A stretch of DNA of 64,000 nt. Source: an uncultured Pseudomonadales bacterium. Its GTDB lineage: Bacteria; Pseudomonadota; Gammaproteobacteria; Pseudomonadales; Azotimanducaceae. Under the pieces are notes generated by a model, which did no database searches, was not told where the DNA came from, and saw only the letters and a list, made by a program, of their open reading frames with translations. The stretch's first letter is position 1. Every line of letters starts with the position of its first letter. Positions 1 through 64,000 of the stretch are shown here, in pieces. Location of the stretch: NCBI GenBank assembly GCA_958296025.1, contig OY282430.1, forward strand, positions 806,001-870,000, read 5' to 3'. Both the position numbers and the translations under genes were made by a program.

Positions 1-1
1 G

Positions 2-3000
2 GAGGGTCTCGGCGCCCCGGACAGGGGGTTGGCCCATTCCGTGCTCGCGATGAACACCGTCACGCCACTGCTGGGCGCGGTCACCGGCATCCTCGCGTAC
101 TTCGCATACAACGGCATCGTCTTCGGGGGCGTGACGCCCGTGAGCGGCGCGACCAAGCAGATGTGGTCGGAGCGGTTATGGGAGCAGGAAGGCGGATACA
201 GCCTCGTTCAGAACTTCCGGGACGTCCTGCAGATTCCCGCCTTCGGCTACGAGCTGCTGGTCGCGCTGGAAGTCTGCGCCTACGTCGTTCTGGTCTGGTG
301 GTTCGCCCGCCGTTCCAAGGGCCGGACAGACCGGCTGCTGTTGGCCTTCCTGGTGTGCGTGTTCGGCCTGGCGGCCGGCCACCTCGCCAAGTTCGCGCAG
401 ACCGTTCTCACGGTGCATCCCTTCTGGGGGAGTGATATCTGGTACTTCGTTCCGGCATACCTGCTGAAGACGCTCATTGTTCCCGTAAGGTGCTATGTCG
501 CCATCCACTTCATCCGCCGTTTCCTCGACCCGAGGTCGCCCCAGGCAGCCAACGTTCTGAGCGTGGGCATCGTCGTTGTTGGCGCGGTTTTCCTGCTTAC
601 GAAGGCGGACTTCACCGAACCGTTCCGATATGTTGACCGGGAGATCGAGTCGACCCACCAGAAATGGATGGATACTTCTTATATGGGTGTGCAGGTCATG
701 AACCGTGTGCTGCCCGAGGACAGCGTGGTCGGGTCGTGGGACGCCGGCGTCATCGGGTACTTCTCTCGCTATCCGGTAGTGAACCTGGACGGCCTGGCCA
801 ATTCCTACGATTATATGCGCGCCCGACAGGAAGGAACCGAGGCCGCGTTCTACCAGCGTTACGGGATTACCCATTTCGCCAACATGTTCCAAGAGGAAGG
901 CCGCGTTCTCCAACTCCTGGAGCCCCCGAGCGGGGGCGCAATACTGTTCGAAGGCTCGCCATATTTCCGTTACGCAAAGAACGTACCGCACAAACGTCAA
1001 TTCAGGCTCCTGACCCCCGAGCCGCCGGACATGTCATCGGGCGGAACCAATCGTTTCGACTGGTTCTGGCAGCGGATGGAGCCGCACTTCGACCACCGGT
1101 CGGATGGTGTCGGGCTGATTGTGGACGGACGGCTGGCACAGGCGTTCGTCAGAAATTGCACGCCGGGCGAGCTGGCAGTGTGGTCCTGGGTTGGCCAAGG
1201 AGAAGACACAGCCTTCGATTCCTGGACGCAAACGCAAGCGGGGTTGTGTGTGGACGCGCGCGTGCTGCCCCGCAAAGCGCTCCCCTCCTCGGTCAGGGTC
1301 GAAACAATGTCAGTAAGCGATTGGGTGGCGGGGCCGCTGGGTGGTGGCCGGCCGATCATCCGCTCCGACTGGGATGTGTATCTCGTTGAAGACAGCCTCA
1401 TCTACGCCAGGAACCAATGCAGCCCGGAGGACGTTGAACCCGAGTTCTTCCTTCACATGGACCCGGTTGACGTGAACGACCTCCCCAGCCATCGCCAGCA
1501 GCACGGCTTCGACGGCCTCAACTTTGCTATCAGGAACCATCTTCTCATCAAGGAAGGAGCCTGCGTAGCGCGGCGGGAGCTGCCTGATTACGCCTACGCC
1601 ATCGCCGCGGTCCGCACCGGCCAGTTCAACGGCGACGGCCAGATCTGGAACGGCGGCTTCGACCTCGCCGGGCCGTCAGGCGACGGGCAGGGGGCACCCA
1701 CCTCGGTGCCGGCTCCTGACCCCGCGGCCACCACCTCGACGCCTGCCGCCAAAACGGTCGGGTTGTTCCTGAACGAGCCTGAGGCATTTGACGGCTACAC
1801 TTTATTCAATAAAGTCCGAAGCAAGACGATTTACCTGATTGACAATCAGGGACGGGTAGTTCACAAGTGGGAGTTGGATGCTGAGAACCTGTTCGCAAAG
1901 TTGCTGGAGAATGGAAATCTGCTGACTTTCGCCTATCACGGCGAGGGCCGCTACCCGAGTGTGCGGGAAGTTGACCGGAACGGGAACATCCTTTGGGACT
2001 GTACTCAGGGCGTGCCGCATCATGACTTCCTTAAAATGCCCAACGGGAACGTGCTGCTGCTGTCCCGGCAACATAAAACGCCGGAGGAGGTCATCGCCGC
2101 CGGCGCCAACCCGGAATTTATCGGCGATAAGGGCTTGGTGGCGCCGCATATTGTGGAAGCCCGAATTACCGGGCCGGCAAGCTGCGAAATTGTTTGGGAG
2201 TGGTCGGCGTGGGATCATCTAATTCAAGACTTTGACTCCAGCAAGGCGAATTACGGGGTGGTGGCCGAGCATCCGGAGTTGATTGACCTTAACTTCCGCC
2301 TTTCCGATATAACCGACTGGTTAGACCCGTCGGACTGGATGCACAGCAACGGAATCGACTATAACCTGGAATTGGACCAGGTTATGCTATCGCCCCGTTA
2401 TTTCAGCGAAGTGTGGATTATCGACCACAGCACCACCCGGGCCGAGGCGGCCGGCTCCAGTGGGGGAAATAGCGGCCAGGGGGGCGACCTGCTCTACCGC
2501 TGGGGCAACCCCCGCGCCTATCGGGCCGGGACGCCCGCTGACCAGCAACTTTTCTGGCCCCATAATCCGCAATGGATTCCCCCCGGCCGGCCCGGCGCTG
2601 GCAACATCCTCATTTTCAACAATGGCAACGGGTCAACGGCTCTCCCCCGCGATTATTCGTCGGTAGATGAGATTGTTCCACCGGTGGACGGGGCCAACTA
2701 CCGGCTGGATCCCGACCGGGCCTATGCTCCGGTCGAACCGGCATGGACCTATACCGCCCCAACGCCCAGCGACTTTTTCGCCCCATATATCTCAGGGACG
2801 CAACGGCTGCCCAACGGAAACACGCTGATTTGCAATGGAGTACACGGCACGCTTTTCGAGGTAACGCCGGCCGGCAAAACGGTTTGGAAGTACGTCAATC
2901 CGATGACCAGCAACGGCCCTTTGCGTCAAGGCGGGCCGGTGCCGTTGGAACAAGCGAGAAGTGGTAGAAGAGAAGTACCGGCTAATCAGGTGTACCGCGC

Positions 3001-3115
3001 CTACCGGTATGCGCCGGACTACCCGGGTCTGCAAGGGCTGGATTTGACTCCAGGTGAGCCAATCGAACTTTACCCCACATTCAGCCCGGCGGGCGACGGG
3101 AACGCCGCACCGTGA
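2..3115 (+). CDS. GT-C-type membrane protein fused to an arylsulfotransferase-like domain (5' end cut by window)
   Basis: The frame is open to the left edge, so the true start lies outside; a TTG at 29 is only an internal candidate. The first ~190 visible residues hold several membrane segments, then a soluble part to ~555. Both align well with the complete paralogue at 6368-8668 (shared GGYSL, LAAGHLAKFAQTVLT, PVVNLDGL motifs). A Pro/Thr/Ala linker (~555-590) joins a C-terminal ~420-residue domain with arylsulfotransferase (ASST) hallmarks: IYLIDNQGRVVHKW, HHDFLKMPNGNVLLLSR, DWMHSNGIDY and FWPHNPQW. ASST enzymes move sulfate between phenolic compounds in the periplasm. The GT-C part would be a lipid-linked sugar transferase, but its DD-containing first loop is missing from the window. 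The fusion is real in this sequence; the substrate is unknown. Confidence 0.75.
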   Translation, partial: EGLGAPDRGLAHSVLAMNTVTPLLGAVTGILAYFAYNGIVFGGVTPVSGATKQMWSERLWEQEGGYSLVQNFRDVLQIPAFGYELLVALEVCAYVVLVWWFARRSKGRTDRLLLAFLVCVFGLAAGHLAKFAQTVLTVHPFWGSDIWYFVPAYLLKTLIVPVRCYVAIHFIRRFLDPRSPQAANVLSVGIVVVGAVFLLTKADFTEPFRYVDREIESTHQKWMDTSYMGVQVMNRVLPEDSVVGSWDAGVIGYFSRYPVVNLDGLANSYDYMRARQEGTEAAFYQRYGITHFANMFQEEGRVLQLLEPPSGGAILFEGSPYFRYAKNVPHKRQFRLLTPEPPDMSSGGTNRFDWFWQRMEPHFDHRSDGVGLIVDGRLAQAFVRNCTPGELAVWSWVGQGEDTAFDSWTQTQAGLCVDARVLPRKALPSSVRVETMSVSDWVAGPLGGGRPIIRSDWDVYLVEDSLIYARNQCSPEDVEPEFFLHMDPVDVNDLPSHRQQHGFDGLNFAIRNHLLIKEGACVARRELPDYAYAIAAVRTGQFNGDGQIWNGGFDLAGPSGDGQGAPTSVPAPDPAATTSTPAAKTVGLFLNEPEAFDGYTLFNKVRSKTIYLIDNQGRVVHKWELDAENLFAKLLENGNLLTFAYHGEGRYPSVREVDRNGNILWDCTQGVPHHDFLKMPNGNVLLLSRQHKTPEEVIAAGANPEFIGDKGLVAPHIVEARITGPASCEIVWEWSAWDHLIQDFDSSKANYGVVAEHPELIDLNFRLSDITDWLDPSDWMHSNGIDYNLELDQVMLSPRYFSEVWIIDHSTTRAEAAGSSGGNSGQGGDLLYRWGNPRAYRAGTPADQQLFWPHNPQWIPPGRPGAGNILIFNNGNGSTALPRDYSSVDEIVPPVDGANYRLDPDRAYAPVEPAWTYTAPTPSDFFAPYISGTQRLPNGNTLICNGVHGTLFEVTPAGKTVWKYVNPMTSNGPLRQGGPVPLEQARSGRREVPANQVYRAYRYAPDYPGLQGLDLTPGEPIELYPTFSPAGDGNAAP

Positions 3116-3139
3116 ACGGCGCCGCGCCGATGACGCCTG

Positions 3140-5068
3140 CTATTTTTCGCGCTGAAACGTCCCTGAGCCAGCCACTGGGGCTTCTCCGAAGCGATACGGC
3201 TGCCAGTGCAGGGCCGTGCCGCTGGAACCGGGCATATGCCAAGGGATGCGGTTGCGTATCTCGTGTGCATCCCAATCCACCGCCGTCACGCCGATGCGCA
3301 GCATCTGCCAAGCTCCGCCCGCCTGGGCATCCAGGAATGCGCCGGAGACCTTCGCTTCCGCCACGTATCCGGTGGCGGTCCGCTTAGTCTTCCAAGTCAC
3401 CGCAGCTCGGGATTCCGCGGGGAAACGCAAGTCAGGTGCCGCATCCGCCAGAGTGAAGTTATCCCGGGCCATGCCCGTCGAGAAGTGTCGGGTATCTGTC
3501 GAGCGCTGCGGTTCGTTGCGGGCATCGACCACCAACGACAGGCCGTCCTGCTCTCGCGGGCCCAACGCCGACGAGGCAACGATGTGGTCATCTACAACCT
3601 GCGCTGCGAAGTAAACATCGCCCTCGGCTTCGCGCACGCCGAACGAGAAGGAGATGTCGGTTTGCGCCGTGCGTGCCGTCGCCACATCCCCTTGGCGATG
3701 CACCGCGTAGGGGAGCGCCGGCCAATCGGCCAAGTTGCCGTCCACGCTTGGCGCCGTGCCCGAGGGCATCGGCAGCGGCGCCACGGGCAGCAGCGCGGTG
3801 GTCTTCTCGAACCGGAAGGGCTCGCCGCCGACGTCCGTTGCGAGCGACCACACTGCGCGGCCCGGCGCGATGGCGTGGTAGGGCAAATGGCCCAGAGCTG
3901 GCGACGCCGCCAAAGCGATCTCAACTCGTTCGGTTTGGCCGGGCGCAACAGTGAAGGGCTGCGGTTGCGCCGCGTAAACCAAATCCGGCCCGGGGTCCAC
4001 GTTGAACGCCACGGTCATGTCCCTGTCGCTGGTGTTTGCGACATCAAAGGCAACGCTGCCGGCCTCGAACCGCGTGCCGTTGCCAAACGCCGGCACCGAG
4101 CGCACTGCCCCGCGCAGCTTCCGAACGGCATCGCGGGAAGCGGCGGTTGTTACGTTTTCGTCCTGGATGCCGTCCAGCGTCAGGTTGGCGATGCGCGGCC
4201 CGGCGTCGGTCATGCTCACCAGCGCCACATGGTCGAACTCGCCGTGCATCAGGCCGCGCAGGCGGCTGTTGCCGCCGGTGGTGGCGAGGGTGATGTAGCG
4301 GCGGTCGTGGCGGACGGTCTTCACATAGTGGTGCGAATGACCGGCGAACACCGTGTAGTCGCGCTGGCCGAGCATCGCTTCGACCTTCCGCCAATCGTCC
4401 TGCGGAACGTCGGCGTATTTCCAGAGCCGCTGGTCCCAGAGCGCCTGGTGGATGATCACGATGGTCCAGCGGGGGTCGGGGATGCGCTGCAAGGTCTCCG
4501 CGATGAAGGCCATCTGTTCGGCTTGCGTCCAAGGCCCCGGCACCGGTGTGCGCGTGTCGCGCACCATGCCGAAGAGCTCCGAGTTCAGCACCAGAAACAA
4601 CACGTCCTTGTACGTGAAGCTGTAGTAGGAAGGGCCAAAGCGCGCCTGCCAGGTTTCCGCCATCACCGCGTTGCTCATGTCGTGGTTGCCGGCGGCGTAG
4701 AAAAACGGCGTTTCGAGCCCGGCCACGAAGCCCTCGAACTCGTCCCACTCGCGGTCCAGCTGCGCCTGATCTTCCGTATCGCCCTCGATGAGGTCGCCAA
4801 CGCTCACCACGAACGCCGGTTCCAGCAGATTCACTTTCGAAATCGCAGACTCGAAGACGCCCGGACGAGTGCTGCCAGTGCGGTCGCCGACGATCACGAA
4901 ATGGAAGTCGGCGCTAGCGTCGTTGGCCGCAAGGCCCGTCCACGGCACGGCTTGATCGGCGGCAAGAGGCGGGTGTGGGGAGATGGGCCCCCTACTGCTG
5001 CACCCTAGTAGTAGCGAAGTTGCCGCTACGGCACACAAGACGATAGTTCGCGTTGGCCTCAACACCAT
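3140..5068 (-). CDS. Exported calcineurin-like metallophosphoesterase lipoprotein with C-terminal CBM9-like domain
   Basis: The ATG at 5068 gives a lipoprotein signal peptide (basic N-terminus, hydrophobic stretch, LLLGC with Cys23); the longer frame to 5224 adds an unconvincing Arg/Pro-rich leader. Metal-binding motifs occur in family order: GDRTGS (~61), VGDLIEGD (~91), GNHD (~128), a His in VIIHQALW and GHSHHY (~250). A C-terminal stretch from ~450, beginning SVDGNLADWPAL, resembles the CBM9/DOMON-like sugar- or heme-binding fold. It should hydrolyse phosphoesters at the outer or periplasmic membrane face; the substrate cannot be told. It is convergent with the GT-C/ASST gene, 24 bases away, and has no operon partner. 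Confidence 0.8.
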   Translation of the reverse strand: MVLRPTRTIVLCAVAATSLLLGCSSRGPISPHPPLAADQAVPWTGLAANDASADFHFVIVGDRTGSTRPGVFESAISKVNLLEPAFVVSVGDLIEGDTEDQAQLDREWDEFEGFVAGLETPFFYAAGNHDMSNAVMAETWQARFGPSYYSFTYKDVLFLVLNSELFGMVRDTRTPVPGPWTQAEQMAFIAETLQRIPDPRWTIVIIHQALWDQRLWKYADVPQDDWRKVEAMLGQRDYTVFAGHSHHYVKTVRHDRRYITLATTGGNSRLRGLMHGEFDHVALVSMTDAGPRIANLTLDGIQDENVTTAASRDAVRKLRGAVRSVPAFGNGTRFEAGSVAFDVANTSDRDMTVAFNVDPGPDLVYAAQPQPFTVAPGQTERVEIALAASPALGHLPYHAIAPGRAVWSLATDVGGEPFRFEKTTALLPVAPLPMPSGTAPSVDGNLADWPALPYAVHRQGDVATARTAQTDISFSFGVREAEGDVYFAAQVVDDHIVASSALGPREQDGLSLVVDARNEPQRSTDTRHFSTGMARDNFTLADAAPDLRFPAESRAAVTWKTKRTATGYVAEAKVSGAFLDAQAGGAWQMLRIGVTAVDWDAHEIRNRIPWHMPGSSGTALHWQPYRFGEAPVAGSGTFQREK

Positions 5069-5243
5069 TGCCAGCGTCAGGCGAGGGCGGCGTGGCGCTA
5101 TTGCCGCGGCGACCGCCGCGGGGGGATTTGGCTGCTCCCGGCTGCCTGCCCAGCGTAAGGTACAAGGGAGTTTACGCGCCGCGGGCGAGCGCTCCGTCCT
5201 CGGCGCGGATAGCCTAGGGCGCACAATCCGCGATCCGGCACAC

Positions 5244-5734
5244 GCCCGCCTGTGGTACTTCGACCTTCATGCGGCGGATAGTATCGCCGCCTACCGCAGA
5301 CCTCAAGCAACATGTTACGAGTAGGCTTGTTGTCCGATTTTAGAGTACGCCAGTTGTCCGGTTCCCCACTCACGGAGGACCATGCGTTTTTTGCCTATTG
5401 GGGGTGGCGCATGGGCCGAGGCGCGATGAACCAGGAGCAACGCATGGCGCACTTTCAGGAGGCTTACGACTTTTGGGTCCAGAGATGGCTTACGCAGGAG
5501 GCCGCGGCGGCTTTGCTCGGCGTCAGTGACCGCACGTTCCGCCGCCGGACGGAGCGCCACCCGCCCAAGAGCGTAAAACCGCCACGAGACGAACTTGAGA
5601 AACGACTTTAAGTGACCGGACAACTGGCAAACTCTAAAACCGGGCATTTTGGTTTACTCGTGACAATTACTTGAGGATCTGCGGTAGGAGGTGATAATCT
5701 CCGCCGCATGAAGGTCAGAGCACCACTGGCGGGC
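5244..5734. repeat. Long imperfect inverted repeat (arms ~118 bases) around transposase debris
   Basis: The left arm 5244-5361 and the right arm 5616-5734 are imperfect reverse complements. The inner 31 bases (5331-5361 against 5616-5646) match at 27 positions and begin TGTCCG/TGCCCG. Outside them, blocks such as GACCTTCATGCGGCGGA, CCTACCGCAGA and CCTCAAG match with small gaps. The centre (5362-5615) encodes a transposase N-terminus. The inner part looks like the terminal inverted repeats of a non-autonomous element; the TGTCCGGTTTTA-type end also occurs at 13882 beside a related transposase fragment. Why the flanks are also inverted copies is not explained. Confidence 0.7.
5411..5611 (+). 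pseudogene. Transposase N-terminal fragment, ISNCY-like
   Basis: A 66-residue frame holds only the N-terminal helix-turn-helix of a transposase (WLTQEAAAALLGVSDRTFRRR). It resembles the fragment at 13928 (RRLTQEEAAHLLGVCPRTFRRW). The catalytic domain is absent and the frame stops just before the right inverted arm, so the element cannot move on its own. The family name is from memory of ISNCY-type N-termini and is less certain than the fact that it is a transposase remnant. Confidence 0.65.
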
Positions 5735-6334
5735 CGAAGCGGCCTCGCGCACACGGGGAAAACCGAGCATGTGGAGTGGCTGGCGGATGGCTACGGGCAT
5801 GGGATTGATGCTGGCGATGAAGCCGACGGCGCGAAGAGCTGGGTGCGGCGCATCGTGGTGAAAGGCAGAAGGCGCACGATGGCGGAGCGGGTGCGCGCCT
5901 TTGTACGGGCACCGTTACCGTCGGTTCGCGCCCTGGTGCTGGAGGGGACGCTGGATGGCTCGTTGCGGCAGGCGCTTGAAGCAGTGACGCTTGCCTTCGG
6001 TCGATTCCGCCGCCCCGGGGGGTTTTGCGATGGTTTCCACGGTACGCTTTTCGAGGTCACACCGGCTGGGAAAACTGTTTGGAAATACATCAATCCTCGG
6101 ATCGGCAAGGGCCCTTTGCGTCAAGGCGAATCGGTGCCGCTCGAAATGGTACAACCGGGTGTGGAAACTCTGGACAATCTGGTGTACCGCGCTTATCGGT
6201 ATGCACCGAACTACCCGGGTTTGCAAGGGCTGGATTTGACTCCGGGTGAGCCAATCGAACTTTATTCCACATTCAGCCCGACTCGGACCGAGACAATGTC
6301 GGTAAGCGATGGCGTGGAGAACGCCGCACCCTGA
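5708..6334 (+). pseudogene. Mosaic frame ending in a duplicated arylsulfotransferase C-terminus
   Basis: Residues ~112 to the end repeat the last ~95 residues of the gene ending at 3115 (HGTLFEVTPAGKTVWKY, GPLRQG, YRYAPNYPGLQGLDLTPG), and the match continues past the stop codon (gaacggcgccgcgccgat in both). Just before the stop it carries TETMSVSDG, which in the first gene lies far upstream near base 1306, so at least two copied pieces are joined. The first ~110 residues (basic, no recognised domain) begin inside the right inverted-repeat arm. It is most likely debris of a duplication; I do not expect a working protein. Confidence 0.65.
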
Positions 6335-6341
6335 ACGGCGC

Positions 6342-6413
6342 CGCGCCGATAGGTCGCTGGTGCGCATATGCCGTGGTATCTGATGTTCGTCGCGCCGATG
6401 GGTCGCTGGCGCG
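6342..6413 (+). repeat. Short direct repeat at the 5' end of the GT-C gene
   Basis: Bases 6342-6364 and 6391-6413 match at 21 of 23 positions (CGCGCCGAT.GGTCGCTGG.GCG). The first copy follows the common tail shared with the end of the left-edge gene; the second lies inside the first codons of the GT-C gene. It looks like a duplication junction and makes the start codon choice uncertain. Confidence 0.6.
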
Positions 6414-8668
6414 CTCTGGCCGCCCGCTGCCTGAATCAGCCAGGGGGGACTCTGTCTTCCCGGCTGCACAACGCGCTGTTCGTCCTGTTCATCGGGGGCA
6501 CCTTGGCCTACGGGGCGGGGTTCGCTTGGACCATGCTCGCCCGCTTCGATCTCATCAACCTTATCTCCAACACGCACGATGACGCCTTCTACTACTTCCA
6601 GATCGCCCGCAACCTGGCCGAGGGGAAGTTCTCCACCTTCGACGGCGGCATCACGCGCACCAACGGATACCATCCGCTCTGGCTGTTTCTGATCACGCCC
6701 TTCCACTGGGTGTTCGACAGGGAAGCGGCGCTGTTCGCCATCAAGGCGTTCGAGATCATGCTCGTCGCCGGCGGCGTGGTCCTCGTCGCCGCGGCCGCCC
6801 GGCTGGCGCGCCTGCCTTGGGTTCTGATGTTCGCCGCGCTGCCGATGCTCTACCAAATCCCCATGTTGATTGCAGGAATGGAAGCGGCGGCGGCGCTGTT
6901 CATGCTGGGCCTGTTCATTCTGACCGCCTGCCTCTTTGCCCGAAGCCCGGTGCGGTGGCAGTGGCCGTTGGCCGCGGTAGCCTTTGCCCTCCCCTGGGTG
7001 CGCCTGGAGTACATCGCCATATCCTTGGCGGCGACAGCGGCGCTGTGCCTGATTGAGTGGTCGTGGCAGGAACGAGCGCCCAGCGCGTCACTCGGAGAGC
7101 GGGCTCGTTCCGCACGCTCCGTGAAGGCGGTCGTCCCGTTTCTCGCCGCCGGTGCAGGCATCCTGGTGTATTTCGCCTACAACTGGGTCGTGTTCGGCGG
7201 CATCGTGCCGGTCAGTGGCGCGACCAAGGCTGCCTGGTCACGGTTCAGATGGGAACAGGAAGGCGGTTACAGTCTGGCGCAGAATTTCCAGGATGTACTG
7301 CAGATTTCTGTCTTTGACCATGAGCTGCTGGTTGCGCTGGAGGTTTGCGCCTATTTGCTGCTGGTCTGGTGGTTCGCCCGCCGCTCCCGGAGTCGGCAGG
7401 ACTGGCTGCTGTTGGCCTTTCTGGTGGGCGTGTTCAGTTTGGCTGCCGGCCATCTGGCCAAATTCGCACAAACTGTTCTCACGATTCACCCTTCCTTGGG
7501 GCCTTGGCCTTGGTATTTTGTCCCGGCGTACGTGCTGATGACGCTGATCGTTCCCGTACGATGTTACGTCGCCATTTACTTCATTCGCCGGTTCATCGGG
7601 TCGAAGTCGCAGCACGCGACCAACATCCTGAGTTTGAGCATCGTCCTTACGGGCGCGGCCTTCCTGTTTATCAAGGCCGATTTCACCGAGCCATTTCAGC
7701 GTTTTGAAGCGATTAGCGTCTCAACCAAAACTGACGACATGTGGATTGAAGCCGTTTCTTACAACGAATGGACTGAAGCTGTTTATGGGGGTACGCAGCT
7801 TATGGATCGCGTGCTGCCCGAGGACAGCGTGGTCGGGGCGTGGGAGGCCGGCGTCGTCGGGTACTTCTCGCGCTTTCCAGTGGTGAACCTGGATGGCTTG
7901 GTCAACTCCTACGACTATTTTCACGCGAGAAACTCGGCTAGAGACGGATATGCTCCTCTCTATCGAGAATTCGGGATAACTCATTTTGCCAAAACTAAGC
8001 GCTTTGAAGGTTCACCACTGAATATCCTTAATAGATGGGAACTCCGACTATGGCCCATCGGTCCGCCGGCGGATGAAAATGCCGTCGCCAGGACTTGGGA
8101 GGGGATTGAACCCCACTTCGACCATCAGTCGGATGGCGTCGGGCTGATCGTGGACGGCCGGCTGGCGCTGGCGTTCGTCAGGAATTGTGCGCCGAACGAG
8201 GCGACAGTGTTGTCCTGGGTTGGCCTAGGAGAGGAAACGGTCGCCAAAGACTGGACGCAAACTGGGCTGTGCGTGGCCGCGTTCGTGCTGCCCCACAATG
8301 CGCACCCACCGGTCAGTGTAGAACGGATGTCTCTGGGCGATTATCTGGCAAGACTGCTCGGAGACAGCCCGCCGGCAATGCGCTCCGACTGGGATGTGTA
8401 TCTCTTCGAGAACAGCCTCATCTACAAGAAGGAGCAATGCACCCCAGAGGACACTGGACCAACATTCTACCTCCACTTGGATCCGTTTGACTTGAAGGAC
8501 CTCCCCAGCCACCGCAAGCAGTACGGCTTCGACAACCTGGACTTCGTTTTCGAGAATCACCGTATCCCCATCAAGGGAGAAGTTTGCGTAGCGGTACGGG
8601 AGCTGCCTGATTACGGCATCGCCGTGGTCCGCACCGGCCAGTACACCAGCGAGGGCAAGATCTGGTAG
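6368..8668 (+). CDS. GT-C-type glycosyltransferase-like integral membrane protein
   Basis: This 766-residue protein has about nine membrane segments in its first ~450 residues, then a soluble domain. The first loop after helix 1 carries NTHDDAFYYFQIARNLAEG followed by TRTNGYHPLW, typical of the family 39/PMT_2-like GT-C fold, in which the Asp pair lies at the active site and the donor is a polyprenyl-phosphate sugar. It is the full-length paralogue of the truncated protein at the left edge. Frame-preserving sequence continues past its TAG to 8719 (GSFEVV...GKAAP) and resembles the first gene's tail, so the stop may be recent. Nearby in-frame ATGs at 6383 and 6398 are alternative starts. Acceptor and donor are unknown. 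Confidence 0.75.
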   Translation: MPWYLMFVAPMGRWRALAARCLNQPGGTLSSRLHNALFVLFIGGTLAYGAGFAWTMLARFDLINLISNTHDDAFYYFQIARNLAEGKFSTFDGGITRTNGYHPLWLFLITPFHWVFDREAALFAIKAFEIMLVAGGVVLVAAAARLARLPWVLMFAALPMLYQIPMLIAGMEAAAALFMLGLFILTACLFARSPVRWQWPLAAVAFALPWVRLEYIAISLAATAALCLIEWSWQERAPSASLGERARSARSVKAVVPFLAAGAGILVYFAYNWVVFGGIVPVSGATKAAWSRFRWEQEGGYSLAQNFQDVLQISVFDHELLVALEVCAYLLLVWWFARRSRSRQDWLLLAFLVGVFSLAAGHLAKFAQTVLTIHPSLGPWPWYFVPAYVLMTLIVPVRCYVAIYFIRRFIGSKSQHATNILSLSIVLTGAAFLFIKADFTEPFQRFEAISVSTKTDDMWIEAVSYNEWTEAVYGGTQLMDRVLPEDSVVGAWEAGVVGYFSRFPVVNLDGLVNSYDYFHARNSARDGYAPLYREFGITHFAKTKRFEGSPLNILNRWELRLWPIGPPADENAVARTWEGIEPHFDHQSDGVGLIVDGRLALAFVRNCAPNEATVLSWVGLGEETVAKDWTQTGLCVAAFVLPHNAHPPVSVERMSLGDYLARLLGDSPPAMRSDWDVYLFENSLIYKKEQCTPEDTGPTFYLHLDPFDLKDLPSHRKQYGFDNLDFVFENHRIPIKGEVCVAVRELPDYGIAVVRTGQYTSEGKIW

Positions 8669-8923
8669 GGCAGCTTCGAGGTTGTCGAGCCGGCGGACGA
8701 CGGGAAGGCCGCACCCTGAACGGCAGCGTCGAAACAGCGCTGGTGATACCCTAGAGGCTTGACCTGCAAGCTCCAACGGTCCAAACTGCGGAACCGACGC
8801 GGTGCGCCCAATGCCGGCCCAATCGGCATGGCTTATGCGTTGTGTTTGAGAGTTTTTGGCGATGCAGATCGGCCGGCGCTGTGGCACAATTCACCCTTGA
8901 CACTGAGCAAGGCGGAGGTCCCC

Positions 8924-10267
8924 ATGTCTGAACAAACAGCAGTTTACGATATTAGTGCCTATCCGAAGCAGCGGACACGCGGATCTCTGCTTGAGGGGTT
9001 CCGCTACACCTCCCGGGATTTTTTTCAGAAAGAGTGGCAAAGCATGTGGACCAAGGTTTGGCTGCTGCTCGGCCGCGAATCCGAACTGCCAGACCCCGGC
9101 GACTGGCAAATGGAGCCCGTGGGGCCAGAAGAGATCTTAATGGTTCGCCAGCGGGACGGTAAGGTCAAGGCGTTTTACAACGTCTGCCAGCATCGCGGCA
9201 ACCCACTGGTTGAAGACGCCAAGGGTACCGTTAAGCGCTTTGTCTGCAAATATCATAGTTGGGCGTACATGCTGGATGGCGAACTCAACTTTGCGCCTGA
9301 CAAGGATGATTTTCCGCAAGGCAATCCCTGCGGCAAGGTTCGCTTGCAGGAACTGGCCTGCGAGACTTTCGCTGGATTCATCTGGGTCAATATGGACCTC
9401 AACTGTATGACCTTGAAGGAGTATTTGGGGCCAATTTGGGACGAATGGCAGCTTCGCGACCTTCATGCCTGGCGCAGGACCATGGCCAATAGCATGTGGT
9501 TGCCGTGCAACTGGAAAGTTGTTCTGGACAACTTCAATGAGTCCTATCATGTCCCTACGGTGCATATGGGCGCAACAACGGAGACGAATCGCAAGGAGAT
9601 ACGCGGCCACATTAACACTTACTTCAGGGAAACCCGCTTTGATCTATCGAATGAAGGACACAACCGAATGATCATGGAAGGCGGTTACGGTGTTGGATCA
9701 ACCGATAGGGAGGGCAATATCCTTGAACCGCTGGCAAGTCAGTTGCGTTATTGGGAGCTCGCCCCGGAGGATTTCAAAGGTAAACCGGAAGACACTCGAA
9801 AAGCTCTTCAAGAAGCCAAACGCCGCTTGGGCTCCAGCCGCGGCTTTACGCACTATGACAAAATCCCTGCTGCCCAGTTCACCGATGCGTTCCACTACAC
9901 CCTATTCCCAAATTTCGCGGTGTCATTATGGTCCGACGGCTTCCATTTCCTAAGGGCCCGGCCGCACCGGAACGATCCTGAGCAATGCCTTTTCGACAAC
10001 TGGTGGTACGCCAGCCCGGCGTCCCTGGAAGCCGGGACCGAGCACAACCATGGCGGCAATGAGGAAGTGCAGCGAACCTTGCTCGAATTTGCATCAGTCG
10101 CGTCCATTGGCCCTGGCATTGAGGATGACGTCCGGGTGTTTGTTACGCAGCAGCGGGGCTTCCGATCGCGGGGCTTTAAGGGTGTGTATCTGGCCAAGCA
10201 GGAATTGAGAATTCGCCGGTACCATGAACTTATCGATGACTACATCGCCGGGCGGATGCCGAAATAA
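8924..10267 (+). CDS. Rieske non-heme iron oxygenase, large (alpha) subunit type
   Basis: The ATG at 8924 is preceded by GGAGG at good spacing; the frame is open upstream but without family sequence. The N-terminal Rieske [2Fe-2S] domain has both ligand pairs, CQHRG (~80) and CKYHSW (~100). The C-terminal catalytic domain has DNFNESYHVPTVH, which matches the D/E..H..H mononuclear-iron motif of aromatic-ring hydroxylating dioxygenases and related demethylases. At 447 residues it has normal alpha-subunit length. No beta subunit, ferredoxin or reductase gene lies nearby, so electrons must come from elsewhere and the substrate is unknown. Confidence 0.9.
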   Translation: MSEQTAVYDISAYPKQRTRGSLLEGFRYTSRDFFQKEWQSMWTKVWLLLGRESELPDPGDWQMEPVGPEEILMVRQRDGKVKAFYNVCQHRGNPLVEDAKGTVKRFVCKYHSWAYMLDGELNFAPDKDDFPQGNPCGKVRLQELACETFAGFIWVNMDLNCMTLKEYLGPIWDEWQLRDLHAWRRTMANSMWLPCNWKVVLDNFNESYHVPTVHMGATTETNRKEIRGHINTYFRETRFDLSNEGHNRMIMEGGYGVGSTDREGNILEPLASQLRYWELAPEDFKGKPEDTRKALQEAKRRLGSSRGFTHYDKIPAAQFTDAFHYTLFPNFAVSLWSDGFHFLRARPHRNDPEQCLFDNWWYASPASLEAGTEHNHGGNEEVQRTLLEFASVASIGPGIEDDVRVFVTQQRGFRSRGFKGVYLAKQELRIRRYHELIDDYIAGRMPK

Positions 10268-10338
10268 CCCACCACAGGGGATGTGTGCGGTGTTTGGCGG
10301 CGGGCCGTTCGCAGTGTCCGAATGGCGCTGCGTGCGCT

Positions 10339-11097
10339 TCAGTGCCAGATGGTTTTGCCGTCTTCCACTGCGCTGAGCTTGCGCTGCGCCGCCCGGCGTA
10401 AGCCCGGGTTGGCGGTGCCCTGCACAATCTTGGCGTAGGATTGGCGGGCGGCGTCCGGGGCGCCCAGCAACTCCCAAACCTGGCCCCGCTCAAAATGGAG
10501 TTCGGGGTTGTTGGGCAGCAGGATCATTTGGTAGCGCAGCATTTCAAGCACTTGGCTCCACTGGGCCTCATCAAGCAGTTGCGCCTTGACGTTGTTCAAC
10601 ATGCGCAGCGCGATCATTGCGCTGGTGGCTACGGCGAAGGGGTCTCTTGACGGCGCGTCCGTCAACTGCTTCAAGCAAGCCTCCTTGGTGACGGGCTGCA
10701 AGGTCAGCGGGTCAATAAGACAGTCGCTGACGCGGGCGAGGAACCGCCCCGGAAAATTTAGGCCCTGGGCATCCAAGCCTCGGCGGCGGGCCACATGCAC
10801 CAGCAATACGCCTAGGGAAATGGGCAGCCCGCGCCCGGTTTGCAGCACGTCGGTCATGCGGCTGTGGGCAAGTGAAACCGGTGCCCGCCCTTGGCCGCCG
10901 AAGCCCCGGCTCTCAAGATAGGCCCAAGGCGACAGCGCTTGGGGGCAGGCATCGGCCAAAGCGTCCACCTGCAAGCGCAAGGCATCCCGGTCGATTTCTG
11001 GGTCAAGCACGAGGTTCACCAGCAGGGCGGCGGACAGCTCATCGCTGGACGCATCACCGACGAATTGGCGGAATTGAGCTTCGTAATTGGGGATCAC
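10339..11097 (-). CDS. SirB1/YchA-like protein (transglutaminase-like N-terminal region, TPR C-terminus)
   Basis: This 252-residue cytoplasmic protein has the SirB1-family layout. The central GRGLPISLGVLLVHVARRRGL and LNFPGRFLARV blocks belong to the transglutaminase-like core, and the last ~70 residues form a TPR-like helix pair (EMLRYQMILLPNNPELHFERGQVWELLG). The family is widespread in gammaproteobacteria, often near prfA-prmC, but has no firm biochemical role. The frame starts with GTG at 11097; no better ATG was seen nearby. Confidence 0.75.
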   Translation of the reverse strand: MIPNYEAQFRQFVGDASSDELSAALLVNLVLDPEIDRDALRLQVDALADACPQALSPWAYLESRGFGGQGRAPVSLAHSRMTDVLQTGRGLPISLGVLLVHVARRRGLDAQGLNFPGRFLARVSDCLIDPLTLQPVTKEACLKQLTDAPSRDPFAVATSAMIALRMLNNVKAQLLDEAQWSQVLEMLRYQMILLPNNPELHFERGQVWELLGAPDAARQSYAKIVQGTANPGLRRAAQRKLSAVEDGKTIWH

Positions 11098-11189
11098 CCG
11101 CCCATGATACTCCGATGCACGGATGTTTGCTTAAGCGCAGCCGCTAGCGCTCCCTTTCCCTGACAGGCCTGCTCCTGACGTATAGCTGC

Positions 11190-11813
11190 TCAGGCAGTCA
11201 AGTTCTGTAGTTGCCGCCATAGTTCGCGCTTGGCGTCGGGGTCTTCGAGCTGCTCTAGTTTGGGGATGGCGAGGAAGTCGAAGGGCTCGGCGGGGATGTG
11301 CTTGGCCGCCGGCGCCGTCACTAGAGGACGCTGCACCGCGAAGTCTTGGATCTGCTTGTCGAGAAACGCAGCGACGGCGGGGCCGGCGCTGCCGGTGATG
11401 CCGGGCAGAGGCCAATCGAAGCGCATCTGCCTGACGGAGGCAGCCCAGTCGCGGCCTGCGCAACGGACGATGTCGGCGGCCAGCAGCGCCTGCTTGCGGC
11501 TGGCGAAGGCAGCCGAGGCCAGCAGCGCCCCCTTGGCGCAGGTGGCGACCAGCGTGAACGCCTCATCGGTCGCCGTAGCCGGCGGATGGGGTTGTGGGCT
11601 GGTTGTGCCGGCCATTGGCGGGCGGTGTGTATCCGCTGGCGTTGCTAGGGCGGTTGGCGACCCCGCCGCTTGCGCTTGCCCGGCTGCGGCGCTGCGCTGC
11701 CGCCAGACCTCAATGCCCATGTCCTCAAGAATTTGCCTGCGTTGGGGGTCCAAGTGCGCCGCCTTTTCGCAAAAGGTTCTGATAGCATTCCATACCTCTT
11801 CCCTTCGCGCCAC
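11190..11813 (-). CDS. Hypothetical protein with Pro/Ala/Thr-rich linker
   Basis: This is a 207-residue protein with no signal peptide or membrane segment. A helical N-terminus (~1-40, EEVWNAIRTFCEKAA) is followed by a low-complexity Ala/Pro/Thr linker (~43-85) and a conserved-looking C-terminal half with RFDWPLPG and AVAAFLDKQIQDF. This layout recalls small replisome adaptors such as HolD, but the resemblance is too weak to use as a name. It is divergent from aroG, whose start is 8 bases away, so the two promoters must overlap or lie inside the neighbouring gene. Confidence 0.5.
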   Translation of the reverse strand: MARREEVWNAIRTFCEKAAHLDPQRRQILEDMGIEVWRQRSAAAGQAQAAGSPTALATPADTHRPPMAGTTSPQPHPPATATDEAFTLVATCAKGALLASAAFASRKQALLAADIVRCAGRDWAASVRQMRFDWPLPGITGSAGPAVAAFLDKQIQDFAVQRPLVTAPAAKHIPAEPFDFLAIPKLEQLEDPDAKRELWRQLQNLTA

Positions 11814-11821
11814 TACACGCC

Positions 11822-12877
11822 ATGCAATACCTGACGGACGACACCCGCATCACCGCCATGCAGGAGGTGGCCGCTCCGGCCGACCTCATTGACCAAATTC
11901 CCGTCTCGGCGAAGGCGTCTGAACTGGTCTTCCACAGCCGCCGCCAGATCAGCGACATTGTTCAGGGGCGGGACAAGCGGCTGTTGGTGGTCATCGGCCC
12001 TTGCTCCATCCATGATCCGAAGGCAGGGATGGAGTACGCCCAGCGCCTCTGCGAGCAAGCCCACAAGCACCGGGAGCGGCTGCACGTCATCATGCGGGTG
12101 TACTTCGAGAAGCCGCGCACCACAATCGGCTGGAAGGGCCTCATCAACGATCCGAACATGGACAACTCCTACCGCATCAACGAAGGGCTGCGCTTGGCCC
12201 GCAGCCTGCTGCGGGACATTGTGGCGCTGGGCATCGGCGGCGGTACGGAGTACCTGGACCCCATTTCACCCCAGTACTTCGGGGATTTCGTGAGCTGGGG
12301 CGCCATCGGCGCCCGCACCACCGAAAGCCAAATTCACCGGCAGTTGGCATCCGGCCTCTCCTGCCCCATTGGCTTCAAGAACAGCACCGACGGCTCCATT
12401 CAGGTGGCCGTCGATGCCATCGGCTCAGCGAAGCATTCGCACATCTTCCTTTCGGTGACCAAGCAGGGCCACTCCGCCATCTTTCAAACCGCCGGCAATG
12501 AGGACTGCCACCTCATCCTGCGTGGCGGGGGCGGCAAGACCAACTACGACAACCCCTCCATCCACTACGCCAGCCGCTTGCTGGAGGCGTCCGGCGTCTG
12601 CCCGCGCGTGATGGTCGATATGAGCCACGCCAACAGCCAGAAGGACCATCGCCGCCAACTCTTGGTTTGCGAGGATCTGTGCCGGCAGCTGGTGGATAGG
12701 GAATCCCGCATCATGGGCGTGATGATCGAGAGCCACTTGGTGGAGGGCAAGCAGTCCATCGCCGCCCCGGCGCAGCTGACTTACGGTCAGAGCGTCACGG
12801 ACGCCTGCATTGGCTGGGAGGACTCGGTGCAGTGCCTCGCCCAACTGGCCGAGGCGAACGGAGTGCGCATGGACTAG
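11822..12877 (+). CDS. aroG: 3-deoxy-7-phosphoheptulonate (DAHP) synthase, class I
   Basis: It condenses phosphoenolpyruvate and erythrose 4-phosphate in the first step of the shikimate pathway. The 351-residue length fits the E. coli AroG/F/H type. Family motifs are present: VVIGPCSIHD, MRVYFEKPRTTIGWKGL, SWGAIGARTTESQIHR, GFKNSTDGS and MVDMSHANSQKDH, which include metal and substrate ligands. Which feedback type (Phe, Tyr or Trp) it is cannot be decided here. A rho-independent terminator follows at 12899. Confidence 0.93.
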   Translation: MQYLTDDTRITAMQEVAAPADLIDQIPVSAKASELVFHSRRQISDIVQGRDKRLLVVIGPCSIHDPKAGMEYAQRLCEQAHKHRERLHVIMRVYFEKPRTTIGWKGLINDPNMDNSYRINEGLRLARSLLRDIVALGIGGGTEYLDPISPQYFGDFVSWGAIGARTTESQIHRQLASGLSCPIGFKNSTDGSIQVAVDAIGSAKHSHIFLSVTKQGHSAIFQTAGNEDCHLILRGGGGKTNYDNPSIHYASRLLEASGVCPRVMVDMSHANSQKDHRRQLLVCEDLCRQLVDRESRIMGVMIESHLVEGKQSIAAPAQLTYGQSVTDACIGWEDSVQCLAQLAEANGVRMD

Positions 12878-12898
12878 GGCCTGTTAACACTATCTGAG

Positions 12899-12923
12899 CG
12901 GTCTCTGCCGAGAGCCGTTTTTT
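12899..12923 (+). terminator. Rho-independent terminator after aroG
   Basis: CGGTCTC and GAGAGCCG form a 7-pair stem with one bulged G and a TGCC loop, followed at once by six T residues (12918-12923). It starts 21 bases after the aroG stop codon. Confidence 0.75.
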
Positions 12924-12975
12924 CGTCCGGCAAGGCCGCGCTTCGGCCTGCGGGTTGGATTCCAGGGCCTGCCAA

Positions 12976-13674
12976 TCAGTTCAGCGTGCCGAACATCTTG
13001 TCGTACAGCAGCGTGATCGTCGCGTAGTTGCCCATGTGCATGCTCTTGTGATGGGTGGCGTGCTTGGTGGTGATCCAGTTCAGGGTCTTGAAGGGGAAGT
13101 GGGGCAAGTCCACATCGCAGTGGTTGATGATGTTCAGTTGCACATAGATGACATAGGCAAGGCCGATGGCGACGGCGTGGAAGGGCCCCCAAGCTAGGGC
13201 CAAGGCTGGAACCAGCCACAGAAACAGGTTCAGGCCCATGAAGGTTTCCAGGGGGTGTACATAGTAGGCGTCGATGTGGGTGGGGCTGCGGGCTTGGTGG
13301 TGCAGGGCATGCATCCGGCGGAAGTAGCCCTGCCCGTGAAACAAAAACCGATGCATGAGGTAGTAGAACAGGTCGTAGATCATCAGAACGGCGAAGATGT
13401 CCAGCGGAATCCGCCACCAGGGTTGTGGCGCCAAGGTCACGCAGAAGGGCGCCACGGCGGCGAAGAACGCCAAGTTGGACACCACCCCCACCCAACGCCC
13501 AGCCTTGACCACCGGCGGGTACTTCGGTAGCGCCAGCTTGCCTTTGTCCGCCTCAAGGTTCCTGACCCGCTCCCGCGCCAGGGCCGGCACCTTGAAGGCA
13601 AGCAGCTTGGTCACCCAAGTCAGGGTGATGACCAGCACAAACAGAAACAGGCCGGCCCGCCAGTCATAGTCCAT
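12976..13674 (-). CDS. Fatty acid hydroxylase / sterol desaturase superfamily membrane protein
   Basis: This 232-residue protein has four or five hydrophobic segments and the superfamily's three histidine clusters: HRFLFH, HALHH and HATHH, which would bind a di-iron centre. It should hydroxylate or desaturate a lipid chain or ring in the membrane. The substrate cannot be read from the sequence. It converges on the aroG terminator and has no operon partner. Confidence 0.85.
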   Translation of the reverse strand: MDYDWRAGLFLFVLVITLTWVTKLLAFKVPALARERVRNLEADKGKLALPKYPPVVKAGRWVGVVSNLAFFAAVAPFCVTLAPQPWWRIPLDIFAVLMIYDLFYYLMHRFLFHGQGYFRRMHALHHQARSPTHIDAYYVHPLETFMGLNLFLWLVPALALAWGPFHAVAIGLAYVIYVQLNIINHCDVDLPHFPFKTLNWITTKHATHHKSMHMGNYATITLLYDKMFGTLN

Positions 13675-13881
13675 CGTAGCGCCTCCGCAAAGGCATCAGT
13701 TTGTTGGCCAAAGCCCGGATGCAGCCGCCCCCTAAGTTGCGGCAGGCGACCAACCCGACAATCCACGCCCTTAGCCGCCCGACTAGGGATATGCAGAGCA
13801 TGGTAGGAGCTTCCGCCCGCACAGTCAATGATGCACAGGCGCATTGTTGAGGGCAAATAAAGTGTCACGGGTCAAGCATTC

Positions 13882-14180
13882 TGTCCGGTTTTACTGTCGC
13901 CCGGTTTGACAACCGGAGCGCATTGGCATGGGCAAGGCGAGCTTGCTGCAGGAGAAGCGGGACATGCTGTTCGAGGAGGGTTGCGGGGTTTGGACGGAGC
14001 GGCGTCTGACGCAGGAGGAGGCGGCGCACTTGCTGGGGGTTTGCCCGCGGACGTTCCGGCGCTGGGCGGACCGCCACGAGAAGTCCGGGATTGAATGGCT
14101 TCGAGAAAGGCGTCTGTCAGGGCTTCGCACCGTGCAGTGCCGGTGGACGAGGCGGTGCGGCTGGTGGACCGGCACCGGAC
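13882..14180 (+). pseudogene. Truncated insertion sequence (ISNCY-like) ending exactly at the CRISPR array
   Basis: The left end at 13882 begins TGTCCGGTTTTACTGTCGCC, similar to the element end at 5331. A transposase frame starts at 13928 (MGKASLLQEK...RRLTQEEAAHLLGVCPRTFRRW). Near 14121 the reading frame shifts by one base: the continuation ASHRAVPVDEAVRLVDRHR is found from 14122 in another frame. The sequence is cut at 14180, where the first degenerate CRISPR repeat begins. All catalytic sequence is missing, so this is a dead relic marking the old end of the array. Confidence 0.75.
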
Positions 14181-17100
14181 GTGTTGATCCCTTCTTTGTC
14201 GGGGCATGGGTTCAGACACACCACCGGAAGTGCTTGCACGGCTTGCCGGGTCTTAATCCCTTCTTCATCAGGGCGTGGGTTCAGACGTGGTTGCTGGAAA
14301 CGACTACGGGGCTGGTAACCGAGTCTTAATCCCTTCTTCATCAGGGCGTGGGTTCAGACGCCTTTACCGCGCGGATGGCAACATTCCGCGGAGTCTTAAT
14401 CCCTTCTTCATCAGGGCGTGGGTTCAGACACGGGGAAAAAACGTAAAAGGCGCTGCCAAGCGGTCTTAATCCCTTCTTCATCAGGGCGTGGGTTCAGACT
14501 CGTTGGATGAAATCATTGACCGACGAGTTGCGTCTTAATCCCTTCTTCATCAGGGCGTGGGTTCAGACGAATGGCGGGCGAGACAAAACCCATCCTGCCA
14601 ACGTCTTAATCCCTTCTTCATCAGGGCGTGGGTTCAGACGGGACGGCTCGGTCGGGTTGCAGACTTTACTCCGTCTTAATCCCTTCTTCATCAGGGCGTG
14701 GGTTCAGACGGGACCCCGATCCCGTGATGCACGGCATGATTCGGTCTTAATCCCTTCTTCATCAGGGCGTGGGTTCAGACGTAAAGATGTGTCAGACAGT
14801 GATGACGTGATGTCTTAATCCCTTCTTCATCAGGGCGTGGGTTCAGACGTGAAGCGGCTTCGCAGCCATGAAAGGGTTGAGTCTTAATCCCTTCTTCATC
14901 AGGGCGTGGGTTCAGACCGGCGACGACCTGGAAATCAACCAATGAGCAAGGTCTTAATCCCTTCTTCATCAGGGCGTGGGTTCAGACGCGGAAGCGGCAA
15001 CCAAGATCCCAACCAAGGAATGTCTTAATCCCTTCTTCATCAGGGCGTGGGTTCAGACCTGCCGCGCCTAATTAACCGGCAAGGGTCGCCGCGGGTCTTA
15101 ATCCCTTCTTCATCAGGGCGTGGGTTCAGACGGAGGAACAAGAGGCGCAATCAGCGATGAAAAGGGTCTTAATCCCTTCTTCATCAGGGCGTGGGTTCAG
15201 ACGCAGCGGCGCTTGGGGCGTCCGTTACCCCGGCCGTCTTAATCCCTTCTTCATCAGGGCGTGGGTTCAGACGCGACGTGGACCGCAAGAAAGTCAAGGT
15301 TATCTGGAGTCTTAATCCCTTCTTCATCAGGGCGTGGGTTCAGACACTGGCCGCTCTGATGAGCGGCCAACTCCAGGCGTGTCTTAATCCCTTCTTCATC
15401 AGGGCGTGGGTTCAGACGCGAAACGTCCAACGCCTTTCGCGGCGCCAACGGCGTCTTAATCCCTTCTTCATCAGGGCGTGGGTTCAGACGGGCACTCAAT
15501 CACAACAGAGGATACAGCTATGTGTCTTAATCCCTTCTTCATCAGGGCGTGGGTTCAGACGTTCCAGGTGTTCGCCAACAACTGCCGCTGCCCCGTCTTA
15601 ATCCCTTCTTCATCAGGGCGTGGGTTCAGACCGCCATCGGCGAATCAATGCGGCAAGCCGCCGAGTCTTAATCCCTTCTTCATCAGGGCGTGGGTTCAGA
15701 CTCAGCGGGGGAAGATTCGCTGATCAGGCGGGCGGCGTCTTAATCCCTTCTTCATCAGGGCGTGGGTTCAGACGGATCTGAATGCAAAGGTAACCAGCGA
15801 ATGAGCGGTCTTAATCCCTTCTTCATCAGGGCGTGGGTTCAGACGAGGCCCGCATCCAAAGCAGTCGCAATAGGCGAGTCTTAATCCCTTCTTCATCAGG
15901 GCGTGGGTTCAGACCGGGGTGTCCTATTGCACCCAATTCCGCGGCTGGGTCTTAATCCCTTCTTCATCAGGGCGTGGGTTCAGACCCCGGAACGCCGCTT
16001 GAATCCGCCAAGGTTGACGTCTTAATCCCTTCTTCATCAGGGCGTGGGTTCAGACATCCGCCATCGCCTACCTTGACCGGGTGCGGTGGGTCTTAATCCC
16101 TTCTTCATCAGGGCGTGGGTTCAGACAAGTTCGCGGGGCGGTGGTGGTGCGGCCATTGCGTCTTAATCCCTTCTTCATCAGGGCGTGGGTTCAGACGCCC
16201 GGCCGAGAAGGGCTCCACCTTTGAGGTGGAGTCTTAATCCCTTCTTCATCAGGGCGTGGGTTCAGACTATAACTCGGGCGGGTTCGGCAGGCGAAACGGG
16301 GTCTTAATCCCTTCTTCATCAGGGCGTGGGTTCAGACACACCGCATGAACCATTTAGACGCCCAAACTGACGTCTTAATCCCTTCTTCATCAGGGCGTGG
16401 GTTCAGACCTTGACCGCAAGAGACCAACGCACCGGGCAGGAGTCTTAATCCCTTCTTCATCAGGGCGTGGGTTCAGACGCTTGAATGAAGCGCAGCAAAA
16501 CGCCTTGGTGTCTTAATCCCTTCTTCATCAGGGCGTGGGTTCAGACACACCGGTGAAGGCGAAGCCGCCGAGTAGCCATCGTCTTAATCCCTTCTTCATC
16601 AGGGCGTGGGTTCAGACGTACCGCGTCAAGCTGGCATGCACCGAATATGTCAGGTCTTAATCCCTTCTTCATCAGGGCGTGGGTTCAGACACTGCTCGGC
16701 GCTTTGGGCCTGGGCATGGCGCGGGGTCTTAATCCCTTCTTCATCAGGGCGTGGGTTCAGACACTGTTGCCAATGCAAGGATCCGCTGCCTGCCCAAAGT
16801 CTTAATCCCTTCTTCATCAGGGCGTGGGTTCAGACACAACAGTTATGTCGTAAACAACCGCCTCCAGCTGTCTTAATCCCTTCTTCATCAGGGCGTGGGT
16901 TCAGACGCCAACACCGACGAACTAGGGCGAAGGCCATGACGTCTTAATCCCTTCTTCATCAGGGCGTGGGTTCAGACCCGAAGGCGGCCAAAGCCTCGGC
17001 CAAGCCGAAGTCTTAATCCCTTCTTCATCAGGGCGTGGGTTCAGACAGCCCTACCTTGGCAAGAGCGCAAAAATGCAGGTCTTAATCCCTTCTTCATCAG

Positions 17101-17259
17101 GGCGTGGGTTCAGACGAAGACCGTCAAGGCCAAACCAACCAGAACCACCTAGTCTTAATCCCTTCTTCATCAGGGCGTGGGTTCAGACGGGGATCTGGTT
17201 GTTGCTGGGGGTGCCAAGTGAGGTCTTAATCCCTTCTTCATCAGGGCGTGGGTTCAGAC
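14181..17259 (-). CRISPR. CRISPR array, 44 repeats of 37 bases and 43 spacers of 31-36 bases
   Basis: I counted 44 units; all but one show the same 37-base repeat, which reads GTCTTAATCCC...GGTTCAGAC on the + strand. Read on the minus strand it ends GGGATTAAGAC, giving an 8-base crRNA handle ATTAAGAC like those of Cas6-processed type I/III repeats. The unit at 14181-14217 differs at 6 positions, as expected for the leader-distal end, so the array is read leftwards from the leader at 17260-17400. GTCT/AGAC at the repeat ends are complementary. Frames running through the array merely translate the repeat (LNPFFIRAWVQT) and are not genes. Confidence 0.97.
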
Positions 17260-17406
17260 CGCTCAAACTGATTTCGTCTTTCGCCTCAGTGACTTGTGAA
17301 GTGGGTTGTCTGGCTTCCGACGGCCAGCGAAGCTGACCGACCGTAGAGGCGCCAACCTTCCTTTCAGCAGACACGGAATTGTTAAAGAGCGCCTCCGTTC
17401 AGTCAA
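17260..17406 (-). promoter_or_regulatory. CRISPR leader with sigma-70-like promoter
   Basis: On the minus strand a -35 TTGACT (17406-17401), a 17-base spacer and a -10 AACAAT (17383-17378) point into the array. Transcription would begin near 17371, leaving ~110 leader bases before the first repeat. The -35 hexamer overlaps the stop codon of the last cas gene (17399-17401), so array and cas operon can be expressed separately. The rest of the leader has no coding sequence. Confidence 0.6.
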
Positions 17407-17683
17407 GGAGCAAAATGCCGTCCGGCAGGCTGGGCAAACCGTAAGCGGCATGGCGTCCGCTTGTCAATAGGGAATACGCACGGATATCGTCGCACTTTGG
17501 GTGGGTGAGGGGCTCAATTTCCGCCATCAAGCGTACGATTTCGCGCCGGGTCCCTCTTTTTCGGAAAACGGAGTATTGGACCGGCTCCGCGGTACGGGCC
17601 ATCTCTCGATGCACCCGCTGAAGCCGCCGGGGGTCAGCGATGTCATAGCAGATTAGCCATGAGACCTTTCGGCTGGCTGGCAT
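17399..17683 (-). CDS. cas2: Cas2-family protein, second copy (Cas2')
   Basis: This 94-residue protein starts at ATG 17683, which overlaps the Cas1' stop (TGATG); GTG 17686 is an alternative. It has the Cas2 ferredoxin-like start with the acidic residue in WLICYDIADPRRLQRVHR and the QYSVFRK turn. Cas2 dimers bridge Cas1 dimers during spacer integration. It is the last gene before the leader. It differs clearly from the other Cas2 (19419-19703), so this is not a recent duplication. Confidence 0.88.
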   Translation of the reverse strand: MPASRKVSWLICYDIADPRRLQRVHREMARTAEPVQYSVFRKRGTRREIVRLMAEIEPLTHPKCDDIRAYSLLTSGRHAAYGLPSLPDGILLLD

Positions 17684-18420
17684 CACTCAAGCTCCTTTAA
17701 GTAATGGTTTAGGCTGCGCAGCGTGTCGCGCAAGTGAAAGTCGCATGTATTGCGGTGCCGCTCGAAGAAGCTAACCGCAAGGTTGCCTTTTATCAAGGCG
17801 CGGCGTCGGCCCTGCCACCAAGTGATGAAATCGGGATGCAGCCCCCACTGAATCACCATAACGAGGTCGGGAACTATCAACGCCAAGGTTGTGTTGTCCG
17901 AGCCAAGGCCAATTTTTGCAAGTTCTTGCAAGCATCTTGAATGGGCCAAGCCGCGTATCTCCCTTTTGAATTCCCGCAGCTCTGAAATGTCCGAATCGAT
18001 TCCGCCCATAAGCATTGGGACAATGTTGCTGGAGCCATTCGGAGACCAACCCAAGCGCAGGGCGCAGAATCGAAGGGCGCGACGCCGAATGTTCTTTCGC
18101 CAGTTAGCGTACAGGGCGTCACAGTCTGGCCTGTCAAAGAAGTCCCGCCAGCGTTGCGCAAATTCGCTTCGTTTCGATGGGCGGCCAATCCATCGGGCTC
18201 TGGGGCCACCATCGGACTTAAGAAAACAAACTGTAATCCCCTCGTCCGCACACGCTAGGAGCGCTTCGGTGGACCAGGAGACCCTGCCGCTCACCGTAAC
18301 GCGGGAGATGCGGCCTAGCGGAAATCTCCGGTCGCTCTCAGCCGTGGTGGAAACCCGTAGGGCAGGGCCATCCAATGCAACGGAAAGCGGCTCTTTCCCG
18401 TCAAGATATAGCGGCTTCAT
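17683..18420 (-). CDS. Degenerate Cas1-like protein lacking the catalytic segment (Cas1')
   Basis: At 245 residues it is ~85 shorter than the neighbouring Cas1. The N-terminal half aligns with the Cas1 beta domain: both start LY(I/L)D, share the RV..(S/R)GR...ST..L...G..V pattern and continue into a helical region. The C-terminal half has no IEG glutamate, no HEP histidine and no acidic EPFRP motif, so metal-dependent integration should be impossible. Its start overlaps the cas1 stop (ATGA) and its stop overlaps the next cas2 start. It may act as a structural or regulatory partner of Cas1. Homology to Cas1 is inferred from the N-terminus and position only. Confidence 0.7.
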   Translation of the reverse strand: MKPLYLDGKEPLSVALDGPALRVSTTAESDRRFPLGRISRVTVSGRVSWSTEALLACADEGITVCFLKSDGGPRARWIGRPSKRSEFAQRWRDFFDRPDCDALYANWRKNIRRRALRFCALRLGWSPNGSSNIVPMLMGGIDSDISELREFKREIRGLAHSRCLQELAKIGLGSDNTTLALIVPDLVMVIQWGLHPDFITWWQGRRRALIKGNLAVSFFERHRNTCDFHLRDTLRSLNHYLKELE

Positions 18421-19412
18421 GTCTGGATTCCCTTCCCGGAACCGACGGTTGGTGGCCTAGTGGCGCGTCCACGCTTTTCAAAATCCCGTGCTGCCGTGGC
18501 TAGCTGACGACGAAGAAGACGGCGCAGCGCTACGCCTAGGGGAGCGAAACGCTCGTAGAAGTGCTGTCGTGCTGTTTTGCCAAGCAACACGGCGCCATCG
18601 TGTTTGCGAAATCCCTGTTCTTTAAGGATACGGTCCCGAAACAACGTCCACACCCATTCATCCACATGGGGGCGAAAAGGTTCAATGGCGTCCGCTGCAA
18701 GCGACTCACGGCCATAGGCTGGCTCGTGATACAAACCGAGCAAAGGGTCCAGACCGGCTGAATGGCATGCAATCACCGCTTCGAAATGCAGTAGTGTATA
18801 GCCCAAGGAAAGGCAGGCGTTGACTGGATCGGTCGGTGGTCTTCGTCGACGCCCCTTGAAGTTCAATGACGGAGGGAACAAGGTGGAGTAGGCGGAGAAA
18901 TACGCTCTCGCCGCGGAACCCTCTATTCCCAGAGTGCTGCCAATTTCAGGTGGTTCTGCGGGGGTGGCGAGCCGATCGTATGCAGATTGAAGCTGCGCAG
19001 TGGCCCGCACTAGAACGCGCCTCTTGTCGGGCCGCCTGTCAATGGCCTTGGCCAGCAGCCGAAGCTGCGCCTTGGTCTTCGCCGCAATCAGAACTTGACC
19101 CCACTGTACCCTAGCTTCCTTGTCTCCAAAGGCGTCAAGTTGGCCGATGCGTCGCCAGACGTCGTTGTGGGGACGGCCCACGCAGACGGCGAGCTGGCGA
19201 TTGTGGCGACCGCTGAGAACAAGCACCCCCGCCCCGGCTTCCGTGATTGCGCCGAGCACGGACGTCGATAGCTGAGCCCGACCGCGCAGCACAACGCGCT
19301 CCAGTTGCGCTAGGGGTACGGACCGAAGACGCCCTGCCGGCTCCCGAAATTCAAGAACGCCTCGGGTGACCCTGAGTTCGATATCCTTGCGATCAATGTA
19401 CAGCGTGCTCAT
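18417..19412 (-). CDS. cas1: CRISPR-associated endonuclease/integrase Cas1
   Basis: This 331-residue protein is a canonical Cas1, with Glu164 in LGIEGSAARAYF, His229 in GLYHEPAYGRESL, and Asp241/Glu244 in AADAIEPFRP forming the metal site. DPVNACLSLGYTLLH is the usual core helix. It inserts new spacers at the leader end of the array together with Cas2. It follows the first cas2 by 6 bases and overlaps the downstream cas1' by 4 bases, so the three are probably translated together. Confidence 0.95.
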   Translation of the reverse strand: MSTLYIDRKDIELRVTRGVLEFREPAGRLRSVPLAQLERVVLRGRAQLSTSVLGAITEAGAGVLVLSGRHNRQLAVCVGRPHNDVWRRIGQLDAFGDKEARVQWGQVLIAAKTKAQLRLLAKAIDRRPDKRRVLVRATAQLQSAYDRLATPAEPPEIGSTLGIEGSAARAYFSAYSTLFPPSLNFKGRRRRPPTDPVNACLSLGYTLLHFEAVIACHSAGLDPLLGLYHEPAYGRESLAADAIEPFRPHVDEWVWTLFRDRILKEQGFRKHDGAVLLGKTARQHFYERFAPLGVALRRLLRRQLATAARDFEKRGRATRPPTVGSGKGIQT

Positions 19413-19418
19413 TGCCAG

Positions 19419-19703
19419 TCATCCCACATAGTAGAAGTCCGGGTCAACGGCGGGAACGGCAATGCCCAGTAGAATGGGCTGGGTCCGTTCCTCGATCTGA
19501 AGAAGCGCAAACCGATCTTCCTGTTCATCAATAAGCGATTGCACCCTTTTCATTAGGCCACGACGCTCATGAGGGGTCAGAAAGCACTCGAAAACGGACT
19601 TTTGGCCTCCGGTTGCGTGGCATTTGACCGCCTCATGGACCTTGCGCAGTCGCCGCGGGTCGGCGACGTCATAGGCGGCGATGTAAAGCGCTCTTTTGCT
19701 CAT
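19419..19703 (-). CDS. cas2: Cas2, first copy
   Basis: This 94-residue protein has the Cas2 signature YIAAYDVADPRRLRKVHEAV and QKSVFECFL. It is the first gene of the four-gene adaptation block (cas2-cas1-cas1'-cas2'), preceded by a ~180-base gap that carries a 13-base motif also found before cas6. It is expected to form the central dimer of the spacer integration complex, or to compete or pair with the second Cas2 97 residues downstream of Cas1'. Confidence 0.93.
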   Translation of the reverse strand: MSKRALYIAAYDVADPRRLRKVHEAVKCHATGGQKSVFECFLTPHERRGLMKRVQSLIDEQEDRFALLQIEERTQPILLGIAVPAVDPDFYYVG

Positions 19704-19764
19704 GGCCGCTTCCTTGTGGTTTTGGGAGCGTCATTCCAGCATAAAAAGCTGTCGGCCGACGCTC

Positions 19765-19777
19765 CGGCAAGGTTGCG
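19765..19777 (-). promoter_or_regulatory. Shared 13-base motif upstream of cas2
   Basis: CGCAACCTTGCCG on the minus strand, 62 bases before the cas2 ATG. The same 13 bases occur at 33107-33119, 64 bases before cas6. The two flanking sequences otherwise differ. A binding-site role is inferred. Confidence 0.35.
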
Positions 19778-19882
19778 GCATGGCCGTCAAAGTCTGGTTT
19801 CAGCCGGCCCCATCGAGGCCATTTGGGAATAGGCGGGGAAAATGACCTTTGCCCCATACGGCGATGGCGCTGAAATTCCCCT

Positions 19883-21166
19883 TTAGCCGAGCTGTGGCGG
19901 TTCACTGGGTAGTTGAGGCAGTTCCTTTTTCAAGCCCACAGCTTGGGAAAGCGTCCTTAGCAGGGGCAAGAAATGGTCCTCAGTCCACAACCTAATATGT
20001 TGCCAGTCCTCAGCTGATACTGGGCGAAAACCGTGAGCTAGGATCGAGTTGTTGCGCACGTTTAGCAAGTCGCGAATCCTCGATTCATGATCCCTAACGA
20101 ATTCTGGGATAGGGCCGCCTTTGATAAGATGCTGTGCAGCCAGCCAAGCCTGCCAAAGCCCGATCTTGATCTTTCCGTCGCGTCTAGGCGCTGCATCCAT
20201 GTCAGGGGGCAGCGAGTCAGCGGGAAAATCCGCCGTTTCAATCCCCAGTTTGGTTAGCAATTGCCATTGGGCAGTCCATTCCATTAACCGGTACCACCGT
20301 GCGGCGGCATCATCGAAGCGGCCCTGCGCGGCGCGTCGTTCCGCGCTTCGCCAAAGGTCATAGAGGCGAGCGGGTTCCCCTTTCGGGTCGGTCCGATGCC
20401 TTAGCAATTTAAGCGTTGCTAGCATCCAGGGATAAGTCTCGCTAGTGCGGGCAGCGAATGGCCCGATGAGGTTAAAAGCCCCTTGATGGTCAAAGTCGTC
20501 CCAGCAAGTGAATGCTTGGCTTAGCGCTTGCAGCACTTTGAGTTGCGGCAAACCGGGGTTGTTGGCGGCAACTCGAATGCTGGCCAATCCTTCCGCTGCC
20601 TCTCGATAAGCGAACCTGCGCCAAGCGGCGAGATGCCGTGCCATGGCTCGCTGAAGGCGAAGACCGGCGATGCTGGCCTGCACGGCCTGCGCCGTATCAC
20701 CTTGTACGCGAGAAAGGTCTGGGCGGGGGCCGGCGACGAGCTGAAGCTCCACCTCGTTTCGCTCCAAGACCGCGCTTACCAGTGCCGCCGTCATTGTTTT
20801 GGTGCCCCCAGTGTAGTCCGCGATGAATGATGCATCAGGAAATTGCTTGGCCAGTCTCTCGATGGCGTTGCACATGGCAAAGTAGGCACCGTCCAAATCA
20901 TCCGCCGGAACGATTTCGAAACCAAACTGGTTGCTGTTGAGACCTGCTTGGGAGGGGATGTTAGGCAGTGTCGAGCTCGGATCGTCGGGTTTGGCCTTTA
21001 TAACGTTTCCCGCTCCAGTTACTTGGCGGACGGATCCCGGCCGTCCGGTCACCGGGTCCCGGTCTGTGCAGAAGAAGCAGATATACTGGGGCGAAACTGA
21101 TTTGATCGCCCTTAGAATTGGCTGATGAGCACCGCCCACCGTGCATAGCAAGACTGTATTTTTCAT
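19883..21166 (-). CDS. CARF-domain CRISPR effector, TIGR02710-like
   Basis: ATG at 21166 begins KNTVLLCTVGGAHQPILRAI, the first strand and nucleotide loop of a CARF (Rossmann-like) domain. ADYTGGTKTMTAALV near residue 140 is the second conserved loop. The C-terminal ~250 residues are helical and include RNNSILAHG, which fits the R-x6-H pattern of HEPN ribonucleases. Cyclic oligoadenylate made by Cas10 would bind the CARF part and turn on RNA cleavage. Start choice: a longer frame reaches 21196, but ATG 21166 overlaps the stop of a small upstream frame (ATGA). Confidence 0.8.
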   Translation of the reverse strand: MKNTVLLCTVGGAHQPILRAIKSVSPQYICFFCTDRDPVTGRPGSVRQVTGAGNVIKAKPDDPSSTLPNIPSQAGLNSNQFGFEIVPADDLDGAYFAMCNAIERLAKQFPDASFIADYTGGTKTMTAALVSAVLERNEVELQLVAGPRPDLSRVQGDTAQAVQASIAGLRLQRAMARHLAAWRRFAYREAAEGLASIRVAANNPGLPQLKVLQALSQAFTCWDDFDHQGAFNLIGPFAARTSETYPWMLATLKLLRHRTDPKGEPARLYDLWRSAERRAAQGRFDDAAARWYRLMEWTAQWQLLTKLGIETADFPADSLPPDMDAAPRRDGKIKIGLWQAWLAAQHLIKGGPIPEFVRDHESRIRDLLNVRNNSILAHGFRPVSAEDWQHIRLWTEDHFLPLLRTLSQAVGLKKELPQLPSEPPQLG

Positions 21167-21282
21167 GGAAAGCACTTTCCAAAAAAAGGTGCGCATCTAC
21201 CCCCAATGTAGGGCGCATAGATGGGCATATCACGAAACATCATCATCTGGAAGCTCTGCTTGCATCTCATTAGGTTGGCCAT
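21163..21282 (-). CDS. Possible small protein, 39 residues
   Basis: A 39-codon frame starts at ATG 21282 a few bases after AAGGA, and its TGA overlaps the ATG of the CARF gene. It contains MANLMRCKQSFQMMMF and two closely spaced Cys near the end; no family is recognised. The coupling geometry argues for translation, but the frame is short and could be chance. Confidence 0.3.
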   Translation of the reverse strand: MANLMRCKQSFQMMMFRDMPIYAPYIGGRCAPFFGKCFP

Positions 21283-21288
21283 CTTTCC

Positions 21289-21369
21289 TTATAGGGGCTG
21301 CGCTTCCTTCAGTACACGGTCGCGTAAGGCGAGAATCTGACCTCGGTAGGATTCAACTAGTGGATGCAT
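21289..21369 (-). CDS. Possible small protein or nucleotidyltransferase remnant, 26 residues
   Basis: A 26-residue frame (MHPLVESYRGQILAL...) starts just behind GGAAGAG and ends 6 bases before the next small frame. The opening resembles the first helix of MNT-type nucleotidyltransferases, so it may be a leftover of such a gene. The evidence is weak. Confidence 0.25.
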   Translation of the reverse strand: MHPLVESYRGQILALRDRVLKEAQPL

Positions 21370-21388
21370 CGCTCTTCCGCTGGGGCAG

Positions 21389-22051
21389 TCAGTTCGCCGA
21401 CCCTTCAACGGCCAATGCAGCAAGCAATCCCTGCCGCCGTTGGAATCGTTCGAGCGCTGCGGAATTTACTACGAAAGTTAGCCCTTCCATGGTTAGGCAG
21501 GTCAATCCATCCTCCAACCACTCTCGTCGGTCGGGGTGTCCAGGCAGCAGGGACAGCGCTCTTTTCGGAGTACAACGTAAAGCCGTGCGAAAGATGGCAC
21601 CCTTCAAGGAGGGCAGGGGGTGGTACGGGTTTGCGCCCCATACGTTGAGTTCCCAAGCTAGCCCATGTCCATGCCATCCCATGTGGCGGACGCCTTGCGC
21701 CAGTTCAAAAATGGTTATTCGACCCATGACGTGCAGTATCCCTAGTACGTCCTCAAGCAGCGAAGAGGCCGCCCAACGCAGCGTCGCAAGCTCCCGGCGG
21801 GAAAAGGTGCCTCTGCGGAACCCCTGCGCTACGTCCCAGCCATCCGCCCGAAATTCCAGACTTAGCCCCGCACATGCCTTTCCGAATAGTGTGTTGAGAT
21901 GGTTGCGGGCAAACGGCAGCGGGAGCCACTTCGAGGGACGCTGGTGCAGAGCTGGATGGTCGAACTGCTCCAAAGGAAGAAGGCAGGCACCGTCTTCCAA
22001 GATTGGGCGAGATGCTGGTGCCTCTGCTGTTTTGTGCATCATCATGGCCAT
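21389..22051 (-). CDS. Unknown protein paired with the AbiEii-like gene
   Basis: ATG 22051 follows GAGGAA and lies 5 bases downstream of the nucleotidyltransferase stop; a TTG at 22069 would overlap it. The 220-residue product has no signal peptide or membrane helix. It has a mixed alpha/beta look with several Trp and His (MGWHGHGLAWELNVWG near residue 130). I recognise no domain. Its tight coupling to the AbiEii-like gene inside a Cmr operon suggests a partner, antitoxin or accessory CRISPR subunit. Confidence 0.6.
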   Translation of the reverse strand: MAMMMHKTAEAPASRPILEDGACLLPLEQFDHPALHQRPSKWLPLPFARNHLNTLFGKACAGLSLEFRADGWDVAQGFRRGTFSRRELATLRWAASSLLEDVLGILHVMGRITIFELAQGVRHMGWHGHGLAWELNVWGANPYHPLPSLKGAIFRTALRCTPKRALSLLPGHPDRREWLEDGLTCLTMEGLTFVVNSAALERFQRRQGLLAALAVEGSAN

Positions 22052-22056
22052 GTTCT

Positions 22057-22824
22057 CTATTCCTCGCAATTGCTGGGCACATGTGATGCTGGGCGGCAGG
22101 CTGCCGGCAGCGCCGCCAAATCCCCCGTGCGGACAGCCTCGGCCATTCTTTGAGGCAGCCCAACAAGCTGCACATCGAAAGTGGGCATCATAACGGGTTG
22201 GGAATCCCTCTCATGTAGGTCTTTCGGGGCGGCGGCAAGATCTGCGGCAAGGTGCCTCCGGCCCTGCCGGTTTAGGCGAGACAGGGCGAATTGCGCATCG
22301 CTCGGACAAGTCGAAGCGCAGACGGCCCAATCGTATAGGTCCCGGATGGCGATGTTAGGCCGCTGCCCTGGGCCGCGCATCATGCGCTTCAGTTTCCCCA
22401 CGAGAATTTCCGCATTGGATTCTGACAGAACGGGAGAGGCTTCAACGGAGTCGCGCCGTTCGCTCCGCATATCTAGGTAGATGTGCTGTGATATGCTGAA
22501 GGGAGTTCCTTTGACACTCCCATGCAGACCTCTGCCGCTCGGCCAGACGGCCGCGTTCCATGCTGTAGGCAATGACTTCAGAACAAACCACCATGGATCT
22601 TGGCTCATTTTCAGCAGATCGTTCAAGTCGGCCGGAGACATATGTAGGTCGATGTCGGTGGACCGCCTATGCGCGAAGCGGGCTTCAAGGATGCTGCCGC
22701 CTCCCATTCGCAAGCGATAGGCAAAAAGTTCGGATGGCAGTCCCCGAATGAGGCGTAGGAAGGGCTGCCGAAGACGTGCCGGGAGCGCCAAGTTGCCTGG
22801 CTGTGCGCCTTGCGTATCGGTCAT
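22057..22824 (-). CDS. AbiEii/AbiGii-type nucleotidyltransferase-like protein
   Basis: This 255-residue protein has the DNA polymerase beta-like nucleotidyltransferase hallmarks of the AbiEii family: GGGSILEARFAHRRSTDIDL near residue 41 (G-G/S...DxD) and later VGKLKRMM...IAIRDLYDW (Lys and Arg-Asp-Leu-Tyr-Asp motif). AbiEii toxins of type IV toxin-antitoxin systems add nucleotides to tRNA ends or other targets and stop growth. Here the gene lies 48 bases after cmr6 in the same direction and no recognisable AbiEi antitoxin is present. A CRISPR-linked role is inferred from position. Confidence 0.75.
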   Translation of the reverse strand: MTDTQGAQPGNLALPARLRQPFLRLIRGLPSELFAYRLRMGGGSILEARFAHRRSTDIDLHMSPADLNDLLKMSQDPWWFVLKSLPTAWNAAVWPSGRGLHGSVKGTPFSISQHIYLDMRSERRDSVEASPVLSESNAEILVGKLKRMMRGPGQRPNIAIRDLYDWAVCASTCPSDAQFALSRLNRQGRRHLAADLAAAPKDLHERDSQPVMMPTFDVQLVGLPQRMAEAVRTGDLAALPAACRPASHVPSNCEE

Positions 22825-22872
22825 GCTAAGCTACCCGCGTTCTGGATGGTTTTCTTCGATTGATGGGGCATT

Positions 22873-24075
22873 TCACTTTCCTTCCAGCCAGCCTTTGATG
22901 GTTAGAGTGTTCTGATAGTCCTTGTCTCTATCGGGCCTCTTCTTGGCGCTGGTTTCCCTCCAGCACTTCTCTTCCCTCATTTTGTTTTCCAGCCATTTTG
23001 CAACCTCCATCTTCATATCGCCATCCCAGCGGCCGTCCCGAGCTGCCCGAATGACGGCTGCGATATCCGTCATGTTCTTATCTTGTCGGTCACGAATAAC
23101 TGCGTCAATCTCCCGTTCCGTCGGGGTTAGTTTTGCTAGCCGTTCCTCCTCCTGCTCTTTGATTTTCTTTTCAGCTTGCGCCCTTTTGTCCCTTTCACGT
23201 TCAATACGCTCGCGCTCCCCCTGTTCTTCCTGGGCCCGTTCTTCGCCTGCACGGTCCCTTTTCATCGCTCCATAGCCGACCGCCGTTTTGGCACCGAAGC
23301 CGAGCCAGTCGAAAGCGTGTTCAAAAGCGCGTTTGAGCAGCTTCTTCCAAGCACCATCTTCGGCAAGTTCCGGGGCGGTGCGCTCAAGGCGCTGCTGATC
23401 GCAGACCACATGGAACGTGAACGACGAGTCAGGCGGCACGGTGAGAAACAGGATGGAGTTTGGGCCGCCGGAATCGTGCGGGGACTCCCCGCCGCCGTGT
23501 TCCCGTTCCTTGTAGTAGTGGGAGTAGTGCGGCGTCATGATTTCCACCGCTAGGCGGTCGCTCTTGGTTTGCGGCATTACATCCCAGAATTGCAGGGCCC
23601 CGCGAACATGCAATCCTCGCTCTTCGAAACCAAAAAGATGCCAGATGGCCGGAAGCGTCCAGTGGCCGTCCTTGAAGAAGGCTTCGTGGGCGAGTTCCTC
23701 CGCGGAGCGGCGCAGTACGCCTTTGACGCCACTGCCGGGCAGATAGGGGAGGCCATAGGGGTTGATGAACGCAAATCCGTTCTCCAGCGGGTGTTCATTG
23801 CCCAAGCCGGTTGTGAATGGGGCGATGGAGGTGGACATCAATTGCAGGCCGTTGGCACCGGTCTGTTCGAATAGGGCTCGTTGCCGATGCGTGAAGGCGT
23901 TCATGGCGTTGCGGTCGGATGAATTGAGCGAAATGGCGTCGCCCAACGCTGGCCTCTTATCGTTGGGCTTTTTCCAATCCACGCCCCAGAGTTTCAAGTA
24001 CATGCCGAAACGCAGCGCCGGGGATGCGCTCTTGAAATCATTCCCCAAATACTCGGGTACTGCGGCAATCGGCAT
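22873..24075 (-). CDS. cmr6: Type III-B RAMP protein Cmr6 with long charged C-terminal tail
   Basis: Residues ~80-270 carry the Cmr6 RAMP core: STSIAPFTTGLGNEHPLENG, LPYLPGSGVKGVLRRSAEE (Gly-rich loop) and LGFGAKTAVGYG. Cmr6 caps the crRNA 3' side of the Cmr complex. The last ~125 residues are a Glu/Arg/Lys-rich coiled-coil (EERAQEEQGERERIERE) and then a small domain with Trp residues, which makes the protein longer than usual Cmr6. It starts 1 base after cmr5 stops. Confidence 0.9.
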   Translation of the reverse strand: MPIAAVPEYLGNDFKSASPALRFGMYLKLWGVDWKKPNDKRPALGDAISLNSSDRNAMNAFTHRQRALFEQTGANGLQLMSTSIAPFTTGLGNEHPLENGFAFINPYGLPYLPGSGVKGVLRRSAEELAHEAFFKDGHWTLPAIWHLFGFEERGLHVRGALQFWDVMPQTKSDRLAVEIMTPHYSHYYKEREHGGGESPHDSGGPNSILFLTVPPDSSFTFHVVCDQQRLERTAPELAEDGAWKKLLKRAFEHAFDWLGFGAKTAVGYGAMKRDRAGEERAQEEQGERERIERERDKRAQAEKKIKEQEEERLAKLTPTEREIDAVIRDRQDKNMTDIAAVIRAARDGRWDGDMKMEVAKWLENKMREEKCWRETSAKKRPDRDKDYQNTLTIKGWLEGK

Positions 24076-24076
24076 T

Positions 24077-24442
24077 TTAGCCCCCCTTCACCTGCTGCCG
24101 CGCCGCGGCCATCTGCCGCAGCCACTTGAGCCATGCGAACGCCTCGGCGGTCACCGCTTGGTATTCGGATGCTTCGGATTTCAGCATCTTTTCCATGAAT
24201 TCTGTGAAATCCGAAGGAACGCCGCACTGGTGGTTGAGCCAGCCCCTCAAATCGCTTGCCAGCCTTTCATGCGCATTGCCCTTGTTCCCTTTATCGTGCA
24301 GAAACGCCATCACCTGCATCAGTCCGCTGTTCATGATGAGCGCTGGCAGGCCCTTGGCTAGCTTCACATACTCGTCGCCGCAATTTTCGCACCGACTCCA
24401 AGCGTCTTGGGCGCGTTTCTGTTCCAATGTTGGTCCGGCCAT
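24077..24442 (-). CDS. cmr5: Type III-B small subunit Cmr5
   Basis: ATG 24442 with GGGAGG upstream gives a 121-residue helical protein starting MAGPTLEQKRAQDAW, the usual Cmr5 opening. LPALIMNSGLMQVMAFLHDKG is the central conserved helix. Cmr5 lines the target-RNA groove of the effector. The longer frame to 24523 overlaps cmr4 and is not needed. Four bases separate it from cmr4. Confidence 0.92.
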   Translation of the reverse strand: MAGPTLEQKRAQDAWSRCENCGDEYVKLAKGLPALIMNSGLMQVMAFLHDKGNKGNAHERLASDLRGWLNHQCGVPSDFTEFMEKMLKSEASEYQAVTAEAFAWLKWLRQMAAARQQVKGG

Positions 24443-24446
24443 TTCT

Positions 24447-26556
<2,110 letters not shown>

Positions 26557-26567
26557 GCTGCCCGACC

Positions 26568-29500
26568 TCAACCGTATGCCGCTGCTGGCGTTGCGTCGGA
26601 GGAACTGCCATCGGCCGCACTCGCTGGGCCAGTGCGGGCCTCCCGCGCCAAAAATTCGGCGACCCCGAGATATTGCTCCAGCCATGGATGCCGACCCTTC
26701 TGCGGGTGTGCCACGGCAAGGCCCGCGATGCGGCTCGCAAGCTCGGCCACGTTCCAGTTTCCCGCATCCGTCGGACTCGATTGCCGGTCGAACTGATATC
26801 CGAGCAGTTTGCCTAGCATGTTGGCGTCCGCATCCTCCGGTAGGTCCTTAAGCCAAACGAGGCTGTTGTACACGGCCCGTCGGGATACGGAAGGCTCGGC
26901 GAGGAAGCCGCCGACCTTCAGCAGCAAGTCCAAGGGATCGCCCCACTTCGCCGTGATCTGCACGGCCCCGCCCGAACGCTTTATGACCGAGAGGCTGAAA
27001 GAGTCCCGCCCGTTGTTCTTGGCCCGCTGCTCCGCCTCCCGAAGCTCGCGCATCACTGCGGCGAGGGGCGCTTGGTGATGGGCGATGACCGCGCCGCAGC
27101 TTGCGGTGGCCCCGCCCATCATGCGCATCAGCCGTCCCCTCCGGAGGGCGAACCCGTTCCCCAAAACAAGTTTCCCGCTCCGGCGCGCCGCTTTCCAATC
27201 CGGAGAAGCATTGTTTGCGGCATCACCTTCTCCACTGTAGGCCTGACGCAGTCGGCGCATCGCGGGCAGGAGATCGGCAACCGGCAGCATCGCCATCACA
27301 TCGTCGCCGCCAGCGTACAGCACACGGCCCAAGAACTCGCCTTCAACGATTTCAGGCACCACATGCAGCGCGAAATCGTTTAGGGCTGCGGAGATCGCCA
27401 AATGGCGATTGGGCGACATCGCACGTTGCTGGTCGCCGTACTCCTTGATCGCCGAGTTTTCGCGGGCGTGAGACTTGAACCCGTGCTGCACTTGTGGATG
27501 GAGGCTGTCCAAGTAGGAGATCGTGCATCTCGGACCATCACCGGTTGCGCTCTCATCGCCGGAGAGGATTCGCCCCATGTGGTCTCCGTCCATCAGCAGC
27601 AAGGCGTAGTAGGTTTCGATCTGGCCTTTAACGCCAAGGGCATTCTTGACCAGTTTCATCGCTCTTTGTTGCGCTTGCTCGTCGTCTTGGTCGGCGGCGA
27701 CTTCCAGCAGGCCGGGTAACTGCTTGGCCCACCGCGCTACAGCAGGGTCGCCTCCGACCATCCGCATCAGCTTGCGTGGCAATGCGACCGGATGCACACT
27801 GTCGATCTCGACGCGGTCATTTTCGGCAAGCGCTTTCCGTGCAGGATTTCCGAGGAATCGCTCGATGTGCTTGGCCAATGCCATCGTATGTGTCGATACG
27901 ACGAAGCGGCTGATTTGTCCGGCCTCAACACCGACGATTTTGGCGACTTCTTCGGCAAACAGCGTCGGCCAAAGTCGTTTTATGGCCGGCAGGGCACCGA
28001 GATGCTCGCCGGCCTTGGCCCAGGCTGGCTTAGCTTTTGCCACTTTCGCCCAAAGCGTTTCTTTCTGATTGCGGTATGACCGATAAAGTTGTATCTCGTC
28101 AGCGGTCAGCCACTCGGTCTCGCCGGTCAGCGAGCAGCGCCAGCCCGCCTGCCGGGTTTGCTTGAACGGCCGCACTGCCTTAGCCGCGGCAAGCGCCCGC
28201 TCGGCGAGATCGTAAACCGCTGGGTAAAGGACGCCAGGATTCGGCGCAAAGAAGGTCGTGTTGTCATCCCATTGGCGATCTTCTCGCAGAACTTTCCACG
28301 CCGGCGAGGCGAGAAACCCGCTCTCGACATCTGACGCCACACCGAAGAAGGGTGCCATCGTCTCGGAAAGCGAAGTCGTATCGAGATCGGTCTGTCGTTC
28401 GGCATCTCGGGGCCGGATCAGAGAAAACGGCACAACTGCCCAATGTACCTCGGGAAAACCGTGGAGTTGCTCGCACATCTGCTTGTAGGCATGCACAGAC
28501 TCGTCTCGCACGTCGTTCTTCCGTCGAAGCCCAGCCACCTCCAGGAGACGGTCAACCACGCATCCGCCCAACGACCTTAGCCAATCGCGCACATGCTTCT
28601 CGACCGCCTTGACGATTTCTTTGGCTTCGCTTGCCGGGACGAGAGCCACGAAACGGTTCGGGAGTGCCGCTGAGAACAACCGATTGGCGTCAGTTTTTGT
28701 CTTGGCCCAGTCGCAGTTTTCGCGGTTGTCAAACCACTCCCGCGGCAGTTCGCATTCGTCACGAAGCCAGACGTCCACCTGCGGAATGCCGCGTAAGCGG
28801 GGAAATAGGATGGCGTCTGGACCGAAACGCTTGCACACTACCTTGGTTGCCTCCCACGACAACCGTGCCAGCAAGTGGGACCCTGCCCACAAGTCCGAAG
28901 TGCTGCGAGCCGCCGCGATGAAACTCTGAACCGGACCAATGGAAAGCGCGAGCAAGGCAGCCTCTCCGTCCAGGTCCGCTACGAAGGCACCGGCGAATGC
29001 TGAGGTCAGGTCGAGGTGATCCCAGATGGAGTGGTCGGGAACGCGGGTGTCGGCCGGCAGCAGTGGCCAGAGTTGACCGAGCCAGCCATTGTCCTCGTCT
29101 TCGCCAAGTTCGGGTCCGAAACGCCAATAGGCGAACAAGGTCCGTTTCCAATCGACTGCCTCGTCATTTCTGACGATGAGGCGCTCCAAGTGTGCGCGGC
29201 TGCGTTCCTTGATGTCGTGGATGTCAGTGTCGGCAAGGGAGATCAAGTCGAACTTCTTGCCGTTGAGCGGATGGATCAAAGTGGGTTGTTTGGTCCAGCG
29301 CACCTGCGCCCAATCGGCGACTTTCCTAGTTCGACCGTTGTTGGTTGTGATCTCTTCCATCGGCCACTGAGGGCGATCAGCTGCGGATGCCCACCAGTCC
29401 GCTCGCTTGACGGTTCTATACATGGATGTGGGAATGCCGTTTTTGAACAGGATGGTATCCAGGGCCATCGGACCGTCTGCCATCAGCATCCCAGATTCCG

Positions 29501-29657
29501 GGATGCTGTCGAAGCCGAGCAGCCGATGCAACGCCCTTGATGTGCCGCCTTCGTGGCCGGCCGGATCGCGCAGCAGCACCAACGCCTTCTCCGCCGGGTC
29601 GTGCAGGCGGGCGTGGAGCTTGGTTTGCCAGAGCTCATCATTGGCCGAATTGCTCAC
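26568..29657 (-). CDS. cmr2: Cas10/Cmr2, type III-B large subunit with active cyclase motif
   Basis: This 1029-residue protein has an N-terminal LHDPAEKAL (His19-Asp20), a partial HD-type start. GPVQSFIAAARSTSDLWAGS near 245 is the Cmr2 palm-like domain signature. GRVLYAGGDDVMAML places GGDD at residues 783-786, the polymerase-type site that makes cyclic oligoadenylates on target RNA binding. RCSLTGE near 520 may be half of a zinc site. It overlaps cmr1 by 4 bases. With two CARF genes in the operon, signalling is the likely main output. Confidence 0.96.
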   Translation of the reverse strand: MSNSANDELWQTKLHARLHDPAEKALVLLRDPAGHEGGTSRALHRLLGFDSIPESGMLMADGPMALDTILFKNGIPTSMYRTVKRADWWASAADRPQWPMEEITTNNGRTRKVADWAQVRWTKQPTLIHPLNGKKFDLISLADTDIHDIKERSRAHLERLIVRNDEAVDWKRTLFAYWRFGPELGEDEDNGWLGQLWPLLPADTRVPDHSIWDHLDLTSAFAGAFVADLDGEAALLALSIGPVQSFIAAARSTSDLWAGSHLLARLSWEATKVVCKRFGPDAILFPRLRGIPQVDVWLRDECELPREWFDNRENCDWAKTKTDANRLFSAALPNRFVALVPASEAKEIVKAVEKHVRDWLRSLGGCVVDRLLEVAGLRRKNDVRDESVHAYKQMCEQLHGFPEVHWAVVPFSLIRPRDAERQTDLDTTSLSETMAPFFGVASDVESGFLASPAWKVLREDRQWDDNTTFFAPNPGVLYPAVYDLAERALAAAKAVRPFKQTRQAGWRCSLTGETEWLTADEIQLYRSYRNQKETLWAKVAKAKPAWAKAGEHLGALPAIKRLWPTLFAEEVAKIVGVEAGQISRFVVSTHTMALAKHIERFLGNPARKALAENDRVEIDSVHPVALPRKLMRMVGGDPAVARWAKQLPGLLEVAADQDDEQAQQRAMKLVKNALGVKGQIETYYALLLMDGDHMGRILSGDESATGDGPRCTISYLDSLHPQVQHGFKSHARENSAIKEYGDQQRAMSPNRHLAISAALNDFALHVVPEIVEGEFLGRVLYAGGDDVMAMLPVADLLPAMRRLRQAYSGEGDAANNASPDWKAARRSGKLVLGNGFALRRGRLMRMMGGATASCGAVIAHHQAPLAAVMRELREAEQRAKNNGRDSFSLSVIKRSGGAVQITAKWGDPLDLLLKVGGFLAEPSVSRRAVYNSLVWLKDLPEDADANMLGKLLGYQFDRQSSPTDAGNWNVAELASRIAGLAVAHPQKGRHPWLEQYLGVAEFLAREARTGPASAADGSSSDATPAAAYG

Positions 29658-30781
29658 TGTCCAGCCCTCACCTGATTTGCCCTGAACAGCGTCCTCTCTT
29701 TGTCCAGTAGGCTATGTATTTCTATCCAGACTTGCTCTTGGTTTTCATTCAACCAACGGGCATCCGCTGGCGAAAGCTTCGCTCGCAACGGCTTGGGGAT
29801 GCTGTATGGAACATGGAAGACCATGCCGCGCAACTTGCCTTCCCATTTAACCACTTTGAACCGCAACGGGCTGGCTAGACGCGACTGTTCGCCCCAGTTG
29901 TTGACCTTCCAACTTCCGCCCGCGGGGTAGCCCAACAGATGGATGCCGCCGATTTTTCCCGATTTGTGATTTTTTGCCGTTCGACGCACAGCTACGAGAA
30001 TTTGGGCGAAGCGATTCATGGAATCCCACCAATCATTGTATGGTTCCGTCACCCAGATCAACGGGCCACGATCATCGCTGCCGACGCCACTTGCCCAATC
30101 GGTTCGCAGACACTTCTGCCAAGGCTGGACTATCCTGTTCAACAGCGGATTTCTTGGCATGGCGTTCACTGCGACGATCCGCCCATCTTCGGAAAAAGAT
30201 TCAAGTGATCCCCACCCATTTCGGCTTCGTGACCCAAGAGTGCCAAACCAGTGCATAAGTTGCATGGCATCGCCAACAGCTTGTCTTTCTTCCGGCATAG
30301 TTTTCGCTAGCAATCGGAGGGTTACAGATTTCCCCTCGGCTATCGCTTTGTGGCCCAACTCGACCGTCTTCCGGCCTTCGCTTTTGCTTGGCGGCAAGAC
30401 AGGGCCGTATCCGAGATACACATCGCTCCGCACCCTTCCTTTGCCATCGCGTGTTGTTGCTACTTGCTTGAACTTCCCGTTTGGCCAGCTGTCGGTGGTC
30501 AATGCCCCTTCCTCCCAAGAGTCTAGGCGCAACCTGACTTTGCTGCGGGATGCCCAAGCCTTCCCCGCACCGTCCTTGAGCCAAGCGTGACCGAATAGCC
30601 TTCCCTCGGCCTGTCTCATTTTCTCGAAGTCGTTGCCATATTCTTGCGCCACAGCCACCCGCCACCAATGCCGTAGCAGCGCCTTGAAGGGCGGCGTTCG
30701 CCATTGGCCGTTTTGCTCGGCGTTGCCGAGAAAGGCCGGGGTCAGGAACTTGACCTCGTAGCTCATTTGATGCATCGACAT
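29654..30781 (-). CDS. cmr1: Type III-B RAMP protein Cmr1
   Basis: The family start is YEVKFLTPAFLGNAEQNG followed by TPPFKALLRHWWRVA, the Cmr1 RAMP signature that replaces free 3' RNA ends in the complex head. GTLGSRSRNGWGSL near residue 190 is the glycine loop. ATG 30781 is chosen; TTG 30805 and ATGs at 30775 and 30766 are in frame. The 3' end overlaps cmr2 (ATGA). Confidence 0.9.
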   Translation of the reverse strand: MSMHQMSYEVKFLTPAFLGNAEQNGQWRTPPFKALLRHWWRVAVAQEYGNDFEKMRQAEGRLFGHAWLKDGAGKAWASRSKVRLRLDSWEEGALTTDSWPNGKFKQVATTRDGKGRVRSDVYLGYGPVLPPSKSEGRKTVELGHKAIAEGKSVTLRLLAKTMPEERQAVGDAMQLMHWFGTLGSRSRNGWGSLESFSEDGRIVAVNAMPRNPLLNRIVQPWQKCLRTDWASGVGSDDRGPLIWVTEPYNDWWDSMNRFAQILVAVRRTAKNHKSGKIGGIHLLGYPAGGSWKVNNWGEQSRLASPLRFKVVKWEGKLRGMVFHVPYSIPKPLRAKLSPADARWLNENQEQVWIEIHSLLDKERTLFRANQVRAGQ

Positions 30782-30810
30782 TGCGGTATTCCGTGCTTGC
30801 GCCAACTGTA

Positions 30811-31983
30811 TCAGCGTTCCTGCTCGGTTGACGAGTCCGCAAGGTTGCGGCCGGCGATATGCACCACCTCACGGGGCAAATCCAATCCAAAGCGCCGGTA
30901 CCGCGTACCGGGAATGTGGTCCTGTTCCTTGACGAGATAGGGCGCGGCTCGGCGGCGGCCTACATGGCTCTCGAAGCTCCTCTTGATGTGGGCCTTGATC
31001 GGATTGACGTTCTCACCAGTGAGTCCGCGTTGGACGGCCTGCTCCGCCCGCTCGTACTCTGCCGACATGGTGCTGACGAGGCGCCCGTAGTAGCCCAAGA
31101 ACTCCTGCGCATACCGATCGTCGCTCCAATGTGTGCCGCCCCGGCCATCTAGCAAACGCTCTGCCAGCATCCAATACAAGGCGAATCGGTTGGGCAGCAA
31201 GCTGAAAGTCTCGCCCGCAATGGTTGCCGACCTGCAGGCTGGTTCGAGCTGCAACGCCAACGGCGGCAGTGCCCGCTGTGCATTGGCTACTGCGCCGGAG
31301 AAGTTTGCCTTTCCCCCCATCAGTTCGGAATCCAAGCCTTCGCGCATTCTCACAAACGGAATCTCCGCCAGCGTCACCTCGGCGTCCCGGGCATCGTAGG
31401 GCCTGCCGCTGGGACCGGGCGTGTGGATCAATTCGCTCTTCGGCGTCGGGTAGAAAAAGCCCGGATGCGACTCATAAGGTGCGTTGACCAGCACATGGGA
31501 GAGCCTGTCTTGGATGCGCCCGTACAGCGAAAGGGCGTAGCCGAGGTAGAATCCCATGGTCTTGCGCCCGCCGGCGATGGAGACGTGAAGTGCGTTGCCG
31601 TCGTCGCTGGTCAGTTCTCGCATCAGCTCGGTGATGGCGTCGGCAGCGGCAGTGTTGTCCGCCTCGTTGCGGATGTCGCCTAGAGGGTTGCCGTTGGCGT
31701 CCCGCAGCACATGGATTTGCTCAGGTCCGAACGCGATGGGAGGCAATTGGTGGTCTGCACATAGGCGGTGAAACCAGCCGGTTTGCTCATGCAGTAGGGA
31801 TAGCTGTGCCCGCTGAGCGCCTTCCTCGGTGGTGATGAGCCGCACTTCGGTGGGGATAAACCGAGGGGGCTGCGCAACCGCAAGGGAGTACAGGGTCTCG
31901 GTGACTATTTGCGGGGACAGTCCCGTAACGGCCACTAAGATGCGGTGCGGGTAGCTTCCCGGATTCGTGTTTTTTGGTTTCAT
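30811..31983 (-). CDS. CARF-domain protein of the NE0113/TIGR02584 type (Csm6-like or ring nuclease)
   Basis: ATG 31983 lies 14 bases after cas6. The N-terminal part has HRILVAVTGLSPQIVTETLY, PTEVRLITTEEGAQRA and HVSIAGGRKTMGFYLGYAL, the CARF core of the NE0113 family. The C-terminal ~180 residues are helical without a clear R-x4-6-H motif, so it may cut cyclic oligoadenylate (ring nuclease) or act as an effector. Its place between cas6 and cmr1 fits a signal-response gene. Confidence 0.82.
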   Translation of the reverse strand: MKPKNTNPGSYPHRILVAVTGLSPQIVTETLYSLAVAQPPRFIPTEVRLITTEEGAQRAQLSLLHEQTGWFHRLCADHQLPPIAFGPEQIHVLRDANGNPLGDIRNEADNTAAADAITELMRELTSDDGNALHVSIAGGRKTMGFYLGYALSLYGRIQDRLSHVLVNAPYESHPGFFYPTPKSELIHTPGPSGRPYDARDAEVTLAEIPFVRMREGLDSELMGGKANFSGAVANAQRALPPLALQLEPACRSATIAGETFSLLPNRFALYWMLAERLLDGRGGTHWSDDRYAQEFLGYYGRLVSTMSAEYERAEQAVQRGLTGENVNPIKAHIKRSFESHVGRRRAAPYLVKEQDHIPGTRYRRFGLDLPREVVHIAGRNLADSSTEQER

Positions 31984-31996
31984 GGCGGTAGCAGCC

Positions 31997-33043
31997 CTAA
32001 AGTCGATTCGGTGCGGGCCATTGCGGTTGTTTGGATTCTTCACTGTCGCCTGGGCCAACCGGCTCCAATGCATACCGGCCTAAACCCATTGTGCAGCCCT
32101 TGCCGAGGTGGGTCCATTGCCCAAGCTGGAGGCAGGGCCAGAAGGGTGTGAGTTCCGGGGATTCGATCTCGAAGGTTCCAACCAGCCCGCCCATGGGGAT
32201 TTTGGCGCGTTGGCGGGAGGAATGGCGCGACCATTCCCGCCAGCTGAGGTCGGAGTTGGCAACTGGAATGCTCTCCGCTTGCCGAACGAGGCCGGCGAAG
32301 TCCGTCTCCCAAGGTGCGTCGCCGAAGAAGTAGTTCAGCAGGGAAAGGCGGCGCAGCAGATTGCCGGCGAAGGCGCGGAAGCTGAACGCCGAGGGACCGA
32401 CCAGGCGCTCGTTGCGCCGAATCCGCAGCGGTGAGATCAGCCGGATCTTGACGGACGAAGGGGCCGGCGGTGCCTGTTCGGAGGGAATCGTCCCCAAGCC
32501 GTCGCTCAAGTCGTGCGCAGCCCGCCAGTTGTTGCCCGGATCTGGGCATTCGGCTTGAACGTCCAGCAGCTCTAATTTCACCTGCCGGGCAGTCAGTCCG
32601 CCACGGCCCGCCAGCTTCAGCGCCTCGACGATGTGCGGAATCTGTGCATTCGCCCGTCCGAACAGGGTGAGCCCAAGGTTAACGGTTTCGCCATCCGAGT
32701 CGTAGCCATGATCGGCCGGCTCCAGGACATAGGGGTTGGGAGTGCGCGGATAGAGTGCCAGCTTCTTCGCGTCAGGCGGCGTTCTGTTCTCAAAGACAAA
32801 GGGGTAGGGGCAGGAGTCGAGCAGGGCACAGCCGTCGCATTCGGGCAGCCCCGTGACGCATACCGTTTGCTTGAGCGCATGGCCGAACGCGCCGCGCCAA
32901 GTGGAGCCCAAGTAGCCGGCGCGGACGGAGCGCAGGGCAGCCCGACTGCCGGGATTGCGCTCCCGGAACCGTAGGCGATACCGCCGTAGGTGCAGCAGGG
33001 GTAGGATGCCGGCTTGCAGTTCGGACGCATTCTCATTTGGCAT
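31997..33043 (-). CDS. cas6: CRISPR precursor-RNA processing endoribonuclease Cas6
   Basis: This 348-residue RAMP protein has a probable zinc knuckle, CDGCALLDSCPYPFVFE, near 75, and a C-terminal glycine-rich LGKGCTMGLGRYAL, as in Cas6 of the PF10040 type. It would cut the array transcript inside each repeat to leave the ATTAAGAC handle. ATG 33043 is used; GTG 33073 is an in-frame alternative. It is the first gene of the leftward operon. Confidence 0.9.
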   Translation of the reverse strand: MPNENASELQAGILPLLHLRRYRLRFRERNPGSRAALRSVRAGYLGSTWRGAFGHALKQTVCVTGLPECDGCALLDSCPYPFVFENRTPPDAKKLALYPRTPNPYVLEPADHGYDSDGETVNLGLTLFGRANAQIPHIVEALKLAGRGGLTARQVKLELLDVQAECPDPGNNWRAAHDLSDGLGTIPSEQAPPAPSSVKIRLISPLRIRRNERLVGPSAFSFRAFAGNLLRRLSLLNYFFGDAPWETDFAGLVRQAESIPVANSDLSWREWSRHSSRQRAKIPMGGLVGTFEIESPELTPFWPCLQLGQWTHLGKGCTMGLGRYALEPVGPGDSEESKQPQWPAPNRL

Positions 33044-33106
33044 GGCAATCAGGGCGCTTTGAGGTCGAGGCACAAAGATACAACAACCAAACCGGCTTCA
33101 CCGTAG

Positions 33107-33119
33107 CGGCAAGGTTGCG
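33107..33119 (-). promoter_or_regulatory. Shared 13-base motif upstream of cas6
   Basis: CGCAACCTTGCCG on the minus strand, identical to the copy before cas2 at 19765-19777 and at nearly the same distance from the start codon (64 against 62 bases). Its role is inferred. Confidence 0.35.
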
Positions 33120-33268
33120 AGATTCGCCAGGGGACTACCCCTTTGATGTCAGCCCCTCATTCACAAACGAGGGCCGTGGGGGCGCGTCCGTGTGGATTGC
33201 GCAACAGCTTGGTTGGATGTTCCTAGGGCGGCCAACTTTGGTAGTCCGCCAGTGGGCGCAAATTTCGG

Positions 33269-33297
33269 TTTACACCTGCCGGTTGCGCCGATAACAT
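33269..33297 (+). promoter_or_regulatory. Candidate guaB promoter
   Basis: -35 TTTACA (33269-33274), a 17-base spacer and -10 TAACAT (33292-33297) would start transcription near 33304, about 16 bases before the guaB ATG. Confidence 0.45.
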
Positions 33298-33319
33298 CCC
33301 CCTTTTGCGGGGTGCCGAA

Positions 33320-34789
33320 ATGCTGCGAATCGCTCTGGATGCGCTGACCTTTGATGACGTTTTGCTGCTTCCCGCCCATTCCGCGCTGCTGCCCTCCGAA
33401 GTTGACCTCCGCACCCGGCTGACCCGTAGGATCAGCCTCAACATTCCTCTGATGTCATCCGCCATGGACACCGTGACCGAATCGCGGCTGGCCATCGCCA
33501 TCGCCCAAGAGGGGGGCATCGGCATCGTGCATAAGAACATGGGTATTGAAGCCCAGGCCCGGGAGGTGCGGGCGGTGAAGAAGTTTGAGGCGGGCATCAT
33601 TCGGGACCCGATCACCATCACACCCGGTCGAACGGTGGCTGACCTGCTGGCGTTGACCCAGGAGCATGGCATCTCCGGTGTGCCCGTGGTGGAAGGAGAC
33701 CGTTTGGTGGGCATCGTCACCGCCCGGGACGTGCGCTTCGAGAAACGTTTGGACGCCTTGGTGCGGCACGCCATGACGCCCAAGGAGCGCTTGGTCACGG
33801 CCCCGGAGAACGCCAGCTTTGGTGAGATCACCGCCCTGCTGCATGAGCATCGCATCGAAAAGGTGCTGTTGGTCAACGCCGCCTTTCAGTTGAAGGGCAT
33901 GGTGACGGTGAAGGACATCCGTAAGTCCCAGGCCTTCCCCAATGCCTGCAAGGACGATGCGGGGCAGTTGCGGGTGGGGGCCGGGGTGGGCGCCGCCCAG
34001 GACACCGACGAGCGGGTGGACGCGCTGGTCGAAGCCGGTGCCGACGTCATCGTGGTCGATACCGCCCACGGCCATGCGCAGAAGGTGCTGGACCAGGTCA
34101 GCCTCATTAAGCAACGTTATCCGAAGATGCAGGTCATCGGCGGCAACGTGGCCACCAAGTCTGGTGCTCAGGCGCTGCTGGCGGCGGGTGTGGACGCCGT
34201 CAAAGTGGGCATCGGCCCCGGCTCCATCTGTACCACCCGGGTGATTGCCGGCATCGGCGTTCCGCAGGTCACGGCGGTGGCGGAGGCGGTGGAGGCGGCC
34301 AACGAAGTCGATGTGCCGGTCATTGCCGACGGCGGCGTCCGTTACTCCGGGGACATCGCCAAGGCCCTTGCCGCCGGGGCCAGTTCGGTGATGGTGGGCA
34401 GCCTGTTTGCCGGCACCGACGAAGCGCCCGGCGAGGTGGAGCTCTACCAAGGGCGCACCTACAAGTCCTATCGGGGCATGGGCTCTCTGGGCGCCATGGG
34501 GGACCTGCACGGTTCCAGCGATCGCTACTTTCAGGAGGTGGAGGGGGACGGGCGCAAGCTGGTGCCGGAGGGCGTTGAAGGCCGGGTGCCCTACCGCGGC
34601 CCGGTGGGGCCGATCATCCATCAGCTGCTCGGTGGCTTGCGGGCGGCCATGGGCTACACCGGCTCGGCGGACATCGAAACCATGCGCAGCCACCCGGAAT
34701 TCATCCGCATCAGCGCCGCCAGCATGGCCGAAAGCCATGTGCATGACGTGGCGATTACCAAGGAAGCCCCTAACTACCCGTTGCGTTGA
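33320..34789 (+). CDS. guaB: Inosine-5'-monophosphate dehydrogenase
   Basis: It oxidises IMP to XMP, the committed step of GMP synthesis. ATG 33320 gives 489 residues starting [16 protein letters not shown]. The TIM-barrel is interrupted by two CBS domains (~90-200, [17 protein letters not shown]). The catalytic loop is [12 protein letters not shown] with its nucleophilic Cys, and GMGSLGAM contacts substrate. It overlaps the guaA start (TGATG), so the two purine genes are probably translated together. Confidence 0.97.
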
Positions 34790-36501
34790 TGGCGGCCGGT
34801 TCAGCAATGGGAAGCTCTGGCTTGGCACCGGAACCGGCGGTTCTCGCGGCGGCCTTGGCAATGGACGCTTCGGTTGCGTCCACGGCAGGAAAGGCGCCCG
34901 CTGCCGTTGCAACGCCCGGCGCTCCTGGCGCAGCAAGCGGCATCCAGGCGCAACGTCTGCTGATCATCGACTTTGGCTCCCAATACACTCAGTTGATCGC
35001 CCGGCGGGTGCGGGAGGTTGGAGTCTATTGCGAAATCCTCTCTTGTGACGTGGATGCGCAAACGCTGGCTGCCTTTGGCGCCAAGGGCGTCATCCTCTCC
35101 GGCGGCCCGCAATCGGTGGCGGCGTTGGCGGCGCCGGAACTGCCCGAGGGCTTGTTCGCTCTAGGTGTGCCGGTGTTGGGCATCTGCTACGGAATGCAGG
35201 CCATGGCGGCCCACTTCGGCGGTGCCGTGGCGCCTTCGTCCAAGCGGGAGTTTGGACCGGCCGAGATCAGGATGCGGGGATCTTCCCAGTTGTTGTCCGG
35301 GCTGGCCCTCAACGCCGGGGGCGGCTTGGCGGTTTGGATGAGCCACGGCGACAAGGTGGCGGCGGCGCCGCCCGGCTTCAAGGTCACCGCGACCACGGAC
35401 AGCGCACCCATCGCCGCCATGGAGCACGAAGCTCAGCCTTGGTACGCCTTGCAGTTCCACCCGGAAGTCACCCACACTGACCAGGGCGCGGACATCTATC
35501 GCCGCTTCGCCTTGGATATCTGCGGCTGTGGCGGCCACTGGACAGCGGACAACATCGTTGAGTACGCCATCGCCAGGGTGCGCCGCCAAATCGGCGATGA
35601 GAAAGTGGTGTTGGGCCTATCGGGCGGGGTGGATTCCAGCGTGGTGGCGGCCCTGCTGAGCCGGGCTGTCGGCGAGCAGCTGATCTGCGTGTTCGTCGAT
35701 AACGGCCTGCTCAGAAAGGACGAGCGGGCCGAGGTGGAAAGCAGCTTTGCGGCCTCCAACGCGCTGAATCTGAACTTGGTGACGGTGGACGCCAAGGAGG
35801 AGTTCTACGCCAAGCTGGCCGGCCTGAGCGAACCGGAGGCCAAGCGGCGCGTCATCGGCAACACCTTCATCGACGTCTTCGAGCGCACCGCCAAAAACCT
35901 TGACGGCGTGGCTTGGCTGGCCCAGGGCACCATCTACCCTGACGTGATCGAGTCCGCCGCCAGCGCCCACGGCAAGGCTCATGTCATCAAGTCGCACCAC
36001 AACGTGGGCGGCTTGCCGGAACGCATGGCGCTGAAGCTGGTGGAACCCCTGCGGGATCTGTTCAAGGACGAGGTGCGGGCGGTGGGGCTGCGCCTCGGCC
36101 TGCCGGAGGCTTTGATCAACCGCCATCCCTTCCCCGGCCCCGGTCTGGCGGTGCGCATCTTGGGCGAGGTGAAGCCGCAATACGCCGATGCGCTGCGCGA
36201 GGCGGACGCCATCTTTCTCGAGGAACTGCACGCCGCCGGCTATTACGACAGAGTGGCCCAGGCCTTCGCCGTGCATTTGCCGGTGAAGTCCGTGGGGGTG
36301 GTGGGGGACGCCCGCCGCTACGAACCGGTTGTCGCCTTGCGCGCCGTGGAGACGGTGGATTTCATGACCGCCCGTTGCGCCCGCTTGCCCTTCGACCTGA
36401 TCGAACGGGTTTCCGCCCGGATCATCAACGAGATTCCTTCCGTTTCCCGGGTGGTGTACGACCTATCCAGCAAGCCGCCGGCGACCATCGAATGGGAGTG
36501 A
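34789..36501 (+). CDS. guaA: GMP synthase (glutamine-hydrolysing) with extended N-terminus
   Basis: It aminates XMP to GMP. The glutaminase domain starts at [14 protein letters not shown] and has the nucleophile in [10 protein letters not shown] and the HPEVTHT His-Glu pair. The ATP-pyrophosphatase P-loop is [13 protein letters not shown], and the C-terminal dimer domain ends [12 protein letters not shown] 34789 overlaps the guaB stop. It leaves ~55 Ala/Gly/Pro-rich residues before the conserved core; ATGs at 34807 and 34861 would shorten but not remove this extension. Confidence 0.96.
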
Positions 36502-36510
36502 CGCAGTGCA

Positions 36511-36999
36511 ATGTGCCCTTCCGTTGATTTGGGGCGAGGTTGCGCCGGTGACTCGGCGTGGATGCGGCAGGCTTTGGCGTTGGCGCAAACGGCCGCCGAG
36601 TGCGGCGAGGTGCCGGTAGGCGCCGTCGTCGTGGACCCGGTTGCAGGCGTTTTGTTGGGACAAGGGCGCAACAGCCCCATCGGCCTTTGCGACCCCAGCG
36701 CCCATGCGGAGATTTTGGCGCTGCGCGAGGCCGCCACCGAGCGCGGCAACTACCGGCTGCCCGGCGCGACGCTGTACGTCACCGTGGAGCCCTGCATGAT
36801 GTGCGTCGGCGCCTTGGTCCATGCCCGCATCGAACGTTTGGTCTTCGGTGCCCCGGAGCCGCGTACCGGCGCCGTCGTTAGCCGGGCGCAGGGGTTGACC
36901 AGCGCCGCCCACAACCACCGCGTGGCCGTGACCGCCGGGGTTCTGCTGGACGAATGCGCCGCCTTGATGCAGCGGTTCTTTCGGCAGCGTCGCGCATGA
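36511..36999 (+). CDS. tadA: tRNA-specific adenosine deaminase
   Basis: It deaminates A34 to inosine in the tRNA-Arg(ACG) anticodon. The 162-residue protein has the zinc site of cytidine/deoxycytidylate deaminases: CDPSAHAEILAL (His and catalytic Glu) and TVEPCMMCVGAL (two Cys). VPVGAVVVD and the C-terminal helix ending RFFRQRRA fit TadA. It starts 9 bases after guaA. Confidence 0.93.
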   Translation: MCPSVDLGRGCAGDSAWMRQALALAQTAAECGEVPVGAVVVDPVAGVLLGQGRNSPIGLCDPSAHAEILALREAATERGNYRLPGATLYVTVEPCMMCVGALVHARIERLVFGAPEPRTGAVVSRAQGLTSAAHNHRVAVTAGVLLDECAALMQRFFRQRRA

Positions 37000-37218
37000 G
37001 CGGCACTGTCCGATGCCCCCAACCATCGCTTGGACGAAGCGGCCGGCGGGAAACGTTCGCGGTGCCGATGCGGCGGGTTTTTCAAGAACCTCATGCATGC
37101 CCGAAGCATCCCCGTTCCTAGGACCCGTGGCTTTGTTTAGGTATGGCGCATTAGTGGCCTTGGGTCTTTGCTGGCGGCGGAAGACATGCCTTGGGTGCTG
37201 TTTTCCGGTGCGCTATCG

Positions 37219-40200
37219 ATGACGGAGATCCTCGTTTTGGCGGGGCCGCCGGCCCGGTCGGGGTTTGCCCTCGGCCAGCGCAAGGCGGCCTTGGGCCTTG
37301 ACGCCCTGTACGCGGAATATGTCCATGTGCTGGCGCTGTCGGCATCACTGAATGCAGTGGAGGCGGATCGCACCCAAGCCTTGCTGCAATACGGGCCGCG
37401 ACGCGATCTGTCCGCCGGCGTCGGGCGGCGGGTAGCCACCGTGGTGCCGAGGCTGGGCCTGATCTCCCCTTGGTCCAGCAAGGCCACGGACATCTTCTCC
37501 ACCTGCGGCCTGAACAAGGTGCTGCGGGTGGAACGGGGTGTGCGTTGGTTCGCCGACGCGCCCCTATCGGCTGCGGCGTTGGCGGGCCTCTACGACCGCA
37601 TGACGGAAACGGTCTTGGATGAAGCGCACTTCGACCAGCTGTTTGCTGAGCAAAGCCCTCGCCCGCTGACGAGGATTCCGGTTCTGGAAGGCGGGCGGCG
37701 AGCGTTGCGGGCGGCCAACCGCAATCTGGGCTTGGCGCTGACTGCGGAAGAGATCGACTATTTGGCGGCGGCCTTCACCGACCTCGGACGGGACCCCACC
37801 GACGTCGAACTGATGATGTTCGCCCAAGCTAATTCGGAGCACTGCCGGCACAAGATATTCAACGCCAGTTGGACCATTGATGGGGTGGCGCAGCCTCGGT
37901 CCCTGTTTCAAATGATCCGCAACACCGCCGCCGCAATCGACGGTGCCGGCATCCTGAGCGCTTACGCGGACAACGCCGCCGTCATCCAAGGACATCGCTG
38001 CCGCCGGTTCCTATTGAACCCCCACACCCACCGCTACGACACTGTGGATGAGGACGCCCCCATCTTGATGAAGGTGGAGACCCACAACCATCCCACCGGC
38101 ATCGCTCCCCATCCAGGTGCCGCCACCGGCAGCGGCGGGGAAATACGGGACGAGGGGGCGGTGGGCCGCGGCGCCAAGCCCAAGGCCGGGCTGACTGGCT
38201 TCACCACCTCCCATCTGCGCATCCCCGGCCATGCCGAGCCTTGGGAACTGCCCTCGGCGAAGCCGCCGCACCTAGCGTCCGCCTTGGACATCATGCTCGA
38301 AGGGCCCGTCGGCGGGGCGGCCTTCAACAACGAGTACGGTCGCCCGGCCTTAAGCGGCTACTTCCGCACCTTTGAGCATCCTGATCCCGCCGACCCCGCC
38401 ATGCTGCGCGGCTACCACAAGCCGGTGATGGTGGCCGGCGGCCTTGGCGTCGTCCGCCCGGTTCATGTGCAAGCCCGGGAGATTCCGCCAGGCGCCGCCT
38501 TAGTGGTGTTGGGCGGCCCCGCCATGCTGATCGGCTTAGGCGGCGGCGCCGCCTCCAGCATGGCCGCCGGCCACAGTTCGTCGGAGTTGGACTTCGCGTC
38601 CGTGCAGCGCGACAACGCGGAAATGCAGCGCCGCTGCCAGGAGGTGATCGACGCCTGCACCGCCTTGGGCGACGGCAATCCCATCCTGCTGATCCATGAC
38701 GTGGGGGCCGGAGGGCTTTCCAACGCCCTGCCGGAGTTGGTGCGGGATGCCGGCGTCGGCGGCCGTTTCGACCTGCGCAAGGTGCCAAGCGCCGACCCCG
38801 GCATGTCGCCATTGGAAATCTGGTGCAACGAGGCTCAGGAGCGGTATGTGTTGGGCATCGCCGAGCAGCGCATTGCGCAGTTCAAGGCGCTCTGTGAACG
38901 GGAGCGCTGCCCTTGGGCCATCGTCGGAGAGGCCACCAAGGAGGCGGTGTTGTCGGTGCGGGACGGCCGTGCCGCGCAGCGGGCCGATGCCGGCGACGGG
39001 ACTTGCGGCGAGCTTCCTGCTGGTGATGGGTCCGGCAATGAGGTCAACGCAGAGGGTCTGAACGCCACCGTCCACGACAGCGGTGCCGTTTATGGTGGCA
39101 CCGCCTTGCCAGTCCCTGACGATGTGGGTGTTGACGGCCATCCCGTCAATCTGCCCATGTCTCTGCTGTTCGGCAAACCGCCGACCATGCAGCGCAACGT
39201 CAACCGGCGTCCGCGCAAGCTGGTGCCGTTGCATCTATCCGGCATCCATCTTCAGGACGCCATCCACCGGGTGCTCGGCTTTCCGGCGGTGGCGAGCAAG
39301 CAATACCTCATCACCATCGGTGACCGCAGCATCACCGGCTTGGTGGGGCGGGAGCAGATGGTGGGGCCTTGGCAGACCCCGGTGAGCGATGTGGCCGTCA
39401 CCCTGGCCGGCTACCAGACCTTTCAAGGCGAGGCCATGGCCATGGGGGAGCGCTCCCCCCTCGCCCTGATCGACCCCGCCGCCTCCGCCCGCATGGCGGT
39501 GGCGGAGGCTCTAACCAATCTGTTCGCCGCCGATGTGGAGAGTTTGGGCCGCGTGGTCCTGTCCGCCAATTGGATGGCCGCCGCCGGCGCCGACGGGGAG
39601 GATGAGGCGCTCTATGATGCCGTGCATGCGCTGGGCATGGAGTTTTGTCCCAAACTCGGCGTCGCCATCCCGGTGGGGAAGGATAGCCTCTCCATGGCCA
39701 CCCGCTGGCGGGAGGGTGGCGAGGACCATCAAGTGATCGCGCCTCTGACCCTGATCGTGTCCGCCTTTGCACCGGTGGCCGATGTGCGCCGCACCCTGAC
39801 GCCGGTGCTGCAGCGGGTGCCGTCGCGCCTTCTCTTGGTCGATCCTGGCGGCGGGCGGCGGCGTCTTGGCGGCAGCGCTTTGGCTCAGTGCTTCCGGCAG
39901 CTTGGTGATGAGTGCCCTGATGTGGAGGTGCCGGAAGCCTTGGCCGAGGCTCTTGCCGCCACTGCGCAGTTGAATCGTCAGGGGCGGCTGCTTGCCTACC
40001 ATGATCGGTCCGACGGCGGACTGTTGGCAGCCTTGGCGGAGATGGCCTTTGCCGGACGGGTGGGCTGGGAGATCCGCATTGATGCGGAGGACTTGTTGGC
40101 ATGGCTTTTCAATGAGGAGCTTGGCGTCATCCTGCAGGTGGCGGAAGCGGATGTGGCCGAGGTCAAAGCGGCCTACCGCAGCGCCGAGGTATGGGACCTG

Positions 40201-41220
40201 GGCTGGGTGCGCCAAGATGAGCGGTTGCGCGTCCTGCATCGGGGCGCCTTGGCGGTGGACGCCGAGCGCAGCGCTTGGCAGCGCCGTTGGGCGGAACCCA
40301 GCTACCGGATGCAGCGCCTCCGGGACAATCCGCGAACGGCGGATGAGGAATTTGCCGGCATCACGGCGGACGATCCCGGCTTGTCCGCCCATCTCACTGC
40401 CGCTCCTGCAGAGGGTCCCCCCAGGATGCCGTTCACCGTCGTCGGTGACCGTCCGCAGGTGGCGGTGCTGCGGGAGCAGGGCGTCAACGGACAGATGGAA
40501 ATGGCGGCGGCCTTCCATCAGGCCGGATTCGACAGCGTCGATGTTCACATGACGGATCTCCTTTCCGGTGCCGTCAACTTGCTGGATTTCCCGGTGTTGG
40601 CGGCTTGCGGCGGCTTTTCCTACGGGGACGTGTTGGGCGGCGGCGGCGGCTGGGCCAAGAGCATCCTCTACCATGAGGCCGTGCGCGATGCCTTCGCCTC
40701 CTTCTTCGCGGCGGACCGCCTCGTTCTCGGCGTTTGCAACGGCTGTCAAATGCTGGCGCAAATCAAGGCGCTGATCCCCGGTGCCGGGGCTTGGCCGCGC
40801 TTCGTGCGCAACCGCTCCGAGCAGTTCGAGGGCCGCACCGTTCTGGTGCGCATCAACCGGACCTCCTCTCCTTGGCTGAGCGGCATGGCCGGCAGCGTTT
40901 TGCCGGTCCCGGTCGCCCACGGCGAGGGTCGCGCCGAATTTGACGCAGCCGAGGAATACACCCGCCTTGAGTCCGCCAACGCCATCGCCGCCCAATACGT
41001 GGACAACCAGCACCAAGTCACGGAAACCTATCCCGCCAACCCCAACGGCTCAATGCAGGGCTTGGCCGGCCTCATCGCCGCCGATGGTCGGGCGCTCGTC
41101 CTCATGCCGCACCCGGAGCGCGTGTTCCGCACCTGCCAAAATGCTTGGGCCGACCCAACTTGGGGGGAGGAAGGCCCTTGGCTGCAACTGTTCCGCAACG
41201 CCCGGCGGACGTTGGCCTAG
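37219..41220 (+). CDS. purL: Phosphoribosylformylglycinamidine synthase, large single-chain type
   Basis: It makes FGAM from FGAR, ATP and glutamine. ATG 37219 ([18 protein letters not shown]) matches the usual PurL start; upstream frame to 37168 is not needed. Of 1333 residues, the N-terminal linker region has [10 protein letters not shown] and [11 protein letters not shown]. The synthase core has [20 protein letters not shown] (part) and [12 protein letters not shown]. The C-terminal glutaminase has VCNGCQML with the nucleophile Cys and [10 protein letters not shown] with the His-Glu pair. The fused layout is typical of gamma- and betaproteobacteria. Confidence 0.97.
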
Positions 41221-41257
41221 GGCCTGTTAACGCCCAAGACTTCCGCTCGGTGAAGGC

Positions 41258-42607
41258 ATGACGTTGGAACCATCCCCGCTGCGCGACATCGCCCATCGGC
41301 TGGACTGCTGGATGCGGCGGGAGGCTTGGCCGCTCTGGTGGCGCCAAGGCCGGCACCCAAACGGCGCTTTCTTTGAGGCCCTCGACTTTTCCGGGCGTGC
41401 CTTGGACGGCTTGGAATCACGGGTGCTTGTGCAGGCGCGGCAGCTGTTCAGTTTCATGCTCGCCGATCGATTGGGCTGGCGTGCGGATGGGTTCGCCGAG
41501 GCCTTGGCGGCCAGCGCCGGCCGGTTTTTGGATGTCTGCTTCCGTCCCGACGGGCTGGCCGGCAGCCGAATCGACATCAAGCAAGGCGTTTTGACGGACG
41601 ACCGCCCGGATCTCTACAACAACGCCTTCTGCCTGCTGGCCTTGGCGCAAAGCTGGAGTGTCCTCGGCGGCCGCCGTGCGGATGTATTGGCCGGCCGGCT
41701 TGTCAACAGCATCGACAAGCACCTTGGCCGGGCGGATGGCGGTTGCCGCGAGTCCATCCCCCCGCCGAACAGGCGGCTGCAGAACCCCCACATGCATCTG
41801 TTCGAGAGCCTCCTTGTCCTCTACCAACACACTGGCAGCGCCGACGTGCGGCGGCGGGCGGAGTCGCTGCTGGGCTTCATCAGCGAGGCGTTTTTTGACC
41901 GCCGCGGCAACTTCGTTCGGGAAAGCGTCGCTGACGGCGCCCAAACAGCTGGTGGCGAAGGGGCGCCTAAACCGCCAACGGCGCCAGCCGGGGGCTGCGT
42001 CGATGCGTCCCATCGGTTGGCGGATGAAGCCTACGAACCGGGCCACTCCATGGAGTGGGTTTGGCTGCTAGGCTACCGTGCGCGGCTGTTCGGCGTTGCC
42101 CTGCATGAATTCGCCCTGCCTTTGTACCGGCATTGCTGCGCCGCCCTGTCCGGGGCGGTCAAACCGTCCCCAAGCCTAGCGGCCGGCGCTCGGACAGATT
42201 CCGCAGCGAAGGAGACCGATCTCCGCCTAGGCAAGACACCCATGCGCCTATCGGCGGACAACACCCCAATCGACGCCAGCTGCCGCCTGTGGGCCCAGGC
42301 CGAGAGCTTGAAGGCGCACCTCTGCATCCTGGAACTCGGCCCGCCTGAATTGACCCAGCTGGCCTTGCAACGCGCCCGGCAATGCGCCGAGTCCATCCAT
42401 GGCGATTGGCTCGGCGGTGCGCCTCCCGGCGGTTGGATCGATCAGGTCGCCGCCGATGGGCGCCGAATCGCCAAAACCATGCCGGCCAGCACCGGCTACC
42501 ACCTGTTCGTCGCCATCGCCGAACTGCTCAGGCTGGCGGACCAACCAGCAAAGCCGCCGAGGGCTTCCCAGCCGATGACAACCCGTGCCGGCAAATTTCA
42601 TGGGTGA
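41258..42607 (+). CDS. AGE-family sugar epimerase/isomerase
   Basis: This 449-residue cytoplasmic protein has the (alpha/alpha)6-barrel signatures of N-acylglucosamine 2-epimerase and mannose isomerase relatives: WWRQGRHPNGAFFEALDFSG, QARQLFSF, NPHMHLFESLL and EPGHSMEWVWLL, the last two carrying active-site His. It should interconvert a sugar or sugar phosphate at C2. An insert at ~225-250 and another near 305-340 are Pro/Ala-rich. The exact substrate is not clear. Confidence 0.85.
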   Translation: MTLEPSPLRDIAHRLDCWMRREAWPLWWRQGRHPNGAFFEALDFSGRALDGLESRVLVQARQLFSFMLADRLGWRADGFAEALAASAGRFLDVCFRPDGLAGSRIDIKQGVLTDDRPDLYNNAFCLLALAQSWSVLGGRRADVLAGRLVNSIDKHLGRADGGCRESIPPPNRRLQNPHMHLFESLLVLYQHTGSADVRRRAESLLGFISEAFFDRRGNFVRESVADGAQTAGGEGAPKPPTAPAGGCVDASHRLADEAYEPGHSMEWVWLLGYRARLFGVALHEFALPLYRHCCAALSGAVKPSPSLAAGARTDSAAKETDLRLGKTPMRLSADNTPIDASCRLWAQAESLKAHLCILELGPPELTQLALQRARQCAESIHGDWLGGAPPGGWIDQVAADGRRIAKTMPASTGYHLFVAIAELLRLADQPAKPPRASQPMTTRAGKFHG

Positions 42608-42712
42608 CGCACAGGCGATGCCCATGCCAACCAGGGCACACCCTGCTTAGGAATGTACTTGAGGACTTTTTGCGAACTCGAAATCTGGTTGTCAGGGTCT
42701 AAACACCAATAA

Positions 42713-43705
42713 TTAGCCGAACAGTTCGTTTGACGGCTTCCAGCCAGTGTCCCCAGCGTAACAGTCGGCAAGCACAAGCCATCGCTTGATCCGCTCATCG
42801 CGGTCGCAGCTTTCACCCCAATACTCCACGAACAGCGCATCGTCCAAGCGCTGAGCCGCGTCGATCATAAGAGGCTCGATGTCCTGCAAGGCGCGTAGCA
42901 GATAATTTCCGCCTCTTGCGTCGTCCGCCCGCAAAGCGACGCTGCCAGCAGTGAATAGGTCGCGGGCTTGCGGGCAGAACACGCCATGGTAGGTGAGCAA
43001 ATAGATCGCTGCGTCCTCGTACTTGCCCCGCGCACGCGGCCCCTTGCATATCTGCGGACACAGCAGCGCGGCTTCGGCGCGGAACACTCGTTTCTCGGCT
43101 TGCGATAGATGCATGTAGAGGCGGACGTTGATCGGCAACGTATGGGACGGCTCAAGCCACCACAAGTGCTCACCAGGCGGAAGTCGATCGCGCCAGTATT
43201 TGCGGACATGCGCCATCTTGCCGTCGTCGTCAAGGTCGGTAAAGTCGCCGTAGCTGATGTCGAAACGCTCGAACAGCGGCGCATCGTCGCGCTCCATGTC
43301 CACAACGAAACGCGGCGCATTGGACACGCGGACATGTGTAACACAGTCCTCGTACTTGCCCCACCGGGCTTCAGGTTCGCCGCCGACCTTGCCGAACATG
43401 ACGTAGATGGCGTTCACGGTCGGATCGCGCATGCTCTCGAACACGCTGTTGCCGACCGCGTTCCATGTGTTCCGCTTGCTGTACTTGACCTCCACGCCGT
43501 ACCCGTTCACGCGGATGTCCGGGAAGGCGTGGCGATGGTAGGTCGGCGCAACGGTTACATTGAGATCCGTCGCCGCGTTCTGCAACGCGGCCAACACTCC
43601 CTTCTCGAACTGCTCTGGGCCGTGGTAGAGCGTGCTTGATTTAAGGTTTGCGGTTAGGAACTGCGCTGCTCGGTCTAGGACGGCTTCAAACTGTGTCGGC
43701 GTCAA
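42713..43705 (-). CDS. Type II restriction endonuclease (PD-(D/E)XK)
   Basis: This 330-residue protein overlaps the end of a cytosine methyltransferase gene by 20 bases on the same strand. FPDIRVNGYGVEVKYSKRN near residue 65 fits the PD...ExK nuclease core. The overall look recalls enzymes of the NgoBV/NlaIV group, but I cannot confirm it or the recognition site. Being translated after the methyltransferase should delay cutting until DNA is protected. Confidence 0.75.
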   Translation of the reverse strand: MTPTQFEAVLDRAAQFLTANLKSSTLYHGPEQFEKGVLAALQNAATDLNVTVAPTYHRHAFPDIRVNGYGVEVKYSKRNTWNAVGNSVFESMRDPTVNAIYVMFGKVGGEPEARWGKYEDCVTHVRVSNAPRFVVDMERDDAPLFERFDISYGDFTDLDDDGKMAHVRKYWRDRLPPGEHLWWLEPSHTLPINVRLYMHLSQAEKRVFRAEAALLCPQICKGPRARGKYEDAAIYLLTYHGVFCPQARDLFTAGSVALRADDARGGNYLLRALQDIEPLMIDAAQRLDDALFVEYWGESCDRDERIKRWLVLADCYAGDTGWKPSNELFG

Positions 43706-44693
43706 TATGCTCTCCGATGGCCTTGGCGATATGCCAAGCTAGCACTGGCGGCACGGCGTTGCCGATCTGCCGTTCGGTTGCCCGCATCGCGGACATGAAC
43801 CGGAAATGGTCTGGGAACGATTGCAGCCGCGCCGCTTCGCGCAGCGAGATGCGCCGCTCGAGCTTGTAGTGCCATTGCACGTTGCCGTGGTGCTCGGCCC
43901 GGATCGTGGTCGCGGGCTTGTCCGCCTTCAACTTCCGGTCGCCCTGCTCTGGGCTGCGCTGCGCCTTGCTCCAAATGTGCGACACAACCTTGTTCTCGGC
44001 GGCGCTTTCCAAGTCCCCTAGGGCTTCCTGCGCCGTCATTTGCTCGTCCAGTGGTTCGGGATGGCCGAATGGGGCGTCGCCCTGCACCCCAACGATGAAG
44101 ATGCGCTCGCGCATCTGCGGTACGCCATAGTCCGCAGCTAGGTACAGCTTGTGATCGACCCGGTAACCAGGCAGCGCGAAGTCCGCGAGAATCTGCTCGA
44201 AAAAGGGCTTGCCATGTGACATGAGCAAGCCCTTGACGTTCTCCGCGATGAAGGCCTTGGGATTCGTGCGCCGGATGACTTCGACCATGCGTTCGTACAG
44301 AATCGTGCGTTGGCCTTCCGCTAGGCTGTGTTGGCCGTTGATCGACACGTCCTGACAAGGGAACCCGCCGATAACGATGTCGGCGGAATCGGGCAGCCTA
44401 TCCATTACGTCAACGATGCTGCCGCGATGCAGGTGATCCTCGCCTAGATTCGCTGCATAGGTGTCGCAAGCCGGCTGGTCGATGTCGTTCGCCCACAGGA
44501 TCTTGAACGGCAGACGGCCGTAGAACTTGCCGCCGAACGAGAAACCGCCGCGAAAGCCCAAGTCCATCCCGCCACAACCGCTGAACAGCGAAACGATGCT
44601 GTGCTTCTTCACCTCGCCGCCCGGGATCTGGTCGACAAGCTGCCCGAAATTGGCGGGGATTGGTTCGATTGTCCGTGTTGCTTCCCGGCTCAT
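43686..44693 (-). CDS. DNA (cytosine-5) methyltransferase of a restriction-modification pair
   Basis: All main C5-methylase motifs are in order: SLFSGCGGMDLGF (I), VIGGFPCQD (IV, catalytic Cys), IAENVKG (VI), QMRERIFIVG (VIII), ISLREAARLQSFP (IX) and QIGNAVPP (X). The target-recognition stretch between VIII and IX is short, so the site is probably simple. It protects DNA from the nuclease encoded just downstream. An inverted repeat 55 bases before the start may control it. Confidence 0.93.
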   Translation of the reverse strand: MSREATRTIEPIPANFGQLVDQIPGGEVKKHSIVSLFSGCGGMDLGFRGGFSFGGKFYGRLPFKILWANDIDQPACDTYAANLGEDHLHRGSIVDVMDRLPDSADIVIGGFPCQDVSINGQHSLAEGQRTILYERMVEVIRRTNPKAFIAENVKGLLMSHGKPFFEQILADFALPGYRVDHKLYLAADYGVPQMRERIFIVGVQGDAPFGHPEPLDEQMTAQEALGDLESAAENKVVSHIWSKAQRSPEQGDRKLKADKPATTIRAEHHGNVQWHYKLERRISLREAARLQSFPDHFRFMSAMRATERQIGNAVPPVLAWHIAKAIGEHIDADTV

Positions 44694-44747
44694 GCCGGAT
44701 CTCCTTCAACAATCGGGCGATGGGTTAGTCGGCGTCCGACCATGCCT

Positions 44748-44767
44748 TGAATGGTTGGTACCATTCA
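44748..44767. promoter_or_regulatory. Candidate operator upstream of the methyltransferase
   Basis: TGAATGGTTGGTACCATTCA has perfect 8-base arms (TGAATGGT/ACCATTCA) around TGGT, 55 bases before the methyltransferase start. Restriction-modification genes are often controlled at such sites by a C protein or the methylase itself. No C-protein gene is seen here, so autoregulation is the simpler guess. Confidence 0.4.
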
Positions 44768-44997
44768 CGAATCTTGGCTCAATACTGGTTACCCTAACAG
44801 GGTTTTCGGCTAATTTCGCTGGCAATTTCATATTTTTGCCCCCCAGCACCGAAACCATGCTGAGAATCACTCTAAACGACACCGAAAACAGCAGATCGAA
44901 GCGGTATTAGCGGCGCCTTCCCCGGTGGCATGGCCTTGGAGGATGTGCTGTTCGGCAAGGCGCGACAACGCCCTGTGGTGTGCCCTGCGGGTTGCGG
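44768..44997. other. Gene-free stretch between phosphoesterase and methyltransferase
   Basis: With the operator above, this forms a ~300-base gap. It is AT-richer than its neighbours (44790-44880) and presumably holds the methyltransferase promoter, though no convincing -35/-10 pair was found. No coding frame looks real. Confidence 0.4.
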
Positions 44998-45735
44998 TTA
45001 GCGGTTTCCCGCTAGGCGTTCGATGCGCTCCAAGGTGGTTTTGCCCTGCGGATAGTGGCCTTGGACCAATGCCGCCGCCAGAGCGCGAATGCCGGCCAGC
45101 GGCAAGGGGCGATAGTCAACTTGCTCCACGGAGACGTTGATGTGCGGGGAGCGCGTCGGCGGGGCGTCGTGGGTATGGCCATGCACGTTCGCCCAGCCGG
45201 GGGGCACTTCGACCAAGGGCATGTGGGTGAACAGCAGTGGCGGGTCCCCGTCCGCCCACAGCAGAGCGCAGATGTCGTCGAAGCCGTCCACTCGCAACAC
45301 GCCTGAGCCGGTGAGGTCGTGGTTGCCGACCACCAGCTGCTTGGGGCGCCCGGCGCCGCCTCGAATCCGCCGCCAGGTGGCGTCGCAGACCGCTTTCCGC
45401 ATAGCCATGTCGCCCACGAAAATCAGCTGATCGTCCGGCCCCACCGTGGCCTGCCAATTGGCGTACAAGCGGCGGTCCATGGCCGCGGCGTCGGAGAAGG
45501 GCCTATTGCAGTAGCGGATGATGTTGTCATGGCCTAGATGCAGGTCCGACCAGACCCAAACCGCGTCATTCCTTGGTTCGAGGCGCTTGGCCGGCAGTGC
45601 GTCCACGGCCCTTAGCATGGCTAGAAATACCTTGCTGCCGTGGCGGCCGTCGCCGGCTTTGGCGCCCATTTCAAGCTGACGCCGGTAGAGGGCCTTCAAT
45701 TCGGCGGACAGCGCCGCTGGATTTTGACGGGGCAT
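44998..45735 (-). CDS. Calcineurin-like metallophosphoesterase
   Basis: ATG 45735 gives a 245-residue cytoplasmic protein. Metal motifs: WSDLHLGHDNII (DxH), IFVGDMA (GD), VVGNHDL (GNHD), LLFTHMPL (H) and VHGHTHD (GHxH), in family order. Spacing matches single-domain phosphoesterases of the YfcE/MJ0936 kind more than the lipoprotein enzyme at 3140. Substrate unknown. It lies 66 bases before argH on the same strand and may be cotranscribed. Confidence 0.85.
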   Translation of the reverse strand: MPRQNPAALSAELKALYRRQLEMGAKAGDGRHGSKVFLAMLRAVDALPAKRLEPRNDAVWVWSDLHLGHDNIIRYCNRPFSDAAAMDRRLYANWQATVGPDDQLIFVGDMAMRKAVCDATWRRIRGGAGRPKQLVVGNHDLTGSGVLRVDGFDDICALLWADGDPPLLFTHMPLVEVPPGWANVHGHTHDAPPTRSPHINVSVEQVDYRPLPLAGIRALAAALVQGHYPQGKTTLERIERLAGNR

Positions 45736-45801
45736 GATGGCGGTATTGCAGGCGATGGGCCGTTGCAAGGGATCAAGCGAAGCGGGATTGGGGCACTAGG
45801 G

Positions 45802-47217
45802 TCATGCGCTGCGGCAAGGGTCGCTTAACTCCGCGGCTAGGCGCTTGCGGCCGGCCTTGACGGCCTCAGCCACCGCCGCCGGCGCTGTTCCGCCGAAGTG
45901 ACTGCGGGCCGCCAAGGCACCTTCCAAGGTGAGTGCGCCAAGCACGTCTTCGTCCACCAACTCTCCGACCAATTCCCTCAGAACCGGCAGGGGGATTTCC
46001 TCTAGGCCGACGCGCTGCTGCACCGCGTAGGCGACAGTTTTGCCCACAGCCCGGTGGGCATCCCGAAACGGCATCCCCTTGCGCACGAGGTAATCCGCCA
46101 AGTCCGTGGCCGTGGCGAAGCCTTGGGCGGCGGCGCGGCGCATGGCTTCAGCATCCGCTTGCAGGTGGGGCAACATGCCCAACATGGCGGTGAGGCAGCC
46201 CTTCAGGGTGTCGATGGCGTCAAAAAGGGGTGCCTTGTCCTCTTGGTTGTCACGGTTGTAGGCGAGGGGTTGGCCCTTCATCAGGGTCAACAAAGCGGTC
46301 AGGTCGCCGTAGATGCGGCCCGTTTTGCCGCGCACCAACTCGGCAACGTCCGGGTTCTTCTTCTGCGGCATGATGCTGGAGCCCGTGCAGAAGCGATCCG
46401 GTAGGTCGATGAAGGCGAAGGGTTGGCTGGTCCAGAGCACCAGTTCCTCGCACCAGCGGCTTAGATGCATCAGGGTCATGGCGGCGACGGCGACGAACTC
46501 GACAGCGAAGTCCCGGTCGCTGACCGCATCCAGGGAGTTTGCCGCCACCCCTTCAAAGCCAAGTTCCTGGGCCACGAAGTGCCGATCGATGGGAAAGGTG
46601 GTGCCGGCCAGGGCGGCCGCGCCGAGGGGCAGCTGGTTCACCCGGCGGCGGCAGTCCCGCAAGCGGTCCCGGTCGCGCAGCAGCATCTCGAACCAAGCCA
46701 ACAGATGGTGACCGAAGGTGACCGGCTGCGCCGCCTGCAGGTGGGTGAAGCCGGGCATGACCGTGCCCTGATGGCGTTCGGCCAAGTCCAGCAGCACGTT
46801 GAGCAGGGCGGTTTTCAGCTCCATTAGGGCGTCGATTTCCTCGCGCAGGTACAGGCGCAGATCGGTGGCCACCTGATCGTTGCGGGAGCGGGCGGTGTGC
46901 AGCTTCTTGCCGGCCTCGCCGATCAGCTCGATCAGCCGATGCTCGATGTTCATGTGGACGTCTTCAAGGCCCGGCCGCCATGTGAAGTTGCCGGAATCGA
47001 TCTCCGCCTCCACCTGCACAAGCCCAGCCAGAATTTGCTCCACCTCCGCGCCGGACAGCGCCCCCACCTTGCCCAGCATACGGCAGTGGGCTGCGGAGCC
47101 GCGGATGTCCTGCCTGTAGAGGCGCTTGTCAAAGGCAACCGAAGCCGTGAACGCCTCCACAAAGGCGTCCGCGTCCTCCAACAGGCGGCCATGCAGCAGT
47201 TTGGGCTTGTTGCTCAT
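45802..47217 (-). CDS. argH: Argininosuccinate lyase
   Basis: It releases fumarate from argininosuccinate in the last step of arginine synthesis. Translation from ATG 47217 gives 471 residues opening [18 protein letters not shown]; the frame upstream to 47547 has no family sequence. The fumarase/lyase signature [31 protein letters not shown] and [16 protein letters not shown] are all present. In many gammaproteobacteria argH is followed on the other side by algZ-algR-hemC, as is partly kept here. Confidence 0.96.
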
Positions 47218-47319
47218 TGAGGAATTATAGCGCCCAGCCGTTGGCGTGGACGCTGCGCGGCCTGCGGGAGCGGATCGAATGGCCGAAACCACGCTCTTTA
47301 GGGTGCTATAGTCGATGCC

Positions 47320-47607
47320 ATGCGCCGCTTCAACACCGAAGGGCCAATTCGCTTGGAAGAGCGCTGCGCCATTCCACTGTGCATGGCGAACTCGATTTAC
47401 GCGGGGCTGGTGCCGAGGGAGCTTGGCTACACCCTGCAAAGCAGCTTGGAGCGGAACCCGCCTTGGTGCATGAACGGCGCCGACTGCTTGGACATGCGCA
47501 AGCTGCCGACGGCGTTCCGCACCTTCTACGGCGAGTACGCCGAGCATGGGCTAGGGCGCTCGCTGAGTACAGGCTTGGGCGCTTGGAGGTGCAATGAACG
47601 TCGATGA
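47320..47607 (+). pseudogene. Probable relic of an AAA-type ATP-binding protein
   Basis: The first 20 residues ([20 protein letters not shown]) match the usual opening of a family of AAA-like ATP-binding proteins of ~500 residues. No P-loop follows, and the rest ([15 protein letters not shown]) looks like scattered pieces of their C-terminal half. The 3' end overlaps the symporter gene by 14 bases. I read it as an internally deleted copy. Confidence 0.5.
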
Positions 47608-49030
47608 ACTCATCAACAACGCCGTCGGGCCAGTGACCCTTTGGCTGCAAAGCATCGTCTTCTACGAGGTTGCGATGTTCGGCGCGGACGTGCCGTTAAT
47701 CGTCTTTTGGCTGGTGGTCGGCGGCCTGTTCTTCACGGTTTATCTGCGCTTCATCAACGTGCGCGGCTTTGCGGAGGCCATCCGCATCGTCTCCGGCCGC
47801 TATCGCAACCCGGACGACCCCGGCGAAATTTCCCAGTGGCGGGCGCTGACCACGGCGCTTTCCGGCACCGTGGGCATCGGCAACATCGCCGGAGTGGCTT
47901 TGGCGATTTCCATGGGCGGCCCCGGCGCCACCTTCTGGCTGATCGTGGCCGGCTTCCTGGGCATGTCCACCAAGTTCGCTGAATGCACCCTAAGCGTGGT
48001 CTATCGCAAGACCAATCCCGACGGGTCCTGCTCCGGCGGCCCCATGTACTACTTGGAGCAGGGCCTTGCCGCGCACCGGAACTGGCCGCGGCTGGGCAGG
48101 ATTCTGGGCTGCTTCTACGCCGGAACGATGGTGCTCGGCTGCCTCGGCATCGGCAACATGTTTCAGTCCAATCAAGCCACGGCCATCGTGGTTGACTTGG
48201 CCGGCAGCGACTGGCTGACGCAGAACGGCTGGACCATCGGTTTGGGTCTGGCGGTGCTGACCGGGTTGGTCATCATCGGCGGCATCAAGTCCATCGCCAG
48301 CGTCACCGTGCGGCTGGTGCCGAGCATGGCCGTGCTGTACGTCGTCACCGCGCTGGTCATCATCCTCATCAACGCCGACCGGCTGCCGGCCGCCTTCGCC
48401 GCCATCTGGGCGGGCGCCTTTGCGCCGGAGGGCGTGGCCGGGGGCATGCTGGGCGTCATCATCATCGGCTTTCGCCGTGCCGTGTTCTCCAACGAAGCGG
48501 GCCTTGGCAGCGCCGCCATCGCCCACTCCTCGGCGCAGACCGCGAGGCCGGTCACCGAGGGCTTCGTCGCCTCCTTGGGGCCGTTCATCGACACCGTGGT
48601 GATCTGCACCATGACCGCCTTGGTCATCATCACCACCATCTACGAACCCGGCATGAACGACGGCTTGGAGGGCATCGAACTCACCACCCAAGCGTTCGCC
48701 TCAACCCTCTCCTGGTCGCCCATTCCCTTGGCCGTGGCCGCCTTCCTGTTCGCCTTCTCCACCATGATCGCCTGGGCCTACTACGGCCTAAAGGCGTTCA
48801 CCTACCTGACCGGAGAAAGCCGCGCCATGGACTTCGGCTTCAAGCTGGGCTACTGCCTGTTCATCATCGTCGGCGCCAGCATCAACCTGCACGCCGTGAT
48901 GGACCTCTCCGACGCCCTAGTCTTCCTAGTGGCCATCCCCAACCTGTTGGGCATGTACCTGCTGGCGCCGGTAATTAAGAGGGAGATGGACAACTATGCG
49001 CCGGGGGCGGTTTACAAGGGGAAGGGATGA
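47594..49030 (+). CDS. Sodium:alanine symporter family (AGCS) transporter
   Basis: This 478-residue inner membrane protein has about eleven helices. SGTVGIGNIAGVALAISMGG and SGGPMYYLEQGL are AGCS signatures that line the substrate and sodium sites; NEAGLGSAAIAHSSA is the third conserved block. It imports alanine or glycine with Na+. It does not belong to the flanking argH-hemC set and lies where other genomes have algZ. Confidence 0.93.
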   Translation: MNVDELINNAVGPVTLWLQSIVFYEVAMFGADVPLIVFWLVVGGLFFTVYLRFINVRGFAEAIRIVSGRYRNPDDPGEISQWRALTTALSGTVGIGNIAGVALAISMGGPGATFWLIVAGFLGMSTKFAECTLSVVYRKTNPDGSCSGGPMYYLEQGLAAHRNWPRLGRILGCFYAGTMVLGCLGIGNMFQSNQATAIVVDLAGSDWLTQNGWTIGLGLAVLTGLVIIGGIKSIASVTVRLVPSMAVLYVVTALVIILINADRLPAAFAAIWAGAFAPEGVAGGMLGVIIIGFRRAVFSNEAGLGSAAIAHSSAQTARPVTEGFVASLGPFIDTVVICTMTALVIITTIYEPGMNDGLEGIELTTQAFASTLSWSPIPLAVAAFLFAFSTMIAWAYYGLKAFTYLTGESRAMDFGFKLGYCLFIIVGASINLHAVMDLSDALVFLVAIPNLLGMYLLAPVIKREMDNYAPGAVYKGKG

Positions 49031-49213
49031 AGGTTGTTCGCCGTGATCAGGGTGGCATGGATGCGGCCTGGCAACATCAAGGGGTTTGCAGCGGCTGATT
49101 GGCAGGGCAACGAAACTGGGCGTTCGCTAGGGGCGCGGAAGCAGCCTTGATGGCCACGCAACGTGAATGCCGGGATACGCATTCCAAGGCCTTATCAACA
49201 CAGGAGATGAAAC

Positions 49214-49969
49214 ATGGAGCTGGTTGACTCCAAAAAGGACCTTCTCGACAATCTTGCAGCATTTAACAATAAATTGAAGAACGAGCGTAACTCTTCTGGC
49301 TGGTATCATGAGCGTGTAAAAAGGGGTAAGAGCTTCATCTCCTATAAGGTAGGGAACGAATGGCAGTTCGCTCCCAGCCGCTATATCGGTTATAAGGACA
49401 ACTCGAAGAAAAAACACCTGAACAATAGAGTAAACGGAGGGGCAACTAACGCTAGGATTTCAAAGTTTCTCGGCGAGCGCAAAACCGACCCTAAGAAATC
49501 TAGGATATTTCTTGAATTTGCCAAGAAATTGGGTATTGATCCACCTCGCAAGGAACCCAAGTTTTTCACCGAGAGCCTTTACCTGTCGTCTGATGTGGAC
49601 GACACTGATCCGATGGAGATACCCAAGAATGCGCCCGTGTTGGAGGGTGCAAAAAAGTCCATTCTCGTCAACGGGTTTGAGCGCGATCCCAAACTGCGCA
49701 AGCAGTGTGTGCAACATTGGGGCTGCAAATGCAGCGTGTGCGACTTCGACTTCTCAGCAACCTACGGAGAGATTGGTCGAGGGTTCATCCATGTGCATCA
49801 CGTTGTGCCTCTCGCAAGCATTAGCGACGCACACGAGGTCGATCCCATCAAAGACTTGATCCCAGTGTGTCCCAATTGCCATGCGATGCTGCACCGCAGC
49901 AGGGGCACGGACAACCCGCGAACGGTGGATGAATTGAGAAACGTAGTGATGGACGCCAAAAAAAGGTGA
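49214..49969 (+). CDS. HNH endonuclease
   Basis: This 251-residue protein has a C-terminal HNH fold: CSVCDFDF (two Cys), HVHHVVPLASI (His pair) and CPNCHAMLHR (two Cys and His), giving a zinc-stabilised beta-beta-alpha-metal nuclease like McrA-type enzymes. The Lys-rich N-terminal ~170 residues likely bind DNA or target. The gene is clearly richer in A and T than its neighbours, which suggests recent transfer. No partner methylase is adjacent. Confidence 0.85.
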   Translation: MELVDSKKDLLDNLAAFNNKLKNERNSSGWYHERVKRGKSFISYKVGNEWQFAPSRYIGYKDNSKKKHLNNRVNGGATNARISKFLGERKTDPKKSRIFLEFAKKLGIDPPRKEPKFFTESLYLSSDVDDTDPMEIPKNAPVLEGAKKSILVNGFERDPKLRKQCVQHWGCKCSVCDFDFSATYGEIGRGFIHVHHVVPLASISDAHEVDPIKDLIPVCPNCHAMLHRSRGTDNPRTVDELRNVVMDAKKR

Positions 49970-50025
49970 TGAGATCCTTGATGGCTTGGATTGGCGGAGG
50001 CATAAAGCGGCTACTAGGCGCTATC

Positions 50026-50748
50026 TCATCCTTGGCTATTCCTTCGTGCCCATCCACTGCCCTGCTTCGGTTTGTAGAAGCCGCTTCTTAGGCCATCAAT
50101 GTGCTCATAGAGACTGGAAGGCACATTTTGCCAAAGAGGATCAAGTATGAACTGTACGCCCTCGCGCCGCGCCAATTTTGCTGCCGGAACGAAATCCGCA
50201 TCGCCGGAGACCAAAATTATGACGTCCGCCTGACGTTTTAGTGTTATTGAGGCGATATCCAACCCAATGCGCATATCCACCCCTTTTTGCCGCAACGCGG
50301 GTGAAAAGTGGCTGTCTGCGAGATCACCAATCGCAAGATGACGGTTCAGAAGTTCCTTCTGTGGCTGAGGCTTCAAGATCCACGACCTATTTGCATCTCG
50401 GCGAACCTCGCCCAACCGCACAGCTAAGTTCGGCCGTCCTCTGAGCGCTTTGAAGAGCTGTTTTCTGAAGTGTGCTTGGGTCGTTTCGGCGTAGTTGATT
50501 GGTTGCTTGCTAACCGGGGTATGCGCCTTCTGCTCGTAGGGACTTGCGTCGTAGTAGAATGTTCGGTATAGAAGCTGCAACTCGTTTGGGACCTTGTGAA
50601 TGTTGTTTAATTGAGACAAGTGGCCCCTAATCAATTGGTCAATTGACGCCACCACCGCCTCAACATCGGCATTGTCAACATCCGGCCGCACGGACGGAAG
50701 ACGTTTCAGGAAGTATCCACCGTCAATTAAAATAGCGGCTTTAGCCAT
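50026..50748 (-). CDS. NYN-domain (LabA/PIN-like) putative ribonuclease
   Basis: This 240-residue protein has the NYN/PIN-like acidic motifs: AAILIDGGYFLK (first Asp), GVDMRIGLDIASI (Asp) and ILVSGDADFVPAAKLA (Asp pair), which would bind metal for RNA cleavage. The final region is basic. A structured inverted-repeat element begins 13 bases upstream of the start. It is convergent with the HNH gene, and the two may form a small defence cluster. Confidence 0.85.
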   Translation of the reverse strand: MAKAAILIDGGYFLKRLPSVRPDVDNADVEAVVASIDQLIRGHLSQLNNIHKVPNELQLLYRTFYYDASPYEQKAHTPVSKQPINYAETTQAHFRKQLFKALRGRPNLAVRLGEVRRDANRSWILKPQPQKELLNRHLAIGDLADSHFSPALRQKGVDMRIGLDIASITLKRQADVIILVSGDADFVPAAKLARREGVQFILDPLWQNVPSSLYEHIDGLRSGFYKPKQGSGWARRNSQG

Positions 50749-50761
50749 CTGAGGACCACAA

Positions 50762-50869
50762 GGCGTATATGGGAAAAAGCCCCAAGGGATCGGCCTCGTT
50801 CATGATTGCCAGCCTACAAGGCTGGGAACGAGACGTACTGCCAAGGGGCGAATTCCGACAATATACGCC
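50762..50869. repeat. Nested inverted-repeat (hairpin) element before the NYN gene
   Basis: Read inwards from both ends, four blocks pair in the same order: GGCGTATAT with ATATACGCC, GCCCC with GGGGC, CTCGTTC with GAACGAG, and CCAGCC with GGCTGG around a TACAA loop. Unpaired pieces between blocks differ in length. The element would form a branched or interrupted ~108-base hairpin in the 5' leader of the NYN gene. Confidence 0.6.
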
Positions 50870-51060
50870 AATTTCGAGAAGTGTCAACCGCAACCTTCGG
50901 CGCTGTCGTCAGCACTGCCATCAGGTTGGATTCCCGCCCCTAAGTGGCCGCAGTCGGCAAGCCCTAGCGTTGCTTCCTGAGTTTGCGGGCAGGTTAACAT
51001 AGGGGCGAGACGGCACCTGAGGCGGTGCCGGCGTTCGGTTGGCGCTCCTAGGCGAATGCC
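50870..51060. other. Gene-free stretch before the LytTR gene
   Basis: No coding frame stands out. A small perfect hairpin (GGCACC-TGAGGC-GGTGCC, 51012-51029) without a T run lies just before the LytTR gene. Confidence 0.4.
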
Positions 51061-51795
51061 TTGGGAACTTCAATGCAGCCCTGCCTTGGCGCGGGGGCGG
51101 CGAAATGTGGGAGGGCCACCGACCCGCTGCAAGAACGCCGGGTCATTGTCCTACAACGCTTTCAGCCATTGGCGGATTCCATTCCCCGGGGCAGGGGCTA
51201 CTTTAGCGTCCATTTCGGGGGACAAAAGTTGGGTGTGCAGCCCTTGGGCGTTGCCCGCAGCCGCATTGTCGTTAGGTCGTTGCGCGGGGTTGAGTTGGTG
51301 CCGGTGCGGGAAGTGCGGTATTTTTGGGCGGAACAGAAGTACGTCACCATTCACTACGGCAGGGGGCACACCATCGCTAGGGAAAGCCTGTCCGGGTTGG
51401 AGGCCGAGTTCGGCCCCCGGTTCCTGCGCATCCATCGCAGCGTCTTGGTCGCCGTCAGGTTTATTGACCGGCTGCTGCGTCCGGCGCCGCGCTGCTATGA
51501 GCTAGAGGTTATTGGGCTCAGCGAGCGGCTTCCGGTCAGCCGTCGTCGCGCCGCAGCCGTGCGCACTGTGGTGGCGGACCGCGCTCGGCGAGAGGCGCCC
51601 GAAGGCTCGCAAGAAGCACTCGCGATCCTTGGTGCGTTCGGGGAGGGCCCTCCCGAGGATGAATCTCAACCGCCGCATCGGGTGGATGGCAGTGGGCTTT
51701 TACCGCTCAGGGAAGCCGCGTCCGCCGCTGTTGGCCGGCCATTGCGGCTGGGTCGGCAGCAGGCTGTTCGGCACCCTGGAGGCCGCTGTGGATAG
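51061..51795 (+). CDS. AlgR-like LytTR DNA-binding protein without receiver domain
   Basis: Residues ~73-175 form a LytTR domain (RGVELVPVREVRYFWAEQKY, FLRIHRSVLVAVRFIDRLL) that resembles the C-terminal half of AlgR, and the next gene is hemC as in algR-hemC loci. The receiver domain with its phosphorylated Asp is absent: the first ~70 residues match nothing known. The start is uncertain (TTG 51061, ATG 51073, or later). The last ~60 residues overlap hemC and look unrelated. It may be a constitutive regulator or a decayed gene. Confidence 0.7.
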   Translation: MGTSMQPCLGAGAAKCGRATDPLQERRVIVLQRFQPLADSIPRGRGYFSVHFGGQKLGVQPLGVARSRIVVRSLRGVELVPVREVRYFWAEQKYVTIHYGRGHTIARESLSGLEAEFGPRFLRIHRSVLVAVRFIDRLLRPAPRCYELEVIGLSERLPVSRRRAAAVRTVVADRARREAPEGSQEALAILGAFGEGPPEDESQPPHRVDGSGLLPLREAASAAVGRPLRLGRQQAVRHPGGRCG

Positions 51796-52696
51796 GGTGC
51801 GCATCGCCACCCGTAGGAGCAAGCTGGCGCTTTGGCAGGCCGCCTTCATAAAGGATGAGTTGGAGCGCGTTCATTCCGGCCTGAAGGTGGCGCTGGTGGG
51901 GATTTCCACTGCGGGGGATCGTTGGCTGGACGCGCCGTTGAGCGCAGCGGGCGGCAAGGGCCTGTTCATCAATGAGCTTGAAGCGGCGCTGGCGCGTGGG
52001 GATGCGGACTTGGCGGTGCATTCCATGAAGGATGTGCCGGCTCTAATCGATGAGAAGTTCGCCGTGCCGGTCATCGGCTATCGGCAGGATGTTCGGGATG
52101 CTTGGATCAGTCCCCACGGGGGGCTGGACGCCATGCTGCCGGGTGCCGTCGTCGGCACCTCCAGTCTGCGCCGGCAGGCCCAGCTTTTGGCGCTGCGCCC
52201 GGATCTGCGGGTGCGTCCTCTGCGCGGCAATGTGGACACCAGATTGGCGAAGCTGGACGCCGGCGAGGTGGACGCCATCATGCTGGCGGTGGCCGGATTG
52301 GTGCGTTTGGGTTTGGCGGAAAGGGTCACTGAGGCGTTGCCGCCAGCCCGGTTTCTGCCGGCGCCCGGCCAAGGCGCCTTGGGTTTGGAGTGTCGCGCTG
52401 GTGATGGTTGGGTGTTGGACTTGTTGGCACCCCTGCAGGATCTGGCCACCGCCGCCTGCGTCACCGCCGAACGAGCGGTCAGCGCCGCCTTGGGTGCGGA
52501 TTGCAGCCAGCCATTGGCGGCTTACGCGGAAATTGAGGGTGACGCCATCGTGCTGCGCACCCTCTTGGCCTCGCCGGACGGCGGCACGGTTCTGAAGGCG
52601 CAAGCTAGAGGACGGGCGACGCAGGTGGCGAATCTAGCGGTGGACGATCTGAAGGCTCAAGGAGCATTGGAATTGCTGCGCCTTGCGCACCCCTAA
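51788..52696 (+). CDS. hemC: Hydroxymethylbilane synthase (porphobilinogen deaminase)
   Basis: It joins four porphobilinogens into hydroxymethylbilane for heme and siroheme. GTG 51788 has GGAGG five bases upstream and begins VRIATRRSKLALWQA. HSMKDVPA and VVGTSSLRRQAQLLALRPDL are the substrate-binding blocks, and GADCSQPLAAYAE carries the Cys that holds the dipyrromethane cofactor. At 302 residues it is full length. It overlaps the LytTR frame by 8 bases. Confidence 0.95.
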   Translation: MDRVRIATRRSKLALWQAAFIKDELERVHSGLKVALVGISTAGDRWLDAPLSAAGGKGLFINELEAALARGDADLAVHSMKDVPALIDEKFAVPVIGYRQDVRDAWISPHGGLDAMLPGAVVGTSSLRRQAQLLALRPDLRVRPLRGNVDTRLAKLDAGEVDAIMLAVAGLVRLGLAERVTEALPPARFLPAPGQGALGLECRAGDGWVLDLLAPLQDLATAACVTAERAVSAALGADCSQPLAAYAEIEGDAIVLRTLLASPDGGTVLKAQARGRATQVANLAVDDLKAQGALELLRLAHP

Positions 52697-52738
52697 ACCA
52701 TGGATCGGCCGTTCACAATGCGACCGCGCTGACGACGC

Positions 52739-53419
52739 ATGCGCATCTGGATCACCCGCACCGAACCCGGCGCCACGGCATTGACCGAAGCCGTTGAGGC
52801 GGCTGGGTTCACTGTCTTCAAGGCCCCGGTGCTGGACATTCGCCCGTTGCCCTTTGCCCCGCCCCAAGGCCGTTTCGATTGCGCCGTCTTTCTGTCCGTC
52901 CACGGCGTTCGCTTGGGCGCTCCTCGGCTCAAGGGCTGCTTCGATCGGGCTTTCGCCATCGGCCGGCGCACTTGTGCCGCCTTAGCGAAAGCCGGCATAC
53001 GGGCACGAGCCGCCAGCAAGGAGTCCAGCGAGGGATTGCTCGACATCCTGCCGCACCTCAACGGCAAGCGCACACTATTGGTCACTGGCGTCGGGGGGCG
53101 TAACTTGGTCGCGCCGGCCTTGATGAAACAAGGTGCCGAGGTGCAGCGGCTTGAGGTTTATGAGCGTGTACCCGTCAGCCCAACCGTTGACCCTCGGCGG
53201 ATCGATGCTGTCGTCACCTCAAGCGGTGATGGATTCCGGCAGGCGGTATGGGTATGGTTCGCCTCCAACGGAGCGCCGAACGTGCCCTTTTTGGTGCCGT
53301 CGGCGCGAATCGCGAACTTGGGCGCACAACTGGGCGCCGCAAAGGTGCTGTGTTGTGAAGGCCCGGGGGCGGAGGCTGTGATCGCCGTCCTGCGGAACAT
53401 GGTGGAGTCGGATGGCTAG
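52739..53419 (+). CDS. hemD: Uroporphyrinogen-III synthase
   Basis: It closes and inverts ring D of hydroxymethylbilane. The 226-residue protein has the weakly conserved HemD fold: RIWITRTEPGATAL, LLVTGVGGRNLVAPAL and VVTSSGDGFRQA around the cleft between its two lobes. It lies 42 bases after hemC and overlaps hemX by 8 bases. Confidence 0.9.
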   Translation: MRIWITRTEPGATALTEAVEAAGFTVFKAPVLDIRPLPFAPPQGRFDCAVFLSVHGVRLGAPRLKGCFDRAFAIGRRTCAALAKAGIRARAASKESSEGLLDILPHLNGKRTLLVTGVGGRNLVAPALMKQGAEVQRLEVYERVPVSPTVDPRRIDAVVTSSGDGFRQAVWVWFASNGAPNVPFLVPSARIANLGAQLGAAKVLCCEGPGAEAVIAVLRNMVESDG

Positions 53420-54482
53420 TAAGACGGAAGAGAAGCTGCCCCCCTCCGAGGCGTCGTCGTCCGCCACCGGTTCCGACGCCGCCTCCACTCCCACCAAGGC
53501 GTCCAAACGGCCGGGGCGGCTGTTGGCGGCCACGGCTTTCCTGCTGGCCTTTGTCGCCTTGGCTGGCACTGGCTATCTCTATTTCCTGCTCATTCACTTG
53601 AACCCCAACGCCAAGCTGGAGCGGAGCATCGTCGCTGCGCAGGCCGAGCGCAGCGCCTTGCAGGTCGGCCTTAGCCAAGCCGATGAGCAGTGGAAGCAAA
53701 GCCTTGCGGATTTAACCGCGCAGATGGCCCAGCGCGTACAGGCTACGGAAGCGGCAGTGGTCGAGCGGCTGAACCAAGCGGCGCAGGCGGGGCCGCCGAC
53801 GGAGCGGGATTGGAAACTCGCCGAAGTGGAGTATCTGCTGCAGGTGGCTAATCATCGGTTGCCGATGGAGCGGGACATCGCCACGGCGCTGCGCCTGTTG
53901 CGCTCCGCAGACGACATCCTGGCGGGCTTGGACGATTTCGCCTTGGTTGGAGTGCGCTCCGCCTTGGCCGACGAAATCCTCAGCTTGGAGCAGGCCGAGG
54001 GTGTCGATGTTCAGGGGCTGTATCTGCGCCTCAATGCGGTCAAGGGCCAGCTTGGCGCGTTGGCTTTGGCACAGCCCCAGTTTACGGTGCCCAAGCCCGC
54101 CGCTGACGGCCAGCAACCTGCCGGCTTTTGGGCGGCGCTGGCCGCCGAGTTCCGCAACCTCCTGAAATTCCGCCGCGTCAATGCCGAGGTCAGGCCCCTG
54201 ATGGCGCCTAGCGAAGCGGTTTACTTGGAACTCAATCTGCGCCTCGTGCTGGAGCAGGCCCAGTTGGCCGTGCTTAGGCGGGACCAAACGGTGTTCGCAA
54301 CCAGCTTGGACGCCGCCCGCCAATGGCTGGGCGACCATCTCGACGCAGCGGACCCCGACGTCCAGGCCATCGGCACGGCCTTGGCGGATTTGCGGTTGGT
54401 GGATCTGGGCATGGCGCTGCCCGACATCTCCACTTCGCTGGAGGAACTGCGCAAGCTGCGGCGGGGCGGTCAAGCCGGATGA
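53412..54482 (+). CDS. hemX: HemX-like membrane protein
   Basis: This 356-residue protein has an acidic low-complexity start, one membrane helix at ~37-60 (LLAATAFLLAFVALAGTGYL), then a periplasmic coiled-coil and helical domain with WKLAEVEYLLQVANHRL, the family signature. HemX stands between hemD and hemY in gammaproteobacteria; its role in tetrapyrrole flow is not settled. Its TGA overlaps the hemY ATG. Confidence 0.88.
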   Translation: MASKTEEKLPPSEASSSATGSDAASTPTKASKRPGRLLAATAFLLAFVALAGTGYLYFLLIHLNPNAKLERSIVAAQAERSALQVGLSQADEQWKQSLADLTAQMAQRVQATEAAVVERLNQAAQAGPPTERDWKLAEVEYLLQVANHRLPMERDIATALRLLRSADDILAGLDDFALVGVRSALADEILSLEQAEGVDVQGLYLRLNAVKGQLGALALAQPQFTVPKPAADGQQPAGFWAALAAEFRNLLKFRRVNAEVRPLMAPSEAVYLELNLRLVLEQAQLAVLRRDQTVFATSLDAARQWLGDHLDAADPDVQAIGTALADLRLVDLGMALPDISTSLEELRKLRRGGQAG

Positions 54483-55669
54483 AGAGGGCAGCCCTGCTGG
54501 GCATTGCCGCCATCGTGCTCGGCGGCTTGCTTGGCGTCCTGATGATGCGCGACCCGGGCTATGTGCTGGCCGCCTATGACGGAAATGTGGTGGAGACCAG
54601 CCTGTGGTTCGGTCTGTTCATCCTGCTCGGCGCCTATGCCGGGTTACGCTTGTTGTTGTTTGCGGCGGTGCGCCTGGTGCAAGGCAAGGGACTGTTCCAC
54701 GCCTGGCGGCACAACCGTCGCAGCCAAGCCGCGGCACGGCAGACAGCTCAGGGCCTGCTGCTTTTGGAGCAAGGCGACTGGATGCAAGCGAAGAATGTGC
54801 TCGCCGGGGCGGCGGAGAACGTCGCAACGCCGGCAGTGAACTTTCTTGGCGCCGCCCAAGCCGCCCACGAACTCGGCGACGCCGAGGAGCGCGATGCTTT
54901 CCTAATGCGGGCACGGCAGGCCGAACCCGCCGCAAAGCTGTCTGCCGCCCTGCTTGAGACCCGGCTGCAAATGGCTGCGGGAGAGTGGAGGAAGGCCTTG
55001 GAGGCGCTGTTGCAACTGCGCACTGAACCGCCTAGGAATCCGCTCGTGGCGCGACGCCTCCTGCAATGCCACGAGGCGCTGGGCAATTGGCCGGCGCTCA
55101 CCGGACTGATCCCGGCATTGCGCAAGGTGAAGGATTTGGACGACGAAACCTTGGATGCTTCCGAGCGGCGCGCTTGGCGGCGGCGCATTGAAGGTGCGGA
55201 GGGTTTGGACGCTTGGGGCCAAGTGCCTAGGAAGCTAAGGCGAAGCCCGGACTTAGTGGAGGCTGCGGCGCTGAAGATGCTGGCGGCGGACGATGCCGGG
55301 GCCGCCGAAGCGCTGCTGCGCGACGCCTTGGGCCGCAAATGGAGCGGCGCCTTGGTGGCCCTTTACGGCTGCGTCAGATCGCCGAAACCGGACAAGCAGA
55401 TGGCCGCGGTCCAGGGTTGGCTGCGGCGCCGGCCAGACGATGGTGAACTGCTGCTGGCCGCAGGACGCGTTGCCCTGATGAACGCGGATTGGGCTAAGGC
55501 CCGGGAATTTCTGGAAGCCAGCCTGCGCGTCACCGACGCCGACCCAACCATTCAAGCCGAACTGGGCGGATTGCTGTTGGCGCTTGGCGAGACCCGAAGG
55601 GGTGGCGAACTGATGCGTCAGGCGGTGGGCGATCTTCCCGACCTGCCCATGCCGGCCCGTGCCGGGTAG
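54479..55669 (+). CDS. hemY: HemY-like membrane protein with TPR repeats
   Basis: ATG 54479 overlaps the hemX stop (ATGA). Two N-terminal membrane helices flank the conserved DPGYVLAAYDGNVVETSLW block; the remaining ~300 residues are TPR helices. This is the proteobacterial HemY of the hemCDXY operon, not protoporphyrinogen oxidase. The frame upstream to 54323 is unrelated. It ends 2 bases from the convergent rho gene. Confidence 0.9.
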   Translation: MKRAALLGIAAIVLGGLLGVLMMRDPGYVLAAYDGNVVETSLWFGLFILLGAYAGLRLLLFAAVRLVQGKGLFHAWRHNRRSQAAARQTAQGLLLLEQGDWMQAKNVLAGAAENVATPAVNFLGAAQAAHELGDAEERDAFLMRARQAEPAAKLSAALLETRLQMAAGEWRKALEALLQLRTEPPRNPLVARRLLQCHEALGNWPALTGLIPALRKVKDLDDETLDASERRAWRRRIEGAEGLDAWGQVPRKLRRSPDLVEAAALKMLAADDAGAAEALLRDALGRKWSGALVALYGCVRSPKPDKQMAAVQGWLRRRPDDGELLLAAGRVALMNADWAKAREFLEASLRVTDADPTIQAELGGLLLALGETRRGGELMRQAVGDLPDLPMPARAG

Positions 55670-55671
55670 GG

Positions 55672-56937
55672 TCATTTCCCGCGCATGGAGTTAAAGAACT
55701 CCTGGTTGGTCTTGGTGTTCTTCAACTTGTTGATGAGCCACTCTATGGCGACGAGGTCATCCATGTCATGCAGCAGCTTGCGCAGGATCCAGACGTTTTG
55801 CAGCTCCGTTTCACCGACGATCAGCTCCTCCCGCCGGGTGCCGGAGCGGCGGATGTTGATGGCGGGGAACACCCGTTTCTCCGCAATGCGGCGCTCCAAG
55901 TGCAGCTCTTGGTTGCCGGTGCCCTTGAACTCTTCGTAGATCACCTCGTCCATCTTGGAGCCCGTTTCCACCAGGGCTGTGGCCAGAATGGTCAGGCTGC
56001 CGCCCTCCTCAATGTTGCGGGCGGCGCCGAAGAAACGCTTGGGCCGCTCCAGAGCGTGGGCGTCAACGCCGCCGGTTAGCACCTTGCCCGATGAGGGCAC
56101 GATGGTGTTGTAGGCCCGGGCCAGGCGAGTCATGGAATCCAGCAGGATCACCACATCCTTTTGGTGCTCCACTAGCCGCTTGGCCTTCTCGATGACCATC
56201 TCCGCCACCTGCACATGGCGAGTGGGCGGTTCGTCGAAGGTGCTGGCCACCACCTCGCCGCGCACGGTGCGCTGCATTTCGGTGACCTCTTCGGGCCGCT
56301 CGTCGATCAGCAGCACGATGAGCACCACGTCCGGGTCATTGGCGGTGATGGAATGGGCAATGTTCTGCAGCACCAGTGTCTTGCCGGCCTTCGGCGGCGA
56401 CACGATCAGGCCGCGCTGGCCCTTGCCCACGGGGGCGATCAGATCCACCGTGCGGGCGGTGAGGTCCTCGGTGCTGCCGTTGCCCCTTTCCAGATTGAGG
56501 CGCTCGGTGGGGAACAGGGGCGTGAGGTTCTCGAACAGGATCTTGTGCTTCTTGGTGGTCGGCTCGCTGAAGTTGATTTCATCGACCTTCAGCATGGCGA
56601 AGTAGCGCTCGCCATCCTTGGGTGGGCGAATCTTGCCGGCCAAGCTGTCGCCGGTGCGCAGGTTGAAGCGGCGGATCTGGCTGGGGGAGACGTAGATGTC
56701 ATCCGGGCCGGCGAGATAGGAGCTGTCCGGGGAGCGGAGGAAGCCAAAGCCGTCCTGCAGGATTTCCAAGGTGCCGGTGCCAAACACGTCCTCCCCGGCC
56801 TTGGCCTGCTTGCGCACGATGGCGGCGATCACTTCCTGCCTGCGGGAGCGGGCCAGGTTATCCAAACCCAGATCCCGGCCCATATCGACCAGTTCGCTCA
56901 CCGGCTTGGCCTTAAGGTCCTTCAAGTACATCGCCAT
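55672..56937 (-). CDS. rho: Transcription termination factor Rho
   Basis: This 421-residue hexameric RNA helicase has an N-terminal RNA-binding domain with [21 protein letters not shown], the Walker A loop [12 protein letters not shown], Walker [16 protein letters not shown] and the secondary RNA loop [20 protein letters not shown] (in parts). It stands downstream of trxA on the same strand, the common gammaproteobacterial order. Confidence 0.97.
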
Positions 56938-57028
56938 GGCAATTGCTCTTTTTTTGCTGATTTAGGGTAGGGTTGTCGAGAATTGGCTTCGGCTTAAGTT
57001 GGGTGCCGCCCAATGGCCATTCCGGGGC

Positions 57029-57046
57029 TGCGCCCGCTAGGGCGCA
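57029..57046 (-). promoter_or_regulatory. Hairpin in the rho leader
   Basis: TGCGCCC-TAGC-GGGCGCA forms a perfect 7-pair stem ~90 bases before rho, between trxA and rho. No T run follows, so it is not a classic terminator. Rho genes are often autoregulated in the leader; a role here is inferred. Confidence 0.4.
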
Positions 57047-57221
57047 ACTTCAAGACTAGCTTTCAGGCAACCGTGGCGCAAGTGGCCCGGATGGAGGAAA
57101 GTGAACGGTTGAAATGGCTGAATTGAGGCGTTGCCCCACCTACTCCGATGGCAAGTGTAGTGCTTTGCTTGGCCTAGTCAAGCGGGGCGAGCCCGGTGGG
57201 TTCACCGCGCATCAAGGCCGC

Positions 57222-57548
57222 TCAGATGTTGCTGTCAAGAAAGGCGGCCAAGGCGGACTTGCTGAGCACCCCGACCTTGGTGGCCTGCACTTCGCCCCCC
57301 TTGAACAGCATCAGCGTCGGGATGCCCCGAATGCCGTACTTCGGCGGCGTCTCCTGGTTGGCGTCGATGTCCAGTTTGCAGATCTTCACCCGCTCGCCGT
57401 AGTCCCCGGCGATCTCGTTGAGGATGGGCGCGATCATCTTGCAGGGACCGCACCACTCGGCCCAATAGTCCACCAATACGGGCTTGTCGGCCTTGAGCAC
57501 ATCGGCCTCAAAGTCAGCGTCGGTGGTGTGAACGATGTTCCCGCTCAT
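57222..57548 (-). CDS. trxA: Thioredoxin
   Basis: This 108-residue cytoplasmic redox protein has the active site [14 protein letters not shown] and the cis-Pro loop [14 protein letters not shown] 57548 fits the family length; the open frame upstream to 58343 is not part of it. It reduces disulfides using thioredoxin reductase. Confidence 0.97.
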
Positions 57549-57716
57549 GCATTGGTTCTCCACTGATTGGTTAGGCTGGAAGGGGAGGGGCGGCAGTCTA
57601 GCACGAATGCGCTTTAGGCAAGCCATGCTGCCGGCGCACAATCGAGGTGTTGTGGCCGTTTTTTCTGCTACCATGCTGCTCCCTTGGAGGATTGGCAACT
57701 TGGACTGGCCTGAGTA

Positions 57717-58205
57717 ATGCGCTGTCGGAATGTGTGTGGGGCGGCTTTGTTTTTGGCGGGGTGGGCGCTGTCCGGCGTCTGCTGGGCTGCCGCGGCCGCG
57801 GATGACAGCCCGGCGTTGGCGACGAACGGCGCCGCGGCGCACAGCTACGCCAACGCCACCGACGAGGAGTTGACCGCCTTGGGTGCGCGCTGGAGCGAAC
57901 TGGATTCCAGCCAGCGGCGGGCTCTGCTTTCCGAGGTCAAAATGCGCATGGCCCGTGCCCGCCAGCAAGGCGCCGCCCAGGGCGTGTTGCATATTCAGCT
58001 GCGGCGGCGTTACGGGGCGGTGCCCCCCACGGCCAGCGGCGGGCAGTTGCGCATTCGCATCGTGCAGGGCCAGCAGGGCGTCCAACAGACTCAGGACACC
58101 CGGCCATTCGGCGTGGGGTTCGAGCAACGCAAGGGCGAGCGGACCGAGCCGGTCGATGAACGCCGGCCGGCGGACAGCGCGGTAAAGGCGGCCGATTCGG
58201 ACTAG
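57717..58205 (+). CDS. Small exported protein of unknown function
   Basis: This 162-residue protein has a signal peptide (positive start, hydrophobic 8-22, Ala-rich cleavage near WAAAAA). [28 protein letters not shown] forms a helical block that recalls periplasmic sensor or chaperone-like small proteins of the DUF3106 kind; the match is weak. The C-terminus is Gln- and Pro-rich. It is 16 bases before ompR and could share its promoter. Confidence 0.6.
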
Positions 58206-58221
58206 CGACGAGCGCCCGGCG

Positions 58222-58926
58222 GTGGAGAGCGAAAGCGCCAAGCTGCTCTTGGTGGATGACGACCCCGAGCTTTGCGAGCTCACCCAAACGTACCTGTCCC
58301 AACAGGGCTTCAACGTCGATTGCGTGGGCAGCGGCGCCGCCATGGACGCCTACCTTGCGGACAACACCGCCCCCGATCTGGTCATTCTTGACCTCATGCT
58401 GCCGGGCGAGCATGGCCTGTCCATCGCGCAGCGGCTGAAGGCGGCGCACAGCCTGCCGATCATCATCGTTTCCGCCCAAGGGGAGGACGTGGACCGGATC
58501 GTCGGCTTGGAGGTGGGCGCCGATGACTACCTCAGCAAGCCCTTCAACCCCAGGGAGCTGCTGGCGCGGGTGCGGGCGGTGCTGCGCCGGGTGCAGCCGG
58601 CCCAGGACAACGGCAGGGATCGGGTCCGCTTCGGCGCCTTTGAACTGGATCTGGCGGCCCACCAGCTGACCGCCAATGGCGAAACCGTGCCGCTGACTTC
58701 CGGGGAGTTTGACCTGTTGTGCATCCTGTCCGCCCACCCCAACAAAGTGCTGGACCGGGACCGCATCCTCGACCTCCTGACCGGCGCCGAGCGCTCCCCC
58801 TTTGACCGCAGCATTGATGTCCGGGTCACGCGCCTGCGCAGCAAGATTGAACCGGACCCCAGCGAACCCGTTTACATCAAGACCATTTGGGGCAAGGGCT
58901 ATATGTTTTGCCCGGAAGGACATTAG
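58222..58926 (+). CDS. ompR: OmpR-family response regulator
   Basis: GTG 58222 starts a 234-residue protein. The receiver domain has LLVDDDPEL, the phosphorylation Asp in [14 protein letters not shown] and Lys in [13 protein letters not shown]; the winged-helix output has [28 protein letters not shown] and [11 protein letters not shown]. The acceptor-site sequence and neighbouring envZ-like gene fit OmpR. It is 28 bases before the kinase gene. Confidence 0.92.
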
Positions 58927-58954
58927 TGTTTCCACAGGCTGCGGAACGGTGCAA

Positions 58955-60292
58955 ATGAGCCAAGTGCCTGGCCGCGCCACATCCTCAATGCGGCCTGATG
59001 CGGCGTCCCGTTGGTTTTCCTCTTCGATCTTCAGCCCGACTTCCCTGCTGTTCCGCACCATCCTGACCTTAGCGGTCAGCGCATTGGTCATTGTCGTCAT
59101 CACGGTGGCCGCGCAGCGGTCCTTCGTGGTTCAGCCCATTGCCGAGCAATCCGCGGATGACGAGGCGGCGCTGTTGGTGTTGACCGCGCAAACTTGGGTG
59201 GAACTGCCGCCGGAAGCCCGTCCGTACTTTGAATTGGAGCTAGCCGAACAACATGATCTCATCATCAGCGCCGAGCGCCCGGCCCATCCCCCGGTTCGCT
59301 ACGACCAATCACCCTTCCTGTCGTTGCTGGAGGAGAAGCTGAACGCCCGCTTGGGCCGTCCGGTGACGCTCAGCCAAGGCCCGGATCTCGTTTGGGCGAC
59401 GCTGCCAATGGCCGGCTATGAGCTGCTGATCGGCTTCTCCCCCACCCGCAGGGAGGTGCAGACGCTCTACTTCGGCATCATCATCGCCGTTCTTGGCACG
59501 GCGGTGGTGCTGATCACCTCCGCCGTCATCGTGCTGCGGGTGACCCGGCCTTTGGTGCAGGCGGCGGAGCGCGCCGACGTGTTCCGCGGTGGCGCAAACT
59601 TCGACCCGCTGCCGGAAAAGGGCCCCAAGGAACTGGTGGTGCTGGCCCGCAACTTCAACAACATGGCGCGGGAGATCGCCGCCTTGCTGGCCAACCGCAC
59701 CACCCTGTTGGGCGGCATCTCCCATGACCTGAAGACGCCCCTTGCCCGGATGCGGCTGGCGGTGGAGCTGCTGCCGAAAAGCGTGGACCGGGCCTTGGTG
59801 GGGCGCTTGGAGCGCAATCTGGAGTCCATGGACGAACTGATCGCCAACGCCCTCAAGTTCGCCCGTGGCGCTTACGAACCGGCCCAGCCCATCAACTTGC
59901 CGGCCTTCGTCAAGGACATTGCCTCCGGGCATGACCCACCCATCCCAACGCAGTGCGGCAACTCGCCGACTGAAGAGATCAAGGTGGCGCCCGGAGCCTT
60001 GGTGCGCGTACTGACCAACCTTGTCACCAACGCCGAACAGCATGGCGGAGATGCGCAAATCAGGTTGCAGGGCCGGGAGATCCATGTGCTTGACTCCGGC
60101 CCCGGCATTCCCCGGGAGCACCGGGAAGCCGTCTTTCAGCCCTTTTTTCGCTTGGACCGCTCGCGCAGCACCAAAACCGGCGGCAGCGGCTTGGGGCTGG
60201 CCATCGTCCATCAGCTTTGCCAAATCCACGGCTGGCGGATAGAGATCAACGACCGCCTTGGCGGCGGCACGGACGTTAGCGTTGCGGTTTAG
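58955..60292 (+). CDS. envZ: EnvZ-like sensor histidine kinase
   Basis: ATG 58955 gives 445 residues: helix 1 (~32-54), periplasmic domain, helix 2 (~170-195), HAMP (VTRPLVQAAERADVF), the phosphorylated His in LLGGISHDLKTPLARMRLA, and the ATPase boxes NLVTNAEQHG, DSGPGIP and GGSGLGLAI. The dimer-box sequence is like EnvZ. GTG 58926 is an earlier in-frame option. It should phosphorylate the OmpR just upstream. Confidence 0.9.
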   Translation: MSQVPGRATSSMRPDAASRWFSSSIFSPTSLLFRTILTLAVSALVIVVITVAAQRSFVVQPIAEQSADDEAALLVLTAQTWVELPPEARPYFELELAEQHDLIISAERPAHPPVRYDQSPFLSLLEEKLNARLGRPVTLSQGPDLVWATLPMAGYELLIGFSPTRREVQTLYFGIIIAVLGTAVVLITSAVIVLRVTRPLVQAAERADVFRGGANFDPLPEKGPKELVVLARNFNNMAREIAALLANRTTLLGGISHDLKTPLARMRLAVELLPKSVDRALVGRLERNLESMDELIANALKFARGAYEPAQPINLPAFVKDIASGHDPPIPTQCGNSPTEEIKVAPGALVRVLTNLVTNAEQHGGDAQIRLQGREIHVLDSGPGIPREHREAVFQPFFRLDRSRSTKTGGSGLGLAIVHQLCQIHGWRIEINDRLGGGTDVSVAV

Positions 60293-60652
60293 GACTCATT
60301 AACCTTTTGGTGTATCAAGTAACAAAATGACACAAAAAACCCCGCCCCTGAAATCGACAAGCAACAGCCATCGCCCATTCTAGGAACCGTCAAGCATCCG
60401 CAAGGTTGTTTGGCAAAGAGGCTAACTCTATCCCCAGACCCTCGTGGTCGACCTGAGCCGCCGGTTTCCTCTCCAGCCGGCGGCTCCCTTATTGGGGAAC
60501 CGCCCACCCTAGGCCGCATCCTAAGCCAAATCCCGCCGAAACGCCAAGCAGTGGTGCGCCAAATGCCGCTGAGGGCGGACGCTTGGGCCTTACCCGGGGC
60601 GCAGCGCACAAAATCGGAGTGTTCATTTGTTCTCAAACCCGACGCTTCCGTT
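60293..60652. other. Gene-free stretch between envZ and the insertion sequence
   Basis: No coding frame looks real. The only clear structure is a perfect 10-pair stem at 60455-60486 (GAGCCGCCGG/CCGGCGGCTC, 12-base loop). It is followed by CCCTTATT rather than a T run, so it may be a weak terminator or a structural repeat. Confidence 0.45.
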
Positions 60653-60711
60653 TGTTGCCAACCAGCAGTTCTCATTTTGGCATTTTTACATAGCGCCGGA
60701 TTGAGGGAGGC

Positions 60712-60740
60712 TTGACAGCATAGGACGTTGTGCCTATGGT
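60712..60740 (+). promoter_or_regulatory. Strong promoter inside the insertion sequence
   Basis: A perfect -35 TTGACA (60712-60717), a 17-base spacer and -10 TATGGT (60735-60740) would start transcription at ~60747, one base before an ATG of the methyltransferase gene. Confidence 0.5.
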
Positions 60741-60747
60741 GCGGGCC

Positions 60748-61422
60748 ATGGGCAACCCGTGGTTCGGATCGAAGGCGTCGTCGGGGCTGTGGCAGGCGCT
60801 GGTCGCGCTGATGCCGCCGCACGCGGTGTACATTGAGACGCACTTGGGCGGGGGCGCGGTGATGAAGCGCAAGCCGGCGGCGCTGCGCAACATCGGGATC
60901 GACCTGGACGCGCGGGCGCTGTCGTCATTCGAGTGCGGCCATGCGGTGGAACTGGTCAACGCGGACTGCCACGGGTATCTGGCCGATTTCGCGTTCGACG
61001 GTTCGGAGCTGGTCTACAGCGACCCGCCGTACCTGCGCGCGGCGCGCAAGTCCGGGCGCCGTTACCGGCACGACTACGGGGACGCGGACCACGCGGCGCT
61101 GCTGGAACTGCTCAAGGGGCTGCCGTGCGCGGTGATGGTGTCGGGGTACCCGTCGGCGCTCTACGACGAGCTGCTTTGCGGTTGGCGCAGCGTGGCGCTG
61201 CAGGTGATGAACCAGGCGGGCGTGGTCACCGAGAAGGTGTGGTTCAACTTCGAACCGGACCGGGTGCACTGGGCGTCGTGCGCGGGGCGGGACTTCACGC
61301 ACCGGCAGACGGTCAAGCGCAAGGCGGCGAGCTGGGGCCGGCGCTACCGGGCGATGCCTCCGGCGGAGCGCCTGGCGGTGCTGGCCGCGGTCATGGCAGT
61401 GGAAGCGCAGGCGCCGCCGTGA
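60748..61422 (+). CDS. D12-class N6-adenine DNA methyltransferase, transposon passenger
   Basis: Translation from ATG 60748 (MGNPWFGSKASSGLWQAL) gives 224 residues; ATG 60736 and GTG 60730 are earlier but would precede the predicted transcription start. ETHLGGGAVMKRKP is a motif-I-like SAM site and LVYSDPPYLRAARKSG the catalytic DPPY motif of Dam/D12 methylases. It lies inside the insertion sequence and its TGA overlaps the transposase GTG, so both are made from one message. Confidence 0.85.
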   Translation: MGNPWFGSKASSGLWQALVALMPPHAVYIETHLGGGAVMKRKPAALRNIGIDLDARALSSFECGHAVELVNADCHGYLADFAFDGSELVYSDPPYLRAARKSGRRYRHDYGDADHAALLELLKGLPCAVMVSGYPSALYDELLCGWRSVALQVMNQAGVVTEKVWFNFEPDRVHWASCAGRDFTHRQTVKRKAASWGRRYRAMPPAERLAVLAAVMAVEAQAPP

Positions 61423-62708
61423 AGCTCCTCGGCGGCCATCTGGAACGGCTCCGGGCGTGCTTCGCCGGGCTGCCGGACCCGCGTCGCGGCCGCAACCGCC
61501 GGTACGCCATGGCGGACGTCGCCATGGCGGCGCTGTCGGTGTTCTTCATGCAGTCGCCGTCGTTCCTGGCGCATCAGCGCGCGCTGGCCGAGGGACGCAC
61601 GCGGTCCAACGCGCACACGCTGTTCGGCCTGGCCCGCATCCCCTGCGACAACCACATCCGGCAACTGCTCGACGGCGTGCCGACGGCGCACTTCGACGAC
61701 GAGTTCCACGCCATCGCCGCGGACCTCGACGCGCACGGCGCCCTGGCATCCATGCGCCGCCTGGACGGCCGGCTGCTCGTCGCCCTGGACGGCACGGAGT
61801 TCTTCCGCTCGCGCAGCATCCACTGCCCGCACTGCGCGACCCGCAAGCGCAGCGACGGCGCCACGGAGCACTTCCACCAGATGCTGGCCGCCACCCTGGT
61901 GGCGCCCGGCCACGCCCGCACGCTGCCGCTGCCCCCGGAGTTCGTGGCGCCCCGCGACGGCGCCGCCAAGCAGGACTGCGAACGCGAGGCGGCCAAGCGC
62001 TGGCTGCAACGCCACGGAACCCGCTGCGCGCCACTGCGCCCCGTCTACCTGGGCGACGACCTGTACGCCTGCCAGCCCGTCTGCCGGGCGATGCTCGACA
62101 GCGGCGGCGACTTCCTGCTCACCGCCAAGCCGGCCAGCCACAAGACCCTCTGCGAGCACCTCGACGGCATCCGCCCGCCCACCCGCCGCGCCACCGCCGG
62201 CGCCGGCGCCCGCCGGCGCATCCACCGCTACCGGTGGATGACCGACCTGCCCATCCGCGACGGCGACGACGCCCTGCGCGTCAACTGGCTCGAGATCACC
62301 AGCGCGCGACCCGACGGCACCGTCACCCACCGCGGCACCTTCGTCACCAGCCTCGACGTCGACCGCGACAACGTCGCCGAACTCGCCGACTGCGCCCGCG
62401 CCCGATGGAAGATCGAGAACGAGACCTTCAACGTCCTCAAGCAGCACGGTTACCACCTCAAACACAACTTCGGCCACGGCAACGACACCCTCGCCGGCGT
62501 GCTGGTCGTCCTCAACCTGCTCGCCTTCTCGCTCCACAGCGCCTGCGAACTCGCCGAGACGCTCTGGCAGAGCGCCCGCCGGCGCCTCGGCACCCGGCGC
62601 CGATTGTTCGAACACCTGCGAACCGTCACCGAATACCGGCTGTTCCCCGACTGGAACAACCTCCTGTCACTGCTCGCTACCGGCGGTACCGCCGCCCAGC
62701 CGCCCTGA
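61419..62708 (+). CDS. DDE transposase (IS4/ISNCY-like)
   Basis: GTG 61419 overlaps the methyltransferase stop (GTGA) and opens KLLGGHLERLRACFAGLPDPRRGRNRR in parts. The 429-residue protein has acidic catalytic blocks: LLVALDGTEFFRS (D), VYLGDDLYACQPV (D) and RWKIENETFNVLKQHGYHL (the YREK-like E region). CPHCATRK may bind zinc. The open frame upstream to 60933 lies inside the methylase gene and is spurious. The full length suggests an active element. Confidence 0.85.
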   Translation: MKLLGGHLERLRACFAGLPDPRRGRNRRYAMADVAMAALSVFFMQSPSFLAHQRALAEGRTRSNAHTLFGLARIPCDNHIRQLLDGVPTAHFDDEFHAIAADLDAHGALASMRRLDGRLLVALDGTEFFRSRSIHCPHCATRKRSDGATEHFHQMLAATLVAPGHARTLPLPPEFVAPRDGAAKQDCEREAAKRWLQRHGTRCAPLRPVYLGDDLYACQPVCRAMLDSGGDFLLTAKPASHKTLCEHLDGIRPPTRRATAGAGARRRIHRYRWMTDLPIRDGDDALRVNWLEITSARPDGTVTHRGTFVTSLDVDRDNVAELADCARARWKIENETFNVLKQHGYHLKHNFGHGNDTLAGVLVVLNLLAFSLHSACELAETLWQSARRRLGTRRRLFEHLRTVTEYRLFPDWNNLLSLLATGGTAAQPP

Positions 62709-62930
62709 ACTCCCCGTCCCACTCCCAACCCGACATCAACCGAACACCACGAACTCGACCGGAGCCGCGAACAACACCCAAAATGAGAACTGCTGGTTGC
62801 CAACAGTCCACCTATACATTTCCCCACCGATGGCATACCCTGCCTCTCAAGAGTCGGCGGCGCTTTTCCGGCGTATTCGGCGGATCGTCGGCGGCGGTTC
62901 AACGGCCAAGGAGGGCGCGGAGAAGTGAAG

Positions 62931-64000
62931 ATGCAAGCGGTTCGATCGATGGGGTTGGCGGCTTTGCTGGCGGTCGGCAGCGGCGCTTGGGCGGCGCAGG
63001 ACACCGCCGGGCCGAAGGCGGGCAAGGTCTATTTGACGCCGGGCCTCGCCATTTACCGGGCACCGGATGGCGAAGAGTCCAATGGCGGCGCGGCCATCGG
63101 CGTGGGCTATATGATTCAAGATAAATTCGGCGTGGAGATGCTCTACTCCAAGGTGGACGTCGCCTTGGAGACCGCGGCTGGCAAGGTCGAGGAGGAGGCC
63201 GACCTGATCTGGCTGAACCTGCTCTATAAGCTGGGCAACGGCGACAGGTGGCAGCCCTTTCTGTTGTTGGGCGGCGGACGCACCGAAGTCGGCAACTCGA
63301 CGGACACCCAGTTCAACTTGGGCTTGGGCCTGTTCGGGGAGATCAGCCGCCGTTGGTCCTACCGTGGCGATGTGCGCGCCGTGCATTCAAGCGATGAAGG
63401 AGGGGTTGAAGCCTTTGCGCTCTTCGGTCTGACGGCCTCCTTGGGCGATGTCTCCCCACCCCCGCCGCCGGATGCGGACGGGGACGGCGTGCCGGATGCA
63501 CGGGACCGCTGCCCCAACACCCCCGTCGGTGTTCGGGTGGACGCGGCCGGTTGTCCCTTGGACGGCGATGGGGACGGTGTGCCGGACTACCTCGACGATT
63601 GCCCCGGCACTGTCGTGGGCGCGATGGTGGACGACAAGGGCTGCCACTTGGAGGTGACCGAGGACGTCAGCATGGAGGTCATCATCGAATTCGACTTCGA
63701 TTCGGCGGAGATCCGCACCAGCCACTACGGGGACATCCGGCGGGTCGCCGAGTTCATGCGCACCTACTCGGACGCCACCGCGGTGCTGCAAGGTCACACC
63801 GATGCTAGGGGTGCCGATGACTACAACCAGAGGCTTTCCGAGCGGCGGTCCAACGCGGTGTTGGCCCGCTTGATCGAAGTGGAGGGCATTGCCCCCAACC
63901 GTCTCAGAGCGGTCGGATATGGCGAAACGCAACCCTTGGTTCAGGACGGCACGGAGAAGGGCTACCAGCGCAACAGAAGGGTGCGGGGCAGGGCGGACGG
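62931..64000 (+). CDS. OmpA-family outer membrane protein (3' end cut by window)
   Basis: ATG 62931, 8 bases after GGAG, starts a signal peptide (AALLAVGSGAWAAQ). Residues ~30-180 form a beta-barrel-like domain. Two calcium-binding thrombospondin type 3 repeats follow (DADGDGVPDARDRCP, DGDGDGVPDYLDDCP), then an OmpA peptidoglycan-binding domain with FDFDSAEIRTSH, LQGHTDARGADDYNQRLSERR and NRLRAVGYGET. The frame runs off the right edge without a stop. It is the only large gene with no complete frame in the window. Confidence 0.92.
   Translation, partial: MQAVRSMGLAALLAVGSGAWAAQDTAGPKAGKVYLTPGLAIYRAPDGEESNGGAAIGVGYMIQDKFGVEMLYSKVDVALETAAGKVEEEADLIWLNLLYKLGNGDRWQPFLLLGGGRTEVGNSTDTQFNLGLGLFGEISRRWSYRGDVRAVHSSDEGGVEAFALFGLTASLGDVSPPPPPDADGDGVPDARDRCPNTPVGVRVDAAGCPLDGDGDGVPDYLDDCPGTVVGAMVDDKGCHLEVTEDVSMEVIIEFDFDSAEIRTSHYGDIRRVAEFMRTYSDATAVLQGHTDARGADDYNQRLSERRSNAVLARLIEVEGIAPNRLRAVGYGETQPLVQDGTEKGYQRNRRVRGRAD

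Follow-up and report, generated by a model that had tools for sequence, protein, structure and literature searches.

A second, putatively inactive Cas1 in a recurrent cas2-cas1-cas1'-cas2' module beside type III CRISPR-Cas systems

Why should a CRISPR locus encode two forms each of Cas1 and Cas2? In the canonical integrase, both Cas1 seats are filled from one gene and both Cas2 seats from one gene. Could a Cas1 that has lost catalytic residues be a working part of such a machine, or is it a broken copy? We addressed this question in a window of 64,000 nucleotides (the whole stretch of DNA analysed here) from an uncultured Pseudomonadales bacterium, in which cas2-cas1-cas1'-cas2' lies on the minus strand, flanked by a type III-B effector operon on one side and a CRISPR array of 44 repeats on the other (Table 1). 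A preliminary description of this DNA reported four tightly packed genes. All four are open reading frames at the positions it gave, with a 6-base gap between cas2 and cas1, an ATGA overlap of cas1 with cas1' and a TGATG overlap of cas1' with cas2', as it stated. For cas2' we use the ATG start; the open reading frame program begins one codon earlier, at GTG. Judged by Cas10/Cmr2 together with Cmr3-6, the effector operon is of type III-B, with Cmr2, Cmr4, Cmr5 and Cmr6 over their profile cut-offs and Cmr3 below. In the array, 43 repeats are identical and the farthest carries 6 mismatches; because this degenerate repeat sits at the far end, we infer the leader to be at the other. A search within two mismatches found the repeat at no other place in the genome.

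Table 1. Position and supporting matches of the features around the four-gene module, numbered within the window.
Feature	Position	Strand	Details
CRISPR array	14181-17259	- (transcription strand inferred)	44 repeats (37 bp) and 43 spacers (31-36 bp), all spacers different
Leader-like DNA separating cas2' from nearest repeat	17260-17398	-	139 bp; from sequence
cas2', second Cas2	17399-17683	-	94 aa from ATG, QYSVF type; PF09827 48.7 bits; TIGR01573 24.6 bits (cut-off 24.5)
cas1', predicted catalytically inactive Cas1 paralogue	17683-18420	-	245 aa; PF01867 36.7 bits; PADLOC PDLC01185 48 bits
cas1, catalytic partner	18417-19412	-	331 aa, E164/H229/D241/E244; PF01867 226.7 bits over 4-289; TIGR00287 191.2 bits
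cas2	19419-19703	-	94 aa, GGQKSVFEC type, C-terminal tail DPDFYYVG; PF09827 50 bits; TIGR01573 33.2 bits (cut-off 24.5)
CARF-HEPN effector, Csx1/Csm6-like	19883-21196	-	TIGR02710 163.2 bits; PADLOC CARF1--CARF_HEPN 422 bits
cmr6	22873-24075	-	TIGR01898 105.9 bits
cmr5	24077-24523	-	TIGR01881 40 bits
cmr4	24447-25457	-	TIGR02580 205 bits
cmr3	25369-26685	-	TIGR01888 72.1 bits, below curated cut-off 100.4
cas10/cmr2	26568-29657	-	1029 aa, GGDD motif; TIGR02577 213.7 bits
cmr1-like RAMP gene	29654-30805	-	Named by position between cas10 and CARF gene; no NCBIfam match
CARF protein, ring-nuclease Csm6 family	30811-32073	-	TIGR02584 244.8 bits
cas6	31997-33073	-	PADLOC Cas6 305.4 bits; no NCBIfam match

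Is Cas1' a Cas1 at all? The preliminary description saw in it the N-terminal beta-domain pattern of the family and proposed profile searches and structure prediction; both agree with that view. In the window protein the Pfam profile PF01867 matches the N-terminal part only (residues 14-85, 36.7 bits against a cut-off of 22.3); all 11 Cas1' members scanned match this profile at E up to 0.1. TIGR00287 gives the window protein 32.6 bits, under the cut-off of 71.7, and picks up 10 of 28 members at E up to 0.001. Profile-profile alignment of Cas1' with Cas1 (hhalign) gives a probability of 98.2 over 259 columns. An AF2 model of Cas1' alone (pLDDT 79.2) consists of a beta domain, at about residues 2-77, and a helical domain, at about 87-244. 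All 50 PDB matches listed by Foldseek for this model are Cas1-family or casposase entries, the best a casposase (E 9.2e-8) and Cas1 entries next; TM-scores to the listed entries, by query length, are low (0.28-0.46). The model of the partner Cas1, at 0.21-0.31, is a weak control for these scores because it is itself poor (pLDDT 58.1). We conclude that Cas1' is a true Cas1 homologue, with a predicted two-domain Cas1 fold, beta at the N-terminus and helical at the C-terminus.

The two Cas1 proteins part ways at the active site. Partner Cas1 has the properties of an integrase, a near full-length match to the family and the E/H/D site; the residues listed in the preliminary description are there, with E164, H229 and D241 invariant in 28 of 28 proteins and position 244 occupied by E in 26 and D in 2. 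In the profile-profile alignment, G129 of the window Cas1' falls on E164 of Cas1 and A180 on H229, and gaps open at two places, the segment that directly follows H229 and the RRPP part of the RRPPxDPVN motif. Across 28 Cas1' proteins, neither the E164 nor the H229 position holds a conserved Glu or His. The claim that no catalytic residue is left in Cas1' thus stands for Glu and His and fails for Asp: the D241 column holds D185 in the window protein and Asp in 17 of the 28, so that one metal-ligand position often survives. We do not file Cas1' as an active Cas1, because the Glu/His/Asp set is incomplete; loss of the catalytic Glu and His rules out that role on residues. Conservation is 0.47 in the N domain vs 0.32 in the C domain, and 27 of 28 aligned members are 244-270 residues long without a stop.

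The Cas2 proteins are likewise of two kinds. Both proteins of the window score above the cut-offs of PF09827 and TIGR01573. Identity to the window Cas2' is 28-32% for Cas2 of four loci and 52-55% for Cas2' of the other three loci, and in the tree Cas2' and partner Cas2 form separate clades (support 0.88 and 0.99, respectively). By these comparisons Cas2 and Cas2' are clearly different proteins, as had been proposed.

Does this arrangement exist elsewhere? A genome search of the kind the preliminary description called for finds the four genes together, in one order and on one strand, in 31 genomes including that of the window, barring some exceptions and counting one locus with three genes visible before the contig ends. 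Within Pseudomonadota, the group sampled in depth, they occur in at least 18 family-level groups, in addition to one alphaproteobacterium, next to III-B and III-A effectors. Recurrence in 30 other genomes puts the layout far beyond chance and, together with the single Cas1' clade (one group in the tree, support 0.91), rules out a recent duplication confined to this genome. Overlap of cas1 with cas1' is seen in 20 of 29 loci, and is exactly 4 nt in 14. In the reverse test, a search of 369 genomes, Cas1' lies beside a close partner Cas1 (E below 1e-120) in 20 of 21 Gammaproteobacteria genomes, and the locus of the 21st is decayed. Dissimilarity to Cas1, or absence or decay in relatives, either of which would have told against the preliminary description, is therefore not the general picture. 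Plasmids and viral contigs add little: the window Cas1' found no plasmid match, the Cas1' of another locus (L059) found one weak match, a long Cas1 on a plasmid of Tistrella mobilis that has a single cas2 and lacks the four-gene order, and the scan of viral contigs found no relative. Partner Cas1 found four plasmid records at E up to 1e-30, with no Cas1' in the three examined (Allochromatium tepidum left out).

What was the order of events? Sister loci outside the four-gene clade read cas2-cas2'-cas1, with two Cas2 and no Cas1', and the two-Cas2 trait looks older than Cas1' on these sequences; the reverse order, with Cas1' older than the second Cas2, finds no support in this sister clade. The trees suggest an ancestor with two Cas2 proteins and later losses of Cas1'. 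Within the four-gene clade of the Cas1 tree, three loci are without Cas1' and keep Cas1, Cas2 and Cas2', so that Cas1' seems to have been lost three times. Spacers of one of these, an Aeromonas locus, match two protospacers with 97% and 100% identity to phage DNA; among arrays of four-gene loci, the three searched against phage (those of the window, L110 and L014) gave no match. Since three loci lack Cas1' and one of them has phage-matching spacers, Cas1 can probably work without it, and Cas1' would be useful rather than obligatory. The heterocomplex suggested in the preliminary description thus finds no support as a fixed and obligatory one. Judged by dN/dS in two close pairs, cas1' is under purifying selection, and evolves faster than cas1 in both (0.16 vs 0.07; 0.41 vs 0.14). 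Distances of Cas1 and Cas1' correlate over 26 loci (r=0.57; as high in 0 of 2000 permutations); because other gene pairs correlate about as strongly (0.33-0.58), this speaks for shared inheritance, not for binding.

What, then, does Cas1' do? Because the four-gene order recurs in many bacteria, inactive Cas1' probably has a working structural role and is unlikely to be a broken copy. On balance we lean towards a heteromeric Cas1/Cas1'-Cas2/Cas2' integrase for type III spacer acquisition, in which Cas1' serves as a specialised subunit without catalysis. Such an integrase would combine both Cas1 forms with both Cas2 forms, with Cas1 performing the chemistry, Cas2 and Cas2' most likely forming a heterodimeric bridge, and all four proteins presumably in one complex. 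In known Cas1 structures the N-terminal beta domain is the dimerisation part; Cas1' retains this domain, together with a slimmed helical one. In the Cas1-2/3 integrase, the repeat channel has active Cas1 subunits at its ends and inactive ones as its walls (PMC12259127). Cas1' may take the corresponding inactive seat of ordinary Cas1-Cas2 hexamers and wall the repeat channel, and more efficient or oriented PAM-free capture is a possible benefit.

Could the asymmetry itself be the point? Type III guides work only when antisense to transcripts. Direct adaptation is PAM-independent in the type III systems tested so far (PMC9048733), and the Cas1-2/3 integrase, although described as C2-symmetric, has to approach the leader in a set orientation (PMC12259127). 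We tentatively suggest a hard-wired asymmetric integrase, a doubtful step beyond the subunit role: the bridge would lose its two-fold symmetry through Cas2-Cas2', and Cas1' would mark one seat or lobe. A PAM-free type III system could then distinguish prespacer ends or the leader side and arrive at a preferred spacer orientation.

Other roles have to be weighed against that of an integrase subunit. Cas4 or Csn2 elsewhere serve in prespacer finding, trimming or handover, and Cas1' might, with rather low probability, be an accessory factor of this sort outside the integrase core, one that helps to locate, trim or pass on prespacers or that couples the integrase to the type III effector, its Cas1 fold a mere scaffold for binding DNA or protein. 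The less conserved helical domain and the faster evolution of cas1' speak for this role, as does the tolerated loss in three loci, which an accessory would lead one to expect, whereas the place of cas1' between cas1 and cas2', with start and stop codons often overlapping, argues against it, and the N-terminal Cas1 domain, the best kept, fits a place in a Cas1 dimer better. A dead paralogue is also a classic dominant-negative design. That Cas1' is a regulator or brake, competing with Cas1 itself for Cas1 or Cas2 so that inactive mixed complexes limit costly spacer uptake or self-acquisition, would fit this design, and an integrase that lost its brake would still work, as suggested by the Aeromonas spacers that match phage; the near-fixed pairing with its own Cas2', in one order across at least 18 family-level groups, suggests a part rather than an optional brake, and we regard this role as improbable. 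Very improbable indeed is a functionless duplicate in decay. The missing Glu and His would suit it, as would one genome (G995, locus L086) that has no Cas1' gene and, judged by eye, an apparent remnant of its start. We reject it on the intact lengths of 27 of 28 members and dN/dS below 0.5 in both pairs; that Cas1' accompanies the close partner Cas1 at 20 of 21 loci argues the same way.

How does the module relate to what has been described? The preliminary description knew of no system with this layout, which holds for the literature searched; the Cas1' family itself is already represented in PADLOC by profile PDLC01185, 'Cas1, diverged variant, second in the loci', a label that probably stems from the gene-neighbourhood work of Koonin and Makarova in 2018. 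This profile resembles Cas1' in length (246 positions) and in naming a Cas1-like protein second in its locus; the name is silent on function, on the order of the four genes, on the additional Cas2 and on the missing catalytic residues. It matches all 11 Cas1' proteins scanned, covering residues 4-122 only of the window protein. All 18 genome matches, that of the window among them, come after cas1 in the four-gene order, although at one of these loci a contig end truncates cas2'; none of 14 control genomes has a match. In the literature searched we found no paper on the layout or function of the family. The wording 'two cas1 genes' or 'second cas1' occurs in PMC4406477, PMC5626976 and PMC6998098; such wording, like 'inactivated cas1', is absent from PMC12669027, PMC5513706 and PMC6452270, and neither 'two cas1' nor 'second cas1' is present in PMC3150331. 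PMC11229360 and PMC10910872 contain no whole-word 'cas1', possibly a quirk of their text form.

Like the canonical integrase of type I-E, I-F and II-A structures, the module has a Cas1 with the E/H/D site and a presumed Cas2 bridge; unlike it, the module devotes two genes each to Cas1 and Cas2, one Cas1 being dead in sequence. Closer are triads with two Cas2, one Cas1 of the same clade and no Cas1': cas2-cas2'-cas1 (Allochromatium vinosum pALVIN01; L099-L101) branches outside the four-gene clade, and cas2-cas1-cas2' (Sphaerotilus sulfidivorans pSna507_unt13; Aeromonas media pMC64A), which we read as loss of Cas1', inside it. With cas2-cas1-cas1'-cas2' these triads form a natural series and a ready-made comparison, and in the module itself separate genes encode the dead Cas1 and each half of the presumed Cas2 bridge, so that every one of these parts can be deleted or labelled by itself. 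In RT-Cas1 modules a reverse transcriptase is joined with an active Cas1. These are likewise adaptation modules with an altered Cas1 in type III (PMC9048733); unlike RT-Cas1, the window's Cas1 (331 residues) and Cas1' (245 residues) are plain proteins.

In the window, the adaptation module cas2-cas1-cas1'-cas2' follows a set of type III genes on the minus strand and is itself followed by a CRISPR array. The gap and overlaps between the four genes are exactly as the preliminary description had read them. Among the effector proteins, Cmr2, Cmr4, Cmr5 and Cmr6 pass their NCBIfam cut-offs and Cmr3 scores under its own; NCBIfam does not identify cmr1 or cas6, which were named via position and via PADLOC, respectively. 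The array starts 139 bp from cas2' and comprises 44 repeats separated by 43 spacers (31-36 bp), no two of them alike. All repeats are identical except the degenerate copy farthest from cas2' (6 mismatches of 37), and no further copy within two mismatches was found elsewhere in the 3.9-Mb genome. The type III operon also contains a 255-aa gene that NCBIfam does not recognise and that PADLOC links only weakly to AbiEii (E 5e-4); it may encode a nucleotidyltransferase. A second adaptation gene in the same genome, a Cas4g/Cas1g fusion (NF049935, 809.7 bits), probably belongs to an additional CRISPR type.

Coordinates of the features discussed (positions in the window unless a fetched locus is named)
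Feature	Position	Strand	Size
Gene order cas6, CARF, cmr1-like, cas10/cmr2, cmr3, cmr4, cmr5, cmr6, unknown-family gene, CARF-HEPN effector, cas2, cas1, cas1', cas2'; CRISPR array next	33073 to 17399	minus	
Gene within the type III operon	22057-22824		255 aa
cas2 (partner Cas2)	19419-19703	minus	
C-terminal tail of partner Cas2	19419-19445		
cas1 (partner Cas1)	18417-19412	minus	331 aa
cas1'	17683-18420	minus	245 aa
cas2'	17399-17683	minus	
Degenerate repeat	14181-14217		
Cas4g/Cas1g fusion, same genome	L011:8207-10135 (G000:C1 ~468 kb)		
Frameshifted cas1 of genome G044	L012:9016-9989		

Is the shortened Cas1' a genuine member of the Cas1 family? The Pfam Cas1 model matches the N-terminal part of the window protein and 11 of 11 members scanned. 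Profile-profile alignment of 28 Cas1' with 28 partner Cas1 proteins extended over 259 columns (probability 98.2, E 5e-14). An AlphaFold2 model of Cas1', built from five sequences (mean pLDDT 79.2, pTM 0.65), matched 148 PDB chains by Foldseek at E up to 0.001, and the best 50 of these are Cas1-family or casposase entries, aligned over 204-341 columns including gaps. One of the 50, 2yzs, is titled 'uncharacterized conserved protein'; it also matches partner Cas1 by sequence, and we take it to be Aquifex Cas1. TM-scores by query length among the 50 matches were 0.28-0.46 with rmsd above 10, so that the relative placing of the domains in the model is unmatched. A control model of partner Cas1 from four sequences was poor (pLDDT 58.1), and its listed matches, all Cas1-family entries or Cas1-holding complexes, likewise reached TM-scores of only 0.21-0.31; weak as this control is, low scores are therefore no argument against a Cas1 fold of Cas1'. 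Cas1' is a Cas1, and the relationship proposed in the preliminary description is borne out by profile search and structure prediction alike.

Glu164, His229 and Asp241 are invariant across the 28 partner Cas1 proteins, and position 244 is Glu in 26 and Asp in two. In the window Cas1', G129 aligns with E164 and A180 with H229, and gaps lie opposite the stretch just past H229 and opposite the RRPP of the RRPPxDPVN motif. The assertion that Cas1' has none of the catalytic residues thus holds for the Glu and His positions but not for the Asp: D185 aligns with D241, in a column that is Asp in 17 of the 28 Cas1'. Only the columns of D17, D185 and E220 have Asp, Glu, His or Lys as the commonest residue in at least 14 of the 28. 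Judged from these residues, Cas1' is predicted to be catalytically dead. Conservation is highest in the N-terminal domain, which bears a signature close to LDGPAL: the commonest residue has a mean share of 0.47 over residues 1-77 versus 0.32 over 78-245. In known Cas1 structures this is the dimerising domain.

How widespread is the arrangement? A protein search of 195 relatives returned four genomes, the window's own among them, and all four loci show the four genes. A genome-contig scan gave four loci, three in genomes already found and one new, in the alphaproteobacterium Vineibacter terrae. Profile searches at E up to 0.001 matched 10 of 390 genomes of the order and 30 of 398 of the phylum; the stronger new matches (G282, G540, G556, G597, G639, G566 and G632) all have the four-gene order as far as their contigs extend. 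The weaker matches inspected, which in the phylum search leave out nine genomes at E 3e-5 to 8e-4, are ordinary Cas1 loci, except for G221, where no gene resembling the window's was found. No additional four-gene locus occurred among 74 genomes of the family of G540; all three genomes available in the family of G597 have one, as far as contigs extend. The PADLOC profile PDLC01185, run over 369 Gammaproteobacteria genomes, matched 18 at E up to 1e-6 (controls 0 of 14), and all 18 carry cas2-cas1-cas1'-cas2' on one strand (G1201 with cas2' cut by the contig end). In the reverse test, a partner Cas1 profile matched 21 of 369 genomes of the class at E <1e-120, with Cas1' in place in 20; the sole exception is G995. 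Four further matches followed at E 1e-81 to 2e-71. In G992 the Cas1 is truncated at the edge of its contig; the remaining three have a different layout, taken up below.

Altogether, 31 genomes, the window's included, have the order cas2-cas1-cas1'-cas2' (20 of the class sample plus loci L012, L013, L014, L015, L046 and L048-L053), a lower bound, since only some candidates were scored per genome and deep sampling was limited to Pseudomonadota. Counted among them are G632 (L053), whose contig ends within cas1' with cas2' out of view, G1201 (L075) with its cut cas2', G861 (L093), whose cas2' frame has just 73 aa, and G044 (L012), in which a frameshift splits cas1. In this last locus cas1', cas2 and cas2' have intact reading frames and repeats of an array come next; the frameshift may reflect sequencing error or decay. 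The 31 genomes span at least 18 family-level groups by group labels, plus the unlabelled Vineibacter. The co-occurrence search envisaged in the preliminary description has thus returned one recurrent order, which is a lineage trait. Is it new? The PADLOC-DB of 2023 lists PDLC01185 as 'Cas1, diverged variant, second in the loci'; this profile matches 11 of 11 Cas1' scanned, which shows that others had already recognised the protein family. Our searches of open-licence papers turned up none that treats it, and to that extent the claim that this exact layout is undescribed stands, but the family itself was already profiled.

In all 29 loci compared (the 31 minus L093 and L096, found later), the visible genes share a strand. 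Overlaps join cas1 to cas1' in 20 of the 29 (exactly 4 nt in 14) and cas1' to cas2' in 19 of 28, although start codons were chosen by rule and single values may be off. Of 15 loci read, counting the window, nine have an array at most 240 bp past cas2' and two have one before cas2; in the other four, no array with at least three exact 24-mers was found. Every effector recognised beside a four-gene locus is type III: NCBIfam identifies Cas10/Cmr2 (III-B) in the window, L012 and L103, and Cas10/Csm1 (III-A) in L104, L105 and the Vineibacter locus L116. L102 (16 kb) and some short stretches, L113 and L115 among them, showed no recognisable effector when searched solely with proteins of the window.

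From what ancestral layout did the module arise? In a first tree of 28 Cas1', 28 partner Cas1 and 22 ordinary Cas1 (two being repeat fetches of the same locus), the Cas1' proteins group together (0.91), as do, weakly, those of partner Cas1 (0.43). In the Cas2 tree, Cas2' (27 proteins, 0.88) and partner Cas2 (29 proteins, 0.99) are separate groups, in agreement with the earlier view that the two are clearly different, and 20 ordinary Cas2 do not form one group. A second Cas1 tree, with the repeat fetches and three other ordinary rows left out, gives the whole two-Cas2 clade a support of 97. A sister group (support 100), comprising Allochromatium vinosum pALVIN01 (L119) and L099-L101, has the order cas2-cas2'-cas1 without Cas1', which on the simplest reading suggests that two different Cas2 genes are older than Cas1'. 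The same layout coexists with a four-gene locus in two genomes, G1112 and G1201.

Within the four-gene clade, three loci lack Cas1' and have the order cas2-cas1-cas2': G995, a Sphaerotilus sulfidivorans plasmid and an Aeromonas media plasmid. Their nearest neighbours are four-gene loci (support 80, 90 and 99; the clade enclosing all, just 61), and most simply Cas1' would have been lost three times. In G995, a frame past cas1 opens with a stretch resembling by eye the first ~20 residues of Cas1'; it is absent from the six best tblastn matches shown for the Cas1' query set. The catalytic residues of Cas1 are kept in these three loci and in the four sister loci. On the Sphaerotilus plasmid pSna507_unt13 (L117) the triad adjoins BREX genes, and the 17 kb viewed there lists no gene for a type III effector. 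For cas1', dN/dS in two close pairs is 0.16 and 0.41 versus 0.07 and 0.14 for cas1. Cas1 and Cas1' distances correlate across 26 loci (r=0.57; 0 of 2000 permutations as high), and other gene pairs give 0.33-0.58. These values show joint inheritance under constraint, looser for cas1', with no special Cas1-Cas1' coupling.

Can the module function without Cas1'? The array of the Cas1'-less Aeromonas media locus counts 25 repeats. Two of its spacers have matches in Aeromonas phages, one at 97% over 32 bases and the other at 100% over 30. This suggests that a relative lacking Cas1' captured phage DNA, unless the spacers predate the loss. It follows that the module can probably do without Cas1', and that 'fixed' was too strong a term for the Cas1/Cas1' and Cas2/Cas2' heterocomplex first envisaged. 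Taken in the plus direction of the array, each of the two spacers matches the coding strand of a phage gene. The repeat shape common with the window suggests that the guides are read from the opposite strand; if so, both guides would run antisense to the phage transcript, although two cases are no proof of anything regarding orientation.

How might the four proteins act together? In the Cas1-2/3 integrase, as presented in PMC12259127, active Cas1 subunits occupy both ends of a repeat channel, inactive Cas1 forms its walls and a Cas2 homodimer its floor. Cas1', its dimerising domain kept and its catalytic loops dropped, would permanently take the wall seat of an inactive Cas1; a Cas2/Cas2' bridge would accompany it, in contrast to the homodimeric floor portrayed there. 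All four proteins would then share one complex. On the boldest reading, this complex would be asymmetric end to end and could thereby orient spacers without a PAM.

The C-terminal tail of partner Cas2 is near-fixed and reads DPxFYYxG in the window's group. In 28 other loci, Tyr is third from the end in every case and Gly is last in 25; the tail may act as a tag to which Cas1 or Cas1' docks.
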